64,000 nucleotides of DNA. Source: Clostridia bacterium (lineage in GTDB: Bacteria > Bacillota > Clostridia > Acetivibrionales > STF1-152). Both the position numbers and the translations under genes were made by a program. The stretch covers positions 1 through 64,000 of the forward strand of contig JANQLN010000134.1 of the NCBI GenBank assembly GCA_028280575.1, written 5' to 3'. Below the pieces are notes generated by a model. The model was not told where the DNA came from and searched no databases. It was given only the letters and a program-made list of their open reading frames with translations. Shown piece after piece: positions 1 through 64,000 of this stretch (positions are counted from its first letter, which is position 1; each line of letters opens with the position of its first letter).

Positions 1-178
1 GGCGAGGATGATTTTTGCAAGACGAGGCGGAGGATTGAGGAATACTTTCCGTATTCCGATGTAACGGGTGCGAGCATGTGTGTCGTTCCGGTAGGTACGA
101 CACTTCATTGACGACAACGAAGTATTGCGAAAATCAGACCGTTGCAAAACAATACTTTTAGATGACTCAAGGTACTAG
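1..178 (-). repeat. Truncated copy of an inverted-repeat (MITE-like) element
   Basis: This is the right part of the element seen complete at 29400-29566, in opposite orientation and cut by the window edge. The outer end (163-178, TGACTCAAGGTACTAG) differs at one base from the inverted repeat of the complete copy. Most of the interior matches, but this copy carries about 48 extra bases (about 62-109) that hold a near-perfect hairpin, GTGTCGT/ACGACAC. No open reading frame is visible. It lies just downstream of the groEL terminator. Confidence 0.75.
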
Positions 179-196
179 ATTTAGCAGTATAATAAC

Positions 197-228
197 AAAA
201 GGTCTAAGCTATTCGCTTTAGACCTTTT
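197..228 (-). terminator. groESL terminator
   Basis: A stem of 12-13 bp (AAAGGTCTAAGC against GCTTTAGACCTTT, one bulged base) with a 5-nt loop lies about 45 bp after the groEL stop. On the minus strand it is followed by a short T-rich tract. It could also act on transcripts coming from the left. Confidence 0.75.
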
Positions 229-274
229 GATTTATTGTTACCTATATATAACGTAAAGACGTTCCTATATATTA

Positions 275-1945
<1,671 letters not shown>

Positions 1946-2034
1946 CTAAAATCCTAAATCCTTTAATGAATGCCATGAGCTGTCAAAAACCATATTATAG
2001 GTTTCTGCCCATTGGCTAAAAACCTTAAAACAGG

Positions 2035-2322
<288 letters not shown>

Positions 2323-2355
2323 TCATACCTCCTGCACTTAAATTTTTACATTTTA

Positions 2356-2382
2356 TTAGCACTCACCTTAATTGAGTGCTAA
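2356..2382. promoter_or_regulatory. CIRCE operator of groESL
   Basis: A perfect TTAGCACTC-N9-GAGTGCTAA inverted repeat lies 37 bp upstream of groES. In Firmicutes this is the binding site of the heat-shock repressor HrcA. hrcA itself is not in the window. Confidence 0.97.
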
Positions 2383-2393
2383 CTGCATTAACT

Positions 2394-2423
2394 ATAATAT
2401 TATATTAACCAAAATTTTAGCAA
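2394..2423 (-). promoter_or_regulatory. Candidate groESL promoter
   Basis: On the minus strand a TTGCTA -35 (2418-2423) and a TATTAT -10 (2394-2399) are separated by 18 bp, just upstream of CIRCE. The region is very AT-rich, so the exact -10 box is uncertain. Confidence 0.5.
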
Positions 2424-2544
2424 ATATGCCCTCCGTCCAAATTTGACTGTTATAGGCTATTATTTAAAATTACCATCAATTTTCTCATAATTACTATTGA
2501 TTTCTTATTTTTTTAGTGTTACAACAATAAAAGGGTTTTTTTGG

Positions 2545-3201
2545 TCAACGTCTCCTTTCCAATTCCTTATATATATCACCGGGTTTTACGCCTCTTTCAA
2601 CCATAATTACAAGTAAATGGTATATCAGGTCGGATATTTCATATACGATTTCTTTGTTATCCTTATTTTTTGAAGCAATTATAACTTCTGCTGTTTCTTC
2701 ACCTATTTTTTTGAGCATTTTATCAATGCCTTTCTCAAAAAGATAATTTGTATATGAGCCTGTTTTTGGATTAATGGTACGGTCAACTATTACATTGTAG
2801 ACTTCTTCAAAAATCTCGGATTTATAGTATACTTTTTCCGGCTCAAAAACCTTGCCGGATTTCTCTATGAGCCTGTCCTTTTCCAATTCTCTGTAAAAGC
2901 ATGAATAGTGCCCTGTATGACAGGCAGCTTCTTTTTGTTCCACAATTAAAAGCAAGGTATCGTTATCACAGTCCGGCCTTATTGACTTGACGTACTGAAA
3001 ATGTCCTGATGTTTCACCCTTAAGCCAGAGCTTTTTTCTGGTTCTGCTCCAATAATGAACCAATCCTGTCTCCAGGGTTTTTATTATAGCTCCCCGGTTC
3101 ATGTATGCCATCATAAGTACATCCTTTGTTTTTTCACATTGAACAACTGCCGGCACAAGACCATTATCGTCAAATTTTATTTCCTTTAATAATTCACTCA
3201 T
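2545..3201 (-). CDS. hisIE: Phosphoribosyl-AMP cyclohydrolase / phosphoribosyl-ATP pyrophosphatase
   Basis: This bifunctional enzyme carries out steps 2 and 3 of histidine synthesis. The N-terminal HisI domain (about 1-105) holds the metal-site cysteines C78, C94 and C101 (PDCDND and EAACHTGHYSC). The C-terminal HisE domain (about 125-218) holds the helical EETAEVIIASKN and YEISDLIYHLL segments. Length 218 is normal for the fused form. It is the last gene of the his operon, 40 bp after hisF, with AAAGGAGG ahead of the ATG. No convincing terminator was found before groES. Confidence 0.97.
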   Translation of the reverse strand: MSELLKEIKFDDNGLVPAVVQCEKTKDVLMMAYMNRGAIIKTLETGLVHYWSRTRKKLWLKGETSGHFQYVKSIRPDCDNDTLLLIVEQKEAACHTGHYSCFYRELEKDRLIEKSGKVFEPEKVYYKSEIFEEVYNVIVDRTINPKTGSYTNYLFEKGIDKMLKKIGEETAEVIIASKNKDNKEIVYEISDLIYHLLVIMVERGVKPGDIYKELERRR

Positions 3202-3241
3202 TTTGCTCCCTCCTTTCAGTTGAAAGTTTTAAAGGCTTTTT

Positions 3242-4003
3242 TTACATCCGGATTTCAATTCCCCTTTGATTAAGGTATCTTTTTAAGTCCATTATCTCCA
3301 TTTCCCTGTAATGAAACAGTGAAGCTGCCAAAACAGCATCTGCCTTCCCCTTCGTAAGAGCATCATAAAAATGCTCCATAGTACCTGCTCCACCTGATGC
3401 AATAACCGGAATCGACAAGCTTTCCGATATTTTTCTTGTAAGCTCGATATCATACCCTTCCTTTGTACCGTCACAATCCATACTGGTAAGCAGTATCTCT
3501 CCTGCTCCTCTCTTTTCAGCTTCTACTGCCCACTCTACAGAATCAATTCCTGTATTGATCCTTCCCCCGTTAAGAAAGGTATCCCAACCACTGCCGTCAA
3601 TCCTTCTTTTAGCATCTATGGCAACTACTACACACTGACTGCCAAAGCGCCGTGCGGCTTCAGAGATCAATTCAGGCCTTTTAAGGGCAGCAGAATTAAC
3701 AGATATCTTATCGGCGCCGGCTTTTAAAATTTCCCTGAAATCCTCTACTTTTCTTATACCGCCACCCACAGTAAAGGGTATAAATACCTGTTCCGCAACT
3801 CTTTTTACCACATCCAGCATAATACTCCTGGCATCTGATGAAGCCGTAATATCAAGAAAAGTTAACTCGTCCGCACCGGCCTTATCATAAATGGCAGCCA
3901 CTTCAACAGGGTCTCCGGCATCTTTGAGATTTACAAAATTGACACCTTTAACAACACGGCCTGCATGTACATCCAGACAGGGAATAATTCTTTTGGTAAG
4001 CAT
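3242..4003 (-). CDS. hisF: Imidazole glycerol phosphate synthase, cyclase subunit
   Basis: HisF is the (beta/alpha)8 cyclase subunit. With ammonia from HisH it turns PRFAR into imidazole glycerol phosphate and AICAR. The catalytic aspartates are both present, D11 ([10 protein letters not shown]) and D130 (VVAIDAKRR), as are the phosphate-binding GGGI and ASGGAG loops. The 253-residue length is normal. It starts 2 bp after the hisH stop and its ribosome site overlaps the end of hisH, so the two are translationally linked. In most operons hisA lies between hisH and hisF; here it does not. Confidence 0.98.
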
Positions 4004-4005
4004 GT

Positions 4006-4623
4006 TTACCTCCGTATATTTAAAGTCCAGTTTTTAAGAACATTCAAGCCGACTGCGCCGCTTTTTTCCGGGTGGAACTGCGTTGCACAGATATTCTTAA
4101 ACTCTATGGCCGCATCAAATGCAATGCCATATTCACATGTTGCAGCCACCTGATTCCTGATTGCCGCATTTAAACAATAAGAATGTACAAAGTATACATA
4201 TGGCTTGTCCCTCATGCCTTTAAACAACTTACTGTTTTTATTTGTGTCCAGGCAATTCCATCCCATATGGGGCACTTTCAATCCGGTGCCGGAAGGAAAC
4301 CTTTCCACATGTCCTTTAAGGATACCCAGTCCCGGCACTTTTTCTCTGCCTTCACTGCTGTATTCAAACAAAAGCTGCAGACCCAAGCATATTCCAAGCA
4401 AGGGTTTTCCACTATTTACAGATTTCCTGACTACATCGGCCATACCTGCTTTTTCAAGGCTTTCCATTGCATCCGCAAATGCTCCTACACCAGGCAGTAC
4501 TACAGCATCTGACCTTAGTATGAAATCAGTGTCGGAAGAAATTTCAGCCTCGCACCCTATAAATTGCAATGCTTTTTCAACACTTCTTAAGTTTCCTACT
4601 CCATAATCTATCACCGAAATCAT
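4006..4623 (-). CDS. hisH: Imidazole glycerol phosphate synthase, glutamine amidotransferase subunit
   Basis: HisH is a class I glutaminase that feeds ammonia to HisF. The triad is visible: C79 in [11 protein letters not shown], and H184 and E186 in QFHPEKS near the C-terminus. Length 205 is typical. It sits directly upstream of hisF and 9 bp downstream of purC. An AGGGTGG ribosome site precedes the ATG at 4623. Confidence 0.98.
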
Positions 4624-4632
4624 AATGCCACC

Positions 4633-5523
4633 CTAAACAAATTTCTTACCTGTTAATATTTCATATGCTTCAATGTATTTTGCCTCCGTATTTTTAATTA
4701 CTTCCTCAGGAAGACGAGGTGCAGGAGGCTTTTTATCCCAATCAAGAGTTTCAAGGTACTCCCTCAGGAATTGTTTGTCAAAGCTCTTTTGTGCCCTTCC
4801 CGGTTCATAACGGTCCATTTGCCAGAATCGCGACGAGTCTGGGGTAAACATTTCGTCGGCAACAACAAGCCTGCCGTCAAGCATACCAAATTCAAACTTT
4901 GTGTCGGCCAGGATAATACCCTTGCTTTCAGCATGAATGCTGGCTTTTTTGTATAACGCCAAACTTGTATCCCTCAGCATTGTAGCCATTTCAGAACCGA
5001 TCCTGTTTTTCAGTTCTTCATATGTAACATTTTCGTCATGCCCTTCCAGTGCTTTCGTAGACGGAGTAAATATTGGCTCCGGCAGCTTATCTGCCTGTTT
5101 AAGTCCTTCAGGCAGCTTGATACCGCATATACTCCCGGTTTTTCTGTAGTCCTTAAGGCCTGAGCCTTCAAGGTAACCTCTTACTATACACTCGGCCTCC
5201 ACCATTTCCACTTTGTTTACCAGCATTGAGCAGCCCTGGATTTTACCGGTGTAGCTCAAAAGGCTTTCAGGATATTTGCCGGTATCCGTAGTTATCATAT
5301 GGTTTCCAACAATATCACTTGTATAGTTGAACCAGAACTCGGAAATACCGTTCAGCACTTTACCCTTGTTTGGTATGAGATTTGGAAAAACTACATCAAA
5401 GGCAGAAATCCTGTCTGTTACAACAATCAGCAGTTTATCGTCCATGTCATAGACATCCCTTACCTTACCTTTAATAAAAACAGGGAGATCGATAAAATCA
5501 GTATTGCCAACCAGTTTTGACAT
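4633..5523 (-). CDS. purC: Phosphoribosylaminoimidazole-succinocarboxamide synthase
   Basis: PurC (SAICAR synthetase) joins CAIR and aspartate in purine synthesis. The GKVRDVYDMDD and DRISAFDVVFPNLIPNKG signatures lie near the N-terminus, with EFGMLDGRLVVADEMFTPDSSRFW further on. At 296 residues it is the longer, yeast-like form rather than the ~240-residue Bacillus/E. coli form. It lies inside the his operon, 131 bp after hisB and 9 bp before hisH. The only metabolic link is AICAR, released by HisF-HisH and used in the same purine branch two steps later. The 131-bp gap could hold an internal promoter, but I see no strong one. Confidence 0.96.
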   Translation of the reverse strand: MSKLVGNTDFIDLPVFIKGKVRDVYDMDDKLLIVVTDRISAFDVVFPNLIPNKGKVLNGISEFWFNYTSDIVGNHMITTDTGKYPESLLSYTGKIQGCSMLVNKVEMVEAECIVRGYLEGSGLKDYRKTGSICGIKLPEGLKQADKLPEPIFTPSTKALEGHDENVTYEELKNRIGSEMATMLRDTSLALYKKASIHAESKGIILADTKFEFGMLDGRLVVADEMFTPDSSRFWQMDRYEPGRAQKSFDKQFLREYLETLDWDKKPPAPRLPEEVIKNTEAKYIEAYEILTGKKFV

Positions 5524-5654
5524 TTTGTTAAATACCTCCGTTTCAGAAGAACAAATTACCAGGCAATCACCCGATCCGTTCTCTAATAAATTTTATAATA
5601 CACTTAACATATTGCTAAGCTGCCAACATGATAATTATTTATAGGCATAAGCCT

Positions 5655-6242
5655 TCACAGCTTTCCTTTTGTAGACATTACGCCCTCTATTCTGCCATCA
5701 AGCATTGCTGCCTGGTCCAAAGCCCTGCCAAATGCTTTAAAAACCGCTTCTATCCTATGGTGGTCATTATTTCCATAAAATACTCTTACATGTATGTTAG
5801 ACAACGAGTTAAAGGACACCCCATTGAAAAATTCTTTAAAAAGCTGGGTTTCCATGCCGCCTGCCATATCTGTATCAAATTCACAGTTGAATACCATGTA
5901 TGGTCTCTTTCCCAAATCCAGAGAAACCATGGCAAGTGACTCATCCATAGGTACAAAGGCAGTGCCGTATCTCTTTATTGATTTTCTGTCACCAAGGGCT
6001 TTATTTATTGCCTGCCCCAGCACAATACCTATATCCTCAACAGTATGGTGGGCATCCACATGCAAATCCCCTTCTGCTTTAACTTTAAGGTCAAATAATC
6101 CATGTTTTGAAAAAAGCGAAAGCATATGATCTAAAAAACCTATGCCTGTTTCAATTTCAAACATTCCTTTCCCATCAACATTAAACTCAACGGTAATATC
6201 GGTTTCTCCCGTTTTTCTTTGCACTAAAGCCTTCCTTTCCAT
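5655..6242 (-). CDS. hisB: Imidazoleglycerol-phosphate dehydratase
   Basis: HisB dehydrates imidazole glycerol phosphate to imidazole acetol phosphate. The metal-binding histidine motifs of both half-domains are present: HVDAHHTVED (H61, H65, H66) and NDHHRIEAVFKAFGRAL near residue 150. At 195 residues it is the single-function form without a phosphatase domain. GGAGGTG precedes the ATG. It lies 55 bp after hisC. Confidence 0.98.
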   Translation of the reverse strand: MERKALVQRKTGETDITVEFNVDGKGMFEIETGIGFLDHMLSLFSKHGLFDLKVKAEGDLHVDAHHTVEDIGIVLGQAINKALGDRKSIKRYGTAFVPMDESLAMVSLDLGKRPYMVFNCEFDTDMAGGMETQLFKEFFNGVSFNSLSNIHVRVFYGNNDHHRIEAVFKAFGRALDQAAMLDGRIEGVMSTKGKL

Positions 6243-6297
6243 GTTTCACCTCCATAGAACTTTTATTAAGGGTATATTTCGCTGTAATATTAGTATT

Positions 6298-7353
6298 CTA
6301 CAGCAAATTCTTAAGGGTGTCTACAAATACATCCATTTCTTTGTCCGTTCCGATACTTACACGTAAATAACCTGAAATACGCGGCTTGTTAAAATACCTG
6401 ACCAGTATCCCATTTTCTTTAAGCAGCCTGAATATATCAAATGCCTTTGCAGTTTTATGGCTTATAAGAATGAAATTTGCCTTTGAATCAACGACCTCAA
6501 ATCCCATATCTCTTAATTCTGCAGTTATCCTGTCTCTCGTGCTTATTACCATAGAAGATGTTTCCCTGTAATAATCACCATCATCAAATGCAGCAATTGC
6601 TCCTTCCATTGCCAGAGTATCAATGGTATATGAATTAATTGAATCCTTTACCCTTACCAATCCTTCGGTCAATTCTTCACTTCCCAGTGCATAGCCTACC
6701 CTGAGTCCGGCAAGTGACATGGATTTTGACAAAGTCTGCACTACTAAAAGGTTTGGGTATTTACCAATTAATGATACCGCACTTTTTCCTCCAAAATCAA
6801 TATATGCCTCATCTATGATAACCACCTTTTCCATATTGTTTTTTAGTATATCCTCTATGGCATCAAGTTTAAGGTATTTGCCTGTAGGTGCATTGGGATT
6901 TGGTATTATAACTCCGCCATTTTCCTGTTTAAAGCTATCAACAGAAATGGAAAAATTGCTTTTCATTTCAGCATTTATATAATCCAGGCCGTATAGTTTA
7001 CAGTAAACAGGATAAAAGGTATAGGTTATTTCAGGAAAAATAACCTTTTCACCCGGATTAAAAAATGCTTTAAAGGCAAAAGCCAGGACTTCATCCGAAC
7101 CGTTGCCGGGAAAAACCTGACTTGCATTCAGTCCAAAATAACCGGCTATTTTCTTACGGAGCCTTATGCATGTTGGTTCGGGGTAAAGCTTAAGCCTTTC
7201 GCCCGCAGCATTCCTTATAGCATTGATAACCCCGGGTGGCGGCGGATAAGGGTTTTCATTTGTATTAAGCTTTATATATTTTTTGTCCCCCGGCTGTTCT
7301 CCAGGTACGTATGGTTTTAGACCACGAGTTGTTACGCTCCAGTATTTACTCAT
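6298..7353 (-). CDS. hisC: Histidinol-phosphate aminotransferase
   Basis: This fold-type I PLP enzyme converts imidazole acetol phosphate and glutamate to histidinol phosphate. The Schiff-base lysine is K210 in VVQTLSKSMSLAGLRVG. Other family marks are NTNENPYPPPP near the N-terminus, GNGSDE at 83-88 and IIDEAYIDFG at 179-188. Length 351 is normal. The ATG directly abuts the hisD stop codon, with the ribosome site inside the end of hisD. Confidence 0.97.
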   Translation of the reverse strand: MSKYWSVTTRGLKPYVPGEQPGDKKYIKLNTNENPYPPPPGVINAIRNAAGERLKLYPEPTCIRLRKKIAGYFGLNASQVFPGNGSDEVLAFAFKAFFNPGEKVIFPEITYTFYPVYCKLYGLDYINAEMKSNFSISVDSFKQENGGVIIPNPNAPTGKYLKLDAIEDILKNNMEKVVIIDEAYIDFGGKSAVSLIGKYPNLLVVQTLSKSMSLAGLRVGYALGSEELTEGLVRVKDSINSYTIDTLAMEGAIAAFDDGDYYRETSSMVISTRDRITAELRDMGFEVVDSKANFILISHKTAKAFDIFRLLKENGILVRYFNKPRISGYLRVSIGTDKEMDVFVDTLKNLL

Positions 7354-8655
7354 TTACCCTTCACCCTCCGCTCTGATTGTTACGGCCCTGGCATGTGCGT
7401 CCAGGCTTTCTGCCAGTGCGAACCTTTCAACATCCCGTACATCCTTGAGAAGAGCATCCTTCGTATAGTAAATGACACTGGATTTTTTTACAAATTGCGT
7501 AATATCCAATGGAGAAAAGAAGCGTGCCGTTCCTCCGGTAGGAAGCACATGATTCGGACCGGCAAAGTAGTCTCCTATGGGTTCGGGCGAATACGGCCCA
7601 AGGAAAACGGCCCCGGCATTTCCAACCTCACCCAGCAGCTTGAACGGTTCATCAACAAGTATTTCAAGATGCTCCGGAGCTATCCTGTCCGATAATTCAA
7701 CTGCTTCCTTTATACTGTTAACTAAAATGATTGCTCCGTAATTATCAAGAGACTTTTTAATAATCTCTTTCCTTTTAAGCTTATTGAACTGCTCTTCCAG
7801 TTCTATATCCACTTTTTCTGCCAGTTCCTTGGAAACAGTTATTAAAACAGAAGCCGCAATAACATCATGTTCTGCCTGGGAAAGCATATCTGCCGCTATA
7901 TATGAAGCATTGGCATTACCGTCGGCTATCACACATATTTCACTGGGCCCGGCAAACATGTCTATATCAACATTTCCATACACAAGCCTTTTTGCAGCTG
8001 CTACATATATATTACCCGGTCCGGTAATTTTATCTACCCTGGGAACAGAATCGGTACCATATGCAAAGGCTGCAATTGCTTGAGCTCCACCCATTTTGTA
8101 TATCTGTGCTGCCCCTGCTTCCCTAGCTGCAACCAGCATTGCAGGGTTTATACTTCCATCTCTTTGAGGCGGAGTAGCCATTATGATTTTTTCCACACCT
8201 GCTGCCTTTGCAGGTAAAACATTCATTAATACGGAAGAAATAAGCGGCGCCGTTCCACCCGGAACATAAACTCCTACACTTTTTAAAGGAGTGTACTTCT
8301 GTCCTAGAATCACACCGTCCTGCCTGCTGCAAAACCACGACTGATTTTTTTGCTTTTCATGGTATTCCTTTATGTTCCCGCAAGCCTTTTTTATTGTAGA
8401 AAGGAGCTTTTCATCAACCTTTGTATAAGCTTTCTCAAATTCATTTTCAGATACCTTGAGGCAATAATCATCTATAAAAATTTTATCAAACTTTTTTGTA
8501 TAATGGAGTATGGCTTTGTCACCTTCGTATTTTACCCTGTTAACAATTTCGCTTACGGTATCGGCAATATGGGAAGCGTCGAAATTGTTTCTCTTTTCCA
8601 GTATTTTAAAATATTCCGCCATCTGGCGGCTCCCTGCTTTAATTATCCTGACCAA
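7354..8655 (-). CDS. hisD: Histidinol dehydrogenase
   Basis: HisD is a zinc enzyme that makes two NAD-dependent oxidations from histidinol to histidine. Family blocks include [35 protein letters not shown] and [16 protein letters not shown]. Length is 433. The chosen start is TTG at 8655, because the first residues (VRIIKAG) match the usual family N-terminus and GAAGGTG lies at proper distance upstream. An ATG 11 codons later (8622) with GGGAG is an alternative. The TTG start overlaps hisG by 17 bp. Confidence 0.96.
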
Positions 8656-9304
8656 TTATAACACCTTCTTCTTCAAGCTCTTTTCTAAAACCGTCAATTA
8701 TCCGGTTGATTCTCCTGCTTTCCATTTTCATGCTTACCCTGTTAACTATAAGCCTTGCACTTAAATCAGCAATTTTATCCAGTATTACCAGTCCGTTTTC
8801 CTTAAGTGTGGTACCTGTCTCAACTATATCGACAATTACTTCGGAAAGCCCTACAAGCGGTGCAAGTTCAACTGAACCATTGAGCTTTATTACTTCAATG
8901 GATTCTTTTCTTTTGTGCTCAAAATAGTCTCTTGCAACTTTTGGATATTTTGTTGCAACTCTCTTGTTATTAAGCTGGTCAAGCCTGCCTTCGAGAACGG
9001 CAGGTCCTGCAACTACCATCCTGCATTTGGAAAACCCAAGGTTTAGGACTTCATATATTCTTCTGCCCTCTTCCATAATGGTATCCTTGCCTACAATTCC
9101 CATATCTGCAGCGCCGTACTCAACATAAGTGGGAACATCCGCCGGCTTTACAAGAAAAAACTTGATTTTATTTTTTTCATCCTTTAATACCAGCTTCCTG
9201 GTTGAGCTTTTAAGCTCAGTACAGTCAAATCCTATCGACTCAAAATAAACTATTGATTTATCAGCCAATCTTCCCTTTGCAAGTGCAATACTAAGATATC
9301 TCAT
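8639..9304 (-). CDS. hisG: ATP phosphoribosyltransferase, short-form catalytic subunit
   Basis: HisG catalyses the first and committed step, joining ATP and PRPP. At 221 residues it is the short form that lacks the C-terminal ACT-like regulatory domain and needs HisZ, which lies directly upstream. Visible marks include ALAKGRL at the N-terminus, [13 protein letters not shown] and the PRPP-loop-like [16 protein letters not shown] near 160-175. GGGGGG precedes the ATG. Confidence 0.97.
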
Positions 9305-9323
9305 GCGGCCACCCCCCTAACAC

Positions 9324-10580
9324 CTACTTATTAATAAGCTCTTCCATGCTTGTTTTGACAGCTTCACCCGTTTCAATATTGTACACATTAATATCACCAT
9401 TTCCCGCTATAAACAAAAATCCGTTTATACTTTTTGCCTTTGCATAGCTTTCCAATTCTGCCGCATCCCTTCCTGCCACATCCATTTCAACAACCAGACC
9501 CTGTTTCCTCATTTCATTCCAGAGTTTGAAAGCCGTTTTCCTTTCAGCCTTTTCATACCCTATAATAGTATCAATAGCCGGTCTTTGTGCCTGTAGTTCC
9601 TGTCTTTCCAGTGCCATCAAGACCATATTCAAGCCTAATGAGAACCCTGTTGCAGGCTGGCCCTTGCCAAAATTACCAACAAGGTCATCATACCGCCCGC
9701 CTCTTAATATTGGAAACCCTATGTCATACGTGAATCCCTTAAATATTATGCCTGAATAGAAATTGAGATTCTGCACCATCCCAAGATCAATAGAGATATA
9801 CTTGCTTAAGCCATAGTCATCCAGTATTTCAAAAACATCCCTTAAGTTATTGATCGCCTTAAGAGACTTCTCATTATCAGTAACCTGTACAACCCTGTCA
9901 AGAAGGTCCAAACTGCCAAACAGCCTGGGCAGGTCCAGAATAATCTCCTGGAGCCTGGGCTGCAAATTATGGCTTTTAACCATTTCTTCTATGCCGATTG
10001 AATCCTTGCGGTCAATCAATACCCTCATCTGCTCTATATACATGTCGGCAAGTCTGCTTTGCTCCATCAGCCCCCTGAAAAAATCCATCTGGCCTATATC
10101 AATCTGGAAGTTTTCTATCCCCAGGCATTTAACTGCATTTATCGCCATTGAAATGATTTCAGCATCTGCCTGGGGACCCCCTGCACCAATTATTTCAGCA
10201 CCTGCAACTGTGAATTCCTTCTGCTTGCCTCCGCCCAGTTCATTATATCGAAAAGTGTTGCCAATATACGAAAGCTTTACAGGTGCCGGCCCGTCACCAA
10301 GTTTTGTTGCCGCAAGCCTGGCGGCAGGTATTGTGGCATCAGGTCTTAAAACCAGTATCCTGCCCTGCTGGTCAAAAAACTTAAACATTGTTTCCTGTGA
10401 AATCAATCCGGTTTCAGGAGAAAATGCATCATAGAATTCCAGTGTCGGTGTTTCTATTTCAAAGTAGCCCCATGACCTGAATAGCTCCCTTACCTTTCCT
10501 TCCATATTTCTCTTAATATAACACTCATCAAAAAGTATATCTCTAACTCCTTCCGGAGTATATATATTCCATTTTGCCAA
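9324..10580 (-). CDS. hisZ: ATP phosphoribosyltransferase regulatory subunit
   Basis: HisZ is a histidyl-tRNA-synthetase-like protein that has lost aminoacylation and forms the active octamer with short HisG. The class II synthetase core is recognisable: TPEGVRDI, YFEIETPTLEFYD, LRPDATIPAARL and GGRYDDLVGNFG. The C-terminal ~80 residues do not look like a full anticodon-binding domain. I place the start at TTG 10580, six bases after GAGAGGTG; the GTG at 10589 would overlap that ribosome site. It is the first gene of the operon. Confidence 0.95.
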   Translation of the reverse strand: MAKWNIYTPEGVRDILFDECYIKRNMEGKVRELFRSWGYFEIETPTLEFYDAFSPETGLISQETMFKFFDQQGRILVLRPDATIPAARLAATKLGDGPAPVKLSYIGNTFRYNELGGGKQKEFTVAGAEIIGAGGPQADAEIISMAINAVKCLGIENFQIDIGQMDFFRGLMEQSRLADMYIEQMRVLIDRKDSIGIEEMVKSHNLQPRLQEIILDLPRLFGSLDLLDRVVQVTDNEKSLKAINNLRDVFEILDDYGLSKYISIDLGMVQNLNFYSGIIFKGFTYDIGFPILRGGRYDDLVGNFGKGQPATGFSLGLNMVLMALERQELQAQRPAIDTIIGYEKAERKTAFKLWNEMRKQGLVVEMDVAGRDAAELESYAKAKSINGFLFIAGNGDINVYNIETGEAVKTSMEELINK

Positions 10581-10649
10581 TTTGAACACCTCTCTGATTT
10601 TTCTTTATTTCTTTATTGTGTTAAAGTAATAAATTAATGAATTGTCAAT

Positions 10650-10678
10650 ATTATAAATTATGTTTTACCTTTTGTCAA
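10650..10678 (-). promoter_or_regulatory. his operon promoter
   Basis: TTGACA (minus strand, 10673-10678) and TATAAT (10650-10655) are separated by exactly 17 bp, a full consensus sigma-A promoter about 70 bp before hisZ. The leader is short and I see no T-box or other riboswitch in it. Confidence 0.85.
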
Positions 10679-10774
10679 TATTATATTGCATTGAGTTTCA
10701 ACATTTTTTAAAACAGGTATAAATTTAAGCTTATAATGAAACATTTATCAGTCCAATCATTAAGAAAATGTATT

Positions 10775-10880
10775 AAGCAATTTCAAGTAAGGAGCATACT
10801 AAATGTTGTATATGCTTATTATTCATACTACTAAATTTAGTATGTTCCTTTAAGAAAATCATAACATAAGCAAATTGCTC
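10775..10880 (+). repeat. Small palindromic intergenic repeat, copy A
   Basis: The outer ends are AAGCAATTT and AAATTGCT. Inside is a long hairpin, GGAGCATACTAAAT (10791-10804) against ATTTAGTATGTTCC (10835-10848). The last 30 or so bases, ending in CATAAGCAAATTGCTC, match the reverse complement of 52020-52107 closely. It has no coding capacity. Family of at least two copies here, in opposite orientation. Confidence 0.7.
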
Positions 10881-10980
10881 GTATTGCAGGGCTATTGTGC
10901 TATTAACAAGTATATGGTAGACTTATTTAAATTGTCAATTTCGCCGGAATAGTATTTTCTTGTATAAGGAGATCTACTTT

Positions 10981-12738
10981 TTGAAGAAAAAAGAAGAAAA
11001 ATATAAAAGTTCGGTTTTGAGAATTGTTAAACATGTGAGAAATTATTTTATTTTAGCAGCCGCCTTACTTTCCAATATGGGAGAGGGTATATTTCATGTT
11101 CTGATAGCTGCTGCCAGCGGAATGATGGTAGATTATATAATCCTTTATAATACTCAGCAGGCAAAACAAAAGATGTTAATGATATTACTATACGTATTGG
11201 GATTAGCCGTTTGCATACTGGTTAAAGATTGTCTTCTGGGTGAATACCTGGAGCGAGGAATGAGGCGTTTAAGGCAAAAGACAGTTGAATCATTAACTCA
11301 TGCCAGATTATCATGGTTGGATATGAGCCATACGGGAGATTTATCTTCAAGGGTTTCCAACGATTTGAACATACTTGCAGACGCACTTCGTCCGGTGCTT
11401 ATTATGGGAATTTCCCTGGTTGTTGTACATTTAATAGCAGTAGGATACATGTTTTATAAGGATTGGCTGTTAACACTGATAGTATTTGCACTGGTCCCCA
11501 TCACTTCCCTATTACAATGGGTATACAGCTCATCTATAAAAAAATACAAAATGAAAAGCCTTAGTGCGGTAGGAGAGCTTACCAGCGTTGCTTCAGATTG
11601 TTTTGGCTCATATGAAATGGTTAAATCTATTGCTTTGGAAAATGAAATACTGCAGCGGTTTGCTGCAGCCCAATCAAAGCAGCTTGAAGCTGAAAAGAAG
11701 GAGCAAAAAGCAGCAGCCATATTAACACCTATAGGAAAATTAGGAGAATTCCTCCCGCGTTTTTTACTCTTTGGTATAGGAGGAATATTTGTAATCAACG
11801 GGCGTTTAACCTTCGGACAGTTAATAGCATATATTTCTCTTTCAGGCGGAGCCATATATGTACTGGGCAGTATTATGCAATTAATTATATCCATTCGTCA
11901 GCTCGACGCAAGCTCAAGCAGAATTATCGAAATATGGGACATTCCTTCAGAAATTTTGAATGGTAATAGTTCTATAGCTGCATATCCCGGATATGTTTTA
12001 GATTTTAACAAGGTAGAGTTTTCATACGGATCTCTTTTACTGAAAAAACAGGAAAGAGTGTTAAAAAACATTTCTTTTCGTGTTAAAAAAGGTCAATGCA
12101 TAGCGATAGTAGGAGAAAGCGGCTGTGGAAAATCAACTGTTTTATGCCTTGGAGCAACCTTATATCACCCTCAGGAGGGAGTAATAAGCATTTTAGGACG
12201 AGATGTTAATGATTGGAGCCTGGAAGAGGTGCGTAATCACATTTCTTATGTCTCACAGGATACTTTTCTCTTTCCAGGAACATTATATGAAAACATAACC
12301 TGCGGACAGGGCAATTTTTCAAAAGAACAGGTTATGGAATGTATCGAAAAAGTATCATTAACTTCCTTTGTAAACAAGTTATCAAAAGGATTGGATTCAA
12401 TAGTGGGAGAACGCGGTGTATTCCTTTCCGGAGGAGAAAAGCAGCGTATTTCCATAGCACGTGCACTTCTTAAAAAACCTGAGCTGTTATTGTTGGACGA
12501 GGTTACTTCGGCAATGGATGCAGAAACCGAAAAGCATGTAATAAAATCCATAATGAATACTGAAAATAAACCTGCTGTTATTTTTATTACCCACAGGCTT
12601 TCAAGCATAAAAGCTGTTGATAAAATATTGGTAATGGCCCATGGAACAATAGTAGAACGTGGTACACATTCAGAACTTATACAGGCTAACGGGCAGTATA
12701 AGCATCTTGTTATGCAGCAAGAAATGGAGGGTGTATGA
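10981..12738 (+). CDS. ABC exporter half-transporter (membrane domain fused to ATPase), first subunit
   Basis: This 585-residue protein has a six-helix exporter domain (about 20-320) and a nucleotide-binding domain (about 340-585). Walker A is GESGCGKST, the signature is LSGGEKQR, Walker B is LLLLDEVTSAMD and the H-loop is ITHR. The start is taken as TTG 10981, nine bases after AAGGAG; an upstream TTG at 10960 precedes the ribosome site and is unlikely. The stop codon abuts the ATG of the next exporter gene, so the two probably form a heterodimer. Substrate unknown; peptides, lipids or drugs are all possible. Confidence 0.93.
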   Translation: MKKKEEKYKSSVLRIVKHVRNYFILAAALLSNMGEGIFHVLIAAASGMMVDYIILYNTQQAKQKMLMILLYVLGLAVCILVKDCLLGEYLERGMRRLRQKTVESLTHARLSWLDMSHTGDLSSRVSNDLNILADALRPVLIMGISLVVVHLIAVGYMFYKDWLLTLIVFALVPITSLLQWVYSSSIKKYKMKSLSAVGELTSVASDCFGSYEMVKSIALENEILQRFAAAQSKQLEAEKKEQKAAAILTPIGKLGEFLPRFLLFGIGGIFVINGRLTFGQLIAYISLSGGAIYVLGSIMQLIISIRQLDASSSRIIEIWDIPSEILNGNSSIAAYPGYVLDFNKVEFSYGSLLLKKQERVLKNISFRVKKGQCIAIVGESGCGKSTVLCLGATLYHPQEGVISILGRDVNDWSLEEVRNHISYVSQDTFLFPGTLYENITCGQGNFSKEQVMECIEKVSLTSFVNKLSKGLDSIVGERGVFLSGGEKQRISIARALLKKPELLLLDEVTSAMDAETEKHVIKSIMNTENKPAVIFITHRLSSIKAVDKILVMAHGTIVERGTHSELIQANGQYKHLVMQQEMEGV

Positions 12739-14388
12739 ATGATAAAAAATATGTTCCGGCAAATAAAGCGATTATACTCCTTCGCAGGTCCGGCCCGCAT
12801 GCAGCTCATAACAGGTGCAGCGGGTATGGCTGTTAATAGGCTGTTATTGACTATTATGACGGCTAATTTATTGCGGGATGCAACTAATGCACTGACTCAA
12901 AATACTTCAATTAAACCGTTTGAAGTTATTGTAAATGCATTGCCTGTAGCTTTGTCCATAATGTTTATCAGCGCTATTTCCACTTATCTTACAGGTCGTG
13001 CTTGCTCTGTATCAACTGCACACATGAGAAAAAAACTTATGGAAAAACTAATACAAATGCCGTTAAAAGATAAGAATGAGAAGGATAGTGCAGTTATGCT
13101 ATCCTACCTGACAAATGATGTGCCAATCGCTACAAAGGCTATGGCCAGTAGTTTGGAGGTAATTCTAACAGCCTTTATTCAAGGGATAGGAAGCTTTGTC
13201 TATGTACTGCTTGTTAGCAGGCTATTAGCACTGTATGTTATTATATTGGGTGTTTTAACATTTATATATAGTGTATTTTTGGCAAATAAACTATACAGGG
13301 TTTCTGTTTTAGTTCAAAAACAAAAAGCAGTTATGTTAAGCCATTTGAAAAACATATTGGACGGTACGGTGGTATCAAAAATATATAATATGCAGGCTCT
13401 TCTTTATAAAAAGTTTGACTTTTGTGCCGATAAAGCCATGAAATCAGGAATTAAATGGGCGCGTCTATCAGGAATATTGGGCTGTATAAACAACTTTGCA
13501 AGTAATTTTAGCTGGAATTTATTAATTTTTTTATCGGGATTACTTCTATTTGCCAATAAATTAAATGCTGCTACAGTATTATGGGTCTCTCAAATGGGAA
13601 CAGGTGTGATCAGCATATTCCATATATCCAGAATTTTATCGCCAATACTTCAATCACTAGCAGGTGCACAAAGGGTATTTAATGTGATGGATACTGTTAC
13701 AACGGAGCCGACCGGTCAAAAGTCATCTGCACCCGGTTATACCAGTAACGCAATTGAATTTGCAAATGTAAGCTTTGAATATTCCAGGGACAGACAGGTA
13801 ATAAAAAATCTTTCCTTTAGCATAAAAAATGGTGAAATGGTAGCCATTACAGGAGCCAGCGGCATTGGTAAAACTACGGTTTTTCGGTTAATACAAGGCT
13901 TATATAAGCCTTCGGGAGGTATAATTGATGTGTTCGGATTGGATATTGCCAAATGGAATTTAGAAAAATTACGCAACATTATATCTCTGGTTACCCAGGA
14001 CAATACACTTTTGACAGGAAGCATAATGGAAAACATCAGCCTTGGCAATAAGGATTTTACATATGATGATATAGTGAATGCAGCAAAGCTTTCAGGAGCA
14101 CATGAGTTTATAATGTGTATGCCGGAAAAATATGATACCATTGTTTCGGAAAGGGGTAATTCCTTATCCGGTGGTGAAAAGCAACGTATATCCATAGCTC
14201 GTGCCCTGCTGCGAAATTCACCAATACTACTGCTGGATGAGCCGACTTCCGCCCTTGATTCCGATACGGAATCTGTTATAACCCGGACTTTATTTAAGCT
14301 AAAGGGACATAAAACTATAGTTATAGTAGCACATAAACCGCAAACTATTTCAATTGCGGACAGGGCTATAGAAATCAAAGCTCCATAA
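12739..14388 (+). CDS. ABC exporter half-transporter, second subunit
   Basis: The 549-residue partner of the preceding gene starts at the ATG directly after its stop codon. Membrane domain about 15-310; the ATPase domain has Walker A GASGIGKTT, signature LSGGEKQR, Walker B ILLLDEPTSALD and the H-loop histidine in VAHKPQ. Both subunits keep the Walker B glutamate, so neither ATP site is obviously degenerate, unlike many heterodimeric exporters. No peptide precursor or modification gene lies nearby to suggest a substrate. A terminator follows at 14454-14491. Confidence 0.92.
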   Translation: MIKNMFRQIKRLYSFAGPARMQLITGAAGMAVNRLLLTIMTANLLRDATNALTQNTSIKPFEVIVNALPVALSIMFISAISTYLTGRACSVSTAHMRKKLMEKLIQMPLKDKNEKDSAVMLSYLTNDVPIATKAMASSLEVILTAFIQGIGSFVYVLLVSRLLALYVIILGVLTFIYSVFLANKLYRVSVLVQKQKAVMLSHLKNILDGTVVSKIYNMQALLYKKFDFCADKAMKSGIKWARLSGILGCINNFASNFSWNLLIFLSGLLLFANKLNAATVLWVSQMGTGVISIFHISRILSPILQSLAGAQRVFNVMDTVTTEPTGQKSSAPGYTSNAIEFANVSFEYSRDRQVIKNLSFSIKNGEMVAITGASGIGKTTVFRLIQGLYKPSGGIIDVFGLDIAKWNLEKLRNIISLVTQDNTLLTGSIMENISLGNKDFTYDDIVNAAKLSGAHEFIMCMPEKYDTIVSERGNSLSGGEKQRISIARALLRNSPILLLDEPTSALDSDTESVITRTLFKLKGHKTIVIVAHKPQTISIADRAIEIKAP

Positions 14389-14453
14389 AGTAAAAATCTG
14401 CCTTGTATCACCGCTTAAGAAACTTAAACAAAACGATAAATTTGACTGAAATA

Positions 14454-14491
14454 AAGAGGCTGTAACATAATCCAACTGTTACAGCCCCTTT
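14454..14491. terminator. Bidirectional terminator
   Basis: A 10-bp perfect stem (GGCTGTAACA/TGTTACAGCC) extends to 14 of 15 pairs with A-rich and T-rich flanks. It lies between the plus-strand exporter operon and the convergent solute-binding-protein gene and can end both. Confidence 0.8.
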
Positions 14492-14544
14492 GTCCAAAAA
14501 GCATTTAAATATGAACTTTATACTGTTTTTATCCTTTTAGCCTG

Positions 14545-16266
14545 CTAATTAATACCCAGCCTTTGTTTGTTTTCCTTCATTTTTTGTGTTTGAATTTCCA
14601 CAATCTTGTCAAACATATTTTTTTCACGGAATTTTATAAAATCATCCAGGATCTTGTCAAATTCTTCGTCTGTTTTGGAAAGTATGAGCTTTGGAAGTAC
14701 TTCCGCCCATTTCAGCTCTATGTTGACATACTTGATACCTTCGTCAGAATCTGCATCCGGTTCCAATGACATATATGCTGCCTGGCTTTTGGCCTTTCCT
14801 TTAGTCCAATCATATTGCTGCTGTACATAATCAACTCTTGGCCACTGCCATTTTTTTGCCAGGAACGGGTTATGGAAATTATAGAAGTAGCCTACTGCAC
14901 CATATTGTTCGTTGAATGCCTTCTTATCTTTTACACGAAAGTCCCAAAGCTCTTTTTTAATAAGGTCCTTACCGTCCTGTTTCTCCCAAGTTACTCCCTC
15001 TTCTCCAAGAATCAAGTCCTGCTGCCCTTCTTCACTGATCATGTAACTGAAAAAACTTATGGCTCTTTTCGGATCCTTGCAGTCCCTGGTTATTTGATTT
15101 ACCAGCCAGCCGTTGATAGCACCTTCTGCAGCTACAACAGGCTGTTCACCTTTTGAGTTGAACATTGCATCAATAGCTGTATACCTGGATTCATAATCTT
15201 TCTCAACAAGCTTTGCATGTGCTGAACCCAGTACTTGATGCAGCAGGGCAAAATATCTGCCCTGTGCCACTTTTTCATCTATTTGCAGCTTGTTGTCGAT
15301 AAAAATATCCATGGATATCAATCCCATTTCATTAGCTTTTCTCAAAGTTTTGAGCCATAAGATGTATTCAGGGTCAGTTCTTCTGTCATAAACCATGCCG
15401 TCTTTTTCAAAGGGAATTGCCAGAAAGTCCTGCAAATACCCGTCCAGATGCCAGTTGCCCTTATCTGTAAACTCCATTGTTCCAAACGGAATCAGCGGCT
15501 TTCCGTCAACTTCCGGAAACTTTTCCTTTGCTGCCTGCAAAGCTTGTAAAAATCCTTCCGGTGTTGTCATATCAGGCTTTCCTATAGCATTATACATATC
15601 ATTTCTTACCAAAAATACCTGATTCCCTTCAACAAGGCTGTTGTCACCCTGTTCCTCAAGGGAAGTCGAAAAATTGGGCCATGAATAAATATTTCCGTCT
15701 GACCTGGTGTACCAGTTGCGAATACTCTCCGGAGCTACTTCATAGAAGTAAGGATCATATCTGTCGGCAAGCTCGTTAAGTGGGTACAGCAAACCGCCTT
15801 CTTCCATGATTTTCACATTATTATCAGCTCTGTAGATAGTTATCAGGTCAGGCATATCTCCGGAAGCTATAAAGATAGTCATTTTTTCATTTTCACTGCC
15901 GGATACGGGAATTATATAGTTTATATCGACGCCTGTCTTGTTTGTAATATACTTAGATGTAGTGTCTTTTCCCCATACCTGTGTAAAGTATCCAAGATTG
16001 ACATACCAATCAAATGTAACAGGTGAGGTATCTTTTTTCCATCCTTCCTGCACCAGGTCTTCTTCCGGGCTTTTTGACCCGCTTTCTTCAGGTGGAGTTT
16101 CTTCATCTTTCCTTGCTGTTTCTTCCTTGCTTTCATTATCACTCTCATTTTGGACATTTTGATTATCTTCCTTGCCGTCATCACCGGCTTTACAGCCTGC
16201 TGCCAAAGAAGCCGTGAGAGCCAGGATTACAAGAAGATTCAACAACTTAAACAATTTTGACCTCAT
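14545..16266 (-). CDS. Extracellular solute-binding lipoprotein (LplA/YtcQ-like)
   Basis: This 573-residue protein starts with a lipoprotein signal peptide ending in SLAAGC, followed by a very acidic, Ser/Glu-rich tether (about 26-70) and a large family-1-like sugar-binding domain. It is the third gene of the operon permease-permease-binding protein, the order opposite to most sugar importers. AAGGAGG precedes the ATG. Family relatives pair with LplB/LplC-type permeases that import oligosaccharides such as pectin or rhamnogalacturonan fragments; the actual ligand is not visible. No ATPase gene is nearby, so a shared MsmX-type ATPase is expected. Confidence 0.92.
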   Translation of the reverse strand: MRSKLFKLLNLLVILALTASLAAGCKAGDDGKEDNQNVQNESDNESKEETARKDEETPPEESGSKSPEEDLVQEGWKKDTSPVTFDWYVNLGYFTQVWGKDTTSKYITNKTGVDINYIIPVSGSENEKMTIFIASGDMPDLITIYRADNNVKIMEEGGLLYPLNELADRYDPYFYEVAPESIRNWYTRSDGNIYSWPNFSTSLEEQGDNSLVEGNQVFLVRNDMYNAIGKPDMTTPEGFLQALQAAKEKFPEVDGKPLIPFGTMEFTDKGNWHLDGYLQDFLAIPFEKDGMVYDRRTDPEYILWLKTLRKANEMGLISMDIFIDNKLQIDEKVAQGRYFALLHQVLGSAHAKLVEKDYESRYTAIDAMFNSKGEQPVVAAEGAINGWLVNQITRDCKDPKRAISFFSYMISEEGQQDLILGEEGVTWEKQDGKDLIKKELWDFRVKDKKAFNEQYGAVGYFYNFHNPFLAKKWQWPRVDYVQQQYDWTKGKAKSQAAYMSLEPDADSDEGIKYVNIELKWAEVLPKLILSKTDEEFDKILDDFIKFREKNMFDKIVEIQTQKMKENKQRLGIN

Positions 16267-16331
16267 TTATTCGTTCCTCCTTAAATATTTTTTGTATAAA
16301 ACATCTTTTAAGATGTATATACCTTGGTTTA

Positions 16332-17234
16332 TCATCCTTTAATCGACCCCATAAGCAATCCTTTTACAAAATATTTTTGCAAAAACGGATAAATTGCCAT
16401 TATGGGTGCAACAGTTACAAACATTGTCGCCATTGATACCGACCGTGAAGTAATCCCCGTACTTTCCTGGATATCAGTGGGAATACCACGCATGATTTCA
16501 TTCGCTTCCGAATTTTGAGCTATTATTTTAAGCATGAAGGTCTGAATGGGCTGCAAGGAAGGATTATTCATATAAATGACTCCCATGAAAAAATCGTTCC
16601 AATTATATACACCTACAAAAAGTGCAATTGTTGCAAGCACAGGTTTGGACAAAGGTAATATGATCCTGGCAAAAATCATGAAATCATTTGCCCCGTCTAT
16701 CTTGGCAGACTCTTCAAGGCCATAAGGTATAGTCCTGAAAAAGGAAGTAAAAATAATCAAATTATAAAAGCTGAACATACCGGGCAGTATATATACCAGA
16801 AAATTATTAACAAGCCCCAGATTCCTGTAAAGCAGATAAACAGGAATAAGCCCTCCGTTAAAAAACAGGGAAACAGTTCCTAAAGCCAGATAGATTTTCC
16901 TTCCAAGCAGTTGCTTTTTTGAAAAGGCATATGCTATCATTGCAGTGAAAAAAACATGTACTGATGTAGCAGTGAATGTCCTCGCAACAGTTACACCAAA
17001 AGCGGTATATATAGCTTTATTTTCAAAGATAGCTTTGAAATTGTCAAAAGTGAATTTCCTCGGGAGCCAGTAAATCCCTCCCAACATTGAGTCCTGTCCG
17101 TCATTGAAAGCCAATACCAGTGTATACCATATGGGATAAAGTGTTAAAAAGCCAATTATCAACATTACCATAACATTCGTATAATCAAATATCTGGTCTT
17201 TCAGTGTGTTTTTCTTGCCAATGTGTAGTTTCAA
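16332..17234 (-). CDS. Carbohydrate ABC transporter permease (LplC/YtcP-like)
   Basis: Inner-membrane subunit of 300 residues with about six helices. The cytoplasmic EAA loop that contacts the ATPase is visible (GLEESAKIDGANDFMIFARIILPLSKP, near 195-220). The C-terminal KGLLMGSIKG ending is typical of this subfamily. The start is TTG 17234, seven bases after AAAGGAGG. It follows the first permease by 13 bp. Confidence 0.95.
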   Translation of the reverse strand: MKLHIGKKNTLKDQIFDYTNVMVMLIIGFLTLYPIWYTLVLAFNDGQDSMLGGIYWLPRKFTFDNFKAIFENKAIYTAFGVTVARTFTATSVHVFFTAMIAYAFSKKQLLGRKIYLALGTVSLFFNGGLIPVYLLYRNLGLVNNFLVYILPGMFSFYNLIIFTSFFRTIPYGLEESAKIDGANDFMIFARIILPLSKPVLATIALFVGVYNWNDFFMGVIYMNNPSLQPIQTFMLKIIAQNSEANEIMRGIPTDIQESTGITSRSVSMATMFVTVAPIMAIYPFLQKYFVKGLLMGSIKG

Positions 17235-17247
17235 GTTTTTACCTCCT

Positions 17248-18189
17248 TTAAAACAAGGACGAATCAGTCAGTTTTTTAGTTATTTCATTCGATCCAAGCA
17301 GCAGCAATAATGCTACAAAAGACCGGAATACTCCAATTGCCGTAGCTAAAGAGTATCTTTGAGTTCTGATTCCAACATTATATACATAAATGTCGATTGT
17401 CTCACTGGCCTGTGAATTTAAAGAATTCCTTAATACAAAAATCTGTTCAAAATTTGACTCCAGCATCCGGCTGACAGTAAGAATAAGAAGTACGGAAATA
17501 GTCAGGCGAATACCCGGGAGGGTAATATTCCACATTTTTCGGAATCTTCCTGCACCATCCATTGTTGCAGATTCATACAATTCAATATTTATCCCGGATA
17601 CTGCAGATATATATATAATACATCTCCATCCTATTTCCTTCCAGATATCCGAAGTTACGACAATGCCCCAAAAGTACTCCGGATAAGCAAGAAAATGCGT
17701 AGGATTTTCTATGATACCGAGTTTTACAAGAATGGTGCTTATTAATCCGATGTCTTCAAGCCACACCATCAGGATACCTCCAAGCACTACCCAGGAAATA
17801 AAATGAGGCAGGTATGAGACAGTTTGAATAATTCTTTTGAATTTCAATGAGCGTAATTCATTTAAAAACAATGCAAAAATAATCGGCAGCGGAAAACCAA
17901 TAACCAATCTCCAGAAGCTGATGCCTAATGTATTTTTCATTACCCTAAAAAAATTATCGCTCTCAAAAAATTCAATAAAATATTTGAATCCCACCCAGGG
18001 CGCTTCGGAAACAGGCTTGAGAATATTGTAATCCTTAAATGCAATAGTTATACCATATATGGGCAGATACACAAAAATAATTAACCATGCTACACCCAGT
18101 AAAGACATTGCCTGCAAATATTTTTGATTATTCAGGATTTTTAGTTTATTACGGATTTTATGTTTTCTACTGGTCAATTTAATTAACAA
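17248..18189 (-). CDS. Carbohydrate ABC transporter permease (LplB/YteP-like)
   Basis: First gene of the importer operon, 313 residues, about six membrane helices. The EAA loop is near 205-230 (ELYESATMDGAGRFRKMWNITLPG, with the conserved Gly). The start is uncertain: TTG 18189 directly follows AAAGG, while TTG at 18177 has better spacing. The promoter at 18255-18317 carries the motif shared with the beta-helix gene, so both are probably controlled together. Confidence 0.93.
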   Translation of the reverse strand: MLIKLTSRKHKIRNKLKILNNQKYLQAMSLLGVAWLIIFVYLPIYGITIAFKDYNILKPVSEAPWVGFKYFIEFFESDNFFRVMKNTLGISFWRLVIGFPLPIIFALFLNELRSLKFKRIIQTVSYLPHFISWVVLGGILMVWLEDIGLISTILVKLGIIENPTHFLAYPEYFWGIVVTSDIWKEIGWRCIIYISAVSGINIELYESATMDGAGRFRKMWNITLPGIRLTISVLLILTVSRMLESNFEQIFVLRNSLNSQASETIDIYVYNVGIRTQRYSLATAIGVFRSFVALLLLLGSNEITKKLTDSSLF

Positions 18190-18254
18190 CCTTTCATTTC
18201 ATTTAAAATAAGCTTGAATATATGAATTACCGCACTGCATCTTGATACGTATAA

Positions 18255-18317
18255 ATTATAACATACCTAAGCACTCCGATATAGATATACAAATTATAGA
18301 TAAGGTATAAACTTTTT
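18255..18317 (-). promoter_or_regulatory. Promoter and conserved upstream motif of the LplB-type operon
   Basis: On the minus strand AAAAAGTTTATACC (18304-18317) is followed by a partly conserved ATC-N-ATAATTT-N-TAT block and then a TGTTATAATTT -10 region (TATAAT at 18255-18260). The motif starts 57 bp before the -10. The same elements recur with a 56-bp offset at 20809-20870. No good -35 hexamer is seen, which fits an activator-dependent promoter. The YesN-like regulator encoded at 23451 is the obvious candidate. Confidence 0.7.
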
Positions 18318-18341
18318 AGCATGTTCATTTTTTTTGCATTA

Positions 18342-18381
18342 AAAAAAGTGCTGCTTAAAAACACTTTCACAGCACTTTTTT
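18342..18381 (-). terminator. Terminator of the beta-helix gene
   Basis: A 12-bp perfect stem, AAAAAAGTGCTG against CAGCACTTTTTT, lies about 40 bp after the stop of the minus-strand beta-helix gene. The stem is flanked by T runs on the minus strand. It separates this gene from the importer operon promoter. Confidence 0.85.
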
Positions 18382-18421
18382 ATATTAATACCCTTCAATA
18401 AATTACTATATATGCATAGGT

Positions 18422-20752
18422 TTAATACATCAGGCCCCAGCCCTGGTATGGAGAAGAAGGGTCCAGCCTTAAATCATCTGTCATGTTGGCTGCAGGTGTC
18501 CATACTGCTGCGGCGGTCGTTGGATTTTGCCCTGTATTTGTACCGGGTTGAATACATTCATATAATTGTCCCTCACCCGGTTCGCCTACCTGCATCATGA
18601 CGCAATCGCCATATTCATAATAAAGAGGCACATTGTAAAGCTGGGAATAATCATCCCATATTTCCACCTTCTTATAATCAAAGCCTGCCGGGAATGTTGT
18701 ATCCCTGAATATCACAGGATCTATGCTTGATACCATCTGGTTGCCTGCTGCATATAAATTTCCCAGATTACCGTTATCGGCAAAAATCTCATCCAGCAGA
18801 ACAACATTCCCTTCCCTTATATTGTTGTTGAAATGCAGCGGATTGCAGTCATTGTTCTGTGAATGTATCAACGAGCCATGAGCAGGGGTTCCCGCCGGGA
18901 TATTATCCGTAGGATCTCCATATTCATATTCAATATCGTTTATTACGTTGTTTTCGAATTTCAATATTGATGACTCATTTCTTGCCCAAGAATATGAAGA
19001 CAGGCCTATATACGCCAGCATTCTCCTGCCGCTTGAGAAGTAATTGCCATGTATCAGCACCTGGTCTTCACCTGGAACCAGAACATCCGTATTTGGGTCC
19101 TGGTAGAACATGAAGCTCAACAGCGTACTGCCTCCTATGAATATATTATTGTAAATTTCACCGCTTCCATCCCTGTGGTAATACTGGAAGCAATGGTCCT
19201 GCCATTGATGAAAAGGATCCTTCCAATCAAGTGCACTAAATGCAATCACATTGTTGTAGACCTTAAGTCCGTCTCCTATTTGTGAAAGCTGCAGTCCTTC
19301 CGTACCGGTTCTTATAATCCTGTTATTATATATTTCAAGGTTCGTGAACTTGTGTTGTTTTGTTGTATCCTGAGAGGTACTGCCGATATACATGCCTTCA
19401 GATTCTACATCATGTATATAAAGATCATGGATTTTTACATTATCCATTATTGCGGCCGGGTCGTTATCTGTTTTTATCAAAAGCCCTGCAAAGCCGTTGA
19501 ATGAATATTCCATATATGACAGTTCAAAATCCGTAGACCCCAGGCTTACCGTCAAACCGGATTCTTTAGTATGGCTAACCTGTATACCATAACTGCCGGC
19601 AGAATTTGCATAGTTTCCGTTCAGATGGCCCTGATAATTCACATCCCCGGTTTGCATTGCAGGGTCATACTTGCCGGTGAGTATCCAGTTTGAACCCCCT
19701 GTGAATTTCATACCATAGTAATGGTCTCCGGATACATATACCTGTCCGTCTTTATTTGTAATAATCAAAGGCCTGCCTGCACTCCTTTGAGGCAGATTGC
19801 CAATCCTGATATATTTATAAGCTCCTGCTGGAATATAGAGCCTGTCCAGGGTTTGCCAGTCTACACCGGGGAAAGAGCCCTGGATATCAAAATATGCGAT
19901 ATGATCTGTCCCGGGTGATGGTGCGGGCAACGAAAATACATTCAAGCCTGTAGGTGTCGGAGCAGGAGTAGGGGTTGGCGTGCTGACAGGAGTAGGGGTT
20001 GGCGTGCTGACAGGAGTAGGGGTTGGCGTGGCCGTACTGCCGGGAGTTGGAGTAGGTGTAGGAACGGGTGTTGAAGCTGCTCCGTTGACCGACACATTAT
20101 CAAACACTGCAGTGCTTAAAGTCCCGTCCAGATTTGACGTTACCGCCATACCAATTTTTACATCAGCCGTCATTGAAATATATTGATCCTTGATCAGGTT
20201 CCAGCCGGTTCCGTCTGTAGAAATATATCCTCTCAAATTATTGCCTATCCTTTCCAGCTTAAGCCAAATTGGCAGTGTGTCCAAATGGGTTCCATAATTT
20301 GTTGTGATGGTATTACTTCCGGTGCCGGTCCTGTAGGAAGATTGAATATGATTGGCCGCGCCGGGTATTCTTGATACATAATAGTTTTTTGAATTTGTAT
20401 CCAAAGTCTCCCGTATCATGATTCCCGCTTTTGCATAGTCGCTTGTATTCTCCTGTGATATCAGCCTGACAACCATGCTGCAATCTCCTGTCACTGTCTG
20501 GTAAACATACCTGAATTCATCAGAAGCTCCGCCTATGTCCAATCCTGAACCCTCTATGTTGAATTCACCGGTTGAAAAGCTGTATGATGCTGTTCCTGCC
20601 ACACCGACCGCACCTATATCACCTGTTGACCAGGGAGCAGGTATGGCTTCTGCCGAAACGGTAACCGGACCGCTTGCAGCAATTACAATACCGAACATAA
20701 TACATATGATCAGCAAATAAACCAAAGACTTTTTCATATTCCCTTCTGACAT
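18422..20752 (-). CDS. Secreted protein: beta-sandwich domain, Pro/Thr linker, right-handed beta-helix
   Basis: This 776-residue protein has a signal peptide (about 6-34, ending near VSAEA). An N-terminal domain (about 36-225) resembles the DUF1349/concanavalin-like family. A Pro-Thr-Ser linker (about 228-275) follows, then a long right-handed parallel beta-helix (about 285-700) of the kind found in polysaccharide lyases and glycoside hydrolases; repeated NNxI and IHGNxF turns are visible. No dockerin, SLH or cell-wall anchor is seen, so it is probably released. I cannot assign a reaction; pectin or another uronate polysaccharide is likely from context. AAAGGAG precedes the ATG. Confidence 0.85.
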   Translation of the reverse strand: MSEGNMKKSLVYLLIICIMFGIVIAASGPVTVSAEAIPAPWSTGDIGAVGVAGTASYSFSTGEFNIEGSGLDIGGASDEFRYVYQTVTGDCSMVVRLISQENTSDYAKAGIMIRETLDTNSKNYYVSRIPGAANHIQSSYRTGTGSNTITTNYGTHLDTLPIWLKLERIGNNLRGYISTDGTGWNLIKDQYISMTADVKIGMAVTSNLDGTLSTAVFDNVSVNGAASTPVPTPTPTPGSTATPTPTPVSTPTPTPVSTPTPTPAPTPTGLNVFSLPAPSPGTDHIAYFDIQGSFPGVDWQTLDRLYIPAGAYKYIRIGNLPQRSAGRPLIITNKDGQVYVSGDHYYGMKFTGGSNWILTGKYDPAMQTGDVNYQGHLNGNYANSAGSYGIQVSHTKESGLTVSLGSTDFELSYMEYSFNGFAGLLIKTDNDPAAIMDNVKIHDLYIHDVESEGMYIGSTSQDTTKQHKFTNLEIYNNRIIRTGTEGLQLSQIGDGLKVYNNVIAFSALDWKDPFHQWQDHCFQYYHRDGSGEIYNNIFIGGSTLLSFMFYQDPNTDVLVPGEDQVLIHGNYFSSGRRMLAYIGLSSYSWARNESSILKFENNVINDIEYEYGDPTDNIPAGTPAHGSLIHSQNNDCNPLHFNNNIREGNVVLLDEIFADNGNLGNLYAAGNQMVSSIDPVIFRDTTFPAGFDYKKVEIWDDYSQLYNVPLYYEYGDCVMMQVGEPGEGQLYECIQPGTNTGQNPTTAAAVWTPAANMTDDLRLDPSSPYQGWGLMY
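19963..20028 (-). repeat. 24-bp tandem repeat in the linker of the beta-helix protein
   Basis: Two identical 24-bp units (19981-20004 and 20005-20028) and a preceding 18-base partial unit encode the Pro-Thr-Ser linker. The repeat is in frame, so slippage would change linker length in steps of eight residues without a frameshift. Confidence 0.9.
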
Positions 20753-21117
20753 AAATATACTCTCCTTTCACTTTACAAATATTGGATTGAATAACGCCAT
20801 TCATGGAAATTATAACATTTTGATGTTTAAGAAAAAGACATATAAATTATTGATTGGGTATAAACTTTTTGTACATTCCCTTTTTTACACCGCATATAGT
20901 ACAAATTTAAACAGCATCTAATAAAAATTTGCACAAGTTAAGTGCCGGAGAACGCTTTTCTTGCGGAATAACGTGTCTTACCTGCCGGAAGGACAAAACA
21001 GTGTACCAACTCCACAAAGCCACGGGAACGGCACAGCAATGACGGACCCGTAACACTTGAGCGGGATAAAGTGACGAAAAGCTTTGCGTACAGGACTTTT
21101 CAAGCGCACTCTTATAA
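20753..21117. other. Intergenic region with a GC-rich block
   Basis: The left part (20753-20870) is the beta-helix promoter. The right part (about 20933-21110) is clearly richer in G and C than its surroundings, has no open reading frame with a ribosome site, and contains short complementary blocks such as GTGCCG (near 20943) and CGGCAC (near 21034). On the minus strand it resembles the extra hairpin segment of the repeat at 1-178. It could be a repeat remnant or a structured RNA at the 3' end of the sensor-kinase message. Confidence 0.45.
20809..20870 (-). promoter_or_regulatory. Promoter and conserved upstream motif of the beta-helix gene
   Basis: AAAAAGTTTATACC (20857-20870, minus strand) and the ATAATTT block lie 56 bp upstream of TATAAT (20809-20814), almost the same layout as at 18255-18317. 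The -10 is again inside TGTTATAATTT. The start codon is about 57 bp downstream of the -10. Confidence 0.7.
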
Positions 21118-22944
21118 TTACTGGTAAGGGATTGTCATCCTTACTTTTGTATAATATCCTTTTGCACTCATAATTTCCAGTCCGTATTCATTTCCATAGT
21201 AAAGCTTGATTCTTTCATTGACATTTGCAAGTCCGATACCGCTTCTTTTGCCTTCTTTATTGTCAGGGATGGTATTTATCTTGCCCCTTATCTGCTCCAG
21301 GGTATCCTTGCTCATCCCGGTTCCATTATCCACTACTTCAATATGGATTTTTTTATCCGTCCTGCGTCCGGAAACCAGAAGATTCCCTTTTTCCTTTTTA
21401 GATTCAAGGCCATGTATTACTGCATTTTCAATAATTGGCTGCAGGGACATTTTCAATATTTCGCATTGCATTATTTCCTTTTCCATATCCAGTCTGAATT
21501 GAATCTGGTTATCATACCTGATGTTTACAAGGGATATATAGTCTTTTACAATTTCAATTTCTTCTTTTAACGGTACATTCCTTCTTTTCCAGCTCATACT
21601 GTATCTCATAAGGTTGCCCAGGGATGTAAGCGCATCAGATATTTCATCCTGGTAATTTATTTCTGCCATCATTCTTATATTCTCCAGAACATTATAAATA
21701 AAGTGTGCGTTAATCTGTGACAGCAAGGCACGAACTTCTGCGTCTTTGGTAGTTTTCTCTTTTCTGACCAGATTAAAAATCAATTCATTGATTTTTTCAA
21801 GCATGCTTCCAAAATGATAAGACAGCTCACCGATTTCGTCATCTTTTGCAATGGGTATTTGCACATCAAGATTTCCTTTTTGTACTTTTCTCATGGCAGC
21901 AATTATGACCTTTATCTTCTTCAATAACGTAGAGGTTATAAAATAGGTTACAGCAGACATTAACAATATGACTAACGCGCAGACTATTATTACAATTTTT
22001 CCTATGCTACTTAGTTTTTGTATTAAAGGCTCTGTTGAGTAGATGAAGAACATACTGCAGCCGAGTTCTTCTATTTCATCTTTCATAAGAATCATTTCAT
22101 TTTTATCCAAGGAAAAATAGTAAGGTTCAATTTCGTTTGATTCAACAAGTGTCTTTGACAGCTCGGATATATTCAATCCGTATTTTTTTAAAAAAATACT
22201 TTGATTGTTAATGATCAAGTTATTTTCACTATCCAAAAAGCATACCATAAGCTCACCGCTTTGGTTCTGGCTGTACAAATCTCCCCAAAAAATATCGGAC
22301 AGCATTGATATTTCGATTATTCCAATATGCCTGTTAACGGAATACCTGATTTGCTTATATAGTGAAACCTTATCCAATGATTTTTCGTCACTTTGGATAC
22401 TGCCCGGATGGTTAAAGCTCCAATAGCTTGTGTTTCTATGTGTGAACCGGCTGCGTATGTAATCCTTTTCTATCATTTCCTCTTCCTTATAAACAGTCCT
22501 CCACATTTGTGGAAAATGTGGATTATCCAAAAATATTCTCAGTTGATGTATATCAGGATTAATATTTGTGATATTTTGAATGTGCCGTATATCATTCCTG
22601 AAAAACTCAAATACAGTGAGTGTATCCGGCTCTTCTTTCTGGCTGATAAGATGTATAAATTTTTCGTTGCTGATAATACTCTGGACTGTTTTATCGCATA
22701 TTTCAATATTCCTTTTGATTTGCATTTTAATGCTCTCACTGCTTTGACGGATTAGCTTGATGATATCCGATTCAACACTTTTTTTCTCACTGTTATAATA
22801 ATATATACCAAAAAATGTTACCAAAATAATCAGAACACAAGTATGGTACAGTATCAATTTCCTGGCAAGCCCGATTCTCTTGAGCCTGAAATATATTTTT
22901 TTACCGGCTTTTTTAAATATAAAAAAAAGTCGCAAATTTAACAC
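21118..22944 (-). CDS. YesM-type sensor histidine kinase
   Basis: This 608-residue membrane kinase has helices at about 29-50 and 315-337 enclosing a ~265-residue extracellular sensor. A HAMP domain (about 340-395), the phospho-acceptor H414 in QINAHFIYNVL and an ATPase domain with DNGTGMS and RSGIGLANVNER follow. The start is GTG 22944, five bases after AAGGA. It is divergent from the AraC-type response regulator at 23451 and lies next to the beta-helix and importer genes, so it probably senses a sugar or a sugar-bound binding protein outside the cell. Confidence 0.95.
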   Translation of the reverse strand: MLNLRLFFIFKKAGKKIYFRLKRIGLARKLILYHTCVLIILVTFFGIYYYNSEKKSVESDIIKLIRQSSESIKMQIKRNIEICDKTVQSIISNEKFIHLISQKEEPDTLTVFEFFRNDIRHIQNITNINPDIHQLRIFLDNPHFPQMWRTVYKEEEMIEKDYIRSRFTHRNTSYWSFNHPGSIQSDEKSLDKVSLYKQIRYSVNRHIGIIEISMLSDIFWGDLYSQNQSGELMVCFLDSENNLIINNQSIFLKKYGLNISELSKTLVESNEIEPYYFSLDKNEMILMKDEIEELGCSMFFIYSTEPLIQKLSSIGKIVIIVCALVILLMSAVTYFITSTLLKKIKVIIAAMRKVQKGNLDVQIPIAKDDEIGELSYHFGSMLEKINELIFNLVRKEKTTKDAEVRALLSQINAHFIYNVLENIRMMAEINYQDEISDALTSLGNLMRYSMSWKRRNVPLKEEIEIVKDYISLVNIRYDNQIQFRLDMEKEIMQCEILKMSLQPIIENAVIHGLESKKEKGNLLVSGRRTDKKIHIEVVDNGTGMSKDTLEQIRGKINTIPDNKEGKRSGIGLANVNERIKLYYGNEYGLEIMSAKGYYTKVRMTIPYQ

Positions 22945-23450
22945 CCAATTCCTTTTTGAATCTGACCATAATATATAAAATACCTCATAGAGCTGCTATA
23001 TGAAACGGCTTTAATTTTTACATTATGGGCCTTTCAGATACACGGTTCCAGTGGATTTCAAAGGCTATAATGCTTTGAATTATAACGTTGCATATAATAT
23101 ATTATATTTTATCATATTTAAAACTATAGTAAATGATTAATTATTGAAAATAAGTTTTTTTAGGGGCTGTTTTTTTTGGATTTGGTAAAAATAATTTGGG
23201 AATTTGCCTTTAGATAAAATATTGGAAATAAGTTTATCAGGATTTCTTTATTCTATAAATCTTTTATTTTATTGCCTTTTAAAGCGCCTATATCAATTAG
23301 CGGTGGGTTACTTAAAAAATTCAATAAAGGGAAAATGTGCTTTAAATTTAAAATATTGGTTATTTAAAATATTGAAACGTTATTTGTATTATGATAGTAT
23401 TAGTCTGTAGCCTTAAAAAACACCAATATACAACGATTGGAGGAGTTTTA
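22945..23450. other. Divergent promoter region between sensor kinase and regulator
   Basis: This 506-bp AT-rich stretch holds the promoter of the plus-strand regulator (23372-23400) and presumably that of the kinase, for which GTTATAATTC near 23079-23088 is a weak -10 candidate. A short hairpin with GCCTTT/AAAGGC arms lies near 23031-23067. No gene is seen. Confidence 0.5.
23372..23400 (+). promoter_or_regulatory. Promoter of the YesN-type regulator
   Basis: TTGAAA (23372-23377) and TAGTAT (23395-23400) are separated by 17 bp, about 50 bp before the ATG at 23451. Confidence 0.6.
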
Positions 23451-24992
23451 ATGAGAAAGCTTCTAATAGTCGACGATGAAAAAATGATTAGAATAGGGCT
23501 CAAAGCAATTATTGAAAGGGAAAAAACCACTTTTACAAAAGTATATGAAGCTTCCGGTGCGGATGAAGCATTGGACATTCTTGCAAGGCAATCAATCGAC
23601 CTGACCATTACAGATATCCGGATGCCGGGAATTAACGGGATTCAATTCATAAAAAAAGCAAAAAAAATGGATATAAAAACCAATTTCATTATATTGAGCG
23701 GATATGAGGATTTTCAATATGCAAGGGAAGCTATCAAATATGGTGCAAAGGATTACTTGCTAAAACCTGTTAAAAAAAATATCCTGTTCAAAACACTTCG
23801 TAACCTGGAGCGGGAACTGGATGAAAAAGACAGCCTCAAAAATCAGCTTGACAATATTCACATTTTTAAGACCCAGTGTTATGAAAATCAATTGAATTAT
23901 ATCTTTACAGCTAAGCAAATAAATGAATATGAAATAAAAAACATATTGGATGTCATGGGAATCGGACTCTTTAGCAAAGCATTTTATGCAGCTGTTTTTG
24001 CTGCCAGCAGCCAGAGTGGTTTGATACTGGAAGAAATAAATAACCTTAATACATCAAAATCAAATGCTGTTAGTTTCATAAATAAAGACGGGCACATTGT
24101 AATGGCCGGAAAGAGCCTGCGGCTTATTGAAGAAACTGCAGGTTATTTGAAAAACGAATTAAAGAAAAAAATTACTGTTGGAGTGAGCAGCGAAGGGAAT
24201 GGAATAAAAGACATACAAAGGGCATATTGCCAGGCATGTGAAGCGGTAAAACATAGAATATTCGTACACCTGGGGTATTTCATTGGCTTTAAGGAAATTG
24301 AAAAGCTGGATAAAAACTTTCAAGTACCTGTCAAGCTCATAAAGAAGCTTATTGAAATTCTGGATACAAAAAATGTATCTGAAATCAAAAATGCACTGGA
24401 TAAAATTCTGGATATAAAGGTCATATCCGGATACAATATAAAATATCTTGAAAATACAGCCCGGTATTTGAGTCAATATATGATGGAATACTGCAAAAGC
24501 AGGATTCCACAGCAGTTCAAGGAATCTATGAATGATAAAGAAAAGCTTTCAAATATCTACAATTATCAAAGTATTGATGAATACAGGCAAGCAGTATATG
24601 ATCATATGCTGCAGATAAACAGGTATTTGCACTCTTTGGAAAAAGGTATTTATTACAGCAAAAACGATATTGACCTTGCCATACAGTTTATAAAGGAAAA
24701 TATAAACAAGGACCTGACATTGCAGGAGGTGGCTGACCATGTATACCTTAATTATTCCTATTTTTCCCACCTTTTCAAGGAACGTACAGGTAGTAATTTT
24801 GTAGACTGCCTGAAAAAGCTGCGTATAGATAAAGCAAAGGAATTACTCCGGATAAGGAGCTATAAAATCAAGGATGTTGCAGAAGAAGTAGGATTCAACA
24901 ATCCTAAATACTTCACAAAGGTATTCAGAAATGTAACAGGTATCTCTCCCATGGAATATCGCAACGCCTCTGCAAGTGATGACAATTCTTGA
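23451..24992 (+). CDS. YesN-type response regulator (REC + AraC HTH)
   Basis: The protein has 513 residues from the ATG at 23451, six bases after a GGAGGAG site. The receiver domain (1-120) has the acidic pair D8/D9, phospho-acceptor D55 and K105 in YLLKPVKK. A ~280-residue middle region of the kind found in YesN proteins precedes the C-terminal AraC-type double helix-turn-helix (about 410-510, with VGFNNPKYFTKVFRNVTGISPMEYR). It is divergent from its likely partner kinase. Its targets are probably the two promoters that share the AAAAAGTTTATACC motif. Confidence 0.95.
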   Translation: MRKLLIVDDEKMIRIGLKAIIEREKTTFTKVYEASGADEALDILARQSIDLTITDIRMPGINGIQFIKKAKKMDIKTNFIILSGYEDFQYAREAIKYGAKDYLLKPVKKNILFKTLRNLERELDEKDSLKNQLDNIHIFKTQCYENQLNYIFTAKQINEYEIKNILDVMGIGLFSKAFYAAVFAASSQSGLILEEINNLNTSKSNAVSFINKDGHIVMAGKSLRLIEETAGYLKNELKKKITVGVSSEGNGIKDIQRAYCQACEAVKHRIFVHLGYFIGFKEIEKLDKNFQVPVKLIKKLIEILDTKNVSEIKNALDKILDIKVISGYNIKYLENTARYLSQYMMEYCKSRIPQQFKESMNDKEKLSNIYNYQSIDEYRQAVYDHMLQINRYLHSLEKGIYYSKNDIDLAIQFIKENINKDLTLQEVADHVYLNYSYFSHLFKERTGSNFVDCLKKLRIDKAKELLRIRSYKIKDVAEEVGFNNPKYFTKVFRNVTGISPMEYRNASASDDNS

Positions 24993-25004
24993 TTAGCGGT
25001 CTTT

Positions 25005-26024
25005 TTAACTTAACTCATTTACAATCCTTTTAAGCTGGAGGAGCTTGTCAGGAGCAGTGCCATAACTTACTACACCGCACCCGAATATAAACCTGCTGTA
25101 ATCGGAGTATGTGCCAATTACCTTCTTGGCTGCTTTTCTCATCTCTTTCTCCGTACCGGTCTCCAAAATTTTAGATGCGATACTGGCTCTTAGCAATATA
25201 CCGTTTTTTGCGCAAATCTCTTTGTAATATTCCTGGTCACAATCTGCATCTGCCAGAAGCAGAGATGTGCCGGTCTGAATCATGTATTGTGCAATAGGTG
25301 TCGTATTCCCTCCACTTATAAGTGCAACATTTTTAAGACCCTTACTCTTCAATTCCAAAATCATGTCTTTTTCCATATTCATAACATGAGATTCATACAT
25401 ATTCGGAGACAGGAGCGGAGGTGCAATCCAGGATTCATTGATTGACAGCCCTACACCTCTTTTGATAAAGCTTTCTGCATAACGCAGGCTTACCTTTTTG
25501 GCAAAATCCATTAATTCAACTGCAAATTCCAAATCCATCACCATGTCCATAATGAAGTTTTCAAAACCCCGCATTATGGCTGCCAATGTGAAAGGTCCTA
25601 CAACTGTCCCATTAACAATTACTTCCTGCCCAAGCTCTCTGTTGATTCTTTGTGCGGCATTTAAAAACAAGGGCATGCGGCCGTCAGATTCAGGGTCAGG
25701 AATACGCAGACGTTCCAAATCATTTTTTGAATCTACCAGAACCTCATCAATAGATGGCAGCTCTTCATTTTCATGATACTCTACTTTTGCACCCAGTGCC
25801 TCATATTCTACATTGTATATGTCCACTCCGACCGAAATCAAATCATGTTTGTATAGCTCATAACCGGCCAATTGGCTCTCTACTACCAAATCCTCATCTG
25901 CTGCGACCTGGGAAGGAGTCTTATTGATAACCCTGGCAGCATGTTCATAAATAGTTGGTACAAAAGGTATCCTGGATGGCTTTTCTCCTTTAGCCATCAA
26001 GGTAAACATTTCTTTTGGCTGCAT
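25005..26024 (-). CDS. Uroporphyrinogen decarboxylase-like (UroD/MtaA superfamily) protein
   Basis: This 339-residue protein has the UroD-superfamily (beta/alpha)8 outline: RIPFVPTIYEHAAR near the N-terminus, VNGTVVGPFTLAAIMRG in the middle and a C-terminal GTYSDYSRFIFGCGV block. It more closely resembles the corrinoid-methyltransferase-like branch (MtaA/CmuA) than heme-pathway HemE. It is the last gene of the second sugar importer operon, 86 bp after the MalG-type permease. That context is unexpected; no corrinoid protein gene is nearby. A TGGAGG site precedes the ATG. Exact reaction unknown. Confidence 0.8.
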   Translation of the reverse strand: MQPKEMFTLMAKGEKPSRIPFVPTIYEHAARVINKTPSQVAADEDLVVESQLAGYELYKHDLISVGVDIYNVEYEALGAKVEYHENEELPSIDEVLVDSKNDLERLRIPDPESDGRMPLFLNAAQRINRELGQEVIVNGTVVGPFTLAAIMRGFENFIMDMVMDLEFAVELMDFAKKVSLRYAESFIKRGVGLSINESWIAPPLLSPNMYESHVMNMEKDMILELKSKGLKNVALISGGNTTPIAQYMIQTGTSLLLADADCDQEYYKEICAKNGILLRASIASKILETGTEKEMRKAAKKVIGTYSDYSRFIFGCGVVSYGTAPDKLLQLKRIVNELS

Positions 26025-26110
26025 GTCAAATCCTCCATAAATGAGTATAGTGAATATAATATACTTATTTAATAAGTTTTGTCAATCTCTCCAAAAGAAA
26101 TATAGGACTC

Positions 26111-26935
26111 CTAGCTCTTAAGAGCTCCCTTGGCTATACCGTCAACAATCCGGCCTTGCATAAAGACAAAGAATAATATCACAGGGACCAGTGATATTAT
26201 CAACCCCGGAAGAGCATGTTCCCAGTCTGTCGATTGATTTGAAAATTCAGCATAAAGAGCATTCTGTATATTATACAACTCTTTTTTTCCTCCAAGAATC
26301 AAAAGCTGAATTATAAAACCGTTCCAGACACTAATAGCATCAATAATAATTACCGTGATTATAACCGGATTTAACAAGGGAAATATGATTTTAAAAAACA
26401 CTAAAAATGTTGAAGCTCCGTCAATTCTGGCACATTCTTCTATCTGCGCCGGTACGGTAATAACAAAACGGCTGATTAAAAAAGTTGCCAGCGGAATAAA
26501 CAATCCTGAAAGTATGATTATATAACCGCTTCTACTGCCTATTAATCCTGTAGTTTTAGCAAATCCGGTCATCGTTATCATAAATGATTGAACGGGCAGC
26601 ATCAAAGGTATAATAAAAATTAATGAAAGAACTTTGCTGAATACGGTTTTTGTTCTTGCCAGCATATATCCGGCCATTGATGATGTAATAATAACAATGG
26701 TTACAACAAATACAGTGTAGAGTGTTGTGTTATAAAAGAGCCTTCCAAAATTCATTTTCGACCAGCTTTTAATATATATATCGAATGAGATGCTCTCTGG
26801 CAGCCCTAAAAAATCACTGATTATTGATGGATATGGCTTAAAGGAGTTAAGCAATATAAGCAGTATCGGATATAAAAATATACACCCTAACAATACTATT
26901 AAAATATTCCTGGCAATTTTTATTTTATTCATCAT
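26111..26935 (-). CDS. Carbohydrate ABC transporter permease (MalG/LacG-type)
   Basis: Membrane subunit of 274 residues with six predicted helices and the EAA loop EECARIDGASTFLVFFKIIFPLLNP (about 165-190). The C-terminus ends GIAKGALKS, usual for MalG-type proteins. Its ATG overlaps the stop of the MalF-type gene in an ATGA arrangement, so the two are translationally coupled. Confidence 0.95.
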   Translation of the reverse strand: MMNKIKIARNILIVLLGCIFLYPILLILLNSFKPYPSIISDFLGLPESISFDIYIKSWSKMNFGRLFYNTTLYTVFVVTIVIITSSMAGYMLARTKTVFSKVLSLIFIIPLMLPVQSFMITMTGFAKTTGLIGSRSGYIIILSGLFIPLATFLISRFVITVPAQIEECARIDGASTFLVFFKIIFPLLNPVIITVIIIDAISVWNGFIIQLLILGGKKELYNIQNALYAEFSNQSTDWEHALPGLIISLVPVILFFVFMQGRIVDGIAKGALKS

Positions 26936-27837
26936 GTTTCAACCTCCATGCGCTTTGTCAGGTTTAATTGTGTAAGGGTTATAATCAGCACTATTATGAA
27001 AAAAACCAGGGATTTTGCAGTACCGTAACCATATCTGCTGTTTTGAAATGCTTCTATATATATATTATAAACAATTGTAGTTGAATATCCGCCCGGACCG
27101 CCTCTTGTTAAAACCAACACTATTTCGAAAAGTTTAAGGCCGTAAGTTATGGCTTGAAATAGACATATGGTAAGTGAGGGAGCCAGGAATGGCAGTTTTA
27201 TTCTTGTGAAAGTATTGATTGCATTGGCACCGTCAATTTTTGCAGCTTCAATTACAGATGACGGCATTGATACTAAACCTGCAATGTAAATAATCATAAA
27301 AAATCCTACATTTTGCCACAATGATGTAATTAAAATAGAATATAACACCAGATCGACTTCACTCATCCAGCCTCTTGAAAACAGCTCAATACCTGTAATA
27401 TTGGCAATTGACTCGAATCCGGGACCAAATATGAACTGCCATATTAATCCTACGGTTATTAAACTTATAACATAAGGCAGGAAAATTGAAGCTCTGGCAA
27501 AATTATTCATAGTACTCTTCTTATATAATAATAGTGCTATACCAAGAGCAATAATATTTACTGCTACTACAAAAAATATAAGATATTTGAAAGTAAACAA
27601 GGTATGTTCCCAGAAAGCTTTATCGGAAGTAAATATTTTAATAAAGTTATTAAGGCCTACAAATTCTTTGACGTTACTAACTCCATTCCATTTCATAAGG
27701 GAAAAGTAAATATTCATTACAAATGGAATGATTGAGGAATTCAATAGCAGCAATAATGCAGGTAATATAAAACACACAAATTCCACTTTACTTTTAAATT
27801 TTTTATTGCTCAAAATATGCTTTATTTTATAAATCAT
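26932..27837 (-). CDS. Carbohydrate ABC transporter permease (MalF/LacF-type)
   Basis: Membrane subunit of about 301 residues, with the EAA loop VIEAAKIDGANAINTFTRIKLPFLAP near 205-230 and a TRGGPGGYSTT periplasmic-loop signature. I choose the ATG at 27837 because AAGGTGAG lies seven bases ahead; a GTG at 27849 sits within that ribosome site. It follows the binding-protein gene by about 130 bp containing a stem-loop. Confidence 0.94.
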   Translation of the reverse strand: MIYKIKHILSNKKFKSKVEFVCFILPALLLLLNSSIIPFVMNIYFSLMKWNGVSNVKEFVGLNNFIKIFTSDKAFWEHTLFTFKYLIFFVVAVNIIALGIALLLYKKSTMNNFARASIFLPYVISLITVGLIWQFIFGPGFESIANITGIELFSRGWMSEVDLVLYSILITSLWQNVGFFMIIYIAGLVSMPSSVIEAAKIDGANAINTFTRIKLPFLAPSLTICLFQAITYGLKLFEIVLVLTRGGPGGYSTTIVYNIYIEAFQNSRYGYGTAKSLVFFIIVLIITLTQLNLTKRMEVET

Positions 27838-27877
27838 TATTATACTCACCTTATTTTTGTTTAATAGCTTTACTTTA

Positions 27878-27910
27878 AGAAGGTAATGATATCAACCGTC
27901 ATTACCTTCT
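27878..27910. terminator. Intercistronic stem-loop between binding protein and permeases
   Basis: A perfect 12-bp stem, AGAAGGTAATGA/TCATTACCTTCT, with a 9-nt loop. On the minus strand there is no good T-run, so it more likely stabilises or partly attenuates the message. Such a hairpin would let the binding protein be made in excess of the permeases. Confidence 0.6.
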
Positions 27911-27970
27911 CTTTATAATTATGCACCTATACTACTATTTTTGCATCATAACCATTAGGCTTATAATTAA

Positions 27971-29287
27971 TCATTCTGATGATAATTCAAGCCATAGAGC
28001 ATTCAATTCCTTTCCAACTTCACTTCTATCCTTCAAGCCTGCTATATAAGCCTGTATTATTTTTCCTCCGCCTTCGGAAAATCCGTCGGGCCATGCTGTA
28101 TCAGCCCAGGAATATGCAGATGAATCAGATAAAATTTCATTAACGGAGTTAACAAGCATTCCGTCGGGCTCAACAGGAACATCTTTTAAGAGTAAAACCC
28201 ATCCGCTGTCTACTACCGTATAGTTCATTCCGCTTTCCGAGGTCAAAAAGTAATCAATCGCTTTTATAGCCGCGTCTTTATTTTTGCTGGTCGAGCTCAC
28301 TTTTAGAACAGAGGAAACAGATGAAGAAATTCTTGCATCATTCGGGTCATTTGAAACAGGAACCGGCAGAAAAGCTACGTCAACATCAGGATTTGCTTTT
28401 ACAAGAACAGGCTCACACCATTCACCCATGTGCATAATTGCAGCCTTACCAACGGCTAGATTTACTTCCTGCTCTTCCCAACCGGTTTCAAGCGGTTTGG
28501 GCAATCCGTATTTTACTGTTAAATCAATATAATCCAGGTAGTTGTTAAAATATTTCATTGTATCAAATGTTAACTCTCCATTTGTCAGCTTGCTTGCAAT
28601 TTCATCAGGTGTTCCGCCGCCGGCCATAATAAAGGGTGAAATTTGATGCTGGAAAACAACCCATGTTTCTTTGTATCCGTTGGAAAATGGCGTTATACCT
28701 TTATCTGCCAGTATTTCACATACATTTTCCAGTTCTTCGAGTGTTTTTGGAATCTCCGTAATACCCGCATCTGCAAATAGCTTTTTATTGTATATTAATG
28801 CATAGCTTTGAATATTGGCGGGCAATCCCACTAATTTATCCCCGACCCTGCAGAAATCCAGGGCCCAATCCAGGAATTTATCTACAATGGGCTCATTTGA
28901 TAAATCATATGAAAATTCAGCATAAGTAACATTATCCGTGCCTGCACCGGTCATAAAAACATCAGGTATTTCTCCTGCGTTTATTTTAGTTTTAAGCACC
29001 GTAGTATAGTCATTTGCTACATGCTGTACTTCCACTTCAATGTTTTCTTTATCTTTTAATTCATACAATACTTTATCCCAATTTTCCAGGTCGATGCCTG
29101 CATAGTCAATCCAGCTTATCCTTACAGGGTCTTTTGTTTCCTTGCTTTCTTCCTTACTCTCTTCTTTCGTTTCAGAGCTTTTTGTACTGCTCGGGTCTCC
29201 GTCTGAATTGTCCTTTTTATTACAACCGACAAACAAGGACGAAAAAACTACCAAAACCAGTAAAATTGAAAAGATTCTTTTTAACAT
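27971..29287 (-). CDS. Extracellular sugar-binding lipoprotein
   Basis: This 438-residue family-1 solute-binding protein begins with a lipoprotein signal (SSLFVGC, cysteine about residue 22) and a Ser/Lys/Glu-rich tether. The body has the usual sugar-binder layout, with GEWCEPVLVKANPD and SSVSSVLKVSSTSKNKDAAIKAIDYFLTSE blocks. It is the first gene of the operon binding protein-MalF-MalG-UroD and follows the YesMN pair on the same strand. The neighbouring GH51 enzyme suggests arabinose-containing oligosaccharides, but this is inference. Confidence 0.93.
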   Translation of the reverse strand: MLKRIFSILLVLVVFSSLFVGCNKKDNSDGDPSSTKSSETKEESKEESKETKDPVRISWIDYAGIDLENWDKVLYELKDKENIEVEVQHVANDYTTVLKTKINAGEIPDVFMTGAGTDNVTYAEFSYDLSNEPIVDKFLDWALDFCRVGDKLVGLPANIQSYALIYNKKLFADAGITEIPKTLEELENVCEILADKGITPFSNGYKETWVVFQHQISPFIMAGGGTPDEIASKLTNGELTFDTMKYFNNYLDYIDLTVKYGLPKPLETGWEEQEVNLAVGKAAIMHMGEWCEPVLVKANPDVDVAFLPVPVSNDPNDARISSSVSSVLKVSSTSKNKDAAIKAIDYFLTSESGMNYTVVDSGWVLLLKDVPVEPDGMLVNSVNEILSDSSAYSWADTAWPDGFSEGGGKIIQAYIAGLKDRSEVGKELNALWLELSSE

Positions 29288-29316
29288 AAAGTTCTCCTCC
29301 TGTTTTTAACTTTATT

Positions 29317-29330
29317 TTGTGATATCACAA
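29317..29330. promoter_or_regulatory. Palindrome in the leader of the binding-protein gene
   Basis: TTGTGATATCACAA is a perfect 14-bp palindrome between the -10 candidate and the start codon of the binding protein. Its position suits a repressor site, perhaps a LacI- or Crp-like regulator for catabolite control. The protein that binds it is unknown. Confidence 0.5.
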
Positions 29331-29335
29331 TATAA

Positions 29336-29391
29336 ATTATATTACAAATGCAGATTTAAAAAAGGTAACATATTGAATGTAAATGGTAACA
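29336..29391 (-). promoter_or_regulatory. Binding-protein promoter with two direct repeats
   Basis: On the minus strand two identical TGTTACC heptamers (29364-29370 and 29385-29391) lie exactly 21 bp apart, two helical turns. The nearer one is about 22 bp from a TATAAT -10 (29336-29341) and covers the -35 position. This is the layout of an AraC-family activator site. The regulator encoded directly upstream (29562-30287) is the likely binder. Confidence 0.6.
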
Positions 29392-29399
29392 AAACGTAT

Positions 29400-29566
29400 A
29401 CTAGTACCTTGCGTCACCTAAAAGTATTGTTTTGCAACGGTCTGATTTTCGCAATACATCGTTGTCGTCAATCGGAATACGGAAAATATTCCTCAATCCT
29501 CCGCCTTGTCTTGCAAAAATCATCCTCGCCGCAAATCCAATATTTTAAATGACGCAAGGTACTAGT
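29400..29566 (+). repeat. Complete 167-bp inverted-repeat element (MITE-like)
   Basis: The ends are perfect 17-bp inverted repeats, ACTAGTACCTTGCGTCA and its complement. TAT trinucleotides flank both sides and may be a target duplication. The interior matches 1-178 in reverse orientation but lacks that copy's 48-bp hairpin segment. There is no reading frame of note. The right end supplies the stop codon of the response-regulator gene at 29562. Confidence 0.8.
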
Positions 29567-30287
29567 TATTTTTCGAGACTTTTTTTGCAGAATAACCAAA
29601 ATATTTTTTAAAAGCTTTACTGAAATAATTACTGTCATTGAAGCCTACTTTATCAGATACTTCCTGTATTTGATAGTTATAATTGGCCAACAGGTATTTT
29701 GCTTTTTCCATCCTTAATTGCATGACATACTCATATATACCTATTCCATATGCAGCTTTAAACTTTTTTAAAATAGATTCTTTTGACAGGTAAAATTTTT
29801 GTGAAATATAATCAAGGCTTATTTTTTTTGTATAATTATCTTCAATATACATCTTAACCTCTGATGCATAATTTGTTCCATCCGCCTCTTTCTCAGCATT
29901 GACAGGTTTCTTATTTTTTACAACATCAACGGCTTTTTTCAAAATAGATTTTAATTCCTCAGGATTGACCGGCTTCAATAAGTAATCCAGTATCCTTGAT
30001 TTTATTGCCTGCCTTGTATATTTGAAATCATCATATCCACTTACAATTATAATCTCCGGTTCCGATTCCAGCTCAGAGCATTTCTTTAAAAGGTCTACCC
30101 CATCACTGTATGGCATATTCATATCAGTCATGATTATATCCGGCCTCTCTTTTTTGACTATTTCAAATGCCGTTAACCCGTCACGTGCCTCAACAATTTT
30201 TGTAATTCCCAATTCCCGCCATTGCACAATTTTTTTTACTGTCTCAATAAAATGTTCTTCATCATCGACAATAAGTATTGTATACAT
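29562..30287 (-). CDS. Compact AraC-type response regulator
   Basis: This 241-residue protein joins a receiver domain (D8/D9, phospho-acceptor D55, K105) almost directly to an AraC-type DNA-binding domain (about 140-235). It lacks the long middle region of the other YesN-type regulator here. Its ATG overlaps the kinase stop codon (TGATG). The TAG stop lies within the terminal inverted repeat of the element at 29400-29566, so the last residues may have been altered by that insertion. Likely target: the direct repeats at 29364-29391. Confidence 0.94.
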   Translation of the reverse strand: MYTILIVDDEEHFIETVKKIVQWRELGITKIVEARDGLTAFEIVKKERPDIIMTDMNMPYSDGVDLLKKCSELESEPEIIIVSGYDDFKYTRQAIKSRILDYLLKPVNPEELKSILKKAVDVVKNKKPVNAEKEADGTNYASEVKMYIEDNYTKKISLDYISQKFYLSKESILKKFKAAYGIGIYEYVMQLRMEKAKYLLANYNYQIQEVSDKVGFNDSNYFSKAFKKYFGYSAKKVSKNN

Positions 30288-32080
30288 CAGCCAAGCTCCT
30301 TTATGCTTATTTTTATATTGACATTAAAGCCTTTCATGTAAACACTTCCAATTTCAAAGCTTATGTTATCGTTAAAGAGCAGTTTTAACCTCTGATATAA
30401 GTTAGCCAGTCCAATGCCTGAATGCTCTTTGTATATTAGTGATTCGTCAAATATATCTTTTTTAATTTCCATCAGCTTTTCTTCCGTAACGCCAAGACCA
30501 TTGTCAGATACCTCAATTTCAAGATGCTCTTCCCTTATCTGTGCGGTAAGGCTTATAGTAACCGCTTCTGTTGTAGTCTCTATTGCATATTTGATTGAAT
30601 TTTCCACAAGCATTTGAAAAAGCATCCTTGGTATTAAAAAATCCAATACATTATTATCTATTTTATATTCAACGTTAATTCTTTCACCAAGCCTTAACTT
30701 ACACAATTGAATATATGAATTTATATATTCAATCTCTTCATAAACAGTAGTCATTGTATTTTTATTAATCTTGTACCTGAACGACAAAGCAAGTGCCTCA
30801 AGCATTTTTCTAATTTTTTCCTGTTTGTTTTCAATGGCAATACCTGATATCGCCTGCAAAGTATTATATAAAAAATGTGGATTGATTTGAACTTCCAGCG
30901 ACTTTAAAATAGCATTTTTTTCACTCAGCTTAAGCCTGTACTTCTCGTTTATTAATTCCTTTATTTTTTTAGTCATAGAATTGAACTGCCTTGTCAATTG
31001 TCCAATCTCATCATCACTCTCATTTTCAATGATAGCATCAAAATTCCCTTCCCCGACCAAATCCACATATTTAAAAAGTTCTGAAATACTTGAAGCCATT
31101 CTTTTAAAAATAATAACAAATAAAAATACTATAATTATTGTAAACAAAAATATTACAAACAAGCCAAATGAAAATACGCGCTTTATACTTGAAGCAAAAT
31201 ATTCCGATTTAACCAGCTTAACTATTGTCCAACCGCTTTTTGTTGAGCGGCTTAACACTTTTATATATGATTCATTTTTCAATTTTACATACCGGTTATT
31301 GTCATTGGTCAATTCATCCCTTAAATCATCGCTGCTAATAATCTCCGTGAGCTTATGAGTATCCTGTGAGGTTGAATAAAACAAAGTTCCTGCTTCATTA
31401 AACAGGTATAATTCTTCATTATTGTATACCTTTGCAAAATTCATAAAGCTTTCCATAATATCTTTCTCAATATAAATATTTACTATTAATTGAGTTTCTT
31501 TATTTAAAATATTGATAATACTTCTTCTAAATACCATAATGCTTTTATTATCATAGCTGCTTTGACTAACTTCAAAAAATGGTTCAATATATGCAAAATC
31601 ATCTTTATTTTCCAGTTCCTTATACCAAAAAGCCTCTGAATAATCTTCTGTTTTAAGAACCAGATTATTTTTATCCAACAAAAACAGCCTGCTCGCTTCA
31701 GGTATATAGAACTCAATCTTGCTTATGCCAAACTCCTTAATTTTCGAATAGTCAATAAGGCCCAGCTGGTCTTTGACTTCAAAGGAATAATTGGCAGTTT
31801 TCATTTTGTTTACCAGCTCTTCATTATTTCTTATAATCAATGACAGTTTACTGATTTGCTTGATGTAGTTTTCAAAATTGTTTGAAACGATATCCAATAT
31901 TTTTGTATTATAATCCACAAATGAGTCTTTCAGGGTTTTGGTGGAAAAATAATAATAACTCAGTGTCAATATGAATGCAAAGGATAAAAATAAAACCAGC
32001 GAAATGGCAATAAGTTTATTAGAAATTTTATTCTTAATATATTTAACATAAATTTTTTTTGCCCCTAAAAAATATTTCAT
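30287..32080 (-). CDS. YesM-type sensor histidine kinase
   Basis: This 597-residue kinase has membrane helices at about 21-45 and 303-326, an extracellular dCache-like sensor between them, a HAMP domain (about 327-380), phospho-acceptor H402 in QINPHFLYNTL and an ATPase domain with DNGLGVTEE and SGIGLANLYQRL. AGGGGATC precedes the ATG. It is cotranscribed with the regulator downstream and lies between the arabinofuranosidase and the importer operon. Confidence 0.95.
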   Translation of the reverse strand: MKYFLGAKKIYVKYIKNKISNKLIAISLVLFLSFAFILTLSYYYFSTKTLKDSFVDYNTKILDIVSNNFENYIKQISKLSLIIRNNEELVNKMKTANYSFEVKDQLGLIDYSKIKEFGISKIEFYIPEASRLFLLDKNNLVLKTEDYSEAFWYKELENKDDFAYIEPFFEVSQSSYDNKSIMVFRRSIINILNKETQLIVNIYIEKDIMESFMNFAKVYNNEELYLFNEAGTLFYSTSQDTHKLTEIISSDDLRDELTNDNNRYVKLKNESYIKVLSRSTKSGWTIVKLVKSEYFASSIKRVFSFGLFVIFLFTIIIVFLFVIIFKRMASSISELFKYVDLVGEGNFDAIIENESDDEIGQLTRQFNSMTKKIKELINEKYRLKLSEKNAILKSLEVQINPHFLYNTLQAISGIAIENKQEKIRKMLEALALSFRYKINKNTMTTVYEEIEYINSYIQLCKLRLGERINVEYKIDNNVLDFLIPRMLFQMLVENSIKYAIETTTEAVTISLTAQIREEHLEIEVSDNGLGVTEEKLMEIKKDIFDESLIYKEHSGIGLANLYQRLKLLFNDNISFEIGSVYMKGFNVNIKISIKELG

Positions 32081-32271
32081 TAAAAGATCCCCTAAATATT
32101 ATAAATTTTAACAAATATATTTTTTTAATTCATGGGATGGTTCGTCCTTTTCACTATACTGTCCGCCAAAAGACAATCCACAGAAACATCAAATACATTT
32201 ACATAATACCAATTATAATTATACATCAATTATCAATATGCATCAATGAATAATATTTGTAAACGCATGCA

Positions 32272-32321
32272 GGGAATAAAACAATATCCACCTCTGAATT
32301 TGGCATTATTATTTTATTCCC
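32272..32321 (-). terminator. Possible terminator of abfA
   Basis: Arms GGGAATAAAACAAT and ATTATTTTATTCCC pair at 13 of 14 positions with a ~22-nt loop, just downstream of the arabinofuranosidase stop. The long loop and lack of a clean T-run make it a weak candidate. Confidence 0.4.
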
Positions 32322-32332
32322 CTTCATGTTGT

Positions 32333-33808
32333 TTATCCAAAGGTTAAAACTGCAACAGACGATGACGGCGCTTTCACAATATATTTACCCTGCTGCAGTA
32401 TTATTTTATCAAATACATCAGGTGCTATAGCCTTAGGCTTTTCAAAAGTATTATGGCAATCAATGGTGTCTGATGTTAAAATTCTACCTTCAATAAAGCT
32501 ATAATCTTCTCCCCTCATCTCAATGCACACTGCTGCACTATCCTTGTGCGACAGATTTACTAATGATAAAAACACCTGGCCGTCTTTTTTGGATGCAGAC
32601 ACAGATATATGCGGCAATTTGCTGCCTTCCATTATATATTCACCTGGATCATAACTGATGTCCAGCAAGTCACTATCGTGGTATTTTGTATACATTTCGA
32701 AAATATGATAGGTAGGTGTTTTAATCATTTTTTCGCCGTCTGTTAATACTAATGCCTGCAATACATTAACTGTTTGCGCAATATTTGCCATTGTAACGCG
32801 CTCATTATGATTATGGAATATATGAAAGTTTAAAGCAGCTATCAATGCATCGCGCAAGGTGTTTTGCTGATATAGGAATTTTGGGTTTGTCCCAGGTTCT
32901 GCTTCATACCATACACCCCATTCATCAACTATTAGCTTAACTTTCTTTTCCTTATCATAAACATCCATTATTGCAGAGTGTCTTGAAATAAGCTCTTCCA
33001 TATATAAGGTTTGTTTCAATGTAGTAAACCATTCTTTTTCATTAAAACCTGTTGCCGGACTTTTGTCTTCAAAATTGCCGCTCGGTATGGTATAATAGTG
33101 CAATGCCAGCGCATCCATGTAATTTCCTGCTTCTCTCATCAACACTTCCGTCCACCTGTAATCATCGTCAGAGGGTCCGCAAGCTATCTTATATAAAATG
33201 TTATCATCATAATTTCTGCAATATTTCTGGTATCTGCGATATAAATCTGCATAATATTCCGGGCGCATGCACCCTCCGCATCCCCAGCTCTCATTGCCTA
33301 CACCAAAATATTTTAAAGGCCAACTATTTTCCTGTCCATTTTCTCTCCTGAGATCGGACATTGGAGATTTTCCACCAAAGGTCATATATTCTATCCACTG
33401 ACTCATTTCTTGCACTGAACCGCTGCCGACATTTCCGCATATATATGGCTCACATCCGAGGATTTCACAGAGTTTAAAAAATTCATGGGTACCAAAGGAA
33501 TTGTTTTCCGTTACATTTCCCCAGTGAGTATTTACCATTGACGGACGCAAAGATTTTTCACCTATGCCGTCCATCCAATGGTATTCATCGGCAAAACAGC
33601 CGCCAGGCCATCTAAGTACAGGGATTTTAACTTTTTTTAATGCTTCCACAACGTCCAAACGCATACCGTCTACATTAGGTATATCTGAATCATCCCCAAC
33701 ATAAATCCCACCATATATACACCGCCCTAAATGCTCTGCAAAATGGCCGTATATATTCTTGTCTATTCTTCCCTTTTTTATGTCTGTATTAATTTTTACA
33801 TTATGCAT
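32333..33808 (-). CDS. abfA: Alpha-L-arabinofuranosidase, GH51
   Basis: This enzyme releases terminal arabinose from arabinan or arabinoxylan oligosaccharides. The acid/base E173 (VGNESWG) and nucleophile E296 (IVDEWGVW) are in place, as is the [14 protein letters not shown] block near 65-78. At 491 residues without a signal peptide it is the usual cytoplasmic GH51, acting on imported oligosaccharides. It has its own promoter (33865-33894) and a palindrome in the leader, and is divergent from an ArsR-like regulator gene. Confidence 0.96.
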
Positions 33809-33838
33809 TATTAATTCTCCTTTAATAGTTAATATTTT

Positions 33839-33853
33839 AGTTAATCATTAACT
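33839..33853. promoter_or_regulatory. Candidate operator between abfA and the ArsR-like regulator
   Basis: AGTTAATCATTAACT is a perfect 7-bp inverted repeat around one base. Another AGTTAAT lies 12 bp to the left (33827-33833). The palindrome is between the abfA -10 and start codon, a roadblock position for a repressor. Confidence 0.6.
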
Positions 33854-33864
33854 CTTGCAAACAT

Positions 33865-33894
33865 ATTATATATAATGTATAATGTACATGTCAA
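33865..33894 (-). promoter_or_regulatory. abfA promoter
   Basis: TTGACA (33889-33894) and TATAAT (33865-33870) on the minus strand, 18 bp apart, about 57 bp before the start codon. Confidence 0.75.
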
Positions 33895-33938
33895 TAACTA
33901 ATTGTTACAAGTAAACTTTATCAATAGGAGTAATTATC

Positions 33939-34865
33939 GTGAAAATTAATTCATCTAAAGATGCCCTTCCTGTATTTGCTGCTCTTAATTCAGAAACCAG
34001 ACTCAATATAATATATTTGTTGAGTCAAGAAAGCTTGAATATCAGCCAGCTTGCTGAAAAGTTAAATGTAAGCAGTGCCGTCATGACAAAACATATAAAA
34101 AAACTGGAAACAGCAAATATAGTATCTGCACGTACAGTCAATGGTAATGCCGGATTGCAGAAAATGTGCAGCTTAAAATTACAATCATTAGAAATTGTTT
34201 TCCCACAAATAAACAAGTCTAATCTGTTTCATAGTATAGACATACCTGTAGGAAGATATATGGATATTGAAGCAACTCCTACTTGTGGATTGGCTTCCCC
34301 ATTAAAAATTATCGGGAATTTCGATGATCCAAGAGTTTTCTTTCTCGATGAAAGAATAGATGCTTCAATACTCTGGTTTACAACCGGAAGAATAAAGTAT
34401 TCTTTTCCAAATTATTTGCTTTCAAGTCAAAAACCAACATCTGTGGAAATAAGTATGGAGTTAGGCTCAGAAGCTCCTGCCGCAAATAATAATTGGCCTT
34501 CGGACATATCATTTATATTGAATGGAAAAAAATTATGCGAATGGACCAGCCCCGGGGATTTTGCAGATAGGCGAGGCAGGTATACTCCTTCGTGGTGGGG
34601 CACTCATATTAACCAATATGGATTTTTAAAAGTTATAAGAATTACTTCAAAGGGTGTATTTTTGGATGGCGAGTTAGTATCTGATTTAACTATAGACAAT
34701 ATAAATATAGATAGGAAAGTTTGGACTTTTGAATTATCCGTTGACGAAAATTGCCCTCACCCAGGCGGTCTTACCATATATGGCAAAAACTTCGGAAATT
34801 ACGATCAAAATATAATTGTAAATACCTATTATGAAATTATAAACCTTGGTGATTGTACCACCTGA
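33939..34865 (+). CDS. ArsR-like winged-helix regulator with a large C-terminal domain
   Basis: The N-terminal ~90 residues form an ArsR-type winged helix (ETRLNIIYLLSQESLNISQLAEKL, then VSSAVMTKHIKKLETANIV). About 220 further residues follow that do not match a domain I recognise; they contain many aromatic residues (IDASILWFTTGRIKYSFP, TPSWWGTHINQYGF) and might bind a sugar. Normal ArsR proteins are ~100 residues and have metal-binding cysteines, which are not evident. The start is GTG 33939, eight bases after AATAGGAG. Divergent from abfA, so probably its local regulator. Confidence 0.8.
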   Translation: MKINSSKDALPVFAALNSETRLNIIYLLSQESLNISQLAEKLNVSSAVMTKHIKKLETANIVSARTVNGNAGLQKMCSLKLQSLEIVFPQINKSNLFHSIDIPVGRYMDIEATPTCGLASPLKIIGNFDDPRVFFLDERIDASILWFTTGRIKYSFPNYLLSSQKPTSVEISMELGSEAPAANNNWPSDISFILNGKKLCEWTSPGDFADRRGRYTPSWWGTHINQYGFLKVIRITSKGVFLDGELVSDLTIDNINIDRKVWTFELSVDENCPHPGGLTIYGKNFGNYDQNIIVNTYYEIINLGDCTT

Positions 34866-34886
34866 CAATCTTTAATATTATATATA

Positions 34887-37148
34887 CTAAAATTTATCAA
34901 GCTTTGCATACAGGGCCGATAGTCTTTTCAAGCCGGAATCATCAAAAATTATTTCCATTTTTTTATCGTCACCATCCTGCTTCAAGCCCACGATTATACC
35001 TTTTCCAAACTTTTTATGCCTTACCTTATCCCCTACCTTCAAATCCGTATTGCCGTCAGGAACACCTTTACTAATTGATGCAGGCTTTTTTACTCCGGGC
35101 TTGAATGTATCCATAGTATTGGAAGAAAACCTGCTGTTTTTGCTGAATATTTCAAAAGACGCCTTTTTAACTCCACTTGAATAACCGCTGCCTGGTGCTG
35201 CTGTTTTATATGTATTGTCTTTTGCTTCAACCAAATCACAGGGTATTTCCTCTAAAAACCTTGAGGGCTTGTTATATCCGGTTCTTCCATAAAGCATTCT
35301 GCTGCGTGCACTGAGGACATACAATTTTTCCTTTGCTCTTGTCATGCCTACATAACAAAGCCTTCTTTCTTCCTCAAGTTCGGTTTCGTTCATTGAAGAC
35401 TGGTAGCCCGGAAATACACCCTCTTCCATCCCAACCATGAACACGGCAGGAAATTCCAGACCTTTTGCACTGTGGATTGTCATCATAAGCACACTGTTGT
35501 CGTCCTCAAGGCTGTCCACATCAGACGCCAGTGAAACACCCGCCAGAAAATCCTCCAGTGAAGCTTCTTCATTCTTGGCCTCCCTGTCTTTTTCATATTC
35601 CATAGCGACAGATAAGAGCTCCTTCATATTTTCTATTCTGTTTTTTGCCTCAAGGGTGTTTTCACTTTCGTATCCGGCAATCATGCCGGTCTCCTCCATA
35701 ACCTTTTTCATCAGGTTGGATACACCCAGTTCATCCTTTACGGCAAAAAATCCGTTAATCATTGCTACAAACTGCTTTATACGTACTGATGCCCTTGAAA
35801 TCTCGGGTATTTCATCCACCGAGGATAACAGGGAAAAAATTGATATGCCTCTACTGTCTGCCATATTTCCGGCCCTTTCAACAGTTGTATTGCCTATCCC
35901 CCTTTTGGGTACATTTATTATCCTTATAAGGTCAATATTACATGCCGGGTTGTTGATAACCCTCAAATAGGAGATTGTATCCTTTATTTCCTTGCGCTGA
36001 TAAAAACTAAGCCCGGCCAGTATCCTGTATTGTATTCCTTCCCTCCTGAATATATCCTCAAGTACACGGGACTGGGCATTGGCCCTGTAAAGAATTGTAG
36101 CGTCCCTGTAGTTTATTTCTCCTCTTTCAACAAGGCCTTTTATTTCAGAAGCAACCGCTAGAGCCTCTTCATGCTCATTTTCCATTAAATAATGGACAAG
36201 ATTACACCCTTTATTATTTTCGGTCCAGAGCCTTTTGGACTTTCTCCCTATATTATTGCTGATAACTGCATTTGCAGCATCCAGAATTGTAGAGGTTGAT
36301 CTGTAGTTCCTCTCCAGCTTGATAACCTTTGCATCAGGAAATTCACTTTCAAAATCGAGTATATTCTTAATATTTGCCCCCCTGAAGCTGTATATGGACT
36401 GGTCGTCGTCTCCAACAACACAAAGATTCCTGCTTTTTTGAGCCAAAAGATTAATAAGAAAATACTGGGCAGTATTTGTATCCTGGTACTCATCCACATG
36501 AATATACCTGAATTTATTCTGGTAATACTCTATAACCTGTGGATTGTCCAGAAAAAGCCTGATTGTATACATAATTATATCGTCAAAATCCATGGCATTG
36601 TTTTTCACAAGCTTGTCCTGATACAATTTATATACCTGTGAAATTTTTTCCATCCTGTAGTTGGATTCATGCATTTTTTCAAACTTGTCGGGTTCGATAA
36701 GCTCATCCTTTGCCCTGCCTATTTCATTTAACACCATCCTGTGTGGAAAATTCTTTTCATTTAAGTTAAGTTCCTTGACACAATCTTTTATTACAGAAAG
36801 CTGGTCCGTCCTGTCAAATATTATGAAGTTGCGGTCAAATCCAATTTTTTCTGCATCTCTTCTCAAAATCCTTACACAGGTAGAATGAAACGTGCTTACC
36901 CACATGTCGTCAACCATATTGCCGACCAGCAGTTCAATTCTTTCCTTCATCTCACGCGCTGCTTTGTTTGTAAATGTAAATGCCAGGATTGACCAGGGTG
37001 CGACCCTTAATTCCTCCATAATATATGCTATACGGTGAGTAACAACCCTGGTCTTTCCGCTTCCGGCTCCTGCGAGTATCAATAATGGCCCTTCAGTATG
37101 TAAAACAGCCTGCTTTTGCTGCTGGTTCAATCCTTCAATCAAGTTCAT
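34887..37148 (-). CDS. pcrA: ATP-dependent DNA helicase PcrA (UvrD/Rep family)
   Basis: This superfamily 1A 3'-5' helicase acts in DNA repair and rolling-circle replication. Walker A is GAGSGKTR (27-34), motif II is DEYQDTN, motif III GDDDQSIYSFRGA, and motifs V-VI include MTIHSAKGLEF and YVGMTRAKE. Length 753 is usual. The C-terminal ~50 residues (LKVGDKVRHKKFGKGIIVG) are the Tudor-like domain that contacts RNA polymerase in relatives. It looks monocistronic. Confidence 0.97.
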   Translation of the reverse strand: MNLIEGLNQQQKQAVLHTEGPLLILAGAGSGKTRVVTHRIAYIMEELRVAPWSILAFTFTNKAAREMKERIELLVGNMVDDMWVSTFHSTCVRILRRDAEKIGFDRNFIIFDRTDQLSVIKDCVKELNLNEKNFPHRMVLNEIGRAKDELIEPDKFEKMHESNYRMEKISQVYKLYQDKLVKNNAMDFDDIIMYTIRLFLDNPQVIEYYQNKFRYIHVDEYQDTNTAQYFLINLLAQKSRNLCVVGDDDQSIYSFRGANIKNILDFESEFPDAKVIKLERNYRSTSTILDAANAVISNNIGRKSKRLWTENNKGCNLVHYLMENEHEEALAVASEIKGLVERGEINYRDATILYRANAQSRVLEDIFRREGIQYRILAGLSFYQRKEIKDTISYLRVINNPACNIDLIRIINVPKRGIGNTTVERAGNMADSRGISIFSLLSSVDEIPEISRASVRIKQFVAMINGFFAVKDELGVSNLMKKVMEETGMIAGYESENTLEAKNRIENMKELLSVAMEYEKDREAKNEEASLEDFLAGVSLASDVDSLEDDNSVLMMTIHSAKGLEFPAVFMVGMEEGVFPGYQSSMNETELEEERRLCYVGMTRAKEKLYVLSARSRMLYGRTGYNKPSRFLEEIPCDLVEAKDNTYKTAAPGSGYSSGVKKASFEIFSKNSRFSSNTMDTFKPGVKKPASISKGVPDGNTDLKVGDKVRHKKFGKGIIVGLKQDGDDKKMEIIFDDSGLKRLSALYAKLDKF

Positions 37149-37223
37149 TCAATTATCCCCCAAAAGTTTTAATTTGATTTTTCTTAATATTATTATAGAA
37201 CATATATTCACTTTATACAATGA

Positions 37224-38621
37224 TTAGCTCAAACATTTACTCATTCTCCTGACACCTTCAATTATCTGTTCACTGCTTAAATTGCCATATCCCAGCATTA
37301 TTTTATCTTCATGCATCCCTTTTTTTATAGTGTGCTGTGAAACAGGAGGAACATTTACACCTGCATTTTTTAGTTTCTTTTGTATCTCATGATTAAAAAC
37401 AATATCGGTAAATGCCACCACCAGATGGATTCCCGTAGAACAGCCCAAAATCTTGATACGGTTATTGAAAGCTTCTTTCAAGCATTTTTTAAGAAGGTTA
37501 TTTTTAGCTCTGTATACTTTCCTGGATAGATTTATGTGCCTGTCCAGCATTCCATCTTTTATGAACCGGGCCAAAGCCAGCTGCTCCAATACAGGCGAGT
37601 GTAAATCCTGCAAATGCTTGACATGTGAAAATCTATCTATCAAGCCGGAAGGAAGGATAATATAGCCTATCCTGAAAGCAGGACACAATATCTTGCTGAA
37701 TGTACCTATATAAATTACCCGTTCAGGAGCAATGCTTTGAAAAGAAGTAACCGGTGAACCTTCAAATCTGAATTCACTGTCATAATCATCCTCAATAATA
37801 TAACCATTTGCTTCTTTTGCATAATTTATGAGGGCAATGCGGCGGTTTATAGGTAAAATCCCACCTAACGGAAACTGGTGGGATGGTGTAGTGAAGACAA
37901 GCTTTGGCTGTAAACCTTTTGGCAATTCATCTGTATCAATCCCATACAGGTCAGCAGGAACAGGATGCACTGCTGCCTTTGTAACGGCAAGCATCTTATA
38001 AATGTCTTTGTTTATAGGGTCTTCTACAACTACATGCTTATTTTTTCCAAGCAGAACTGCCGATGCAAGTGTAAATGCCTGTGCGGCACCTGTTGTTATG
38101 AATACCTGAGCCGGGCTGCAAACAACACCTCTTGCCCTGAGCAAATACTTTACCAGTTCATATCTAAGCTCATAACAGCCTCTTGGCTCATAATAGTCAA
38201 GATTAAGGGCCGGAATCTGAGAACAGACTTTATTATAAAGATTGCCCCATTTTTTTATGGGGAAAATGCTTAAATCCGGCACACCCGTACGAAAATCTAT
38301 TACTTCTTCATTAATTTCATGCCTTAAGCCTAAAATTGATTCCTTTTCAAAAACGCTGCATGCATGATAGCCTTCCAGGGAGGCATTCTCAGAAACATAA
38401 GTACCCGATCCCTCCCTTGTAATGATATAACCTTCACAAAATAGCTGTTCATAAGCTTCCAGCACAACATTCCTCGATACTCCCAATGATTTGGCCAATA
38501 CTCTTGATGAAGGAAGTTTTGTATTTTTCTCAAGTTTTCCATTCAATATATCCTGCCTGACGGCAAAGTAAATCTGTCTTATCAATGGAATTTTTGAGTT
38601 TCTTTCAATTTGTATATACAT
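37224..38621 (-). CDS. MocR-type regulator (GntR HTH + aminotransferase domain)
   Basis: The N-terminal winged helix (about 10-75, LPSSRVLAKSLGVSRNVVLEAYEQL) is joined to a fold-type I aminotransferase domain (about 110-465) with the PLP-lysine motif IYIGTFSKIL. Such proteins sense PLP, GABA or amino-acid adducts; PdxR is the best known. It is divergent from an EamA-type transporter gene 112 bp away, so it probably controls that transporter and itself. A TGGAGGAC site precedes the ATG. The effector is unknown. Confidence 0.93.
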   Translation of the reverse strand: MYIQIERNSKIPLIRQIYFAVRQDILNGKLEKNTKLPSSRVLAKSLGVSRNVVLEAYEQLFCEGYIITREGSGTYVSENASLEGYHACSVFEKESILGLRHEINEEVIDFRTGVPDLSIFPIKKWGNLYNKVCSQIPALNLDYYEPRGCYELRYELVKYLLRARGVVCSPAQVFITTGAAQAFTLASAVLLGKNKHVVVEDPINKDIYKMLAVTKAAVHPVPADLYGIDTDELPKGLQPKLVFTTPSHQFPLGGILPINRRIALINYAKEANGYIIEDDYDSEFRFEGSPVTSFQSIAPERVIYIGTFSKILCPAFRIGYIILPSGLIDRFSHVKHLQDLHSPVLEQLALARFIKDGMLDRHINLSRKVYRAKNNLLKKCLKEAFNNRIKILGCSTGIHLVVAFTDIVFNHEIQKKLKNAGVNVPPVSQHTIKKGMHEDKIMLGYGNLSSEQIIEGVRRMSKCLS

Positions 38622-38733
38622 ATTGTCCTCCAGGTGGTACTATGAAATATTAATAAAACCGGATCTACATAATACCAGTAATTAATGCTAATATTGTATC
38701 AATATTTTATCTGATTGTATACGGGGGTTTTCA

Positions 38734-39639
38734 ATGAAAGCTAAATGGCTGGCTTACTTTCAATTGACACTGGCAATGTTTTTGGCAGGCAGCTCTGTTG
38801 TCGCCGGTAAAATTATTATAAACAGTCTGCCTATATTTGCTTCCCAAAGTATTATACTGGCAATATCAATCATATTTTTACTGCCTGCTGCAATTATTGC
38901 AGAAGGTAATGTATTTAAAGCCAGGATATCGCCAAAAGACATGCTGTACATGTTTTTCCAGGCACTTTCGGGCATATTTCTTTTCAGACTTTTTATAATG
39001 TATGGCTTAAAGTTCACCACAGCATCAAACAGCGGTATTATTACAAGCAGCGGTCCCGCAGTTTTAGTTGTATTATCCTTTTTCCTGTTGAAGGAAAAAA
39101 TAAGTAAAACAATAATGCTTGGCATTTCCTTGAGCTTTATGGGTATTCTACTGACAAACATGGGAAAAAGCTCAGATACTGCAGCCGGTGCATTACAAAT
39201 ATTATGGGGTAATGGGCTCGTTTTGCTGGCTGTAGTCTCCGAATCGCTTTTTACTATCTTTCGTAAAAAAATGTCTTACAGGGATAAACCATTAACCAGC
39301 ACTTTGATTGTGATTGTTTTCGCATTTATCATGTTCTTGCCCCTGGCTCTTTATGAGGGCCTGACCCGTGGTGAAGCTTTGGAAATAACATTTAATAATA
39401 TGCTTCCTCTTTTTTATTACGGTATTTTTTGCACCGTTATAGCATATTATTTTTGGTTTTCCGGCATTTCAAAAGTATCGGTGAGTGTTGCAGCAGGTTT
39501 TACTGCTGTAATGCCCATAAGTTCAATAACACTTTCCTTCTTCATATTAAGTGAAACTCCCCTCTGGCAGCATTTTGCAGGTATATCTCTGGCTGTCGCA
39601 GGGATATGCATTATCTCCGGAAAAAAAAACATGGTTTGA
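38734..39639 (+). CDS. EamA/DMT-family transporter
   Basis: This 301-residue membrane protein has about ten helices in two EamA repeats, with LKFTTASNSGIITSSGPAVLVVLSFFLLKE ending the first and VSVAAGFTAVMPISSITLSFFILSE the second. Relatives export amino acids or other small metabolites. Divergent from the MocR-type regulator, which suggests a substrate tied to amino-acid or B6 metabolism. A GGGGG site precedes the ATG. Confidence 0.92.
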   Translation: MKAKWLAYFQLTLAMFLAGSSVVAGKIIINSLPIFASQSIILAISIIFLLPAAIIAEGNVFKARISPKDMLYMFFQALSGIFLFRLFIMYGLKFTTASNSGIITSSGPAVLVVLSFFLLKEKISKTIMLGISLSFMGILLTNMGKSSDTAAGALQILWGNGLVLLAVVSESLFTIFRKKMSYRDKPLTSTLIVIVFAFIMFLPLALYEGLTRGEALEITFNNMLPLFYYGIFCTVIAYYFWFSGISKVSVSVAAGFTAVMPISSITLSFFILSETPLWQHFAGISLAVAGICIISGKKNMV

Positions 39640-39887
39640 ATACCTGATTATCATTATGATATAATGATTTTGGAACATAAACTAATGAAGATTCTTGAAA
39701 ACCATTTTATGGAATAAGGGTTTTTATGAATCTCAGACAAAAGAAAGATGCGAATGCGCCTTTCTAAAAGACCTGATTTATGACCTCTGTTTTCTGGAGG
39801 TATGAAATCAGAATAAAAAGCTGGGATACATACAACTGTGGTATTTGACTTTTGAGTAAGTACCTGATAAACCGGGAGGAATATTTC

Positions 39888-40091
39888 ATGTTTAAATTCA
39901 ATATCGTTGATCTGGGAGGGCACAAAAGGGATATAGGCTGGGCTGTCAATGAACTGAAAAGGGAAAATCTTATAGTGGGAACAGAAAAAGATGTGAACAA
40001 TGACACCGTATACCATACACATAACATAAAGGCAGTAAAACGCATAATGGAAGATTATGAAGGGTTAATGGTTGATTTATGCAAAGAGTGA
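39888..40091 (+). CDS. Small protein of unknown function, 67 aa
   Basis: The start ATG at 39888 is seven bases after a strong GGGAGGA. The 67-residue product is charged and soluble, with no membrane segment. I do not recognise it. It lies alone between the EamA transporter (248 bp upstream) and the convergent ComEA-like gene. The ribosome site and codon use support a real gene. Confidence 0.6.
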   Translation: MFKFNIVDLGGHKRDIGWAVNELKRENLIVGTEKDVNNDTVYHTHNIKAVKRIMEDYEGLMVDLCKE

Positions 40092-40257
40092 AATCCTGTT
40101 CGTATATCCTGCTGCAGGTTTTTGTTGAATGTGCATAAATATATACTGAAAAAAAGCCCGGATGTCGTTGAATTGTGTTCTTTTTTATCATGCCGGGATA
40201 TAGTATAATAATATTGCAGCAGAAACATATAGTTTCCTCCTTTTTATTTTATAAACG

Positions 40258-40288
40258 CTGGTGATTATAAAAATAGTCACCAGTTTTT
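40258..40288 (+). terminator. Terminator between the 67-aa gene and the ComEA-like gene
   Basis: Stem CTGGTGA/TCACCAG with a 12-nt loop followed by TTTTTATT on the plus strand. It may also serve the convergent minus-strand gene that stops at 40290. Confidence 0.6.
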
Positions 40289-40289
40289 A

Positions 40290-40964
40290 TTATTCAACCT
40301 TAATGAGATCCTTGATTTTAGAAAAGGTGGCTTCCTTTATGCCTGATACATTCATAATATCTTCAATAGATTTGTATGCTCCATTTTGTTCCCTGTAAAC
40401 GACAATTTTTTCTGCTTTGCTTGGTCCCACTTCAGGCAGGGTTTTTAGTACTTCAATAGTTGCAGAATTTATGTTAATTTTACCATCCTGTACAGACTCC
40501 TCCTCTACGGCAGCTCCGCTATCCGTAATAATGTCAGCACCCGAAGCAGGCCCTGTTTCCCCATTAGCCCTGGTTTCCTCCCTGGACAGTATTCTAACAG
40601 CTTGATTGTAGTTAAGCTTGTAAACCAGATTAATATTATCAATATCGGCTTGTGCACTTATCCCTCCCGCAGCCTCAATTGCTTCCTTTAGAATCTGGCC
40701 TCTTTTTAGTGTTATTACTCCCGGATTATTCACACAGCCTTTAACATGAACCTTTATAAAATCTTCTGTCTTTTCTTCCTTTTTATTATCTCCAACGGAC
40801 AATTCAATATCACCCTTGCCCGCATTGGTTTGTACAATAATATCCTCACCGCTTTTCCATAATATAAAACCTATATATAAAAAGACCAGGGCAAGAACAA
40901 GAAAAGCAATGACCATATGTTCCTTGCTTATTTTTATGCTTACCCCAAATATTTTAACAGTCAT
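40290..40964 (-). CDS. comEA: ComEA-like DNA-binding protein (SLBB + helix-hairpin-helix)
   Basis: 224 residues from the ATG at 40964, which has GGAGG at the right distance; an upstream TTG at 40979 precedes that site. Domains in order: one N-terminal membrane helix (about 16-40), an SLBB domain (about 70-130, KVHVKGCVNNPGVITL), and a C-terminal double helix-hairpin-helix (about 162-224, INSATIEVLKTLPEVGPSKAEKI). This is the layout of the ComEA receptor that holds incoming DNA during natural transformation. No comEC or comEB is adjacent. Confidence 0.88.
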   Translation of the reverse strand: MTVKIFGVSIKISKEHMVIAFLVLALVFLYIGFILWKSGEDIIVQTNAGKGDIELSVGDNKKEEKTEDFIKVHVKGCVNNPGVITLKRGQILKEAIEAAGGISAQADIDNINLVYKLNYNQAVRILSREETRANGETGPASGADIITDSGAAVEEESVQDGKININSATIEVLKTLPEVGPSKAEKIVVYREQNGAYKSIEDIMNVSGIKEATFSKIKDLIKVE

Positions 40965-41169
40965 GTAATTCCTCCACAATCCTTTATTAATTGATATCCT
41001 GCAGCAGAAAATTTTATTATTAATTTTATAGTATTAGTATATACCATATAAAACCATTTTTAAAGAATAATTTAAGCAAATTGCTCAAATCATTAATATT
41101 CTTGCGTTCCTGCGCTGTGGTGTTATATAATATACATATTAATTTTATTTAAAGGGGAGACTGATAAAT

Positions 41170-42885
41170 ATGAGGGAAAACACATTTTATGAAATAAGAC
41201 AGATAGATAATTTAAAGGATATGATGGAACAAAACAACAGACTGTATGGAGAAAAGGAAGCATTTCTTGTAAAGATTTCAGATGATAATTATAAAAAAAT
41301 AACATATTCACAATTTAAAAAAGATATGGACGCACTCGGAACAGCGCTTACAGACTTAGGATTGAAGGAGGAATTCATAGCAGTAATGAGTGAAAACCGT
41401 TATGAATGGTGTGTTACATATCTTTCGACGGTAAACGGCCTGGGTGTTACTGTTCCTATTGACAAGGAGCTCCCATTATCTGAAATTGAAAACCTGTTGA
41501 CAAGGTCAAATGCAAAAGCACTCGTTTACTCAGGCAAACTCCATGATAATATAAAAAAACTCTCATTGACAATGTCTTCAGTCAAGTATTTTATTAATAT
41601 GGATTTGGAAGAAAATGATGGGCAGTTCCTCTCATATGGCACCCTGTTAAAAAAAGGCCACTCACTTATAGAACAAGGGAATAAATCATATATTGATTCT
41701 GAAATTGACAATGAAAAAATGAGTATTCTCCTTTTTACATCGGGAACAACCGACCATGCAAAAGGGGTAATGCTGTCACATAAAAACATATCTTCAAATA
41801 TTATGTCCTGTGGTAAAATAATAAAGGTAAATCATTTTGACCTGGCGCTGTCAATACTTCCGCTTCACCATACATATGAATGTACGGCAGGATTCCTGTT
41901 TATGATGTACAACGGAGCTGCCGTTGCCTTCAATGAAGGTCTTAAGCATATTGGCAAGAACCTTAAGGAGGTCAAACCTACGCTAATGCTGTCGGTGCCT
42001 CTTATCCTTGAAAGCATGCACAGGAAAGTCTGGGAGCAGGCTGCCAAAAAGGGCAAGCTTAAAAAGCTTAAAACAGCGGTAGCGGTAAGTGATTTTCTCA
42101 GAGTACATACGGGAATTGATTTAAGAAAAAAGCTGTTTAAACAAATACACAATAATATAGGCGGAAGAATGCGTCTTGTAATATCAGGTGCCGCCGCAAT
42201 AAATCCTGATGTTATCAAAGGATTCAGGTCATTGGGCATAAAAGTATTGCAAGGCTACGGTCTTACGGAGTGCTCTCCCATAGCAACCTGTAACAGGGAA
42301 AATGAAAACAAGGATGAATCCATAGGGCTTGCACTGCCTGGAGTTGATGTAAGGATTGATAATCCTGATGAAGATGGTATTGGTGAAATAATTGTCAAAG
42401 GTGAAAATGTCATGCTGGGATACTTTGACAATCCGCTTGCAACAAAAGAAGTATTAAAGAATGAATGGCTCCATACAGGCGATCTTGGAAAGGTTGATGA
42501 TAAAGGATTTTTCACAATAACAGGCCGCAAAAAAAATGTTATAGTTACTAAAAACGGTAAAAATATTTTCCCGGAAGAAGTCGAATCGTATATAAACAAA
42601 AGCCCTTATATCCTGGAGTCTCTGGTATGGGGAAAGAAGGATGAAGCTTCGGAAGTAACCTACGTCTGGGCCCAAATCGTACCCTATATCGACGGCATAA
42701 AAGAATTGCATGGAAAAGAAACTGTTTCAACGGAAGAAATACGTGAAACCATAAATCAGGAAATAAAAGCAGTAAATAGGAATATGCCTCTTTATAAACA
42801 TGTCAGGCATTTTGAAATCCGTGAAAATGAATTTGCCAAAACTACCACCCAAAAGATAAAAAGATATGTTGAAGAAACAAGCTGA
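41170..42885 (+). CDS. AMP-dependent acyl-CoA synthetase/ligase
   Basis: 571 residues of the ANL adenylating superfamily, closest in outline to long-chain fatty acid-CoA ligases. The ATP loop is FTSGTTDHAKGVMLSHKN (about 192-210), where the usual GTTGxPKG is changed to GTTDHAKG. Other motifs are YGLTECSP, TGDLGKVDDKG and the C-terminal lysine region GKNIFPEEVE. AGGGGAG precedes the ATG. Cytoplasmic; substrate unknown. It is monocistronic and convergent with the ABC-2 genes. Confidence 0.9.
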   Translation: MRENTFYEIRQIDNLKDMMEQNNRLYGEKEAFLVKISDDNYKKITYSQFKKDMDALGTALTDLGLKEEFIAVMSENRYEWCVTYLSTVNGLGVTVPIDKELPLSEIENLLTRSNAKALVYSGKLHDNIKKLSLTMSSVKYFINMDLEENDGQFLSYGTLLKKGHSLIEQGNKSYIDSEIDNEKMSILLFTSGTTDHAKGVMLSHKNISSNIMSCGKIIKVNHFDLALSILPLHHTYECTAGFLFMMYNGAAVAFNEGLKHIGKNLKEVKPTLMLSVPLILESMHRKVWEQAAKKGKLKKLKTAVAVSDFLRVHTGIDLRKKLFKQIHNNIGGRMRLVISGAAAINPDVIKGFRSLGIKVLQGYGLTECSPIATCNRENENKDESIGLALPGVDVRIDNPDEDGIGEIIVKGENVMLGYFDNPLATKEVLKNEWLHTGDLGKVDDKGFFTITGRKKNVIVTKNGKNIFPEEVESYINKSPYILESLVWGKKDEASEVTYVWAQIVPYIDGIKELHGKETVSTEEIRETINQEIKAVNRNMPLYKHVRHFEIRENEFAKTTTQKIKRYVEETS

Positions 42886-42947
42886 AAAATTGTCAAATTA
42901 AAAATATCAGTTTATGTATGATAAAAATATAGATGGAAGCGGATTGC

Positions 42948-43793
42948 TCACAGGTCCTTTTTTCTAAATTTCCTTACTGCAAGGTAAAGGAGCAGTGTTG
43001 AGTAAAAAATGACATATGCCATCATCCACATGCTTGGCACCGCACCTTGTATGCCGTATATACCAAACATGGGATTTGCTATGCCGATATTTGAAAACAA
43101 GGTAGCAATCATTTTTCTGTACACCGTATCAAACGGTGATATCATGCTTGATGCAATACCGCACAAAACAAGGGTATCATTTCCTATTGTGCCACCTATC
43201 TGTTCTATCATACCTCCGGCAAGACCGGTTATATATACTGATATAAGAAAAATACCATTGCTGAGAGTTTTAAAAAACACACTGCCAAATATGGATAATG
43301 AAAGTATTGCGAGGGGCTCCAGCACAAACAGTAAAAGGCTTTTTAGGATAATGTCCCATTTGAGCCCACTTAAAGAAGGTATTTTGAACATGACGGATAT
43401 CAATGTTACCGACAGGAACAATATAATTGAATATGCCGATATAATAAGTACCAGTCCCAGATATTTCCCCAGTATATAACTTCGGCGGCTTAAAGGCTTT
43501 GATATTGTTGACTGTATGATACCGCTTTCCATATCATGTGATACCGCTCCGGCAGACAGCATTATTGTAAGAAAAGCCAGTAACATGCTGGAAAAATAGT
43601 AGCCTACGAAAGATATGAATGAAGCTCCCGCTAAAAAACCGGAATAATTATCTATTCTGCCGCCGTCCAAATCTTTCATTATAAAATATATAAATAGTGC
43701 ATAGCCTGCAAGATATATAACGGTAAATATTCCAATTAAAAGGAAAACTTTTTTATTTATTGCTTCTCTGAATGATATTTTAATTACAGGCAT
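42948..43793 (-). CDS. ABC-2-type transporter permease
   Basis: A roughly 281-residue protein with about six helices and the ABC-2 pattern SHDMESGIIQSTISKPLSRRSYILGKYLG after the second helix. It is the last gene of the sigma/anti-sigma operon and partners the ATPase 6-10 bp upstream. ATG 43793 is used; GTG at 43796 is an alternative. Confidence 0.9.
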   Translation of the reverse strand: MPVIKISFREAINKKVFLLIGIFTVIYLAGYALFIYFIMKDLDGGRIDNYSGFLAGASFISFVGYYFSSMLLAFLTIMLSAGAVSHDMESGIIQSTISKPLSRRSYILGKYLGLVLIISAYSIILFLSVTLISVMFKIPSLSGLKWDIILKSLLLFVLEPLAILSLSIFGSVFFKTLSNGIFLISVYITGLAGGMIEQIGGTIGNDTLVLCGIASSMISPFDTVYRKMIATLFSNIGIANPMFGIYGIQGAVPSMWMMAYVIFYSTLLLYLAVRKFRKKDL

Positions 43794-43802
43794 CACTTTT
43801 CA

Positions 43803-44702
43803 TCAACCGCCTTCCAGTATACTGATAAAAAGATCTTCCAGATTCATTTTTTCACAAATTATTCCATAGAGCTTTCCACCGTTATTTATAATAATCCTTG
43901 CAATATCATTTATATCATCATCACAATCTACCTTTACCCTGATTTTGCCTTTTGATAATTTTACTTCCCCGAACCTTTCCTTTATTAAATGAGGTATTTT
44001 ATCACCGGTAAACTCCGTCCTTATTTCTACGGTTATAAATGAATTCAATATATCAGGCATTTTACCCTTTTTTATAATCGAACCTTTATGTATAACGGCA
44101 ACACTATCACAGACCATTTCCATTTCACTGAGAAGATGGCTGTTTAGAAATACCGTCTTACCTTGCCGTTTTAAATCAACCATAATGTCTCTCATATCTT
44201 TTCTTCCAATGGGATCAAGAGCAGAAGTGGGTTCATCAAAAAACAGTACGTCGGGGTCCGGCAGCAAAGCTGAAGCAATCCCCAGCCTCTGCTGCATCCC
44301 CTTACTATATGTTCCGATTTTTTTTTCTTCAAAAGCTTCAAGCTTCACCAGTTTAAGAAGCTGTTTTATTCTTTTTTTTAACAAATGCTTATCCATTCCA
44401 TGAAGAGAGGCATGGAATGCAAGAAGCTGCTTTCCTGTAAGCCAATCATAGTACTTGAAATTTTCCGGCAGGTATCCGACAGACTTTTTTACTTCAAGGG
44501 AACCGGCGGGCATACCAAATATTTCAGCACTTCCTGATGTAGGTATAACAAGACCATTCAGTATTTTAACCACCGTACTTTTACCCGCTCCGTTAGGTCC
44601 TAAAAAACCAAATATTTCTCCCCTGCCTATCTCTATACTTACATCATTACATCCCACAGATGTGTTATAATATTTTGTCAATTTATTTGTTACTATAGCC
44701 AT
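43803..44702 (-). CDS. ABC transporter ATP-binding protein
   Basis: About 299 residues. Walker A GPNGAGKST, Q-loop GYLPENFKYYDWLTG, signature YSKGMQQRLG, Walker B VLFFDEPTSALD and H-loop NSHLL are visible. The C-terminal ~80 residues form the regulatory extension typical of exporter ATPases of the ABC-2 class. The ATG at 44702 has GAGG five bases ahead; the preceding GTG (44708) overlaps the anti-sigma stop codon. Forms a transporter with the permease downstream. Confidence 0.93.
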   Translation of the reverse strand: MAIVTNKLTKYYNTSVGCNDVSIEIGRGEIFGFLGPNGAGKSTVVKILNGLVIPTSGSAEIFGMPAGSLEVKKSVGYLPENFKYYDWLTGKQLLAFHASLHGMDKHLLKKRIKQLLKLVKLEAFEEKKIGTYSKGMQQRLGIASALLPDPDVLFFDEPTSALDPIGRKDMRDIMVDLKRQGKTVFLNSHLLSEMEMVCDSVAVIHKGSIIKKGKMPDILNSFITVEIRTEFTGDKIPHLIKERFGEVKLSKGKIRVKVDCDDDINDIARIIINNGGKLYGIICEKMNLEDLFISILEGG

Positions 44703-44704
44703 TT

Positions 44705-45814
44705 TCACCTCATGGACAGTGCAATCTCCAGCAATTTTTCAGGGTCTGTATAACTTTCTATTCCTCGTATAATTCCATTTTCATTCCATATAAGCCATGA
44801 CTTTGTCGCCGTACCTTCAATGTCATCTGAATAAAGGTAGCCGGTATACCCATTAATATTTACTTCCCTGCCCTTTGTCTCTATCAAAGGAATGTATATT
44901 GTGCTTTTCCAATCTTTTGTGGATTTTAGCTGCCTTTTCAAGTTGTCAGGCAAAAGCGGCAATTGTAAGAAAGCTTCATATATGCCGTCCACATCCACAT
45001 CATCCGGCACTTGGAGGACAGGAAGCCTTGTCTGTACTATTTCACAGCTCACTCCAGATACATTATACTCGGTTACTACCGATTTTGCAATATCCAGGGA
45101 AACAGTTCTGCCGTCTATTTCAGGAGGTAAAATCTTTTCACCCCCAAAGGATTTTAACACCTCATTTATGTTTTTGACATTAAGGTTAAGCTCCAAGGTA
45201 GTCTCTCCCATAAGTGTTGTATGGGGAGCTGCTCCGGAAAATACGGCCGGATACTTAACTTCAAATCCGACTTTATTTTTGGCTTCATAAGGCGCCACAT
45301 TTTTTCTCTCTCCCTTTACCAGGCTGATTCTACCTATTCTATCCAAAGAAATGTCCCCACTGCCCTGTTCAAGCTGTTTCTTTATCATATTTATATCATC
45401 CAGGCTTATATTTATCCCTTTTACCTCATCCATTCTGAATATTTTCAACGTTTCGGCTATAACGGCTCTTACAGGTTGTATTGCAATTGATGCAGATAAT
45501 AGTACTAATATACATGCCGCTGCAATTCCCTTTTTGGCAGCAAATAAACGCTTCCCGGATTTTACACTAAACTGTCCCGGACCTTTTCGCAATTTTTGTC
45601 TCTTAAGCTTATTATTTTTAAGCACACTTTTTTCCAGAAAAGCAGCATAACCTTTCATTTTGGATTCTGCTATCCTGTTAAGGCTTTCTACTTCATCAAA
45701 AAGTTCACTGCATTTTTGACAACGGATGATATGCTTGTCAAATATCCTCATAGTATTTATGTCCATTTCACTGTCTATATACTTTTGTATAAAAACCCTG
45801 TCTGCACATTTCAT
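44705..45814 (-). CDS. Zinc-finger anti-sigma factor, membrane-anchored
   Basis: 369 residues. The N-terminal domain has the anti-sigma zinc motif HIIRCQKC (about 28-35, HxxxCxxC). A single membrane helix lies at about 95-120 (KGIAAACILVLLSASIAIQ). The remaining ~240 residues would be outside the cell and contain no domain I can name. It follows the ECF sigma gene by 3 bp, the usual arrangement for a sigma factor and its inhibitor. A signal outside the cell would release the sigma factor. Confidence 0.9.
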   Translation of the reverse strand: MKCADRVFIQKYIDSEMDINTMRIFDKHIIRCQKCSELFDEVESLNRIAESKMKGYAAFLEKSVLKNNKLKRQKLRKGPGQFSVKSGKRLFAAKKGIAAACILVLLSASIAIQPVRAVIAETLKIFRMDEVKGINISLDDINMIKKQLEQGSGDISLDRIGRISLVKGERKNVAPYEAKNKVGFEVKYPAVFSGAAPHTTLMGETTLELNLNVKNINEVLKSFGGEKILPPEIDGRTVSLDIAKSVVTEYNVSGVSCEIVQTRLPVLQVPDDVDVDGIYEAFLQLPLLPDNLKRQLKSTKDWKSTIYIPLIETKGREVNINGYTGYLYSDDIEGTATKSWLIWNENGIIRGIESYTDPEKLLEIALSMR

Positions 45815-45817
45815 AAA

Positions 45818-46330
45818 TCATACGCCTCCTTCTATCTTTCCCTTAAATTTGGTAATAGCCCTGGAAATGACCTTACCGATTGTGGAAACCCTAATTCCTG
45901 TAATCTCAGCAATTTCATTATACTTGTATCCCAAAAACTTTAGCACCAGGCAAATACGGTCCCTTGGCTTCATTCCATCCAATATGCTTCTTACATATCT
46001 TACTTCCGTATTTTTTATTGCCGCATCTTCAATAGAGATCACATTATCTGATTCTATCTGCATGTTATCCATTTTCTTTACCTTTTTTTCCCGCCTGATA
46101 TGGTTGTATGCCAGGTTTGTAGAAACCTTCATAAGCCAGCCTGCCACATTAGAGTGATTAGGCGGCCCCTTATAAAGCTTGATAAAGGTTTCCTGGACAA
46201 TATCTTCAGCCGCCTGTCTATCTCCGGTGAGCAGCAATATATGCATAAGCACCCGGTTATAATATTGATTGTAATATTCTTCAAATAACTCGCTTATGTT
46301 AAATTTATCCGCCTTAAGGTCATCTCCCAA
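45818..46330 (-). CDS. ECF-type RNA polymerase sigma factor
   Basis: 170 residues with region 2 (YYNRVLMHILLLTGDRQAAEDIVQETFIKLY, about 18-50) and region 4 (RDRICLVLKFLGYKYNEIAEITG, about 120-145). The start is TTG 46330, seven bases after AAAGGAGG. It is the first gene of the operon sigma-anti-sigma-ABC ATPase-permease and is divergent from the beta-glucosidase. Such operons are usually self-activated by the sigma factor. Confidence 0.95.
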   Translation of the reverse strand: MGDDLKADKFNISELFEEYYNQYYNRVLMHILLLTGDRQAAEDIVQETFIKLYKGPPNHSNVAGWLMKVSTNLAYNHIRREKKVKKMDNMQIESDNVISIEDAAIKNTEVRYVRSILDGMKPRDRICLVLKFLGYKYNEIAEITGIRVSTIGKVISRAITKFKGKIEGGV

Positions 46331-46532
46331 ATCTTTGCCTCCTTTTCGTATTATTTAAAAGGCCTTTAATTATATAACAAATAAAGCTTGTGTTTTGTGG
46401 CAAATTTTATTATACAAATTTTTCAGTCTATATTGTTTATTGCAAAGTAATTATAGCAAATTTTTGAAAAATTTAATATGTTTTGAAAGACTTTTTACCA
46501 AAATCAAGATATAATATTAAGTAAATATTTGA

Positions 46533-47889
<1,357 letters not shown>

Positions 47890-47891
<2 letters not shown>

Positions 47892-47922
47892 AAGGGAGCA
47901 ATAAAGCTCCCTTTTCATTTTT
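47890..47922 (+). terminator. bglA terminator
   Basis: Stem AAAAGGGAGC/GCTCCCTTTT, 6-nt loop, then a T-run. It begins within the bglA stop codon, and the T-run covers the stop of the convergent DUF116 gene. Confidence 0.9.
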
Positions 47923-49102
47923 TTATGTCTGCATTCAATATTTCCATCAGTTTATTCATATTCAGGCCTGTGGTAATACCCTTTTTATCCCAATGGCTTT
48001 TACACCCGCAGTAGTCAAGCAGTACACATTGTGCAGGAATATTAACGGCTTTTGCTTTCCAGCCTCCTGCAATTAATTGCAGAGGACAGGCAACTCCGAT
48101 TATAGCCATATCCTTACCCGGAGTGCTTTTAGCGTAGTTTTTGGAGAAAAGCATGGATGAATGTGGTATTACCAGCACATCAAAATTTAACTTATATCCG
48201 GCTTTGGTTATATCCGAAACCGGACATGCTGAAGTACAGTGCCTGCAATTATAACCGAATGCATTTTTTTCTGCCCGGCATCTTCCGTCATGCCTTATTC
48301 TCATACATACTGGAAGAAACACAGTTTTGTGAGCTGCTTTGAGGTAGTCTTCCCTGTAATCCCGGTTCAATATCTCCGCAGCTGCCATATTCAAATGGTA
48401 TTCCACCCTTTTTCTGTTGCAGAACAGTACATCCTCCGACCAGAAGTGCTCCCTGCCGCGGTTTTTGATATATTGTTCAACATTTAAAGTATATTTTCCA
48501 AGATATTTTTCACTATTAATCCGGAACCATTCGGTAAGTTCCATTATTTTTTCCAGAAACATATATCTTTTTTCTGCTTGCTGGATAGACATAAAGTCAT
48601 ACAATTCTCCCAGCCTTTTTACCTCTTGCTCAAATTCTCCCGTACAGGAGAGCCATTTTATCAATATTTTTAATCTTTTCAGGATATTATCCTGCCGCAC
48701 CGGAGTTGATTTGTATTTGTCCATATGCTGCCTGAGCAGAAAGGTTGAAAGAATTCCTCTTATGGAATCTGCTATTTTTTTAAAAAATACATTTCTCTGG
48801 CGAAGGTATGTCAGGAAAAGAAGAGATTTTTCTACAATTTTATTTGAATTTATCGCCATAGGCAAATAGGTTTCCCACAGTACTCCCAAAACTAAAAACT
48901 CAAGTATACACTCTTTCCTTCTACGTTTTATCCGGGATTCATTTAAACATAAATAGTCCATATATTCTATAAGAACATCATTTAAAAGCTTATCTGCTTT
49001 TTTAATAAACATATCGGTAAAGTCCGACAAATCAATATAAAAAGCATTTGAATCACCTTTTTCCATATCTGTAAGGCAATAGGTATTTGCATTAAAATCC
49101 AT
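47915..49102 (-). CDS. DUF116-domain protein with long N-terminal helical region
   Basis: 395 residues. The C-terminal ~170 residues match the DUF116 pattern: a cysteine cluster (HDGRCRAEKNAFGYNCRHCTSACP), VIGVACPLQLIAGGWKA and QCVLLDYCGCKSHWDKKGI. The number of cysteines suggests a metal or iron-sulfur site. The N-terminal ~220 residues are rich in charged helices and I cannot assign them. GAGGTGG precedes the ATG. It stands alone; no neighbour explains its role. Confidence 0.75.
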   Translation of the reverse strand: MDFNANTYCLTDMEKGDSNAFYIDLSDFTDMFIKKADKLLNDVLIEYMDYLCLNESRIKRRRKECILEFLVLGVLWETYLPMAINSNKIVEKSLLFLTYLRQRNVFFKKIADSIRGILSTFLLRQHMDKYKSTPVRQDNILKRLKILIKWLSCTGEFEQEVKRLGELYDFMSIQQAEKRYMFLEKIMELTEWFRINSEKYLGKYTLNVEQYIKNRGREHFWSEDVLFCNRKRVEYHLNMAAAEILNRDYREDYLKAAHKTVFLPVCMRIRHDGRCRAEKNAFGYNCRHCTSACPVSDITKAGYKLNFDVLVIPHSSMLFSKNYAKSTPGKDMAIIGVACPLQLIAGGWKAKAVNIPAQCVLLDYCGCKSHWDKKGITTGLNMNKLMEILNADIKK

Positions 49103-49556
49103 TCTCTTATTACCACCTCTGATGTCTTCCCTGATTGTGCGAATTATTTAATCTACCGTACATTATATTAAATAGACATGGGAAAGCCCCCCGTGCTAAT
49201 TGTAACATATCCCAACTGCACTTGTACATATAAAACCGGTAACATTATTAACATATACAGGATTAAATTACTTTATAATATATGTCTGCTTTAGATTTGG
49301 TATTAATAATATTATAGCATACACCACATTGCATTTTTCAGTTTTAAGGATATTAAAATACGTTACATTCAGTATTCTCTTTATTTGTTATTGAATAAGA
49401 CGCAAGCTGCTTCCCTCTCCTTCCAAAAAACACTTTTGAACAGGAGAAACAAATACATAGGAGTTTTTAGCTGTCCTTCTAGTTGGTACGACATTCAGCT
49501 GTTGATTTTATGTTATTTATACAGAAATGTCCCCCAAAAAAATATGAAAAAGATTT
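49103..49556. other. Intergenic region upstream of the DUF116 gene
   Basis: A 454-bp AT-rich stretch between two minus-strand genes. A TATAAT on the minus strand near 49163-49168 could be the DUF116 promoter -10, but no good -35 is seen. Bases 49482-49503 weakly resemble the hairpin segment of the repeat at 1-178. No gene or clear riboswitch is seen. Confidence 0.4.
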
Positions 49557-50432
49557 TTAAATATTCATGTTGTTTTTCAGTTTCTTACATTCCCTGTAGA
49601 GTTTTGGGGTAAAGCCTGTCAGCCTTTTGAAAATCTTATTAAAATAGTTCTGGTTTTTAAAACCTGTATTTAACGATATTTCTTTAATTGCCATGTTAGT
49701 TTCTTTTAATATGGTTTTTGCTTTTTCAACTCTTTCTGCATGCAAATACTGTGTAAAATTCATACCCATTTTGGACTTGATCATGTGACTTAAATGGGAT
49801 TTGCTAATATTCAAATAATTACTCAAACTGGTTATTGAAATGTCTTTTTCCAGATTATCATTAACATATTGTTTAATATGACCAATAGGTTGCAGTTCAT
49901 CAATACTAACCATTTTGGATAAGTAAATATACTTTGAACACATATTGACAAAATATGCAGCTGCCTGGATTTTAATATCATCCATAACATTGAGTTTAAA
50001 AAAGGCTTTCTCCAGCTCTTGCCCATTTATTTCATAATCCTTGCATTTATTCCAGACTTCCTGCCATAGCCTGGCTGTAGGCGGGCCCTTGAGCAGCTTA
50101 CCCATAATAAAGTATCCCAAAGCCCTGTTTTCAAACATTACAGGAACCATTACTTCGGTTAATCCTGCATGGCATTTATAAATATATATTTGATGATTGC
50201 TGCATGCCCGTTTAAAAGCATCCTGGTCACAATTGCGGCATCTCTCATTTGCCAATTTATCCTGGCGTAAAATGCTGCAGAAATAACCCCTGAAATTTTC
50301 ATGAGCAGCATTTGAATTTCCAATTCTTATCTTTCGGTCATAACTTATAAATCTTATGTTAACAAAGCTTAAATTATAAAACTGATCTAATAATTCTCTT
50401 ATCTTTTTTTTATCAACAGATAGATTAAACAT
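49557..50432 (-). CDS. AraC-family regulator with PocR sensor domain
   Basis: 291 residues. The N-terminal PocR-type domain (about 10-170) has a cysteine-rich centre (ERCRNCDQDAFKRACSNHQIYIYKCHAGL) and LGYFIMGKLL. The C-terminal AraC double helix-turn-helix is at about 190-285 (AIKEISLNTGFKNQNYFNKIFKRLTGFTPKLYR). PocR domains bind small metabolites such as diols in relatives. No microcompartment or diol genes are nearby, so its targets are unknown. AAAGGT precedes the ATG. Confidence 0.92.
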   Translation of the reverse strand: MFNLSVDKKKIRELLDQFYNLSFVNIRFISYDRKIRIGNSNAAHENFRGYFCSILRQDKLANERCRNCDQDAFKRACSNHQIYIYKCHAGLTEVMVPVMFENRALGYFIMGKLLKGPPTARLWQEVWNKCKDYEINGQELEKAFFKLNVMDDIKIQAAAYFVNMCSKYIYLSKMVSIDELQPIGHIKQYVNDNLEKDISITSLSNYLNISKSHLSHMIKSKMGMNFTQYLHAERVEKAKTILKETNMAIKEISLNTGFKNQNYFNKIFKRLTGFTPKLYRECKKLKNNMNI

Positions 50433-50659
50433 TTGTAATACCTTTCACAAATTTTAATTTATTCCCAATATGTAAATATTGTAATTCCTTATAAAATTTA
50501 TAATTCCACTATCCTTTCCCTTAATATTATCTCTATAAACAGTATATCATTTTTTAAATATTAATAAAATATTCTAACAAACCAATTTGCTTAAACACTC
50601 ACCCTGTTGATTTTAATATTGGTAATACAGCAATACATGATTTAAAGAGCTGTCCCCGA

Positions 50660-50690
50660 AAAAAAAAAGCCCAAAATGGGCTTTTTTTAT
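50660..50690 (-). terminator. Terminator of the glutaredoxin-like gene
   Basis: Stem AAAAAAAGCCC/GGGCTTTTTTT with a 5-nt loop, 10 bp after the stop on the minus strand. The arms give T-runs in both directions. Confidence 0.85.
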
Positions 50691-50699
50691 TTTCCGTTT

Positions 50700-50930
50700 T
50701 CATGCAGTAATGAGCCTGTCAATTGCGTCCTGGTTGAAGCCGACAATTATCTGCCCGTTAATGTCTGCAACAGGAACTCCCCTTTGACCGGACTTTTTTA
50801 TCATTTCCTTGGCTGCATCCTTGTTGCGCGATACATCAACATCTTCATATGAAACATTCTTTGAGTCAAGATAGTCCTTCAACACGGTGCACCATGGACA
50901 AGATGGCGTAGAATATACTTTAACTGACAT
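50700..50930 (-). CDS. Glutaredoxin-like redox protein (CPWC)
   Basis: 76 residues of thioredoxin fold with redox motif CPWC (C11, C14) and the cis-proline block RGVPVADINGQ. Resembles the NrdH/glutaredoxin-like group that reduces disulfides in anaerobes. AAGGAGG precedes the ATG. Its promoter contains a CsoR/CstR-type palindrome, suggesting induction by copper, persulfide or electrophile stress. Monocistronic. Confidence 0.93.
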   Translation of the reverse strand: MSVKVYSTPSCPWCTVLKDYLDSKNVSYEDVDVSRNKDAAKEMIKKSGQRGVPVADINGQIIVGFNQDAIDRLITA

Positions 50931-50964
50931 TTTAAAACCTCCTTGCTATATTAGCTCTATTCAT

Positions 50965-50993
50965 AGTATATACCCCCCATGGGTATTTGTCAA
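50965..50993 (-). promoter_or_regulatory. Glutaredoxin-like gene promoter with CsoR/CstR-like operator
   Basis: On the minus strand TTGACA (50988-50993) and TATACT (50965-50970) are 17 bp apart. The spacer is filled by ATACCCCCCATGGGTAT (50970-50986), arms ATACCC/GGGTAT. Such C/G-run palindromes flanked by AT are typical of CsoR-family repressor sites. Binding there would block the promoter. No CsoR-family gene is in the window. Confidence 0.65.
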
Positions 50994-51061
50994 GTGATTT
51001 TTTTTCTAAAATGACTTATAATATATAAGTGTTCCAGAATCGACATTAGGGAGGAAATACT

Positions 51062-51988
51062 ATGAAAAAAAAGCTTACGCCTGATCAGCAGCTAAAAAAA
51101 TATAAAAAAAAATTCCGTATACTTTTATCACTTTTTATTATGTTTTTATCGGCCGTCGGAATTTATTTTTATTTAAATTATGATTACCTGGTTTTCAAAC
51201 ACTTCATAACGGGTCACTATATTTACACCGAAGCCCTTGATAGCCTCTACTCCCAGGAGCTGAAAAGGGACGTTAAGGGCAAATACTATAATTATTTTGA
51301 CAATGTTGTCATATCGACGGTTACCAAAGCCATACGAGAAGTAAACAATGATAAATATACTTATCTATATATACCGGAAAGGCTTGAGGAATATAAACGC
51401 CAGGAGAAGGAAGAGGCAAGCGAATCAGAAATAAGGAAACTGAACGAAAAAACCGTATATTTAAAATTGACCAACTATTCAAAGTATACCTTTAAGTTTA
51501 TAAAAGACAATATTGATAAGCTTAAATATAAAAACATCATCATTGACTTAAGAGATAATCCGGGTGGTGACATATCCGTCATGGCAAAAATCAGCGACTA
51601 TTTTCTGCCTGACAACAGTATAATTGCTGTTGATAAACTAAGGTTTTTTAATTGGACATATAAAGCAAAAAGGAAACAAATCCTTGAATTCGACAATATA
51701 GTAATACTGCAAAATGTAAATTCTGCAAGCTCATCTGAAAACATGATTGCTGCGCTTAACGATAATCTTGATAATGTGACACTGATTGGAGAAAAAACAT
51801 TTGGAAAGGGAATTGGACAATACACACTATCTCTAAAAAAAGGTTTTGCAGTAAAGGCAACTATTTTAAGATGGTTTACACCTGACGGCATCAACATACA
51901 TGGAAATGGAATTGACCCTGATGTGGTATTTTACGGAGATGGCATTTTGGAAAAAGCACTGGAAATCATTGAAAAAAGAGACCCTTAA
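51062..51988 (+). CDS. S41-family peptidase, membrane-anchored, no PDZ domain
   Basis: 308 residues. An N-terminal membrane helix (about 20-38) is followed by a linker and an S41 core with IIIDLRDNPGGD (158-170), the serine nucleophile region NSASSSE (220-226) and catalytic lysine K249 in EKTFGKG. The usual PDZ domain of CtpA-type proteases is not evident; the ~100 residues before the core are charged and helical. The active site should lie outside the membrane. AGGGAGG precedes the ATG. Confidence 0.88.
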   Translation: MKKKLTPDQQLKKYKKKFRILLSLFIMFLSAVGIYFYLNYDYLVFKHFITGHYIYTEALDSLYSQELKRDVKGKYYNYFDNVVISTVTKAIREVNNDKYTYLYIPERLEEYKRQEKEEASESEIRKLNEKTVYLKLTNYSKYTFKFIKDNIDKLKYKNIIIDLRDNPGGDISVMAKISDYFLPDNSIIAVDKLRFFNWTYKAKRKQILEFDNIVILQNVNSASSSENMIAALNDNLDNVTLIGEKTFGKGIGQYTLSLKKGFAVKATILRWFTPDGINIHGNGIDPDVVFYGDGILEKALEIIEKRDP

Positions 51989-52001
51989 GGGTCTCTTTTT
52001 T
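51972..52001. terminator. Terminator of the S41 peptidase gene
   Basis: A perfect 30-bp palindrome with arms of AAAAAAGAGACCCTT and its complement overlaps the stop codon (51986-51988) and ends in six T. Confidence 0.93.
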
Positions 52002-52020
52002 CATAATGAAATTTAACCTG

Positions 52021-52107
52021 AGCAATTTGCTTATGTTATAATTTTTTTAAATGGAGAATACTAAGTTTGGTATGCTCCATTTAAAACTGAATAAAACACA
52101 AATTGCT
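52021..52107 (-). repeat. Small palindromic intergenic repeat, copy B
   Basis: Outer ends AGCAATTTG and CAAATTGCT; inner hairpin GGAGAATAC against GTATGCTCC. Its reverse complement matches copy A (10775-10880), most clearly over the terminal CATAAGCAAATTGCTC block. It lies between two convergent genes. Confidence 0.7.
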
Positions 52108-52111
52108 TATC

Positions 52112-52282
52112 TTATGAAATTTTATAAAGCTTATCAAAATAGGTAAAGCATTCTTTAAGGTTTTTAGTATAGTTTTTACTACTCTCGTTCCTTTGTTCAC
52201 ACATCCTGGAATAGCTTAATATCACTTTTTTGTCCATTTCACTCAGCTTAAATATTCTTTTATCCGCTTCATAATTGTTCAT
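52112..52282 (-). CDS. Small protein of unknown function, 56 aa
   Basis: The ATG at 52282 follows an AAGGGGGG site. The 56-residue product is charged, with no membrane segment or cysteine pair, and I do not recognise it. It ends right at the edge of repeat copy B. Confidence 0.55.
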   Translation of the reverse strand: MNNYEADKRIFKLSEMDKKVILSYSRMCEQRNESSKNYTKNLKECFTYFDKLYKIS

Positions 52283-52558
52283 ACTCAATCCCCCCTTATG
52301 ATACAAGCATTTATATGAAATAATATCTGCAAACATTTATAACATTATGTCAACTTGTCCCGTATTTATATTATAGCAGATTTGCACAAATAATCAAGTC
52401 TTTTTTTATTAGTTTTGCTAATTTTGTCTGGCTAGAAGCTTTTTATTCCTGTTTATATTTCCTGATTTATGGGAAAACAAGGTATTTATACATTGTCCAT
52501 AGAATATATTACACTATAATTTAAAACTATTTTTACAAAAGACAAGGAGTATGATTAA

Positions 52559-53131
52559 ATGAATATAACTATTTTAGGAACCGGAATTACCGGGTTGTCT
52601 ACCTGCTTGGAACTTGCAGGCTACGGCCACAGCATTACCTGTATTGGTTACGACGAACTGGCTGTCGCCAGGGCAAAAAAAATATTCTACTGCTCAAGAT
52701 GCGGTAATAAAATAACTGCTACAACCAATCTGAAAAGTGAAATAAGCAAGTCCGGCATCCTGTATATTGCTGCCGAAACACCAAGAGGGCTTTATTCGGA
52801 TATGGATATTTCAGACATAGTCAAGGGTCTTAAAGCTGCTGCAACCTATATGGTGGGATATACCCTTATAGTAATTGCAAATAGTGTACCCCATGGAACC
52901 TGTGACATAGCCAAAACCTTTGTTCAAAATAACCTTTTGTCTAAATGTTCCGATTATGACATAGTGAAAATTGAAAATTGTTCTAATTCACAAATCAATC
53001 CGGGGCAAAAGCTATTAAAAATATCTAATGTTACTGCTAAATCAAAAGGTATTATAGAGCAAGTATACCAAAGCTGTAATTGCATTCTTGAATTTGAAAT
53101 CTGCAAATCTGTCACTGCCGGGGCAATATAG
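52559..53131 (+). CDS. Lone NAD-binding domain resembling UDP-glucose dehydrogenase
   Basis: 190 residues. The N-terminal Rossmann motif GTGITGLSTCLELAGYGH and the pattern ILYIAAETPRG ... VIANSVPHGT follow the first domain of UDP-glucose/GDP-mannose dehydrogenases, but the family length is about 400-450 and the central and C-terminal (catalytic cysteine) domains are absent. No remnant of them follows. A good AAGGAG site and intact frame argue for expression. Could be a decayed gene fragment or a stand-alone nucleotide-binding protein. Confidence 0.65.
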   Translation: MNITILGTGITGLSTCLELAGYGHSITCIGYDELAVARAKKIFYCSRCGNKITATTNLKSEISKSGILYIAAETPRGLYSDMDISDIVKGLKAAATYMVGYTLIVIANSVPHGTCDIAKTFVQNNLLSKCSDYDIVKIENCSNSQINPGQKLLKISNVTAKSKGIIEQVYQSCNCILEFEICKSVTAGAI

Positions 53132-53207
53132 TAACTAAAAACTTGAAATGCCTGTTTAACTTTATTCATCTATAATATTCGATTTTATAATGCCAAAAAT
53201 CACCTTT

Positions 53208-54572
53208 TTAATTCATTTTCCTCCATCCTTTGGGATACAAATTCTTAAGCATCCGCCTTTCAACCTTACTCCATCCAACGGTATATCCATCAACGCAAAT
53301 TGCATACAGGCCTTTATCATATTCTTTATCCAGTATAATTGTTTCACCTTTTAAATATCTTGCTATTTCTTTGGAATCAGAACTAAAATCTATAGTATTT
53401 ACAATATCTTTTTTGTCAAGGGCCATAACCATTGCATGGGAAGGCTCAAACCTTTTCGACTTTATTTCTCCCAGGTACCAGCCAAATTTAGCCACTTTCA
53501 AACCATCCATTGAAGGAAGCTTCAGAGGCAGCCCATAAATGCTGCTTCCTTTTTGAATTATTCCGTCAGGAATATCCATATTCAAATTATCCAAACAAAA
53601 TCCTTTAAGCGCATCAGGTGCTTTTAAACTATCTTCATAGCTTAAACTTGAATTAGATATTGTCCCTTTTTTTCTAAGCAGTGCGGTAAAATGCCCCTCA
53701 CCGTCAAGCCTGTGAGGCCATAAACGAACAGTCTTCTTTATATCTTCATATCCGTCACACCATTTTGGCCTGCCCTCTTCAATTCCATTTACAGCAAGTA
53801 TTTTCTGCAGTTCATAGCATCTATAGTTTTCAAGGAAGTTCTTTATCTGTATTTCATTTTCCTCCGGTGCAAAGGTGCACGTAGAGTATAACAGGCTTCC
53901 ACCTGGCTTTAGCATCCTGTGAGCACTATCCAAAATGCCTTTTTGCATGCTGGTGCATTTTTCGCACTTGAACTTTTGCCAGCTTTTTATCGAAGCATCG
54001 TCTTTTCTGAACATCCCTTCTCCCGAACAGGGAGCATCAACAAGTATCCTGTCAAAATAGAGGTTGAAATTTGCGGCAAGTCTTTGAGGATTTTCTATTG
54101 TTACTACCGCATTTTTAATTCCATATAATTCAATATTCTTAACCAGTGCTTTTACCCTGCTGCTGCTTATATCATTTGATACCAGGAGTCCCTTTCCTTT
54201 CATGGATGCTGCTATTTTAACCGTTTTCCCACCCGGTGCGGCACAAAGGTCCAGTACCTTTTCCCCGGGTTTAGCGTCAAATACCTCCGCCGGGAACATA
54301 GCACTCGGCTCCTGTATATAATAAATTCCTGCGTAATAGTACGGGTGTTTGCCAGGATTAACGCCTTCCGGATAATAAAATCCATCGCTGGTCCAATTTA
54401 TAGGCTTAATATTAAAGGGAGCTATTTTTTTGAATTTGCCGATATCACATTTCAGGGAGTTGACCCTTAGCCCGTAATGTCTTGGAAAGCTGTAGGATTT
54501 TAAAAAATCATTATACTCTTCCATTTCCATCAAGCTCCCCATTCTTTCCAAAAACTCCTCTGGCAGTTTCAT
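53208..54572 (-). CDS. RsmF/NOP2-family rRNA cytosine-C5 methyltransferase
   Basis: 454 residues from the ATG at 54572, where GGAGG has proper spacing; an ATG 4 codons earlier contains that site. S-adenosylmethionine motif DLCAAPGGKTVKIA, catalytic and resolving cysteines in VDAPCSGEGMFRKD and YSTCTFAPEENE. A C-terminal domain (about 330-454) of the RsmF kind, unlike RsmB, which has an N-terminal NusB-like domain. Probably modifies 16S rRNA. Confidence 0.93.
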   Translation of the reverse strand: MKLPEEFLERMGSLMEMEEYNDFLKSYSFPRHYGLRVNSLKCDIGKFKKIAPFNIKPINWTSDGFYYPEGVNPGKHPYYYAGIYYIQEPSAMFPAEVFDAKPGEKVLDLCAAPGGKTVKIAASMKGKGLLVSNDISSSRVKALVKNIELYGIKNAVVTIENPQRLAANFNLYFDRILVDAPCSGEGMFRKDDASIKSWQKFKCEKCTSMQKGILDSAHRMLKPGGSLLYSTCTFAPEENEIQIKNFLENYRCYELQKILAVNGIEEGRPKWCDGYEDIKKTVRLWPHRLDGEGHFTALLRKKGTISNSSLSYEDSLKAPDALKGFCLDNLNMDIPDGIIQKGSSIYGLPLKLPSMDGLKVAKFGWYLGEIKSKRFEPSHAMVMALDKKDIVNTIDFSSDSKEIARYLKGETIILDKEYDKGLYAICVDGYTVGWSKVERRMLKNLYPKGWRKMN

Positions 54573-54617
54573 TCCATCCTCCATATTATATCTCTGGTTT
54601 TGGCCATTTTTATCTTA

Positions 54618-54646
54618 TTGTATTATACTGTCTCTCATGATATAAT
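54618..54646 (+). promoter_or_regulatory. tRNA-Glu promoter
   Basis: TTGTAT (54618-54623) and TATAAT (54641-54646) 17 bp apart, placing the start of transcription about 18 bp before the tRNA. Confidence 0.65.
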
Positions 54647-54670
54647 ATATTCTGTCAAAAAACAATACAC

Positions 54671-54745
54671 GGCCCATTGGTCAAGCGGTCAAGACACCGC
54701 CCTCTCACGGCGGTAACAGGGGTTCGAGTCCCCTATGGGTCACCA
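54671..54745 (+). tRNA. tRNA-Glu (anticodon CTC)
   Basis: A complete cloverleaf can be drawn. The acceptor stem is GGCCCAT/ATGGGTC, the anticodon stem CCGCC/GGCGG closes the loop CTCTCAC with anticodon CTC, and the T arm holds GGTTCGAGTC. CCA is encoded. CTC reads GAG only, so another tRNA-Glu (TTC) must be elsewhere. It stands alone, between rsmF-like and citZ. Confidence 0.96.
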
Positions 54746-54749
54746 CAGC

Positions 54750-54776
54750 AAGGACATCCTTAAGGTGTCCTTGTTC
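54750..54776. terminator. Terminator after tRNA-Glu
   Basis: Stem AAGGACA/TGTCCTT with a short inner self-complementary loop, followed by TGTTCT. It may also serve the convergent citrate synthase operon. Confidence 0.6.
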
Positions 54777-54813
54777 TCTAAACAGTTTTTTTAATATGTC
54801 CTGTTTTTATATT

Positions 54814-56178
54814 TTATCTATAATCCGTAGCTATATACTCTCTTCTCTTGATTACACTTTTATAAGCAGGCCTGATAATCCTTCCTCCGGTAGCTATCTC
54901 TTCAAGCCTGTGAGCACACCATCCGCTTATCCTTCCACAAGCAAATATGGGAGTATAAAGATCAATTGGAATATTGAGCATATTATATACGAATCCGGAG
55001 AAGAAATCTACATTTGCGCATAAAAACTTATCTGACTTTTTCATTTCATAGAATACTTTTGGAGCAAGTTTTTCTATGAGAAGATAAAGGCCAAACTCAT
55101 CTTCCATTCTCTTTTCAGCAGCTAGCTGCATAGCCTTCTTCTTAAGCAATACGGCTCTGGGATCAGATAGAGTGTATACTGCATGCCCTGTACCATAAAT
55201 AAGTCCGGATTTATCAAATGCTTTCTTATTCAATATTTTCTTAAGGTAAGCACCAACCTCATCCTCATCCTTCCAATCACCTACATTGTTCTTTATCTCC
55301 TCCATCATACCCATCACTTTTATGTTTGCACCACCATGCCTCGGACCCTTTAATGAACCTAAAGCTGCTGCAATAGTTGAATATGTATCTGTTCCGGAAG
55401 AAGTAACAACATGAGTTGTAAAAGAGGAGTTATTACCGCCTCCGTGCTCGGCGTGAAGTACCAGTGCAAGGTCAAGTAATTCTGCTTCTGATTTTGTAAA
55501 TTTGCCGTCGGACCTCATCATATGAAGTATGTTTTCCGAGGTGCTGAGTTCCGGAAGTGGACTGTGAATATGAAGGCTTTTATTATAATGGTAATGGGCA
55601 AGAGCCTGGTAGCCGTATGCTGCAAGAGTAGGAAAATATGCCAGCAATCTTATGCACTGTTCTATTACATTCCTGCAGCTGGTATCATCCGGATTTTCAT
55701 CATAGGAATATAATGCCAGTACACTTCTGGCAAGCTTGTTCATAATATTACTGCTGGGTGCTTTCAAAATCATGTCTCTTGTAAATCCTTCGGGAAGTCT
55801 TCTGTTTTCACTTAATACCGTATAAAATTCGTCAAGCTTGAGCTTGTTGGGCGTTTCTCCAAACATCAATAAATAACTGCATTCCTCAAAACCAAACCTG
55901 TCTTCATTTTGAAAGCCTTCAACAAGCTTAGTAATATCAATCCCCCTGTAAAGAAGGCGCCCCTCAACAGGTACTTTTTCATTCTCGTCCATTATATAAG
56001 CGTGAACTTCACCAATTTCAGTCAGTCCTACCAGCACACCTGTCCCGTCTGCATTCCTTAGTCCTCTTTTTACATTAAACTTGTCATAAAGCTTTGGATT
56101 GATATTATAATTTTTGCCTACTACAGATGTTAACTCTTCAAACAATTGTTTTTCTTTTTTGTCTTTTTCAAAGTTCAT
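54814..56178 (-). CDS. citZ: Citrate synthase
   Basis: Condenses oxaloacetate and acetyl-CoA. 454 residues from the ATG at 56178, which has GGGAGGG ahead; an earlier in-frame ATG overlapping gntR lacks one. Active-site segments are visible: LHAEHGGGNNSSFTTHVVTSS with the catalytic histidine, GPRHGGANIKV, and GTGHAVYTLSDPRA. This larger Si-type form is common in Clostridia. Last gene of acn-gntR-citZ; no isocitrate dehydrogenase gene is next to it. Confidence 0.95.
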   Translation of the reverse strand: MNFEKDKKEKQLFEELTSVVGKNYNINPKLYDKFNVKRGLRNADGTGVLVGLTEIGEVHAYIMDENEKVPVEGRLLYRGIDITKLVEGFQNEDRFGFEECSYLLMFGETPNKLKLDEFYTVLSENRRLPEGFTRDMILKAPSSNIMNKLARSVLALYSYDENPDDTSCRNVIEQCIRLLAYFPTLAAYGYQALAHYHYNKSLHIHSPLPELSTSENILHMMRSDGKFTKSEAELLDLALVLHAEHGGGNNSSFTTHVVTSSGTDTYSTIAAALGSLKGPRHGGANIKVMGMMEEIKNNVGDWKDEDEVGAYLKKILNKKAFDKSGLIYGTGHAVYTLSDPRAVLLKKKAMQLAAEKRMEDEFGLYLLIEKLAPKVFYEMKKSDKFLCANVDFFSGFVYNMLNIPIDLYTPIFACGRISGWCAHRLEEIATGGRIIRPAYKSVIKRREYIATDYR

Positions 56179-56240
56179 AAATAAATCCCTCCCTTTCCCC
56201 AAAATATTAAATAAACTTTTTAAGGTATCCGCCAAATGTG

Positions 56241-56900
56241 TCAATCCATCAAGTTGATACTTGCGTTCCTTACATGCTCGGTTGTATACTTCTCTGCCAG
56301 CTCTCCGTTACCATCAATTATAGCCTGGAGTATCTTTTTGTGCTCCTCAAGAGTTTCTGACGCTCTTCCCGGTTTTCTAATATTATCGGCACGAACCTTT
56401 TGAAGATAATGATGGAATGTACTCAGTGTGTGTATTAAAGGTATGCTTTTGCTTGCCCGGAACAGTTTTTCATGAAAACGCGTATCCATCTTTATCACAT
56501 GTTCCGTATCTCCCTTAAGAGTGTAGAATTCTTCAAGATCTACAGTTTCCTTAAGTACTTCGAGCTCTTCTTCAGTTATTTTTTCAGCCGCCCATTTGGC
56601 GGCAAGACCTTCTATCAAAATTCTTATTGCATATATGTCTTTGACATCCTGGACGGAAAGTCCTTTTACAACCGCACCCTTGTTTGGAATGAGCTTAACA
56701 AGCCCCTCAAGCTCCAATTGCCTTATTGCTTCCCTTATGGGCGTTCTGCTTACTCCAAGCTCAGATGATAATTTGGTTTCAATAAGATTATCCCCTGCAA
56801 TATATTTTCCATCCAGTATATCGTTTTGCAGCCTGGTAAAAACTCTTGATCCCAGCGAATTTGGCTGCTGGTCTTCATCATATTCAATTTTAGCCATCAT
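56241..56900 (-). CDS. GntR-family regulator (FadR-type)
   Basis: 219 residues: N-terminal winged helix (about 12-80, ETKLSSELGVSRTPIREAIRQLELEGLVKLIPNKGAVV) and a C-terminal FCD all-helical ligand domain (about 90-215) with the metal-site residues typical of that fold (DTRFHEKLF, later EEHKKILQAI). It lies between acn and citZ, so it probably senses a TCA intermediate and controls the operon through the TTGTATACAA-type palindromes at 58936-58981. GGAGGG precedes the ATG. Confidence 0.93.
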   Translation of the reverse strand: MMAKIEYDEDQQPNSLGSRVFTRLQNDILDGKYIAGDNLIETKLSSELGVSRTPIREAIRQLELEGLVKLIPNKGAVVKGLSVQDVKDIYAIRILIEGLAAKWAAEKITEEELEVLKETVDLEEFYTLKGDTEHVIKMDTRFHEKLFRASKSIPLIHTLSTFHHYLQKVRADNIRKPGRASETLEEHKKILQAIIDGNGELAEKYTTEHVRNASINLMD

Positions 56901-56968
56901 TAAGCCCTCCGAAATATCTAAAAAACTTAAATTTGTAGTTACCTTTCAGTAATTTTTTCATAATGCCA

Positions 56969-58897
56969 CTATGGGTTATTATTACGGGTGTAATTAATAG
57001 TTCCTCCAGCCAGAAGTATATCCCTTTGACGCTCTGATACTTCTAGCAATGCTGCAATTTCAATGCTCTTTGTTTTGTTTGATATAACAATATTGACGCC
57101 TTTTTTAACCTGTTCTCTCGTATTTTCAATTACCAGCTCATCACTTTCATCAACCCTTTCATAATCTGTTTCATCAGCAAACCTTAACGGAAGTATTCCG
57201 GAATTGATCAGATTTGCCATATGAATCCTTGCAAAGGATTTAACCAAAACACCCTTTACTCCCAGTTGAAGTGGTGCAAGGGCAGCATGTTCCCTGCTTG
57301 ACCCCTGTCCATAATTAGAACCTCCGATTATGAATCCGCCTTTTTTCTCCTTTGCACGTTTAGGGAAATCATGGTCACAGGGAGTGAGGCAAAACTCCGC
57401 CAAATAAGGTACATTCGACCGGTATGGCAAAAGCTTTGCATTAGAAGGCATAATATGGTCTGTTGTAATATTATCTTCAACTTTTATCAATACAGCACCC
57501 GAAACCTTATCTGAAAGCTCTTTATTAATAGGGAAAGGCTTGATATTAGGCCCTCTTACAATCTGAACCTCATCGCCGTCGGCTGCCGGTTCAACAACCA
57601 TATTGTCGTTGACAAGGAATTTATCCGGCATTCTGACAACAGGGGCTTTCCCAAGCTTCCTGGGGTCGGTGAATACACCTGATACGGCACTGGCAGCGGC
57701 AGTTTCCGGACTCACAAGGTAAACCTGCGCGGACTTTGTACCGCTTCTTCCTTCAAAATTTCTATTGAAGGTTCTTAAGGAAACCGCGTCCGTAGCAGGT
57801 GATTGTCCCATACCTATGCATGGGCCGCATGCCGATTCCAAAATTCTTGCTCCTGCCCCAACCATATCTGATAGAGCACCGTTTTGAGCCAGCATTGTAA
57901 GCACCTGTTTTGAGCCCGGTGCTATTACAAGACTAACTTCCGGCTTTACAGTTTTTCCTTTAAGAATACTTGCAACCTTCATCAAATCCATATAGGATGA
58001 ATTTGTACAGCTCCCTATAGCAACCTGGTCAATACTTATATCCCCTATATCCTTAACCGGCTTTACATTGTCCGGACTGTGAGGCATAGCAGCAAGAGGT
58101 TCCAATAGTGAAAGGTCAATTTCAATTTCCTCGTCGTATTTACAATCAGCATCAGGTTTTATTTCCTTCCAGTCTGCCTCTCTTCCCTGTGCCCGCAAAA
58201 ATTCTTTTGTAACATGGTCACTGGGAAATACAGACGTGGTTGCACCCAGCTCTGCTCCCATATTTGTAATTGTCGCCCTCTCAGGGACAGTCAATGATTT
58301 AACTCCTTCACCCGTATATTCAATTATCTTTCCAACTCCACCCTTAACGGACATCAGTCTTAAAACTTCAAGAATAATATCCTTTGCTGAAACCCATGGA
58401 GATAAATTACCTTTTAAATTTACCCTGCAAACCCCGGGCATCATTAAATAGTATGCTCCTCCACCCATTGCAACAGCTACGTCAAGTCCTCCCGCACCTA
58501 TTGCAAGCATTCCAATCCCGCCTCCAGTTGGCGTATGGCTGTCGGAGCCAAGCAGCGTCATGCCTGGTATTCCAAATCTTTCTAAGTGTACTTGGTGACA
58601 AATCCCATTGCCCGGCCTGGAAAAATATATTCCATACTTAGCTGCAGCGGTCTGAATGTATTTATGGTCGTCAGCATTTTCAAAGCCTGTTTGAAGGGTA
58701 TTATGGTCTATATATGCAACTGACTTTTTTGTTTTAACTCTTGGCACCTTCATAGCTTCAAACTGTAGGTAAGCCATGGTGCCTGTAGAATCCTGCGTTA
58801 AGGTTTGATCTATCCTAATTGATATTTCACTTCCCGCCTGCATCTTCCCCGTAAATAAATGTTCCATAATAATTTTTTGTGAAATATTATAACCCAT
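56969..58897 (-). CDS. acn: Aconitate hydratase
   Basis: Interconverts citrate and isocitrate with a [4Fe-4S] cluster. Cluster cysteines are C297 (GSCTNSSYMD), C357 and C360 (SACGPCIGMG). At 642 residues it is the shorter mitochondrial-like form found in anaerobes rather than the ~900-residue AcnA. The C-terminal swivel domain has GGSNYGQGSSREHAA. AAGGAG precedes the ATG. First gene of acn-gntR-citZ. Confidence 0.96.
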   Translation of the reverse strand: MGYNISQKIIMEHLFTGKMQAGSEISIRIDQTLTQDSTGTMAYLQFEAMKVPRVKTKKSVAYIDHNTLQTGFENADDHKYIQTAAAKYGIYFSRPGNGICHQVHLERFGIPGMTLLGSDSHTPTGGGIGMLAIGAGGLDVAVAMGGGAYYLMMPGVCRVNLKGNLSPWVSAKDIILEVLRLMSVKGGVGKIIEYTGEGVKSLTVPERATITNMGAELGATTSVFPSDHVTKEFLRAQGREADWKEIKPDADCKYDEEIEIDLSLLEPLAAMPHSPDNVKPVKDIGDISIDQVAIGSCTNSSYMDLMKVASILKGKTVKPEVSLVIAPGSKQVLTMLAQNGALSDMVGAGARILESACGPCIGMGQSPATDAVSLRTFNRNFEGRSGTKSAQVYLVSPETAAASAVSGVFTDPRKLGKAPVVRMPDKFLVNDNMVVEPAADGDEVQIVRGPNIKPFPINKELSDKVSGAVLIKVEDNITTDHIMPSNAKLLPYRSNVPYLAEFCLTPCDHDFPKRAKEKKGGFIIGGSNYGQGSSREHAALAPLQLGVKGVLVKSFARIHMANLINSGILPLRFADETDYERVDESDELVIENTREQVKKGVNIVISNKTKSIEIAALLEVSERQRDILLAGGTINYTRNNNP

Positions 58898-59212
58898 TGA
58901 AATCTCCTTTTTTATGTAATACTAAATATGCATTTATGTATACAATAAAACATTTTCGACATATGTATTATTGTATACAATTATACATTCTTTGTCAAGT
59001 TTTTAATTGAAGTACGGGTTATGAGTATATGTTTAATATATCTAAAATGTCAATATTTATGCACTGTTTTTTCTGAAAGTTTGTTCTATAGGAGCATTGG
59101 ACAAAACTCCTGTATGCAAGGTCCGTTTATTTTATCCGAATGGTTCAATCAAGACAAGACAAAGCCCCAAATGCCTGTTGTTTTAAGGTATATTTTATGA
59201 TTAATTTTATAT
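58898..59212. other. Intergenic region between acn and the Lon-like gene
   Basis: 315 bp. The left third is the acn promoter with its operators. The rest (59000-59212) is the 3' side of the Lon-like gene; I see no convincing terminator and no gene. Confidence 0.6.
58936..58998 (-). promoter_or_regulatory. acn operon promoter with two GntR-type palindromes
   Basis: TTGACA (58993-58998) and TACAAT (58970-58975) on the minus strand are 17 bp apart. The -10 is part of the perfect palindrome ATTGTATACAAT (58970-58981). A second copy, ATGTATACAAT (58936-58946), lies 35 bp away, centre to centre. The TNGTATACNA pattern fits FadR-type GntR regulators, and one is encoded in the operon. Confidence 0.75.
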
Positions 59213-61654
59213 TTACACAAAAAACATGGAATCATCATTGTTTTTGTAAATAGGTTTAGATTTCTTATCATCTTTACCAAAACACACTGCTGTCTCAGCA
59301 TATTTATGAAGCTTCTTGTTTACCAGGTAATTTATACTGTTTTTTGGAAAATTACCGCTTTTGTTTCTTTTCCCTGATTTAATCCCTGTTAATATTTCGA
59401 TTCCTTCATCAATATCAGTTACCGTATATATGTGAAACCTTCCTGCCTTTACTGCATCAATTACTTCTTCAGACAAATTTAAATTCCTGACATTTTGATG
59501 GGGAATAATAACTCCCTGATTGCCGTTTAAACCCCTGTATTTACAGAGTTCAAAAAAGCCTTCAACCTTTTGGGTGACTCCCCCGATAGGTTGAATTTCA
59601 CCTTTTTGATTTACCGAGCCCGTAACTGCTATACCCTGATTTATAGGAATTTCGGCCAGACCTGACAATAAGGCATAAAGCTCTGCACTGGACGCACTGT
59701 CTCCATCTATGCCTCCATACGTTTGTTCAAAGGTCAGGCTGGCTGTTAAAGACAGAGGATATTCCTGTGCAAACTTTTGTCCCATATACCCGCTGAGTAT
59801 CAAAACTCCTTTTGAATGAGAGGTTCCGCTCATCTCTACTTCTCTTTCTATATTGACAATACCTTTTTCTCCTATATAGGTTGCAGCAGTTATCCTTGAC
59901 GGTTTACCAAAAAAATAATCTCCTGTATCCAATACTGAAAGCCCATTAATTTGTCCAACAACAAAGCCTGCCGTATCAATCATTATAGTCTTGTTATGCA
60001 TAAGCTCCTGAATTTTCTCATCATATTTGTTAGACCTGTTTACCTTTTCACTTATTGCCTTTGTAACATGAATACCTGTTACAATATTTTTATTGTCAAG
60101 TTCAGCCCAGGCACATGATTCAGCAAGTATTTCTGCAATTTCATTAAATCTGGTTGTAAGCTTTTCCTGGTTTCCTACAAGTCTTGAACTGTATTCCACA
60201 ACCTTTGAAACACCACTTTTATCAAAATGCAAGGAGCTTTCTCTCATACAAAAACCACTGATAAAATGGGCAAGCTGCATAATGCTTTCTTCGTTTCTGT
60301 CCATTTCATTGTCAAAATCCGACTTTATTTTAAAAAGCTTTTGGAAATCCTCATCATATTCCCGTAATATCCTGTATATATATTCATTACCAATTAAAAC
60401 AACCTTTAAGTCAACGGGTATCGGCTCAGGCTTTAAAGTGGAATAAGCAACAACTGAAAACTGTTCTCTCATGTTTCCTACATATATTTCCCGGGTCTTA
60501 AGTACTCTCTTAAGCGCATCCCATGATTGGAAACTGCTCAAAATATCCTTAGCTTGCAAAATAAGATATCCGCCATTTGCCTTATGTATAAGTCCCTCTT
60601 TTATCATCTTATAATTGGTTGTAAGTGTACCAAGCCCACTTTCATATTCAGTCTTTCCCACCAGGTCGAAATAGGTCGGATTAAAATCTATTATAACCGG
60701 AGCTCCTTTTGTAGTGCTGTTATCAACCAGGAGATTAACTCTGTACTTTTCAGTTACAGAGCTTTTGAATTCCATCCATGGAAAAATATTGGCTTTTTTG
60801 TCAACTTCACTATCTTCTTTAAATTCATCAAGATTTTCCAGGATATTTTCTTTCACATTATTAAAAAACCTGGTAACCTTTTCACTAAATTTGTATTTCT
60901 CAATCAATTCATCAAGTCTTCCACTTACCGCACTTAATATTATGCTTTTTTCCCAATCCGATATTTCCTTTTCCGTATCTTTATCTATGTTTTTAATCTT
61001 TCTTATAATATCCATAGTTTCGTTTTGGATATTTCTAGACCTTTCATTTATTTCCTTTTTCTTTTCTTCCTCAAGCTTTTCATAGTCTTTTTCACTCAGC
61101 TCTTTTCCCTCAATGATTGGTAAAAAGTATATACCTCCGTTAGATGTTTTTACCTTAAACCCCTGCTTTTCAGCATTCTGGTTAAGCATGCTCAGTAAAT
61201 CAGCTCTTTTGTTTTGATATTCTCTTATTTTTTCAGTTTTTTGCTTTTCATAATCCTCACTTTCAAAAACTTTAGGGATTATGGAATGAATTTCTTCAAT
61301 AAGTATGTCAGTGTCTTCCTTGAAAATCTTGCCTTTACCTGCCGGAAGATTTATCGCTGTCGGCTCGTTATGCTTTTCAAAGTTATTCACATAACACCAG
61401 TCATCAGGTGTCTTTTCATTTTTAGCCAGATTGCTTATATAATTTTTTGCATATGTTGTCTTTCCCGTACCGGTTGTACCAGACATATAAATGTTATATC
61501 CACGCATTTTTATTTTAAGACCGAACTCCATGGCCTTTTTTGCTCTTTCCTGACCAATGATTCCCTCAACCGAATTAAGTGCCGAAGTATCTCCAAATCC
61601 AAATATACCTGTATTACATTCATTTTTAAGCTTTTCATATCCCAATTTTGCCAT
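59213..61654 (-). CDS. Lon-family ATP-dependent protease (LonB/Lon-like)
   Basis: 813 residues. Walker A is GTTGTGKTT (59-67); a long coiled-coil-rich insertion (about 110-290) follows; the C-terminal Lon protease domain has catalytic S653 (GDSASSAE) and K696 (GVTQKVEGF). It lacks the N-terminal substrate domain of LonA. In Firmicutes this family (often annotated as ATP-binding protein of the Lon family) acts in protein quality control; specific substrates unknown. It follows the tsaE-tsaB-rimI genes on the same strand by 45 bp. Confidence 0.93.
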   Translation of the reverse strand: MAKLGYEKLKNECNTGIFGFGDTSALNSVEGIIGQERAKKAMEFGLKIKMRGYNIYMSGTTGTGKTTYAKNYISNLAKNEKTPDDWCYVNNFEKHNEPTAINLPAGKGKIFKEDTDILIEEIHSIIPKVFESEDYEKQKTEKIREYQNKRADLLSMLNQNAEKQGFKVKTSNGGIYFLPIIEGKELSEKDYEKLEEEKKKEINERSRNIQNETMDIIRKIKNIDKDTEKEISDWEKSIILSAVSGRLDELIEKYKFSEKVTRFFNNVKENILENLDEFKEDSEVDKKANIFPWMEFKSSVTEKYRVNLLVDNSTTKGAPVIIDFNPTYFDLVGKTEYESGLGTLTTNYKMIKEGLIHKANGGYLILQAKDILSSFQSWDALKRVLKTREIYVGNMREQFSVVAYSTLKPEPIPVDLKVVLIGNEYIYRILREYDEDFQKLFKIKSDFDNEMDRNEESIMQLAHFISGFCMRESSLHFDKSGVSKVVEYSSRLVGNQEKLTTRFNEIAEILAESCAWAELDNKNIVTGIHVTKAISEKVNRSNKYDEKIQELMHNKTIMIDTAGFVVGQINGLSVLDTGDYFFGKPSRITAATYIGEKGIVNIEREVEMSGTSHSKGVLILSGYMGQKFAQEYPLSLTASLTFEQTYGGIDGDSASSAELYALLSGLAEIPINQGIAVTGSVNQKGEIQPIGGVTQKVEGFFELCKYRGLNGNQGVIIPHQNVRNLNLSEEVIDAVKAGRFHIYTVTDIDEGIEILTGIKSGKRNKSGNFPKNSINYLVNKKLHKYAETAVCFGKDDKKSKPIYKNNDDSMFFV

Positions 61655-61699
61655 ATGTATCCAAGTCCCCTTTGCAATAATTTTTATATCTTATAATTA

Positions 61700-62155
61700 T
61701 TAGTAAATTTTATCCATTTTCCACATAATTATTGCATTTTCTCCATTATTGACATAATAGTTTTTTCTAATACCTACTTCCCTAAATCCGTATCCGGTAT
61801 AAAGGCTTATAGCACCTTTGTTGTTCTCTCTGACTTCAAGGGTCATTGATTTTATACCCATCACATTGGCTTTGCCAATTAGTGCATCCATCATTTTAGA
61901 GCCTATACCGGCTCTTCTATACTCAGGATGTACTGCAAAATTGGTTATATGCCCTTCGTCAAATATTTTCCACATACCTGCATAGCCCAAAGTATTATTA
62001 TGAGTAACGGCACAAATATAATGGGCAAACTTGTTGTTGCTTATTTCCTCAACAAAGGATTTTTTTGACCATGGTATGGCAAAGCTTAATCTTTCTATTA
62101 TCATTATGTCATTTATATGCTCAATACTCGTATCAACTATTTTAATACCTTCCAT
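61700..62155 (-). CDS. rimI: Ribosomal-protein-alanine N-acetyltransferase
   Basis: About 151 residues of the GNAT fold with the acetyl-CoA loop VHPEYRRAGIGSKMMDALI and the C-terminal LYTGYGFREVGIRKNYY typical of RimI. The ATG at 62155 overlaps the tsaB stop codon (TGATG). tsaB-rimI linkage is common in bacteria. Confidence 0.93.
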   Translation of the reverse strand: MEGIKIVDTSIEHINDIMIIERLSFAIPWSKKSFVEEISNNKFAHYICAVTHNNTLGYAGMWKIFDEGHITNFAVHPEYRRAGIGSKMMDALIGKANVMGIKSMTLEVRENNKGAISLYTGYGFREVGIRKNYYVNNGENAIIMWKMDKIY

Positions 62156-62871
62156 CAATTATCACCCGTATTCTCCGTGGGCTTTTCATATTCTCTTACT
62201 GCCTGGGGTTTTCTTAAATAAAATGGCAGCAGCTCAAAACTGCTTTCCAACTCGCCATTTTCAATCTTTATCCTTGCAAGCTGTGCAATAGACGAAGCAC
62301 GCTGCAAAGACAAATTTGCAGGTGCAAAATATGCCTTTTTACCTAACCTGTTCATAAAAAAGCTTTTGTACACGTTTAATGCATCTCCTGTAAATATAAC
62401 ATCCTCTTTATAAAAAGACAGCCTTTTAACCAATTCTTCTATATGCTCTCCCGAATACTCTCCAATATTCATAAGCTTATCCTTGTTCCATTTATAAAAG
62501 GATGTATAAACCTGATTATTTCTGGCATCCATAACAGGACATATTATTCCGCTGAAAGAAAACATATTATATGCGAGAGCATCCAGAGTAGGAATGCCTG
62601 CGACCGGCTTATCTGCTGCATATGCCATTGCTTTTACCACAGTTATGCCAATCCTCAAGCCGGTAAAAGAGCCAGGTCCGGTTGATACTGCAAACACATC
62701 CATATCCTGAGGCCCCATATTTAAATTACTAAGGAGGCTTTTTACCATTGGCATTAATTTTATTGAATGCTGTCTTCCGCTATTTATCATATACTCCCCT
62801 AAAACCTTGTCGTCTTCTACAACAGAAGCTCCAGCCACAGTGGAAGACGTATCCAATGCCAGTATCTTCAA
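62155..62871 (-). CDS. tsaB: tRNA threonylcarbamoyladenosine biosynthesis protein TsaB
   Basis: 238 residues of the ASKHA fold; LALDTSSTVAGASVV at the N-terminus and STGPGSFTGLRIG near 65-77 are the family signature. TsaB is the non-catalytic partner of TsaD in making t6A37 of tRNAs. The start is TTG 62871 after GGGAGGG. It lies between tsaE and rimI. Confidence 0.95.
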   Translation of the reverse strand: MKILALDTSSTVAGASVVEDDKVLGEYMINSGRQHSIKLMPMVKSLLSNLNMGPQDMDVFAVSTGPGSFTGLRIGITVVKAMAYAADKPVAGIPTLDALAYNMFSFSGIICPVMDARNNQVYTSFYKWNKDKLMNIGEYSGEHIEELVKRLSFYKEDVIFTGDALNVYKSFFMNRLGKKAYFAPANLSLQRASSIAQLARIKIENGELESSFELLPFYLRKPQAVREYEKPTENTGDN

Positions 62872-62900
62872 CCCATTCCCTCCCGAATTACAAACTTTAT

Positions 62901-63347
62901 TTAAAGTATATCCTTATATCCTTCACCTGCGAAATCAATGCTAATTTTTCTTACATTGTCAGCCTGATTAAAATCCTTCTTTATTTCAATCCATATACAC
63001 TGTTGTGGCAGTGCACTTTTTACTACACTTGCCCATTCTATTACAATTATACCCTGCCTGTCCATATAATCTTCAAATCCAATTTCAAAAAGCTCTTCCG
63101 GGCCAGAGAGTCTGTAAGCATCAAAATGGAATAATGGAATCCGGCCATTATACTCATTTACAATAGTAAAAGTAGGGCTTGTTATATATCCATCAATGTC
63201 CAGTGCTTTCCCAATGCCCTTTGTCATTGAAGTCTTTCCTGCTCCAAGATCTCCTTCAAGGCATATGACTTCCCCTCCCTTTAATATTTGTCCAATCCTG
63301 TAACCCAGCTTTATTGTTTCATTTTCTGAACTAACAACTTTAAGCAT
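62901..63347 (-). CDS. tsaE: tRNA threonylcarbamoyladenosine biosynthesis ATPase TsaE
   Basis: 148 residues, P-loop GDLGAGKTSMTKGIG (about 35-49), then SPTFTIVNEY and FHFDAYRL, and IVIEWASVV further on, all usual in TsaE. It acts with TsaB and TsaD in t6A synthesis. Length is typical. Confidence 0.96.
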   Translation of the reverse strand: MLKVVSSENETIKLGYRIGQILKGGEVICLEGDLGAGKTSMTKGIGKALDIDGYITSPTFTIVNEYNGRIPLFHFDAYRLSGPEELFEIGFEDYMDRQGIIVIEWASVVKSALPQQCIWIEIKKDFNQADNVRKISIDFAGEGYKDIL

Positions 63348-63376
63348 TATCTCCTACCTTTTGAATTCTTCCGGAT

Positions 63377-64000
63377 TTATTTTGAATTAAAAACAACCTT
63401 TCCGCCTATTATGGTAGTTTTTATCTTTGTCCTTATATCAAGAGGATTTCCATCCATAATTATTATATCCCCATCTTTTCCTTTTTCAAGGCTTCCAACC
63501 CTGTTATCTATACCGGTAATTTCCGCAGCATTAATTGTTATGGCTTTAAGAGCTTCATTTTCATCCATTCCTTCACGAACAGCCATTGCGGCACAAAAGC
63601 TTAAGTACTGTATCGGTACACATGGATGATCGGTCATTATTGCTACTTTCACTCCTGCTCTTGATAATATTCCCGGAGTTTTTAAGCTCTGGTTTTTCAG
63701 CTCTATTTTACATCTGTCGGTAAGAAGCGGTCCAATTACCGCATGGATTCCTTCACTTAATAATATATCCTTGATCAGGTAGCCTTCAGTGCAGTGCTCG
63801 AGCGTTATTTTGAGATTGAACTCTTTGGCAAGCCTGATAGCCGTAATTATATCATCAGCTCTATGTGCGTGGGCTTTAAGGGGAATCTCCCTGTTTAAAA
63901 CCATTAATAAAGATTCCATTTTCATATCATAAACCGGTTTGTCATTCTTTTTCTTATCCTTATTATAATCTTCAAGCTTTAGCTTATACTCTTTAGCCCG
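63377..64000 (-). CDS. Amidohydrolase, 5' end beyond the window
   Basis: The frame stays open to the right edge, so the ATG at 63925 is internal. The visible 208 residues are the C-terminal half of an imidazolonepropionase-like amidohydrolase of about 385 residues. HAHRADDI supplies metal-binding histidines, LEHCTEG follows, then MTDHPCVP with the catalytic aspartate, and the C-terminal GSLEKGKDGDIIIMDGNPLD strand typical of the superfamily. Substrate unknown. It ends 30 bp before tsaE. Confidence 0.9.
   Translation of the reverse strand, partial: RAKEYKLKLEDYNKDKKKNDKPVYDMKMESLLMVLNREIPLKAHAHRADDIITAIRLAKEFNLKITLEHCTEGYLIKDILLSEGIHAVIGPLLTDRCKIELKNQSLKTPGILSRAGVKVAIMTDHPCVPIQYLSFCAAMAVREGMDENEALKAITINAAEITGIDNRVGSLEKGKDGDIIIMDGNPLDIRTKIKTTIIGGKVVFNSK

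Follow-up and report, generated by a model that had tools for sequence, protein, structure and literature searches.

The window analysed here, a 64,000-nucleotide stretch of a contig from a Clostridia bacterium, carries an importer operon, a gene for a secreted protein and a pair of two-component genes side by side. The importer operon lies on the minus strand and starts with an LplB-type CUT1 ABC permease gene (17248-18189), whose product is 53-60% identical to its counterparts in the closest orthologous operons. It is followed by an LplC-type CUT1 ABC permease gene (16332-17234) and by the gene for a solute-binding lipoprotein (SBP; 14545-16266, lipobox LAAGC), for which no Pfam match was found and which is orthologous to the SBPs of beta-1,3-glucan loci. 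A secreted beta-helix protein is encoded at 18422-20752 on the same strand; it consists of a signal-like N-terminus, a DUF1349 module, a Pro/Thr linker, a right-handed beta-helix and a weak CBM5/12-like C-terminus. A terminator-like hairpin with a U run (about 18342-18381, minus strand; -16.5 kcal/mol, z -3.13) is placed 3' of the beta-helix gene and 5' of the candidate importer operator described below. Because this hairpin ends the beta-helix transcript ahead of the importer promoter, the two promoters serve separate transcription units. The two-component pair comprises a YesM-type sensor histidine kinase (21118-22944, minus strand), with HAMP, His_kinase (PF06580) and HATPase_c domains all above the Pfam cut-offs, and a YesN-type response regulator (23391-24992, plus strand), with a receiver domain and a C-terminal AraC-type HTH. 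A G+C-richer block of about 180 bp (20930-21115) separates the beta-helix promoter from the end of the kinase gene; no long ORF, Rfam match or internal repeat was detected in it.

The initial annotation had noticed that the importer and beta-helix promoters share a long motif. The 14-mer AAAAAGTTTATACC was indeed found exactly at 18304-18317 and 20857-20870, both on the minus strand, and the similarity extends beyond it to a 35-mer, AAAAAGTTTATACCNNATCNATAATTTNTATNTCT (18283-18317 and 20836-20870, minus strand), over which the two sites are identical at 30 of 35 positions. Read on the minus strand from 18317 to 18283, the candidate operator of the importer operon is AAAAAGTTTATACC TTATCT ATAATTTGTATATC T, with half-sites at 18304-18317 (AAAAAGTTTATACC) and 18284-18297 (ATAATTTGTATATC) that are 20 bp apart. 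That of the beta-helix gene, read from 20870 to 20836, is AAAAAGTTTATACC CAATCA ATAATTTATATGTC T, with half-sites at 20857-20870 and 20837-20850. Both promoters contain an extended -10 (TGTTATAAT), present as TGTTATAATTT at 18253-18263 (TATAAT at 18255-18260) and at 20807-20817 (TATAAT at 20809-20814), again on the minus strand. Counted from the first base of the site, TATAAT starts at 57 nt in the importer promoter and at 56 nt in the beta-helix promoter. No sigma-70-like hexamer pair reaching the threshold of 9/12 ended at either -10, meaning that an acceptable -35 is lacking in both. The 57/56 spacing and the poor -35 noted earlier thus hold as described.

A genome-wide scan for the motif had been proposed as a check. 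With up to three mismatches allowed, the 35-mer occurs three times in the whole 4.35-Mb genome, so that exactly one further copy exists, outside the window and in front of a glycoside hydrolase gene. Reversed-pattern controls of the 35-mer gave no match in the same genome at the same tolerance. A slightly degenerate form of the 35-mer gave no match in 57 other genomes of the order, and its controls gave none either. The upstream regions of all window genes and of the third target were also compared pairwise without gaps (51 regions of 200 bp, 1,275 pairs). At a length of 35 bp, the three promoters formed the top three pairs with 30, 29 and 29 identities, while the next-best pair reached 26 and the mean over all pairs was 20.9 (sd 1.4). 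Sites as A+T-rich as these might in principle resemble one another by chance, or through a recent duplication of promoter DNA, without any shared regulator. We regard this as very improbable, because identity is restricted to the 35-mer and the -10 with a dissimilar spacer between them, and because the third copy precedes a gene of related function on a different contig while the controls stayed at zero. Chance similarity and promoter duplication were therefore both rejected on the genome copies, the zero controls and the pairwise upstream comparison. The candidate regulon with a shared operator suggested by the initial annotation is accordingly supported and gains a third genomic copy.

The third site is located on contig C15 at 4874-4908 (L003/L007), 118 bp 5' of the start codon of a gene for a 420-aa protein, and reads AAAATGTTTATATC AAATCA ATAATTTGTATACC T. 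Its promoter has the extended -10 TGCTAATAT 57 nt along, as in the importer promoter. The gene comes after recA-like and recX-like genes (named by eye from their translations), a setting that by itself gives no hint of a sugar system. Pfam and NCBIfam gave no hit for the protein. It matched GH50 beta-agarase structures (4bq2, E 3e-34), and both GH50 catalytic glutamates, whose roles were taken from PMC11079163, are retained within TDNEL and ITEFSF; the protein was placed at the level of the GH50 family. Its N-terminus is MGQYFSTKKVDGKWF and carries no signal peptide, which makes a cytoplasmic location of the GH50-like enzyme probable. Two other Clostridia have a GH50-like gene near a related LplB-LplC-SBP importer, directly downstream in one (L140) and two genes downstream in the other (L146). 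The third target therefore makes sense independently of the motif by which it was found. Operator and gene context thus agree from separate directions, which suggests that GH50-like enzymes and this importer type belong together.

When the first 14 bases of each site were matched to the second block at an offset of 20, the three sites scored 9/14, 8/14 and 10/14. Scores at least this high are reached at 1.3%, 4.0% and 0.2% of the intergenic positions of the window, respectively (0.013, 0.040 and 0.002). Summed over the three sites, offset 20 was the best, with offset 18 close behind (7, 9 and 8); because the latter is nearly as good, the half-site register is not fixed. The inner block stops 22-24 bp before the -10, which is the -35 region. 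A direct repeat abutting the -35 region is what one expects of a site for an AraC-type class-II activator. Two layout features of an AraC-type operator are present here: two direct half-sites about two helical turns apart, the inner one at a poor -35. The site therefore reads best as a direct repeat with a period of about 20 bp in the arrangement of an AraC-type activator. In C. bescii, the sites of AraC-type two-component regulators have been described as tandem repeats that are separated by large spacers and lie 5' of promoter elements (PMC8579813), and the site found here fits this description.

The initial annotation had also linked the motif to the neighbouring YesMN pair. In a GTDB scan, the closest full-length relatives of the window response regulator were six Paenibacillus proteins (30-31% identity, E 1e-69 to 1e-74), ahead of a next group at about 26% (E 1e-43). 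All six are encoded in operons of the order lplB-lplC-SBP-kinase-regulator, whose importers are 57-59% (LplB), 56-59% (LplC) and 46-47% (SBP) identical to those of the window. Closer relatives within the same class, accompanied by the same importer type, were found in G066 and G182 (38%), in G020 (33%) and in a paralogous operon of the own genome (36%). The regulator gene shares an operon with the importer in Paenibacillus, in G066 and G182 and in the own paralogue, and is nearby in G020. Linkage of a YesMN pair to a CUT1 LplB/LplC/SBP importer is thus conserved in other genomes. The paralogous LplB-LplC-SBP-kinase-regulator operon lies on contig C103 (L141), where genes for a GH3 enzyme and a homocysteine S-methyltransferase-like protein precede it; its SBP is 40% identical to that of the window, and its promoter is devoid of the 35-mer.

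Comparable repeats precede these orthologous importers. A block CGAAATTTGCGACC..GGAAATTCGCTACC or similar is kept before lplB in six of six Paenibacillus species, where the DNA further upstream is unalignable. It forms a direct repeat with an offset of 21 that ends about 23 bp before TACAAT, and the pattern occurs once per genome. At the same place before the importer, G066 and G182 have TAAAAAATTGACACCAAAAACAAAT in common. Relatives of the YesN protein are thus encoded with importer orthologues that bear a repeat in the corresponding position, so that the regulator clade, the importer clade and such a repeat travel together. The three sites, their spacing, their rarity, their gene contexts and the conserved repeats before orthologous importer operons are all direct observations, and they make the neighbouring YesMN pair the likely regulator of the three promoters.

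The genome encodes a large set of 137 AraC-type HTH domains (PF12833), so this assignment is likely rather than proven. If the 35-mer is a true operator, its regulator might instead be another AraC-family protein encoded elsewhere, with the YesMN pair controlling something else. The number of HTH domains speaks for such an arrangement, as does the fact that the kinase and regulator genes are divergent and that no 35-bp site was found upstream of either. So does the behaviour of the orthologous sites: the orthologues' own candidate sites are conserved within Paenibacillus and within the genus g33, but a cross-genus matrix does not recover the window sites. With a matrix built from the orthologues' candidate sites, of which those other than the Paenibacillus ones were chosen by eye near a -10, the window half-site ranked about 100th and the full site about 750th-1050th of some 128,000 positions scanned over the window. 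This points to a code that has diverged, or to errors in the candidate alignments. We nevertheless consider another regulator unlikely, as the YesN clade travels with the importer clade in several genera and comparable repeats stand before lplB. The link drawn by the initial annotation, an AraC-type site worked by the neighbouring pair, is thus well supported though indirectly, by the direct-repeat layout and by the company of YesN relatives, orthologous importers and comparable repeats; the matrix result and the 137 HTH domains keep it short of proof.

An adjacent module of the window contains an SBP gene (27971-29287), permease genes, a response regulator gene (29562-30287) and a kinase gene (30287-32080). 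At 29364-29391 on its minus strand, a perfect direct repeat, TGTTACC-N14-TGTTACC, has an offset of 21 and lies about 22 bp before a TATAAT-like -10. This repeat probably serves the second YesN-type regulator, as a different code at the same place. Because the adjacent module has its own repeat at the matching position, each of the two neighbouring YesMN pairs may have a code of its own.

Taken together, we propose a three-operon carbohydrate-utilisation regulon run by the neighbouring YesM/YesN pair, with a probability of roughly 0.7. The membrane kinase (21118-22944) would sense an extracellular oligosaccharide, either directly or via the binding protein, and would phosphorylate the AraC-type response regulator (23391-24992). 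A dimer of the regulator would then occupy both direct half-sites, which are spaced by about 20 bp and of which the inner one ends 22-24 bp upstream of the -10. From the -35 region it would recruit RNA polymerase to an extended -10 promoter without a -35, that is, by class-II activation. The responding units would be the LplB/LplC/SBP importer, the secreted beta-helix protein and the GH50-like enzyme on the other contig. Together these units would cover a secreted step, uptake and hydrolysis inside the cell for a single glycan, most likely beta-1,3-glucan. Binding, activation and ligand in this model are what we infer.

The initial annotation had called the beta-helix protein an enzyme; its fold family and DUF1349 module could be recognised, but no enzyme family could be assigned. 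Among 391 Clostridia genomes, relatives were found for the N-terminal module only and none for the beta-helix part, which gave weak matches to plasmids of Flammeovirgaceae and Salinibacter. A PDB sequence search with the protein returned no match, and an AlphaFold model of the beta-helix domain alone had a pLDDT of 40, too low for use. The beta-helix part could possibly represent a new enzyme family or a horizontal acquisition.

The identity of the glycan was approached through the importer. The window SBP falls into a clade (97/96 support) that holds SBPs from loci with beta-1,3-glucan enzymes. The neighbours of these SBPs include GH161 (Paenibacillus; G362), GH94 and GH16 (G362), GH16 (G182), a CBM56 protein (G170), GH3 (the own paralogue) and GH5 (G145). 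GH161 enzymes are phosphorylases of beta-1,3-gluco-oligosaccharides and co-localise with ABC importers (PMC6484121). Most characterised GH50 members are beta-agarases, and members of the subfamilies GH50_2 and GH50_3 are beta-1,3-glucanases (PMC11079163); through these subfamilies the importer context and the GH50-like enzyme can be reconciled. Against beta-1,3-glucan, the own genome gave no match to GH161 in a search run without a positive control, though it holds two GH16. At L135, an orthologous importer is accompanied by a gene for a 680-aa protein (5075-7117, minus strand) that unites CBM56 and CBM6 with a GH26-like region and may be an enzyme for beta-1,3-glucan.

The same regulon and regulator could also act on a beta-galactan, an agar-like glycan or a pectic side chain. 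Importers that are sister to that of the window and lie beside GH50 also adjoin GH2 and GH35-like genes of beta-galactoside type, which makes a galactan a possible glycan. A further sister importer has GH53 as its neighbour. The predominance of beta-agarases among characterised GH50 enzymes points the same way, as does an arabinofuranosidase encoded nearby at 32333-33808, though in another module. The importer itself, however, groups with those beside beta-1,3-glucan enzymes, and the scan of window proteins around the module brought up no uronate enzyme. By our judgement, which was not computed, beta-1,3-glucan is somewhat favoured, and a galactan-type glycan keeps a smaller though appreciable chance. 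The pectic or uronic substrate of the initial annotation is improbable by the same judgement: no uronate or pectin enzyme was recognised among the targets, among the window proteins scanned around the module or beside orthologous importers, which adjoin GH161, GH94, GH16 and CBM56 instead. A bolder and rather doubtful extension of the beta-1,3-glucan (or galactan) reading is that, inside the cell, the GH50 enzyme takes the place usually held by GH161/GH94 phosphorylases and that the beta-helix protein founds an undescribed polysaccharidase family, both under one YesN operator.

A promoter resemblance seen by eye has thus become a defined three-operon regulon with a 35-bp operator. The regulon reading was right and gains a third member, the assignment of the regulator is probable, and the substrate guess should change. 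The regulon also gives a lead on what two unassigned proteins do, namely the secreted beta-helix protein and the GH50-like enzyme. In a genome with 137 AraC-type HTH domains, using operators to connect remote genes with a local sensor pair is one of the few ways to group unclustered glycan genes.

The type of circuit, a YesMN-controlled importer together with glycanases, is already known. In AviRS of Caldicellulosiruptor bescii, as in the window, a local histidine kinase and an AraC-type regulator adjoin an importer; importer and secreted glycanase are both predicted targets of the pair, and the AraC-type sites there, tandem repeats, are read as activator sites (PMC8579813). AviRS is concerned with cello-oligosaccharides (PMC8579813), unlike the window system, which further differs in having one target on a different contig, a secreted beta-helix protein without an enzyme family, and divergent kinase and regulator genes. 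XydR of Clostridium cellulolyticum, a 532-aa AraC-type response regulator, activates glycanase genes and binds upstream of its own cluster as well as at a distant locus; the XydS/XydR targets share direct repeats near the -35, and no site was found upstream of xydS (PMC3572039). In contrast to the window system, XydS/XydR responds to straw and controls the xyl-doc genes (PMC3572039). Compared with the GH50 family (PMC11079163), the third target agrees in its match to a beta-agarase structure and in both catalytic glutamates, and differs in its length of 420 aa and its missing signal peptide. The Paenibacillus GH161 loci (PMC6484121) resemble the window in having an orthologous LplB-LplC-SBP importer with a kinase and a regulator, there beside GH161, whereas the window genome gave no GH161 match and the intracellular enzyme of its regulon is GH50-like.
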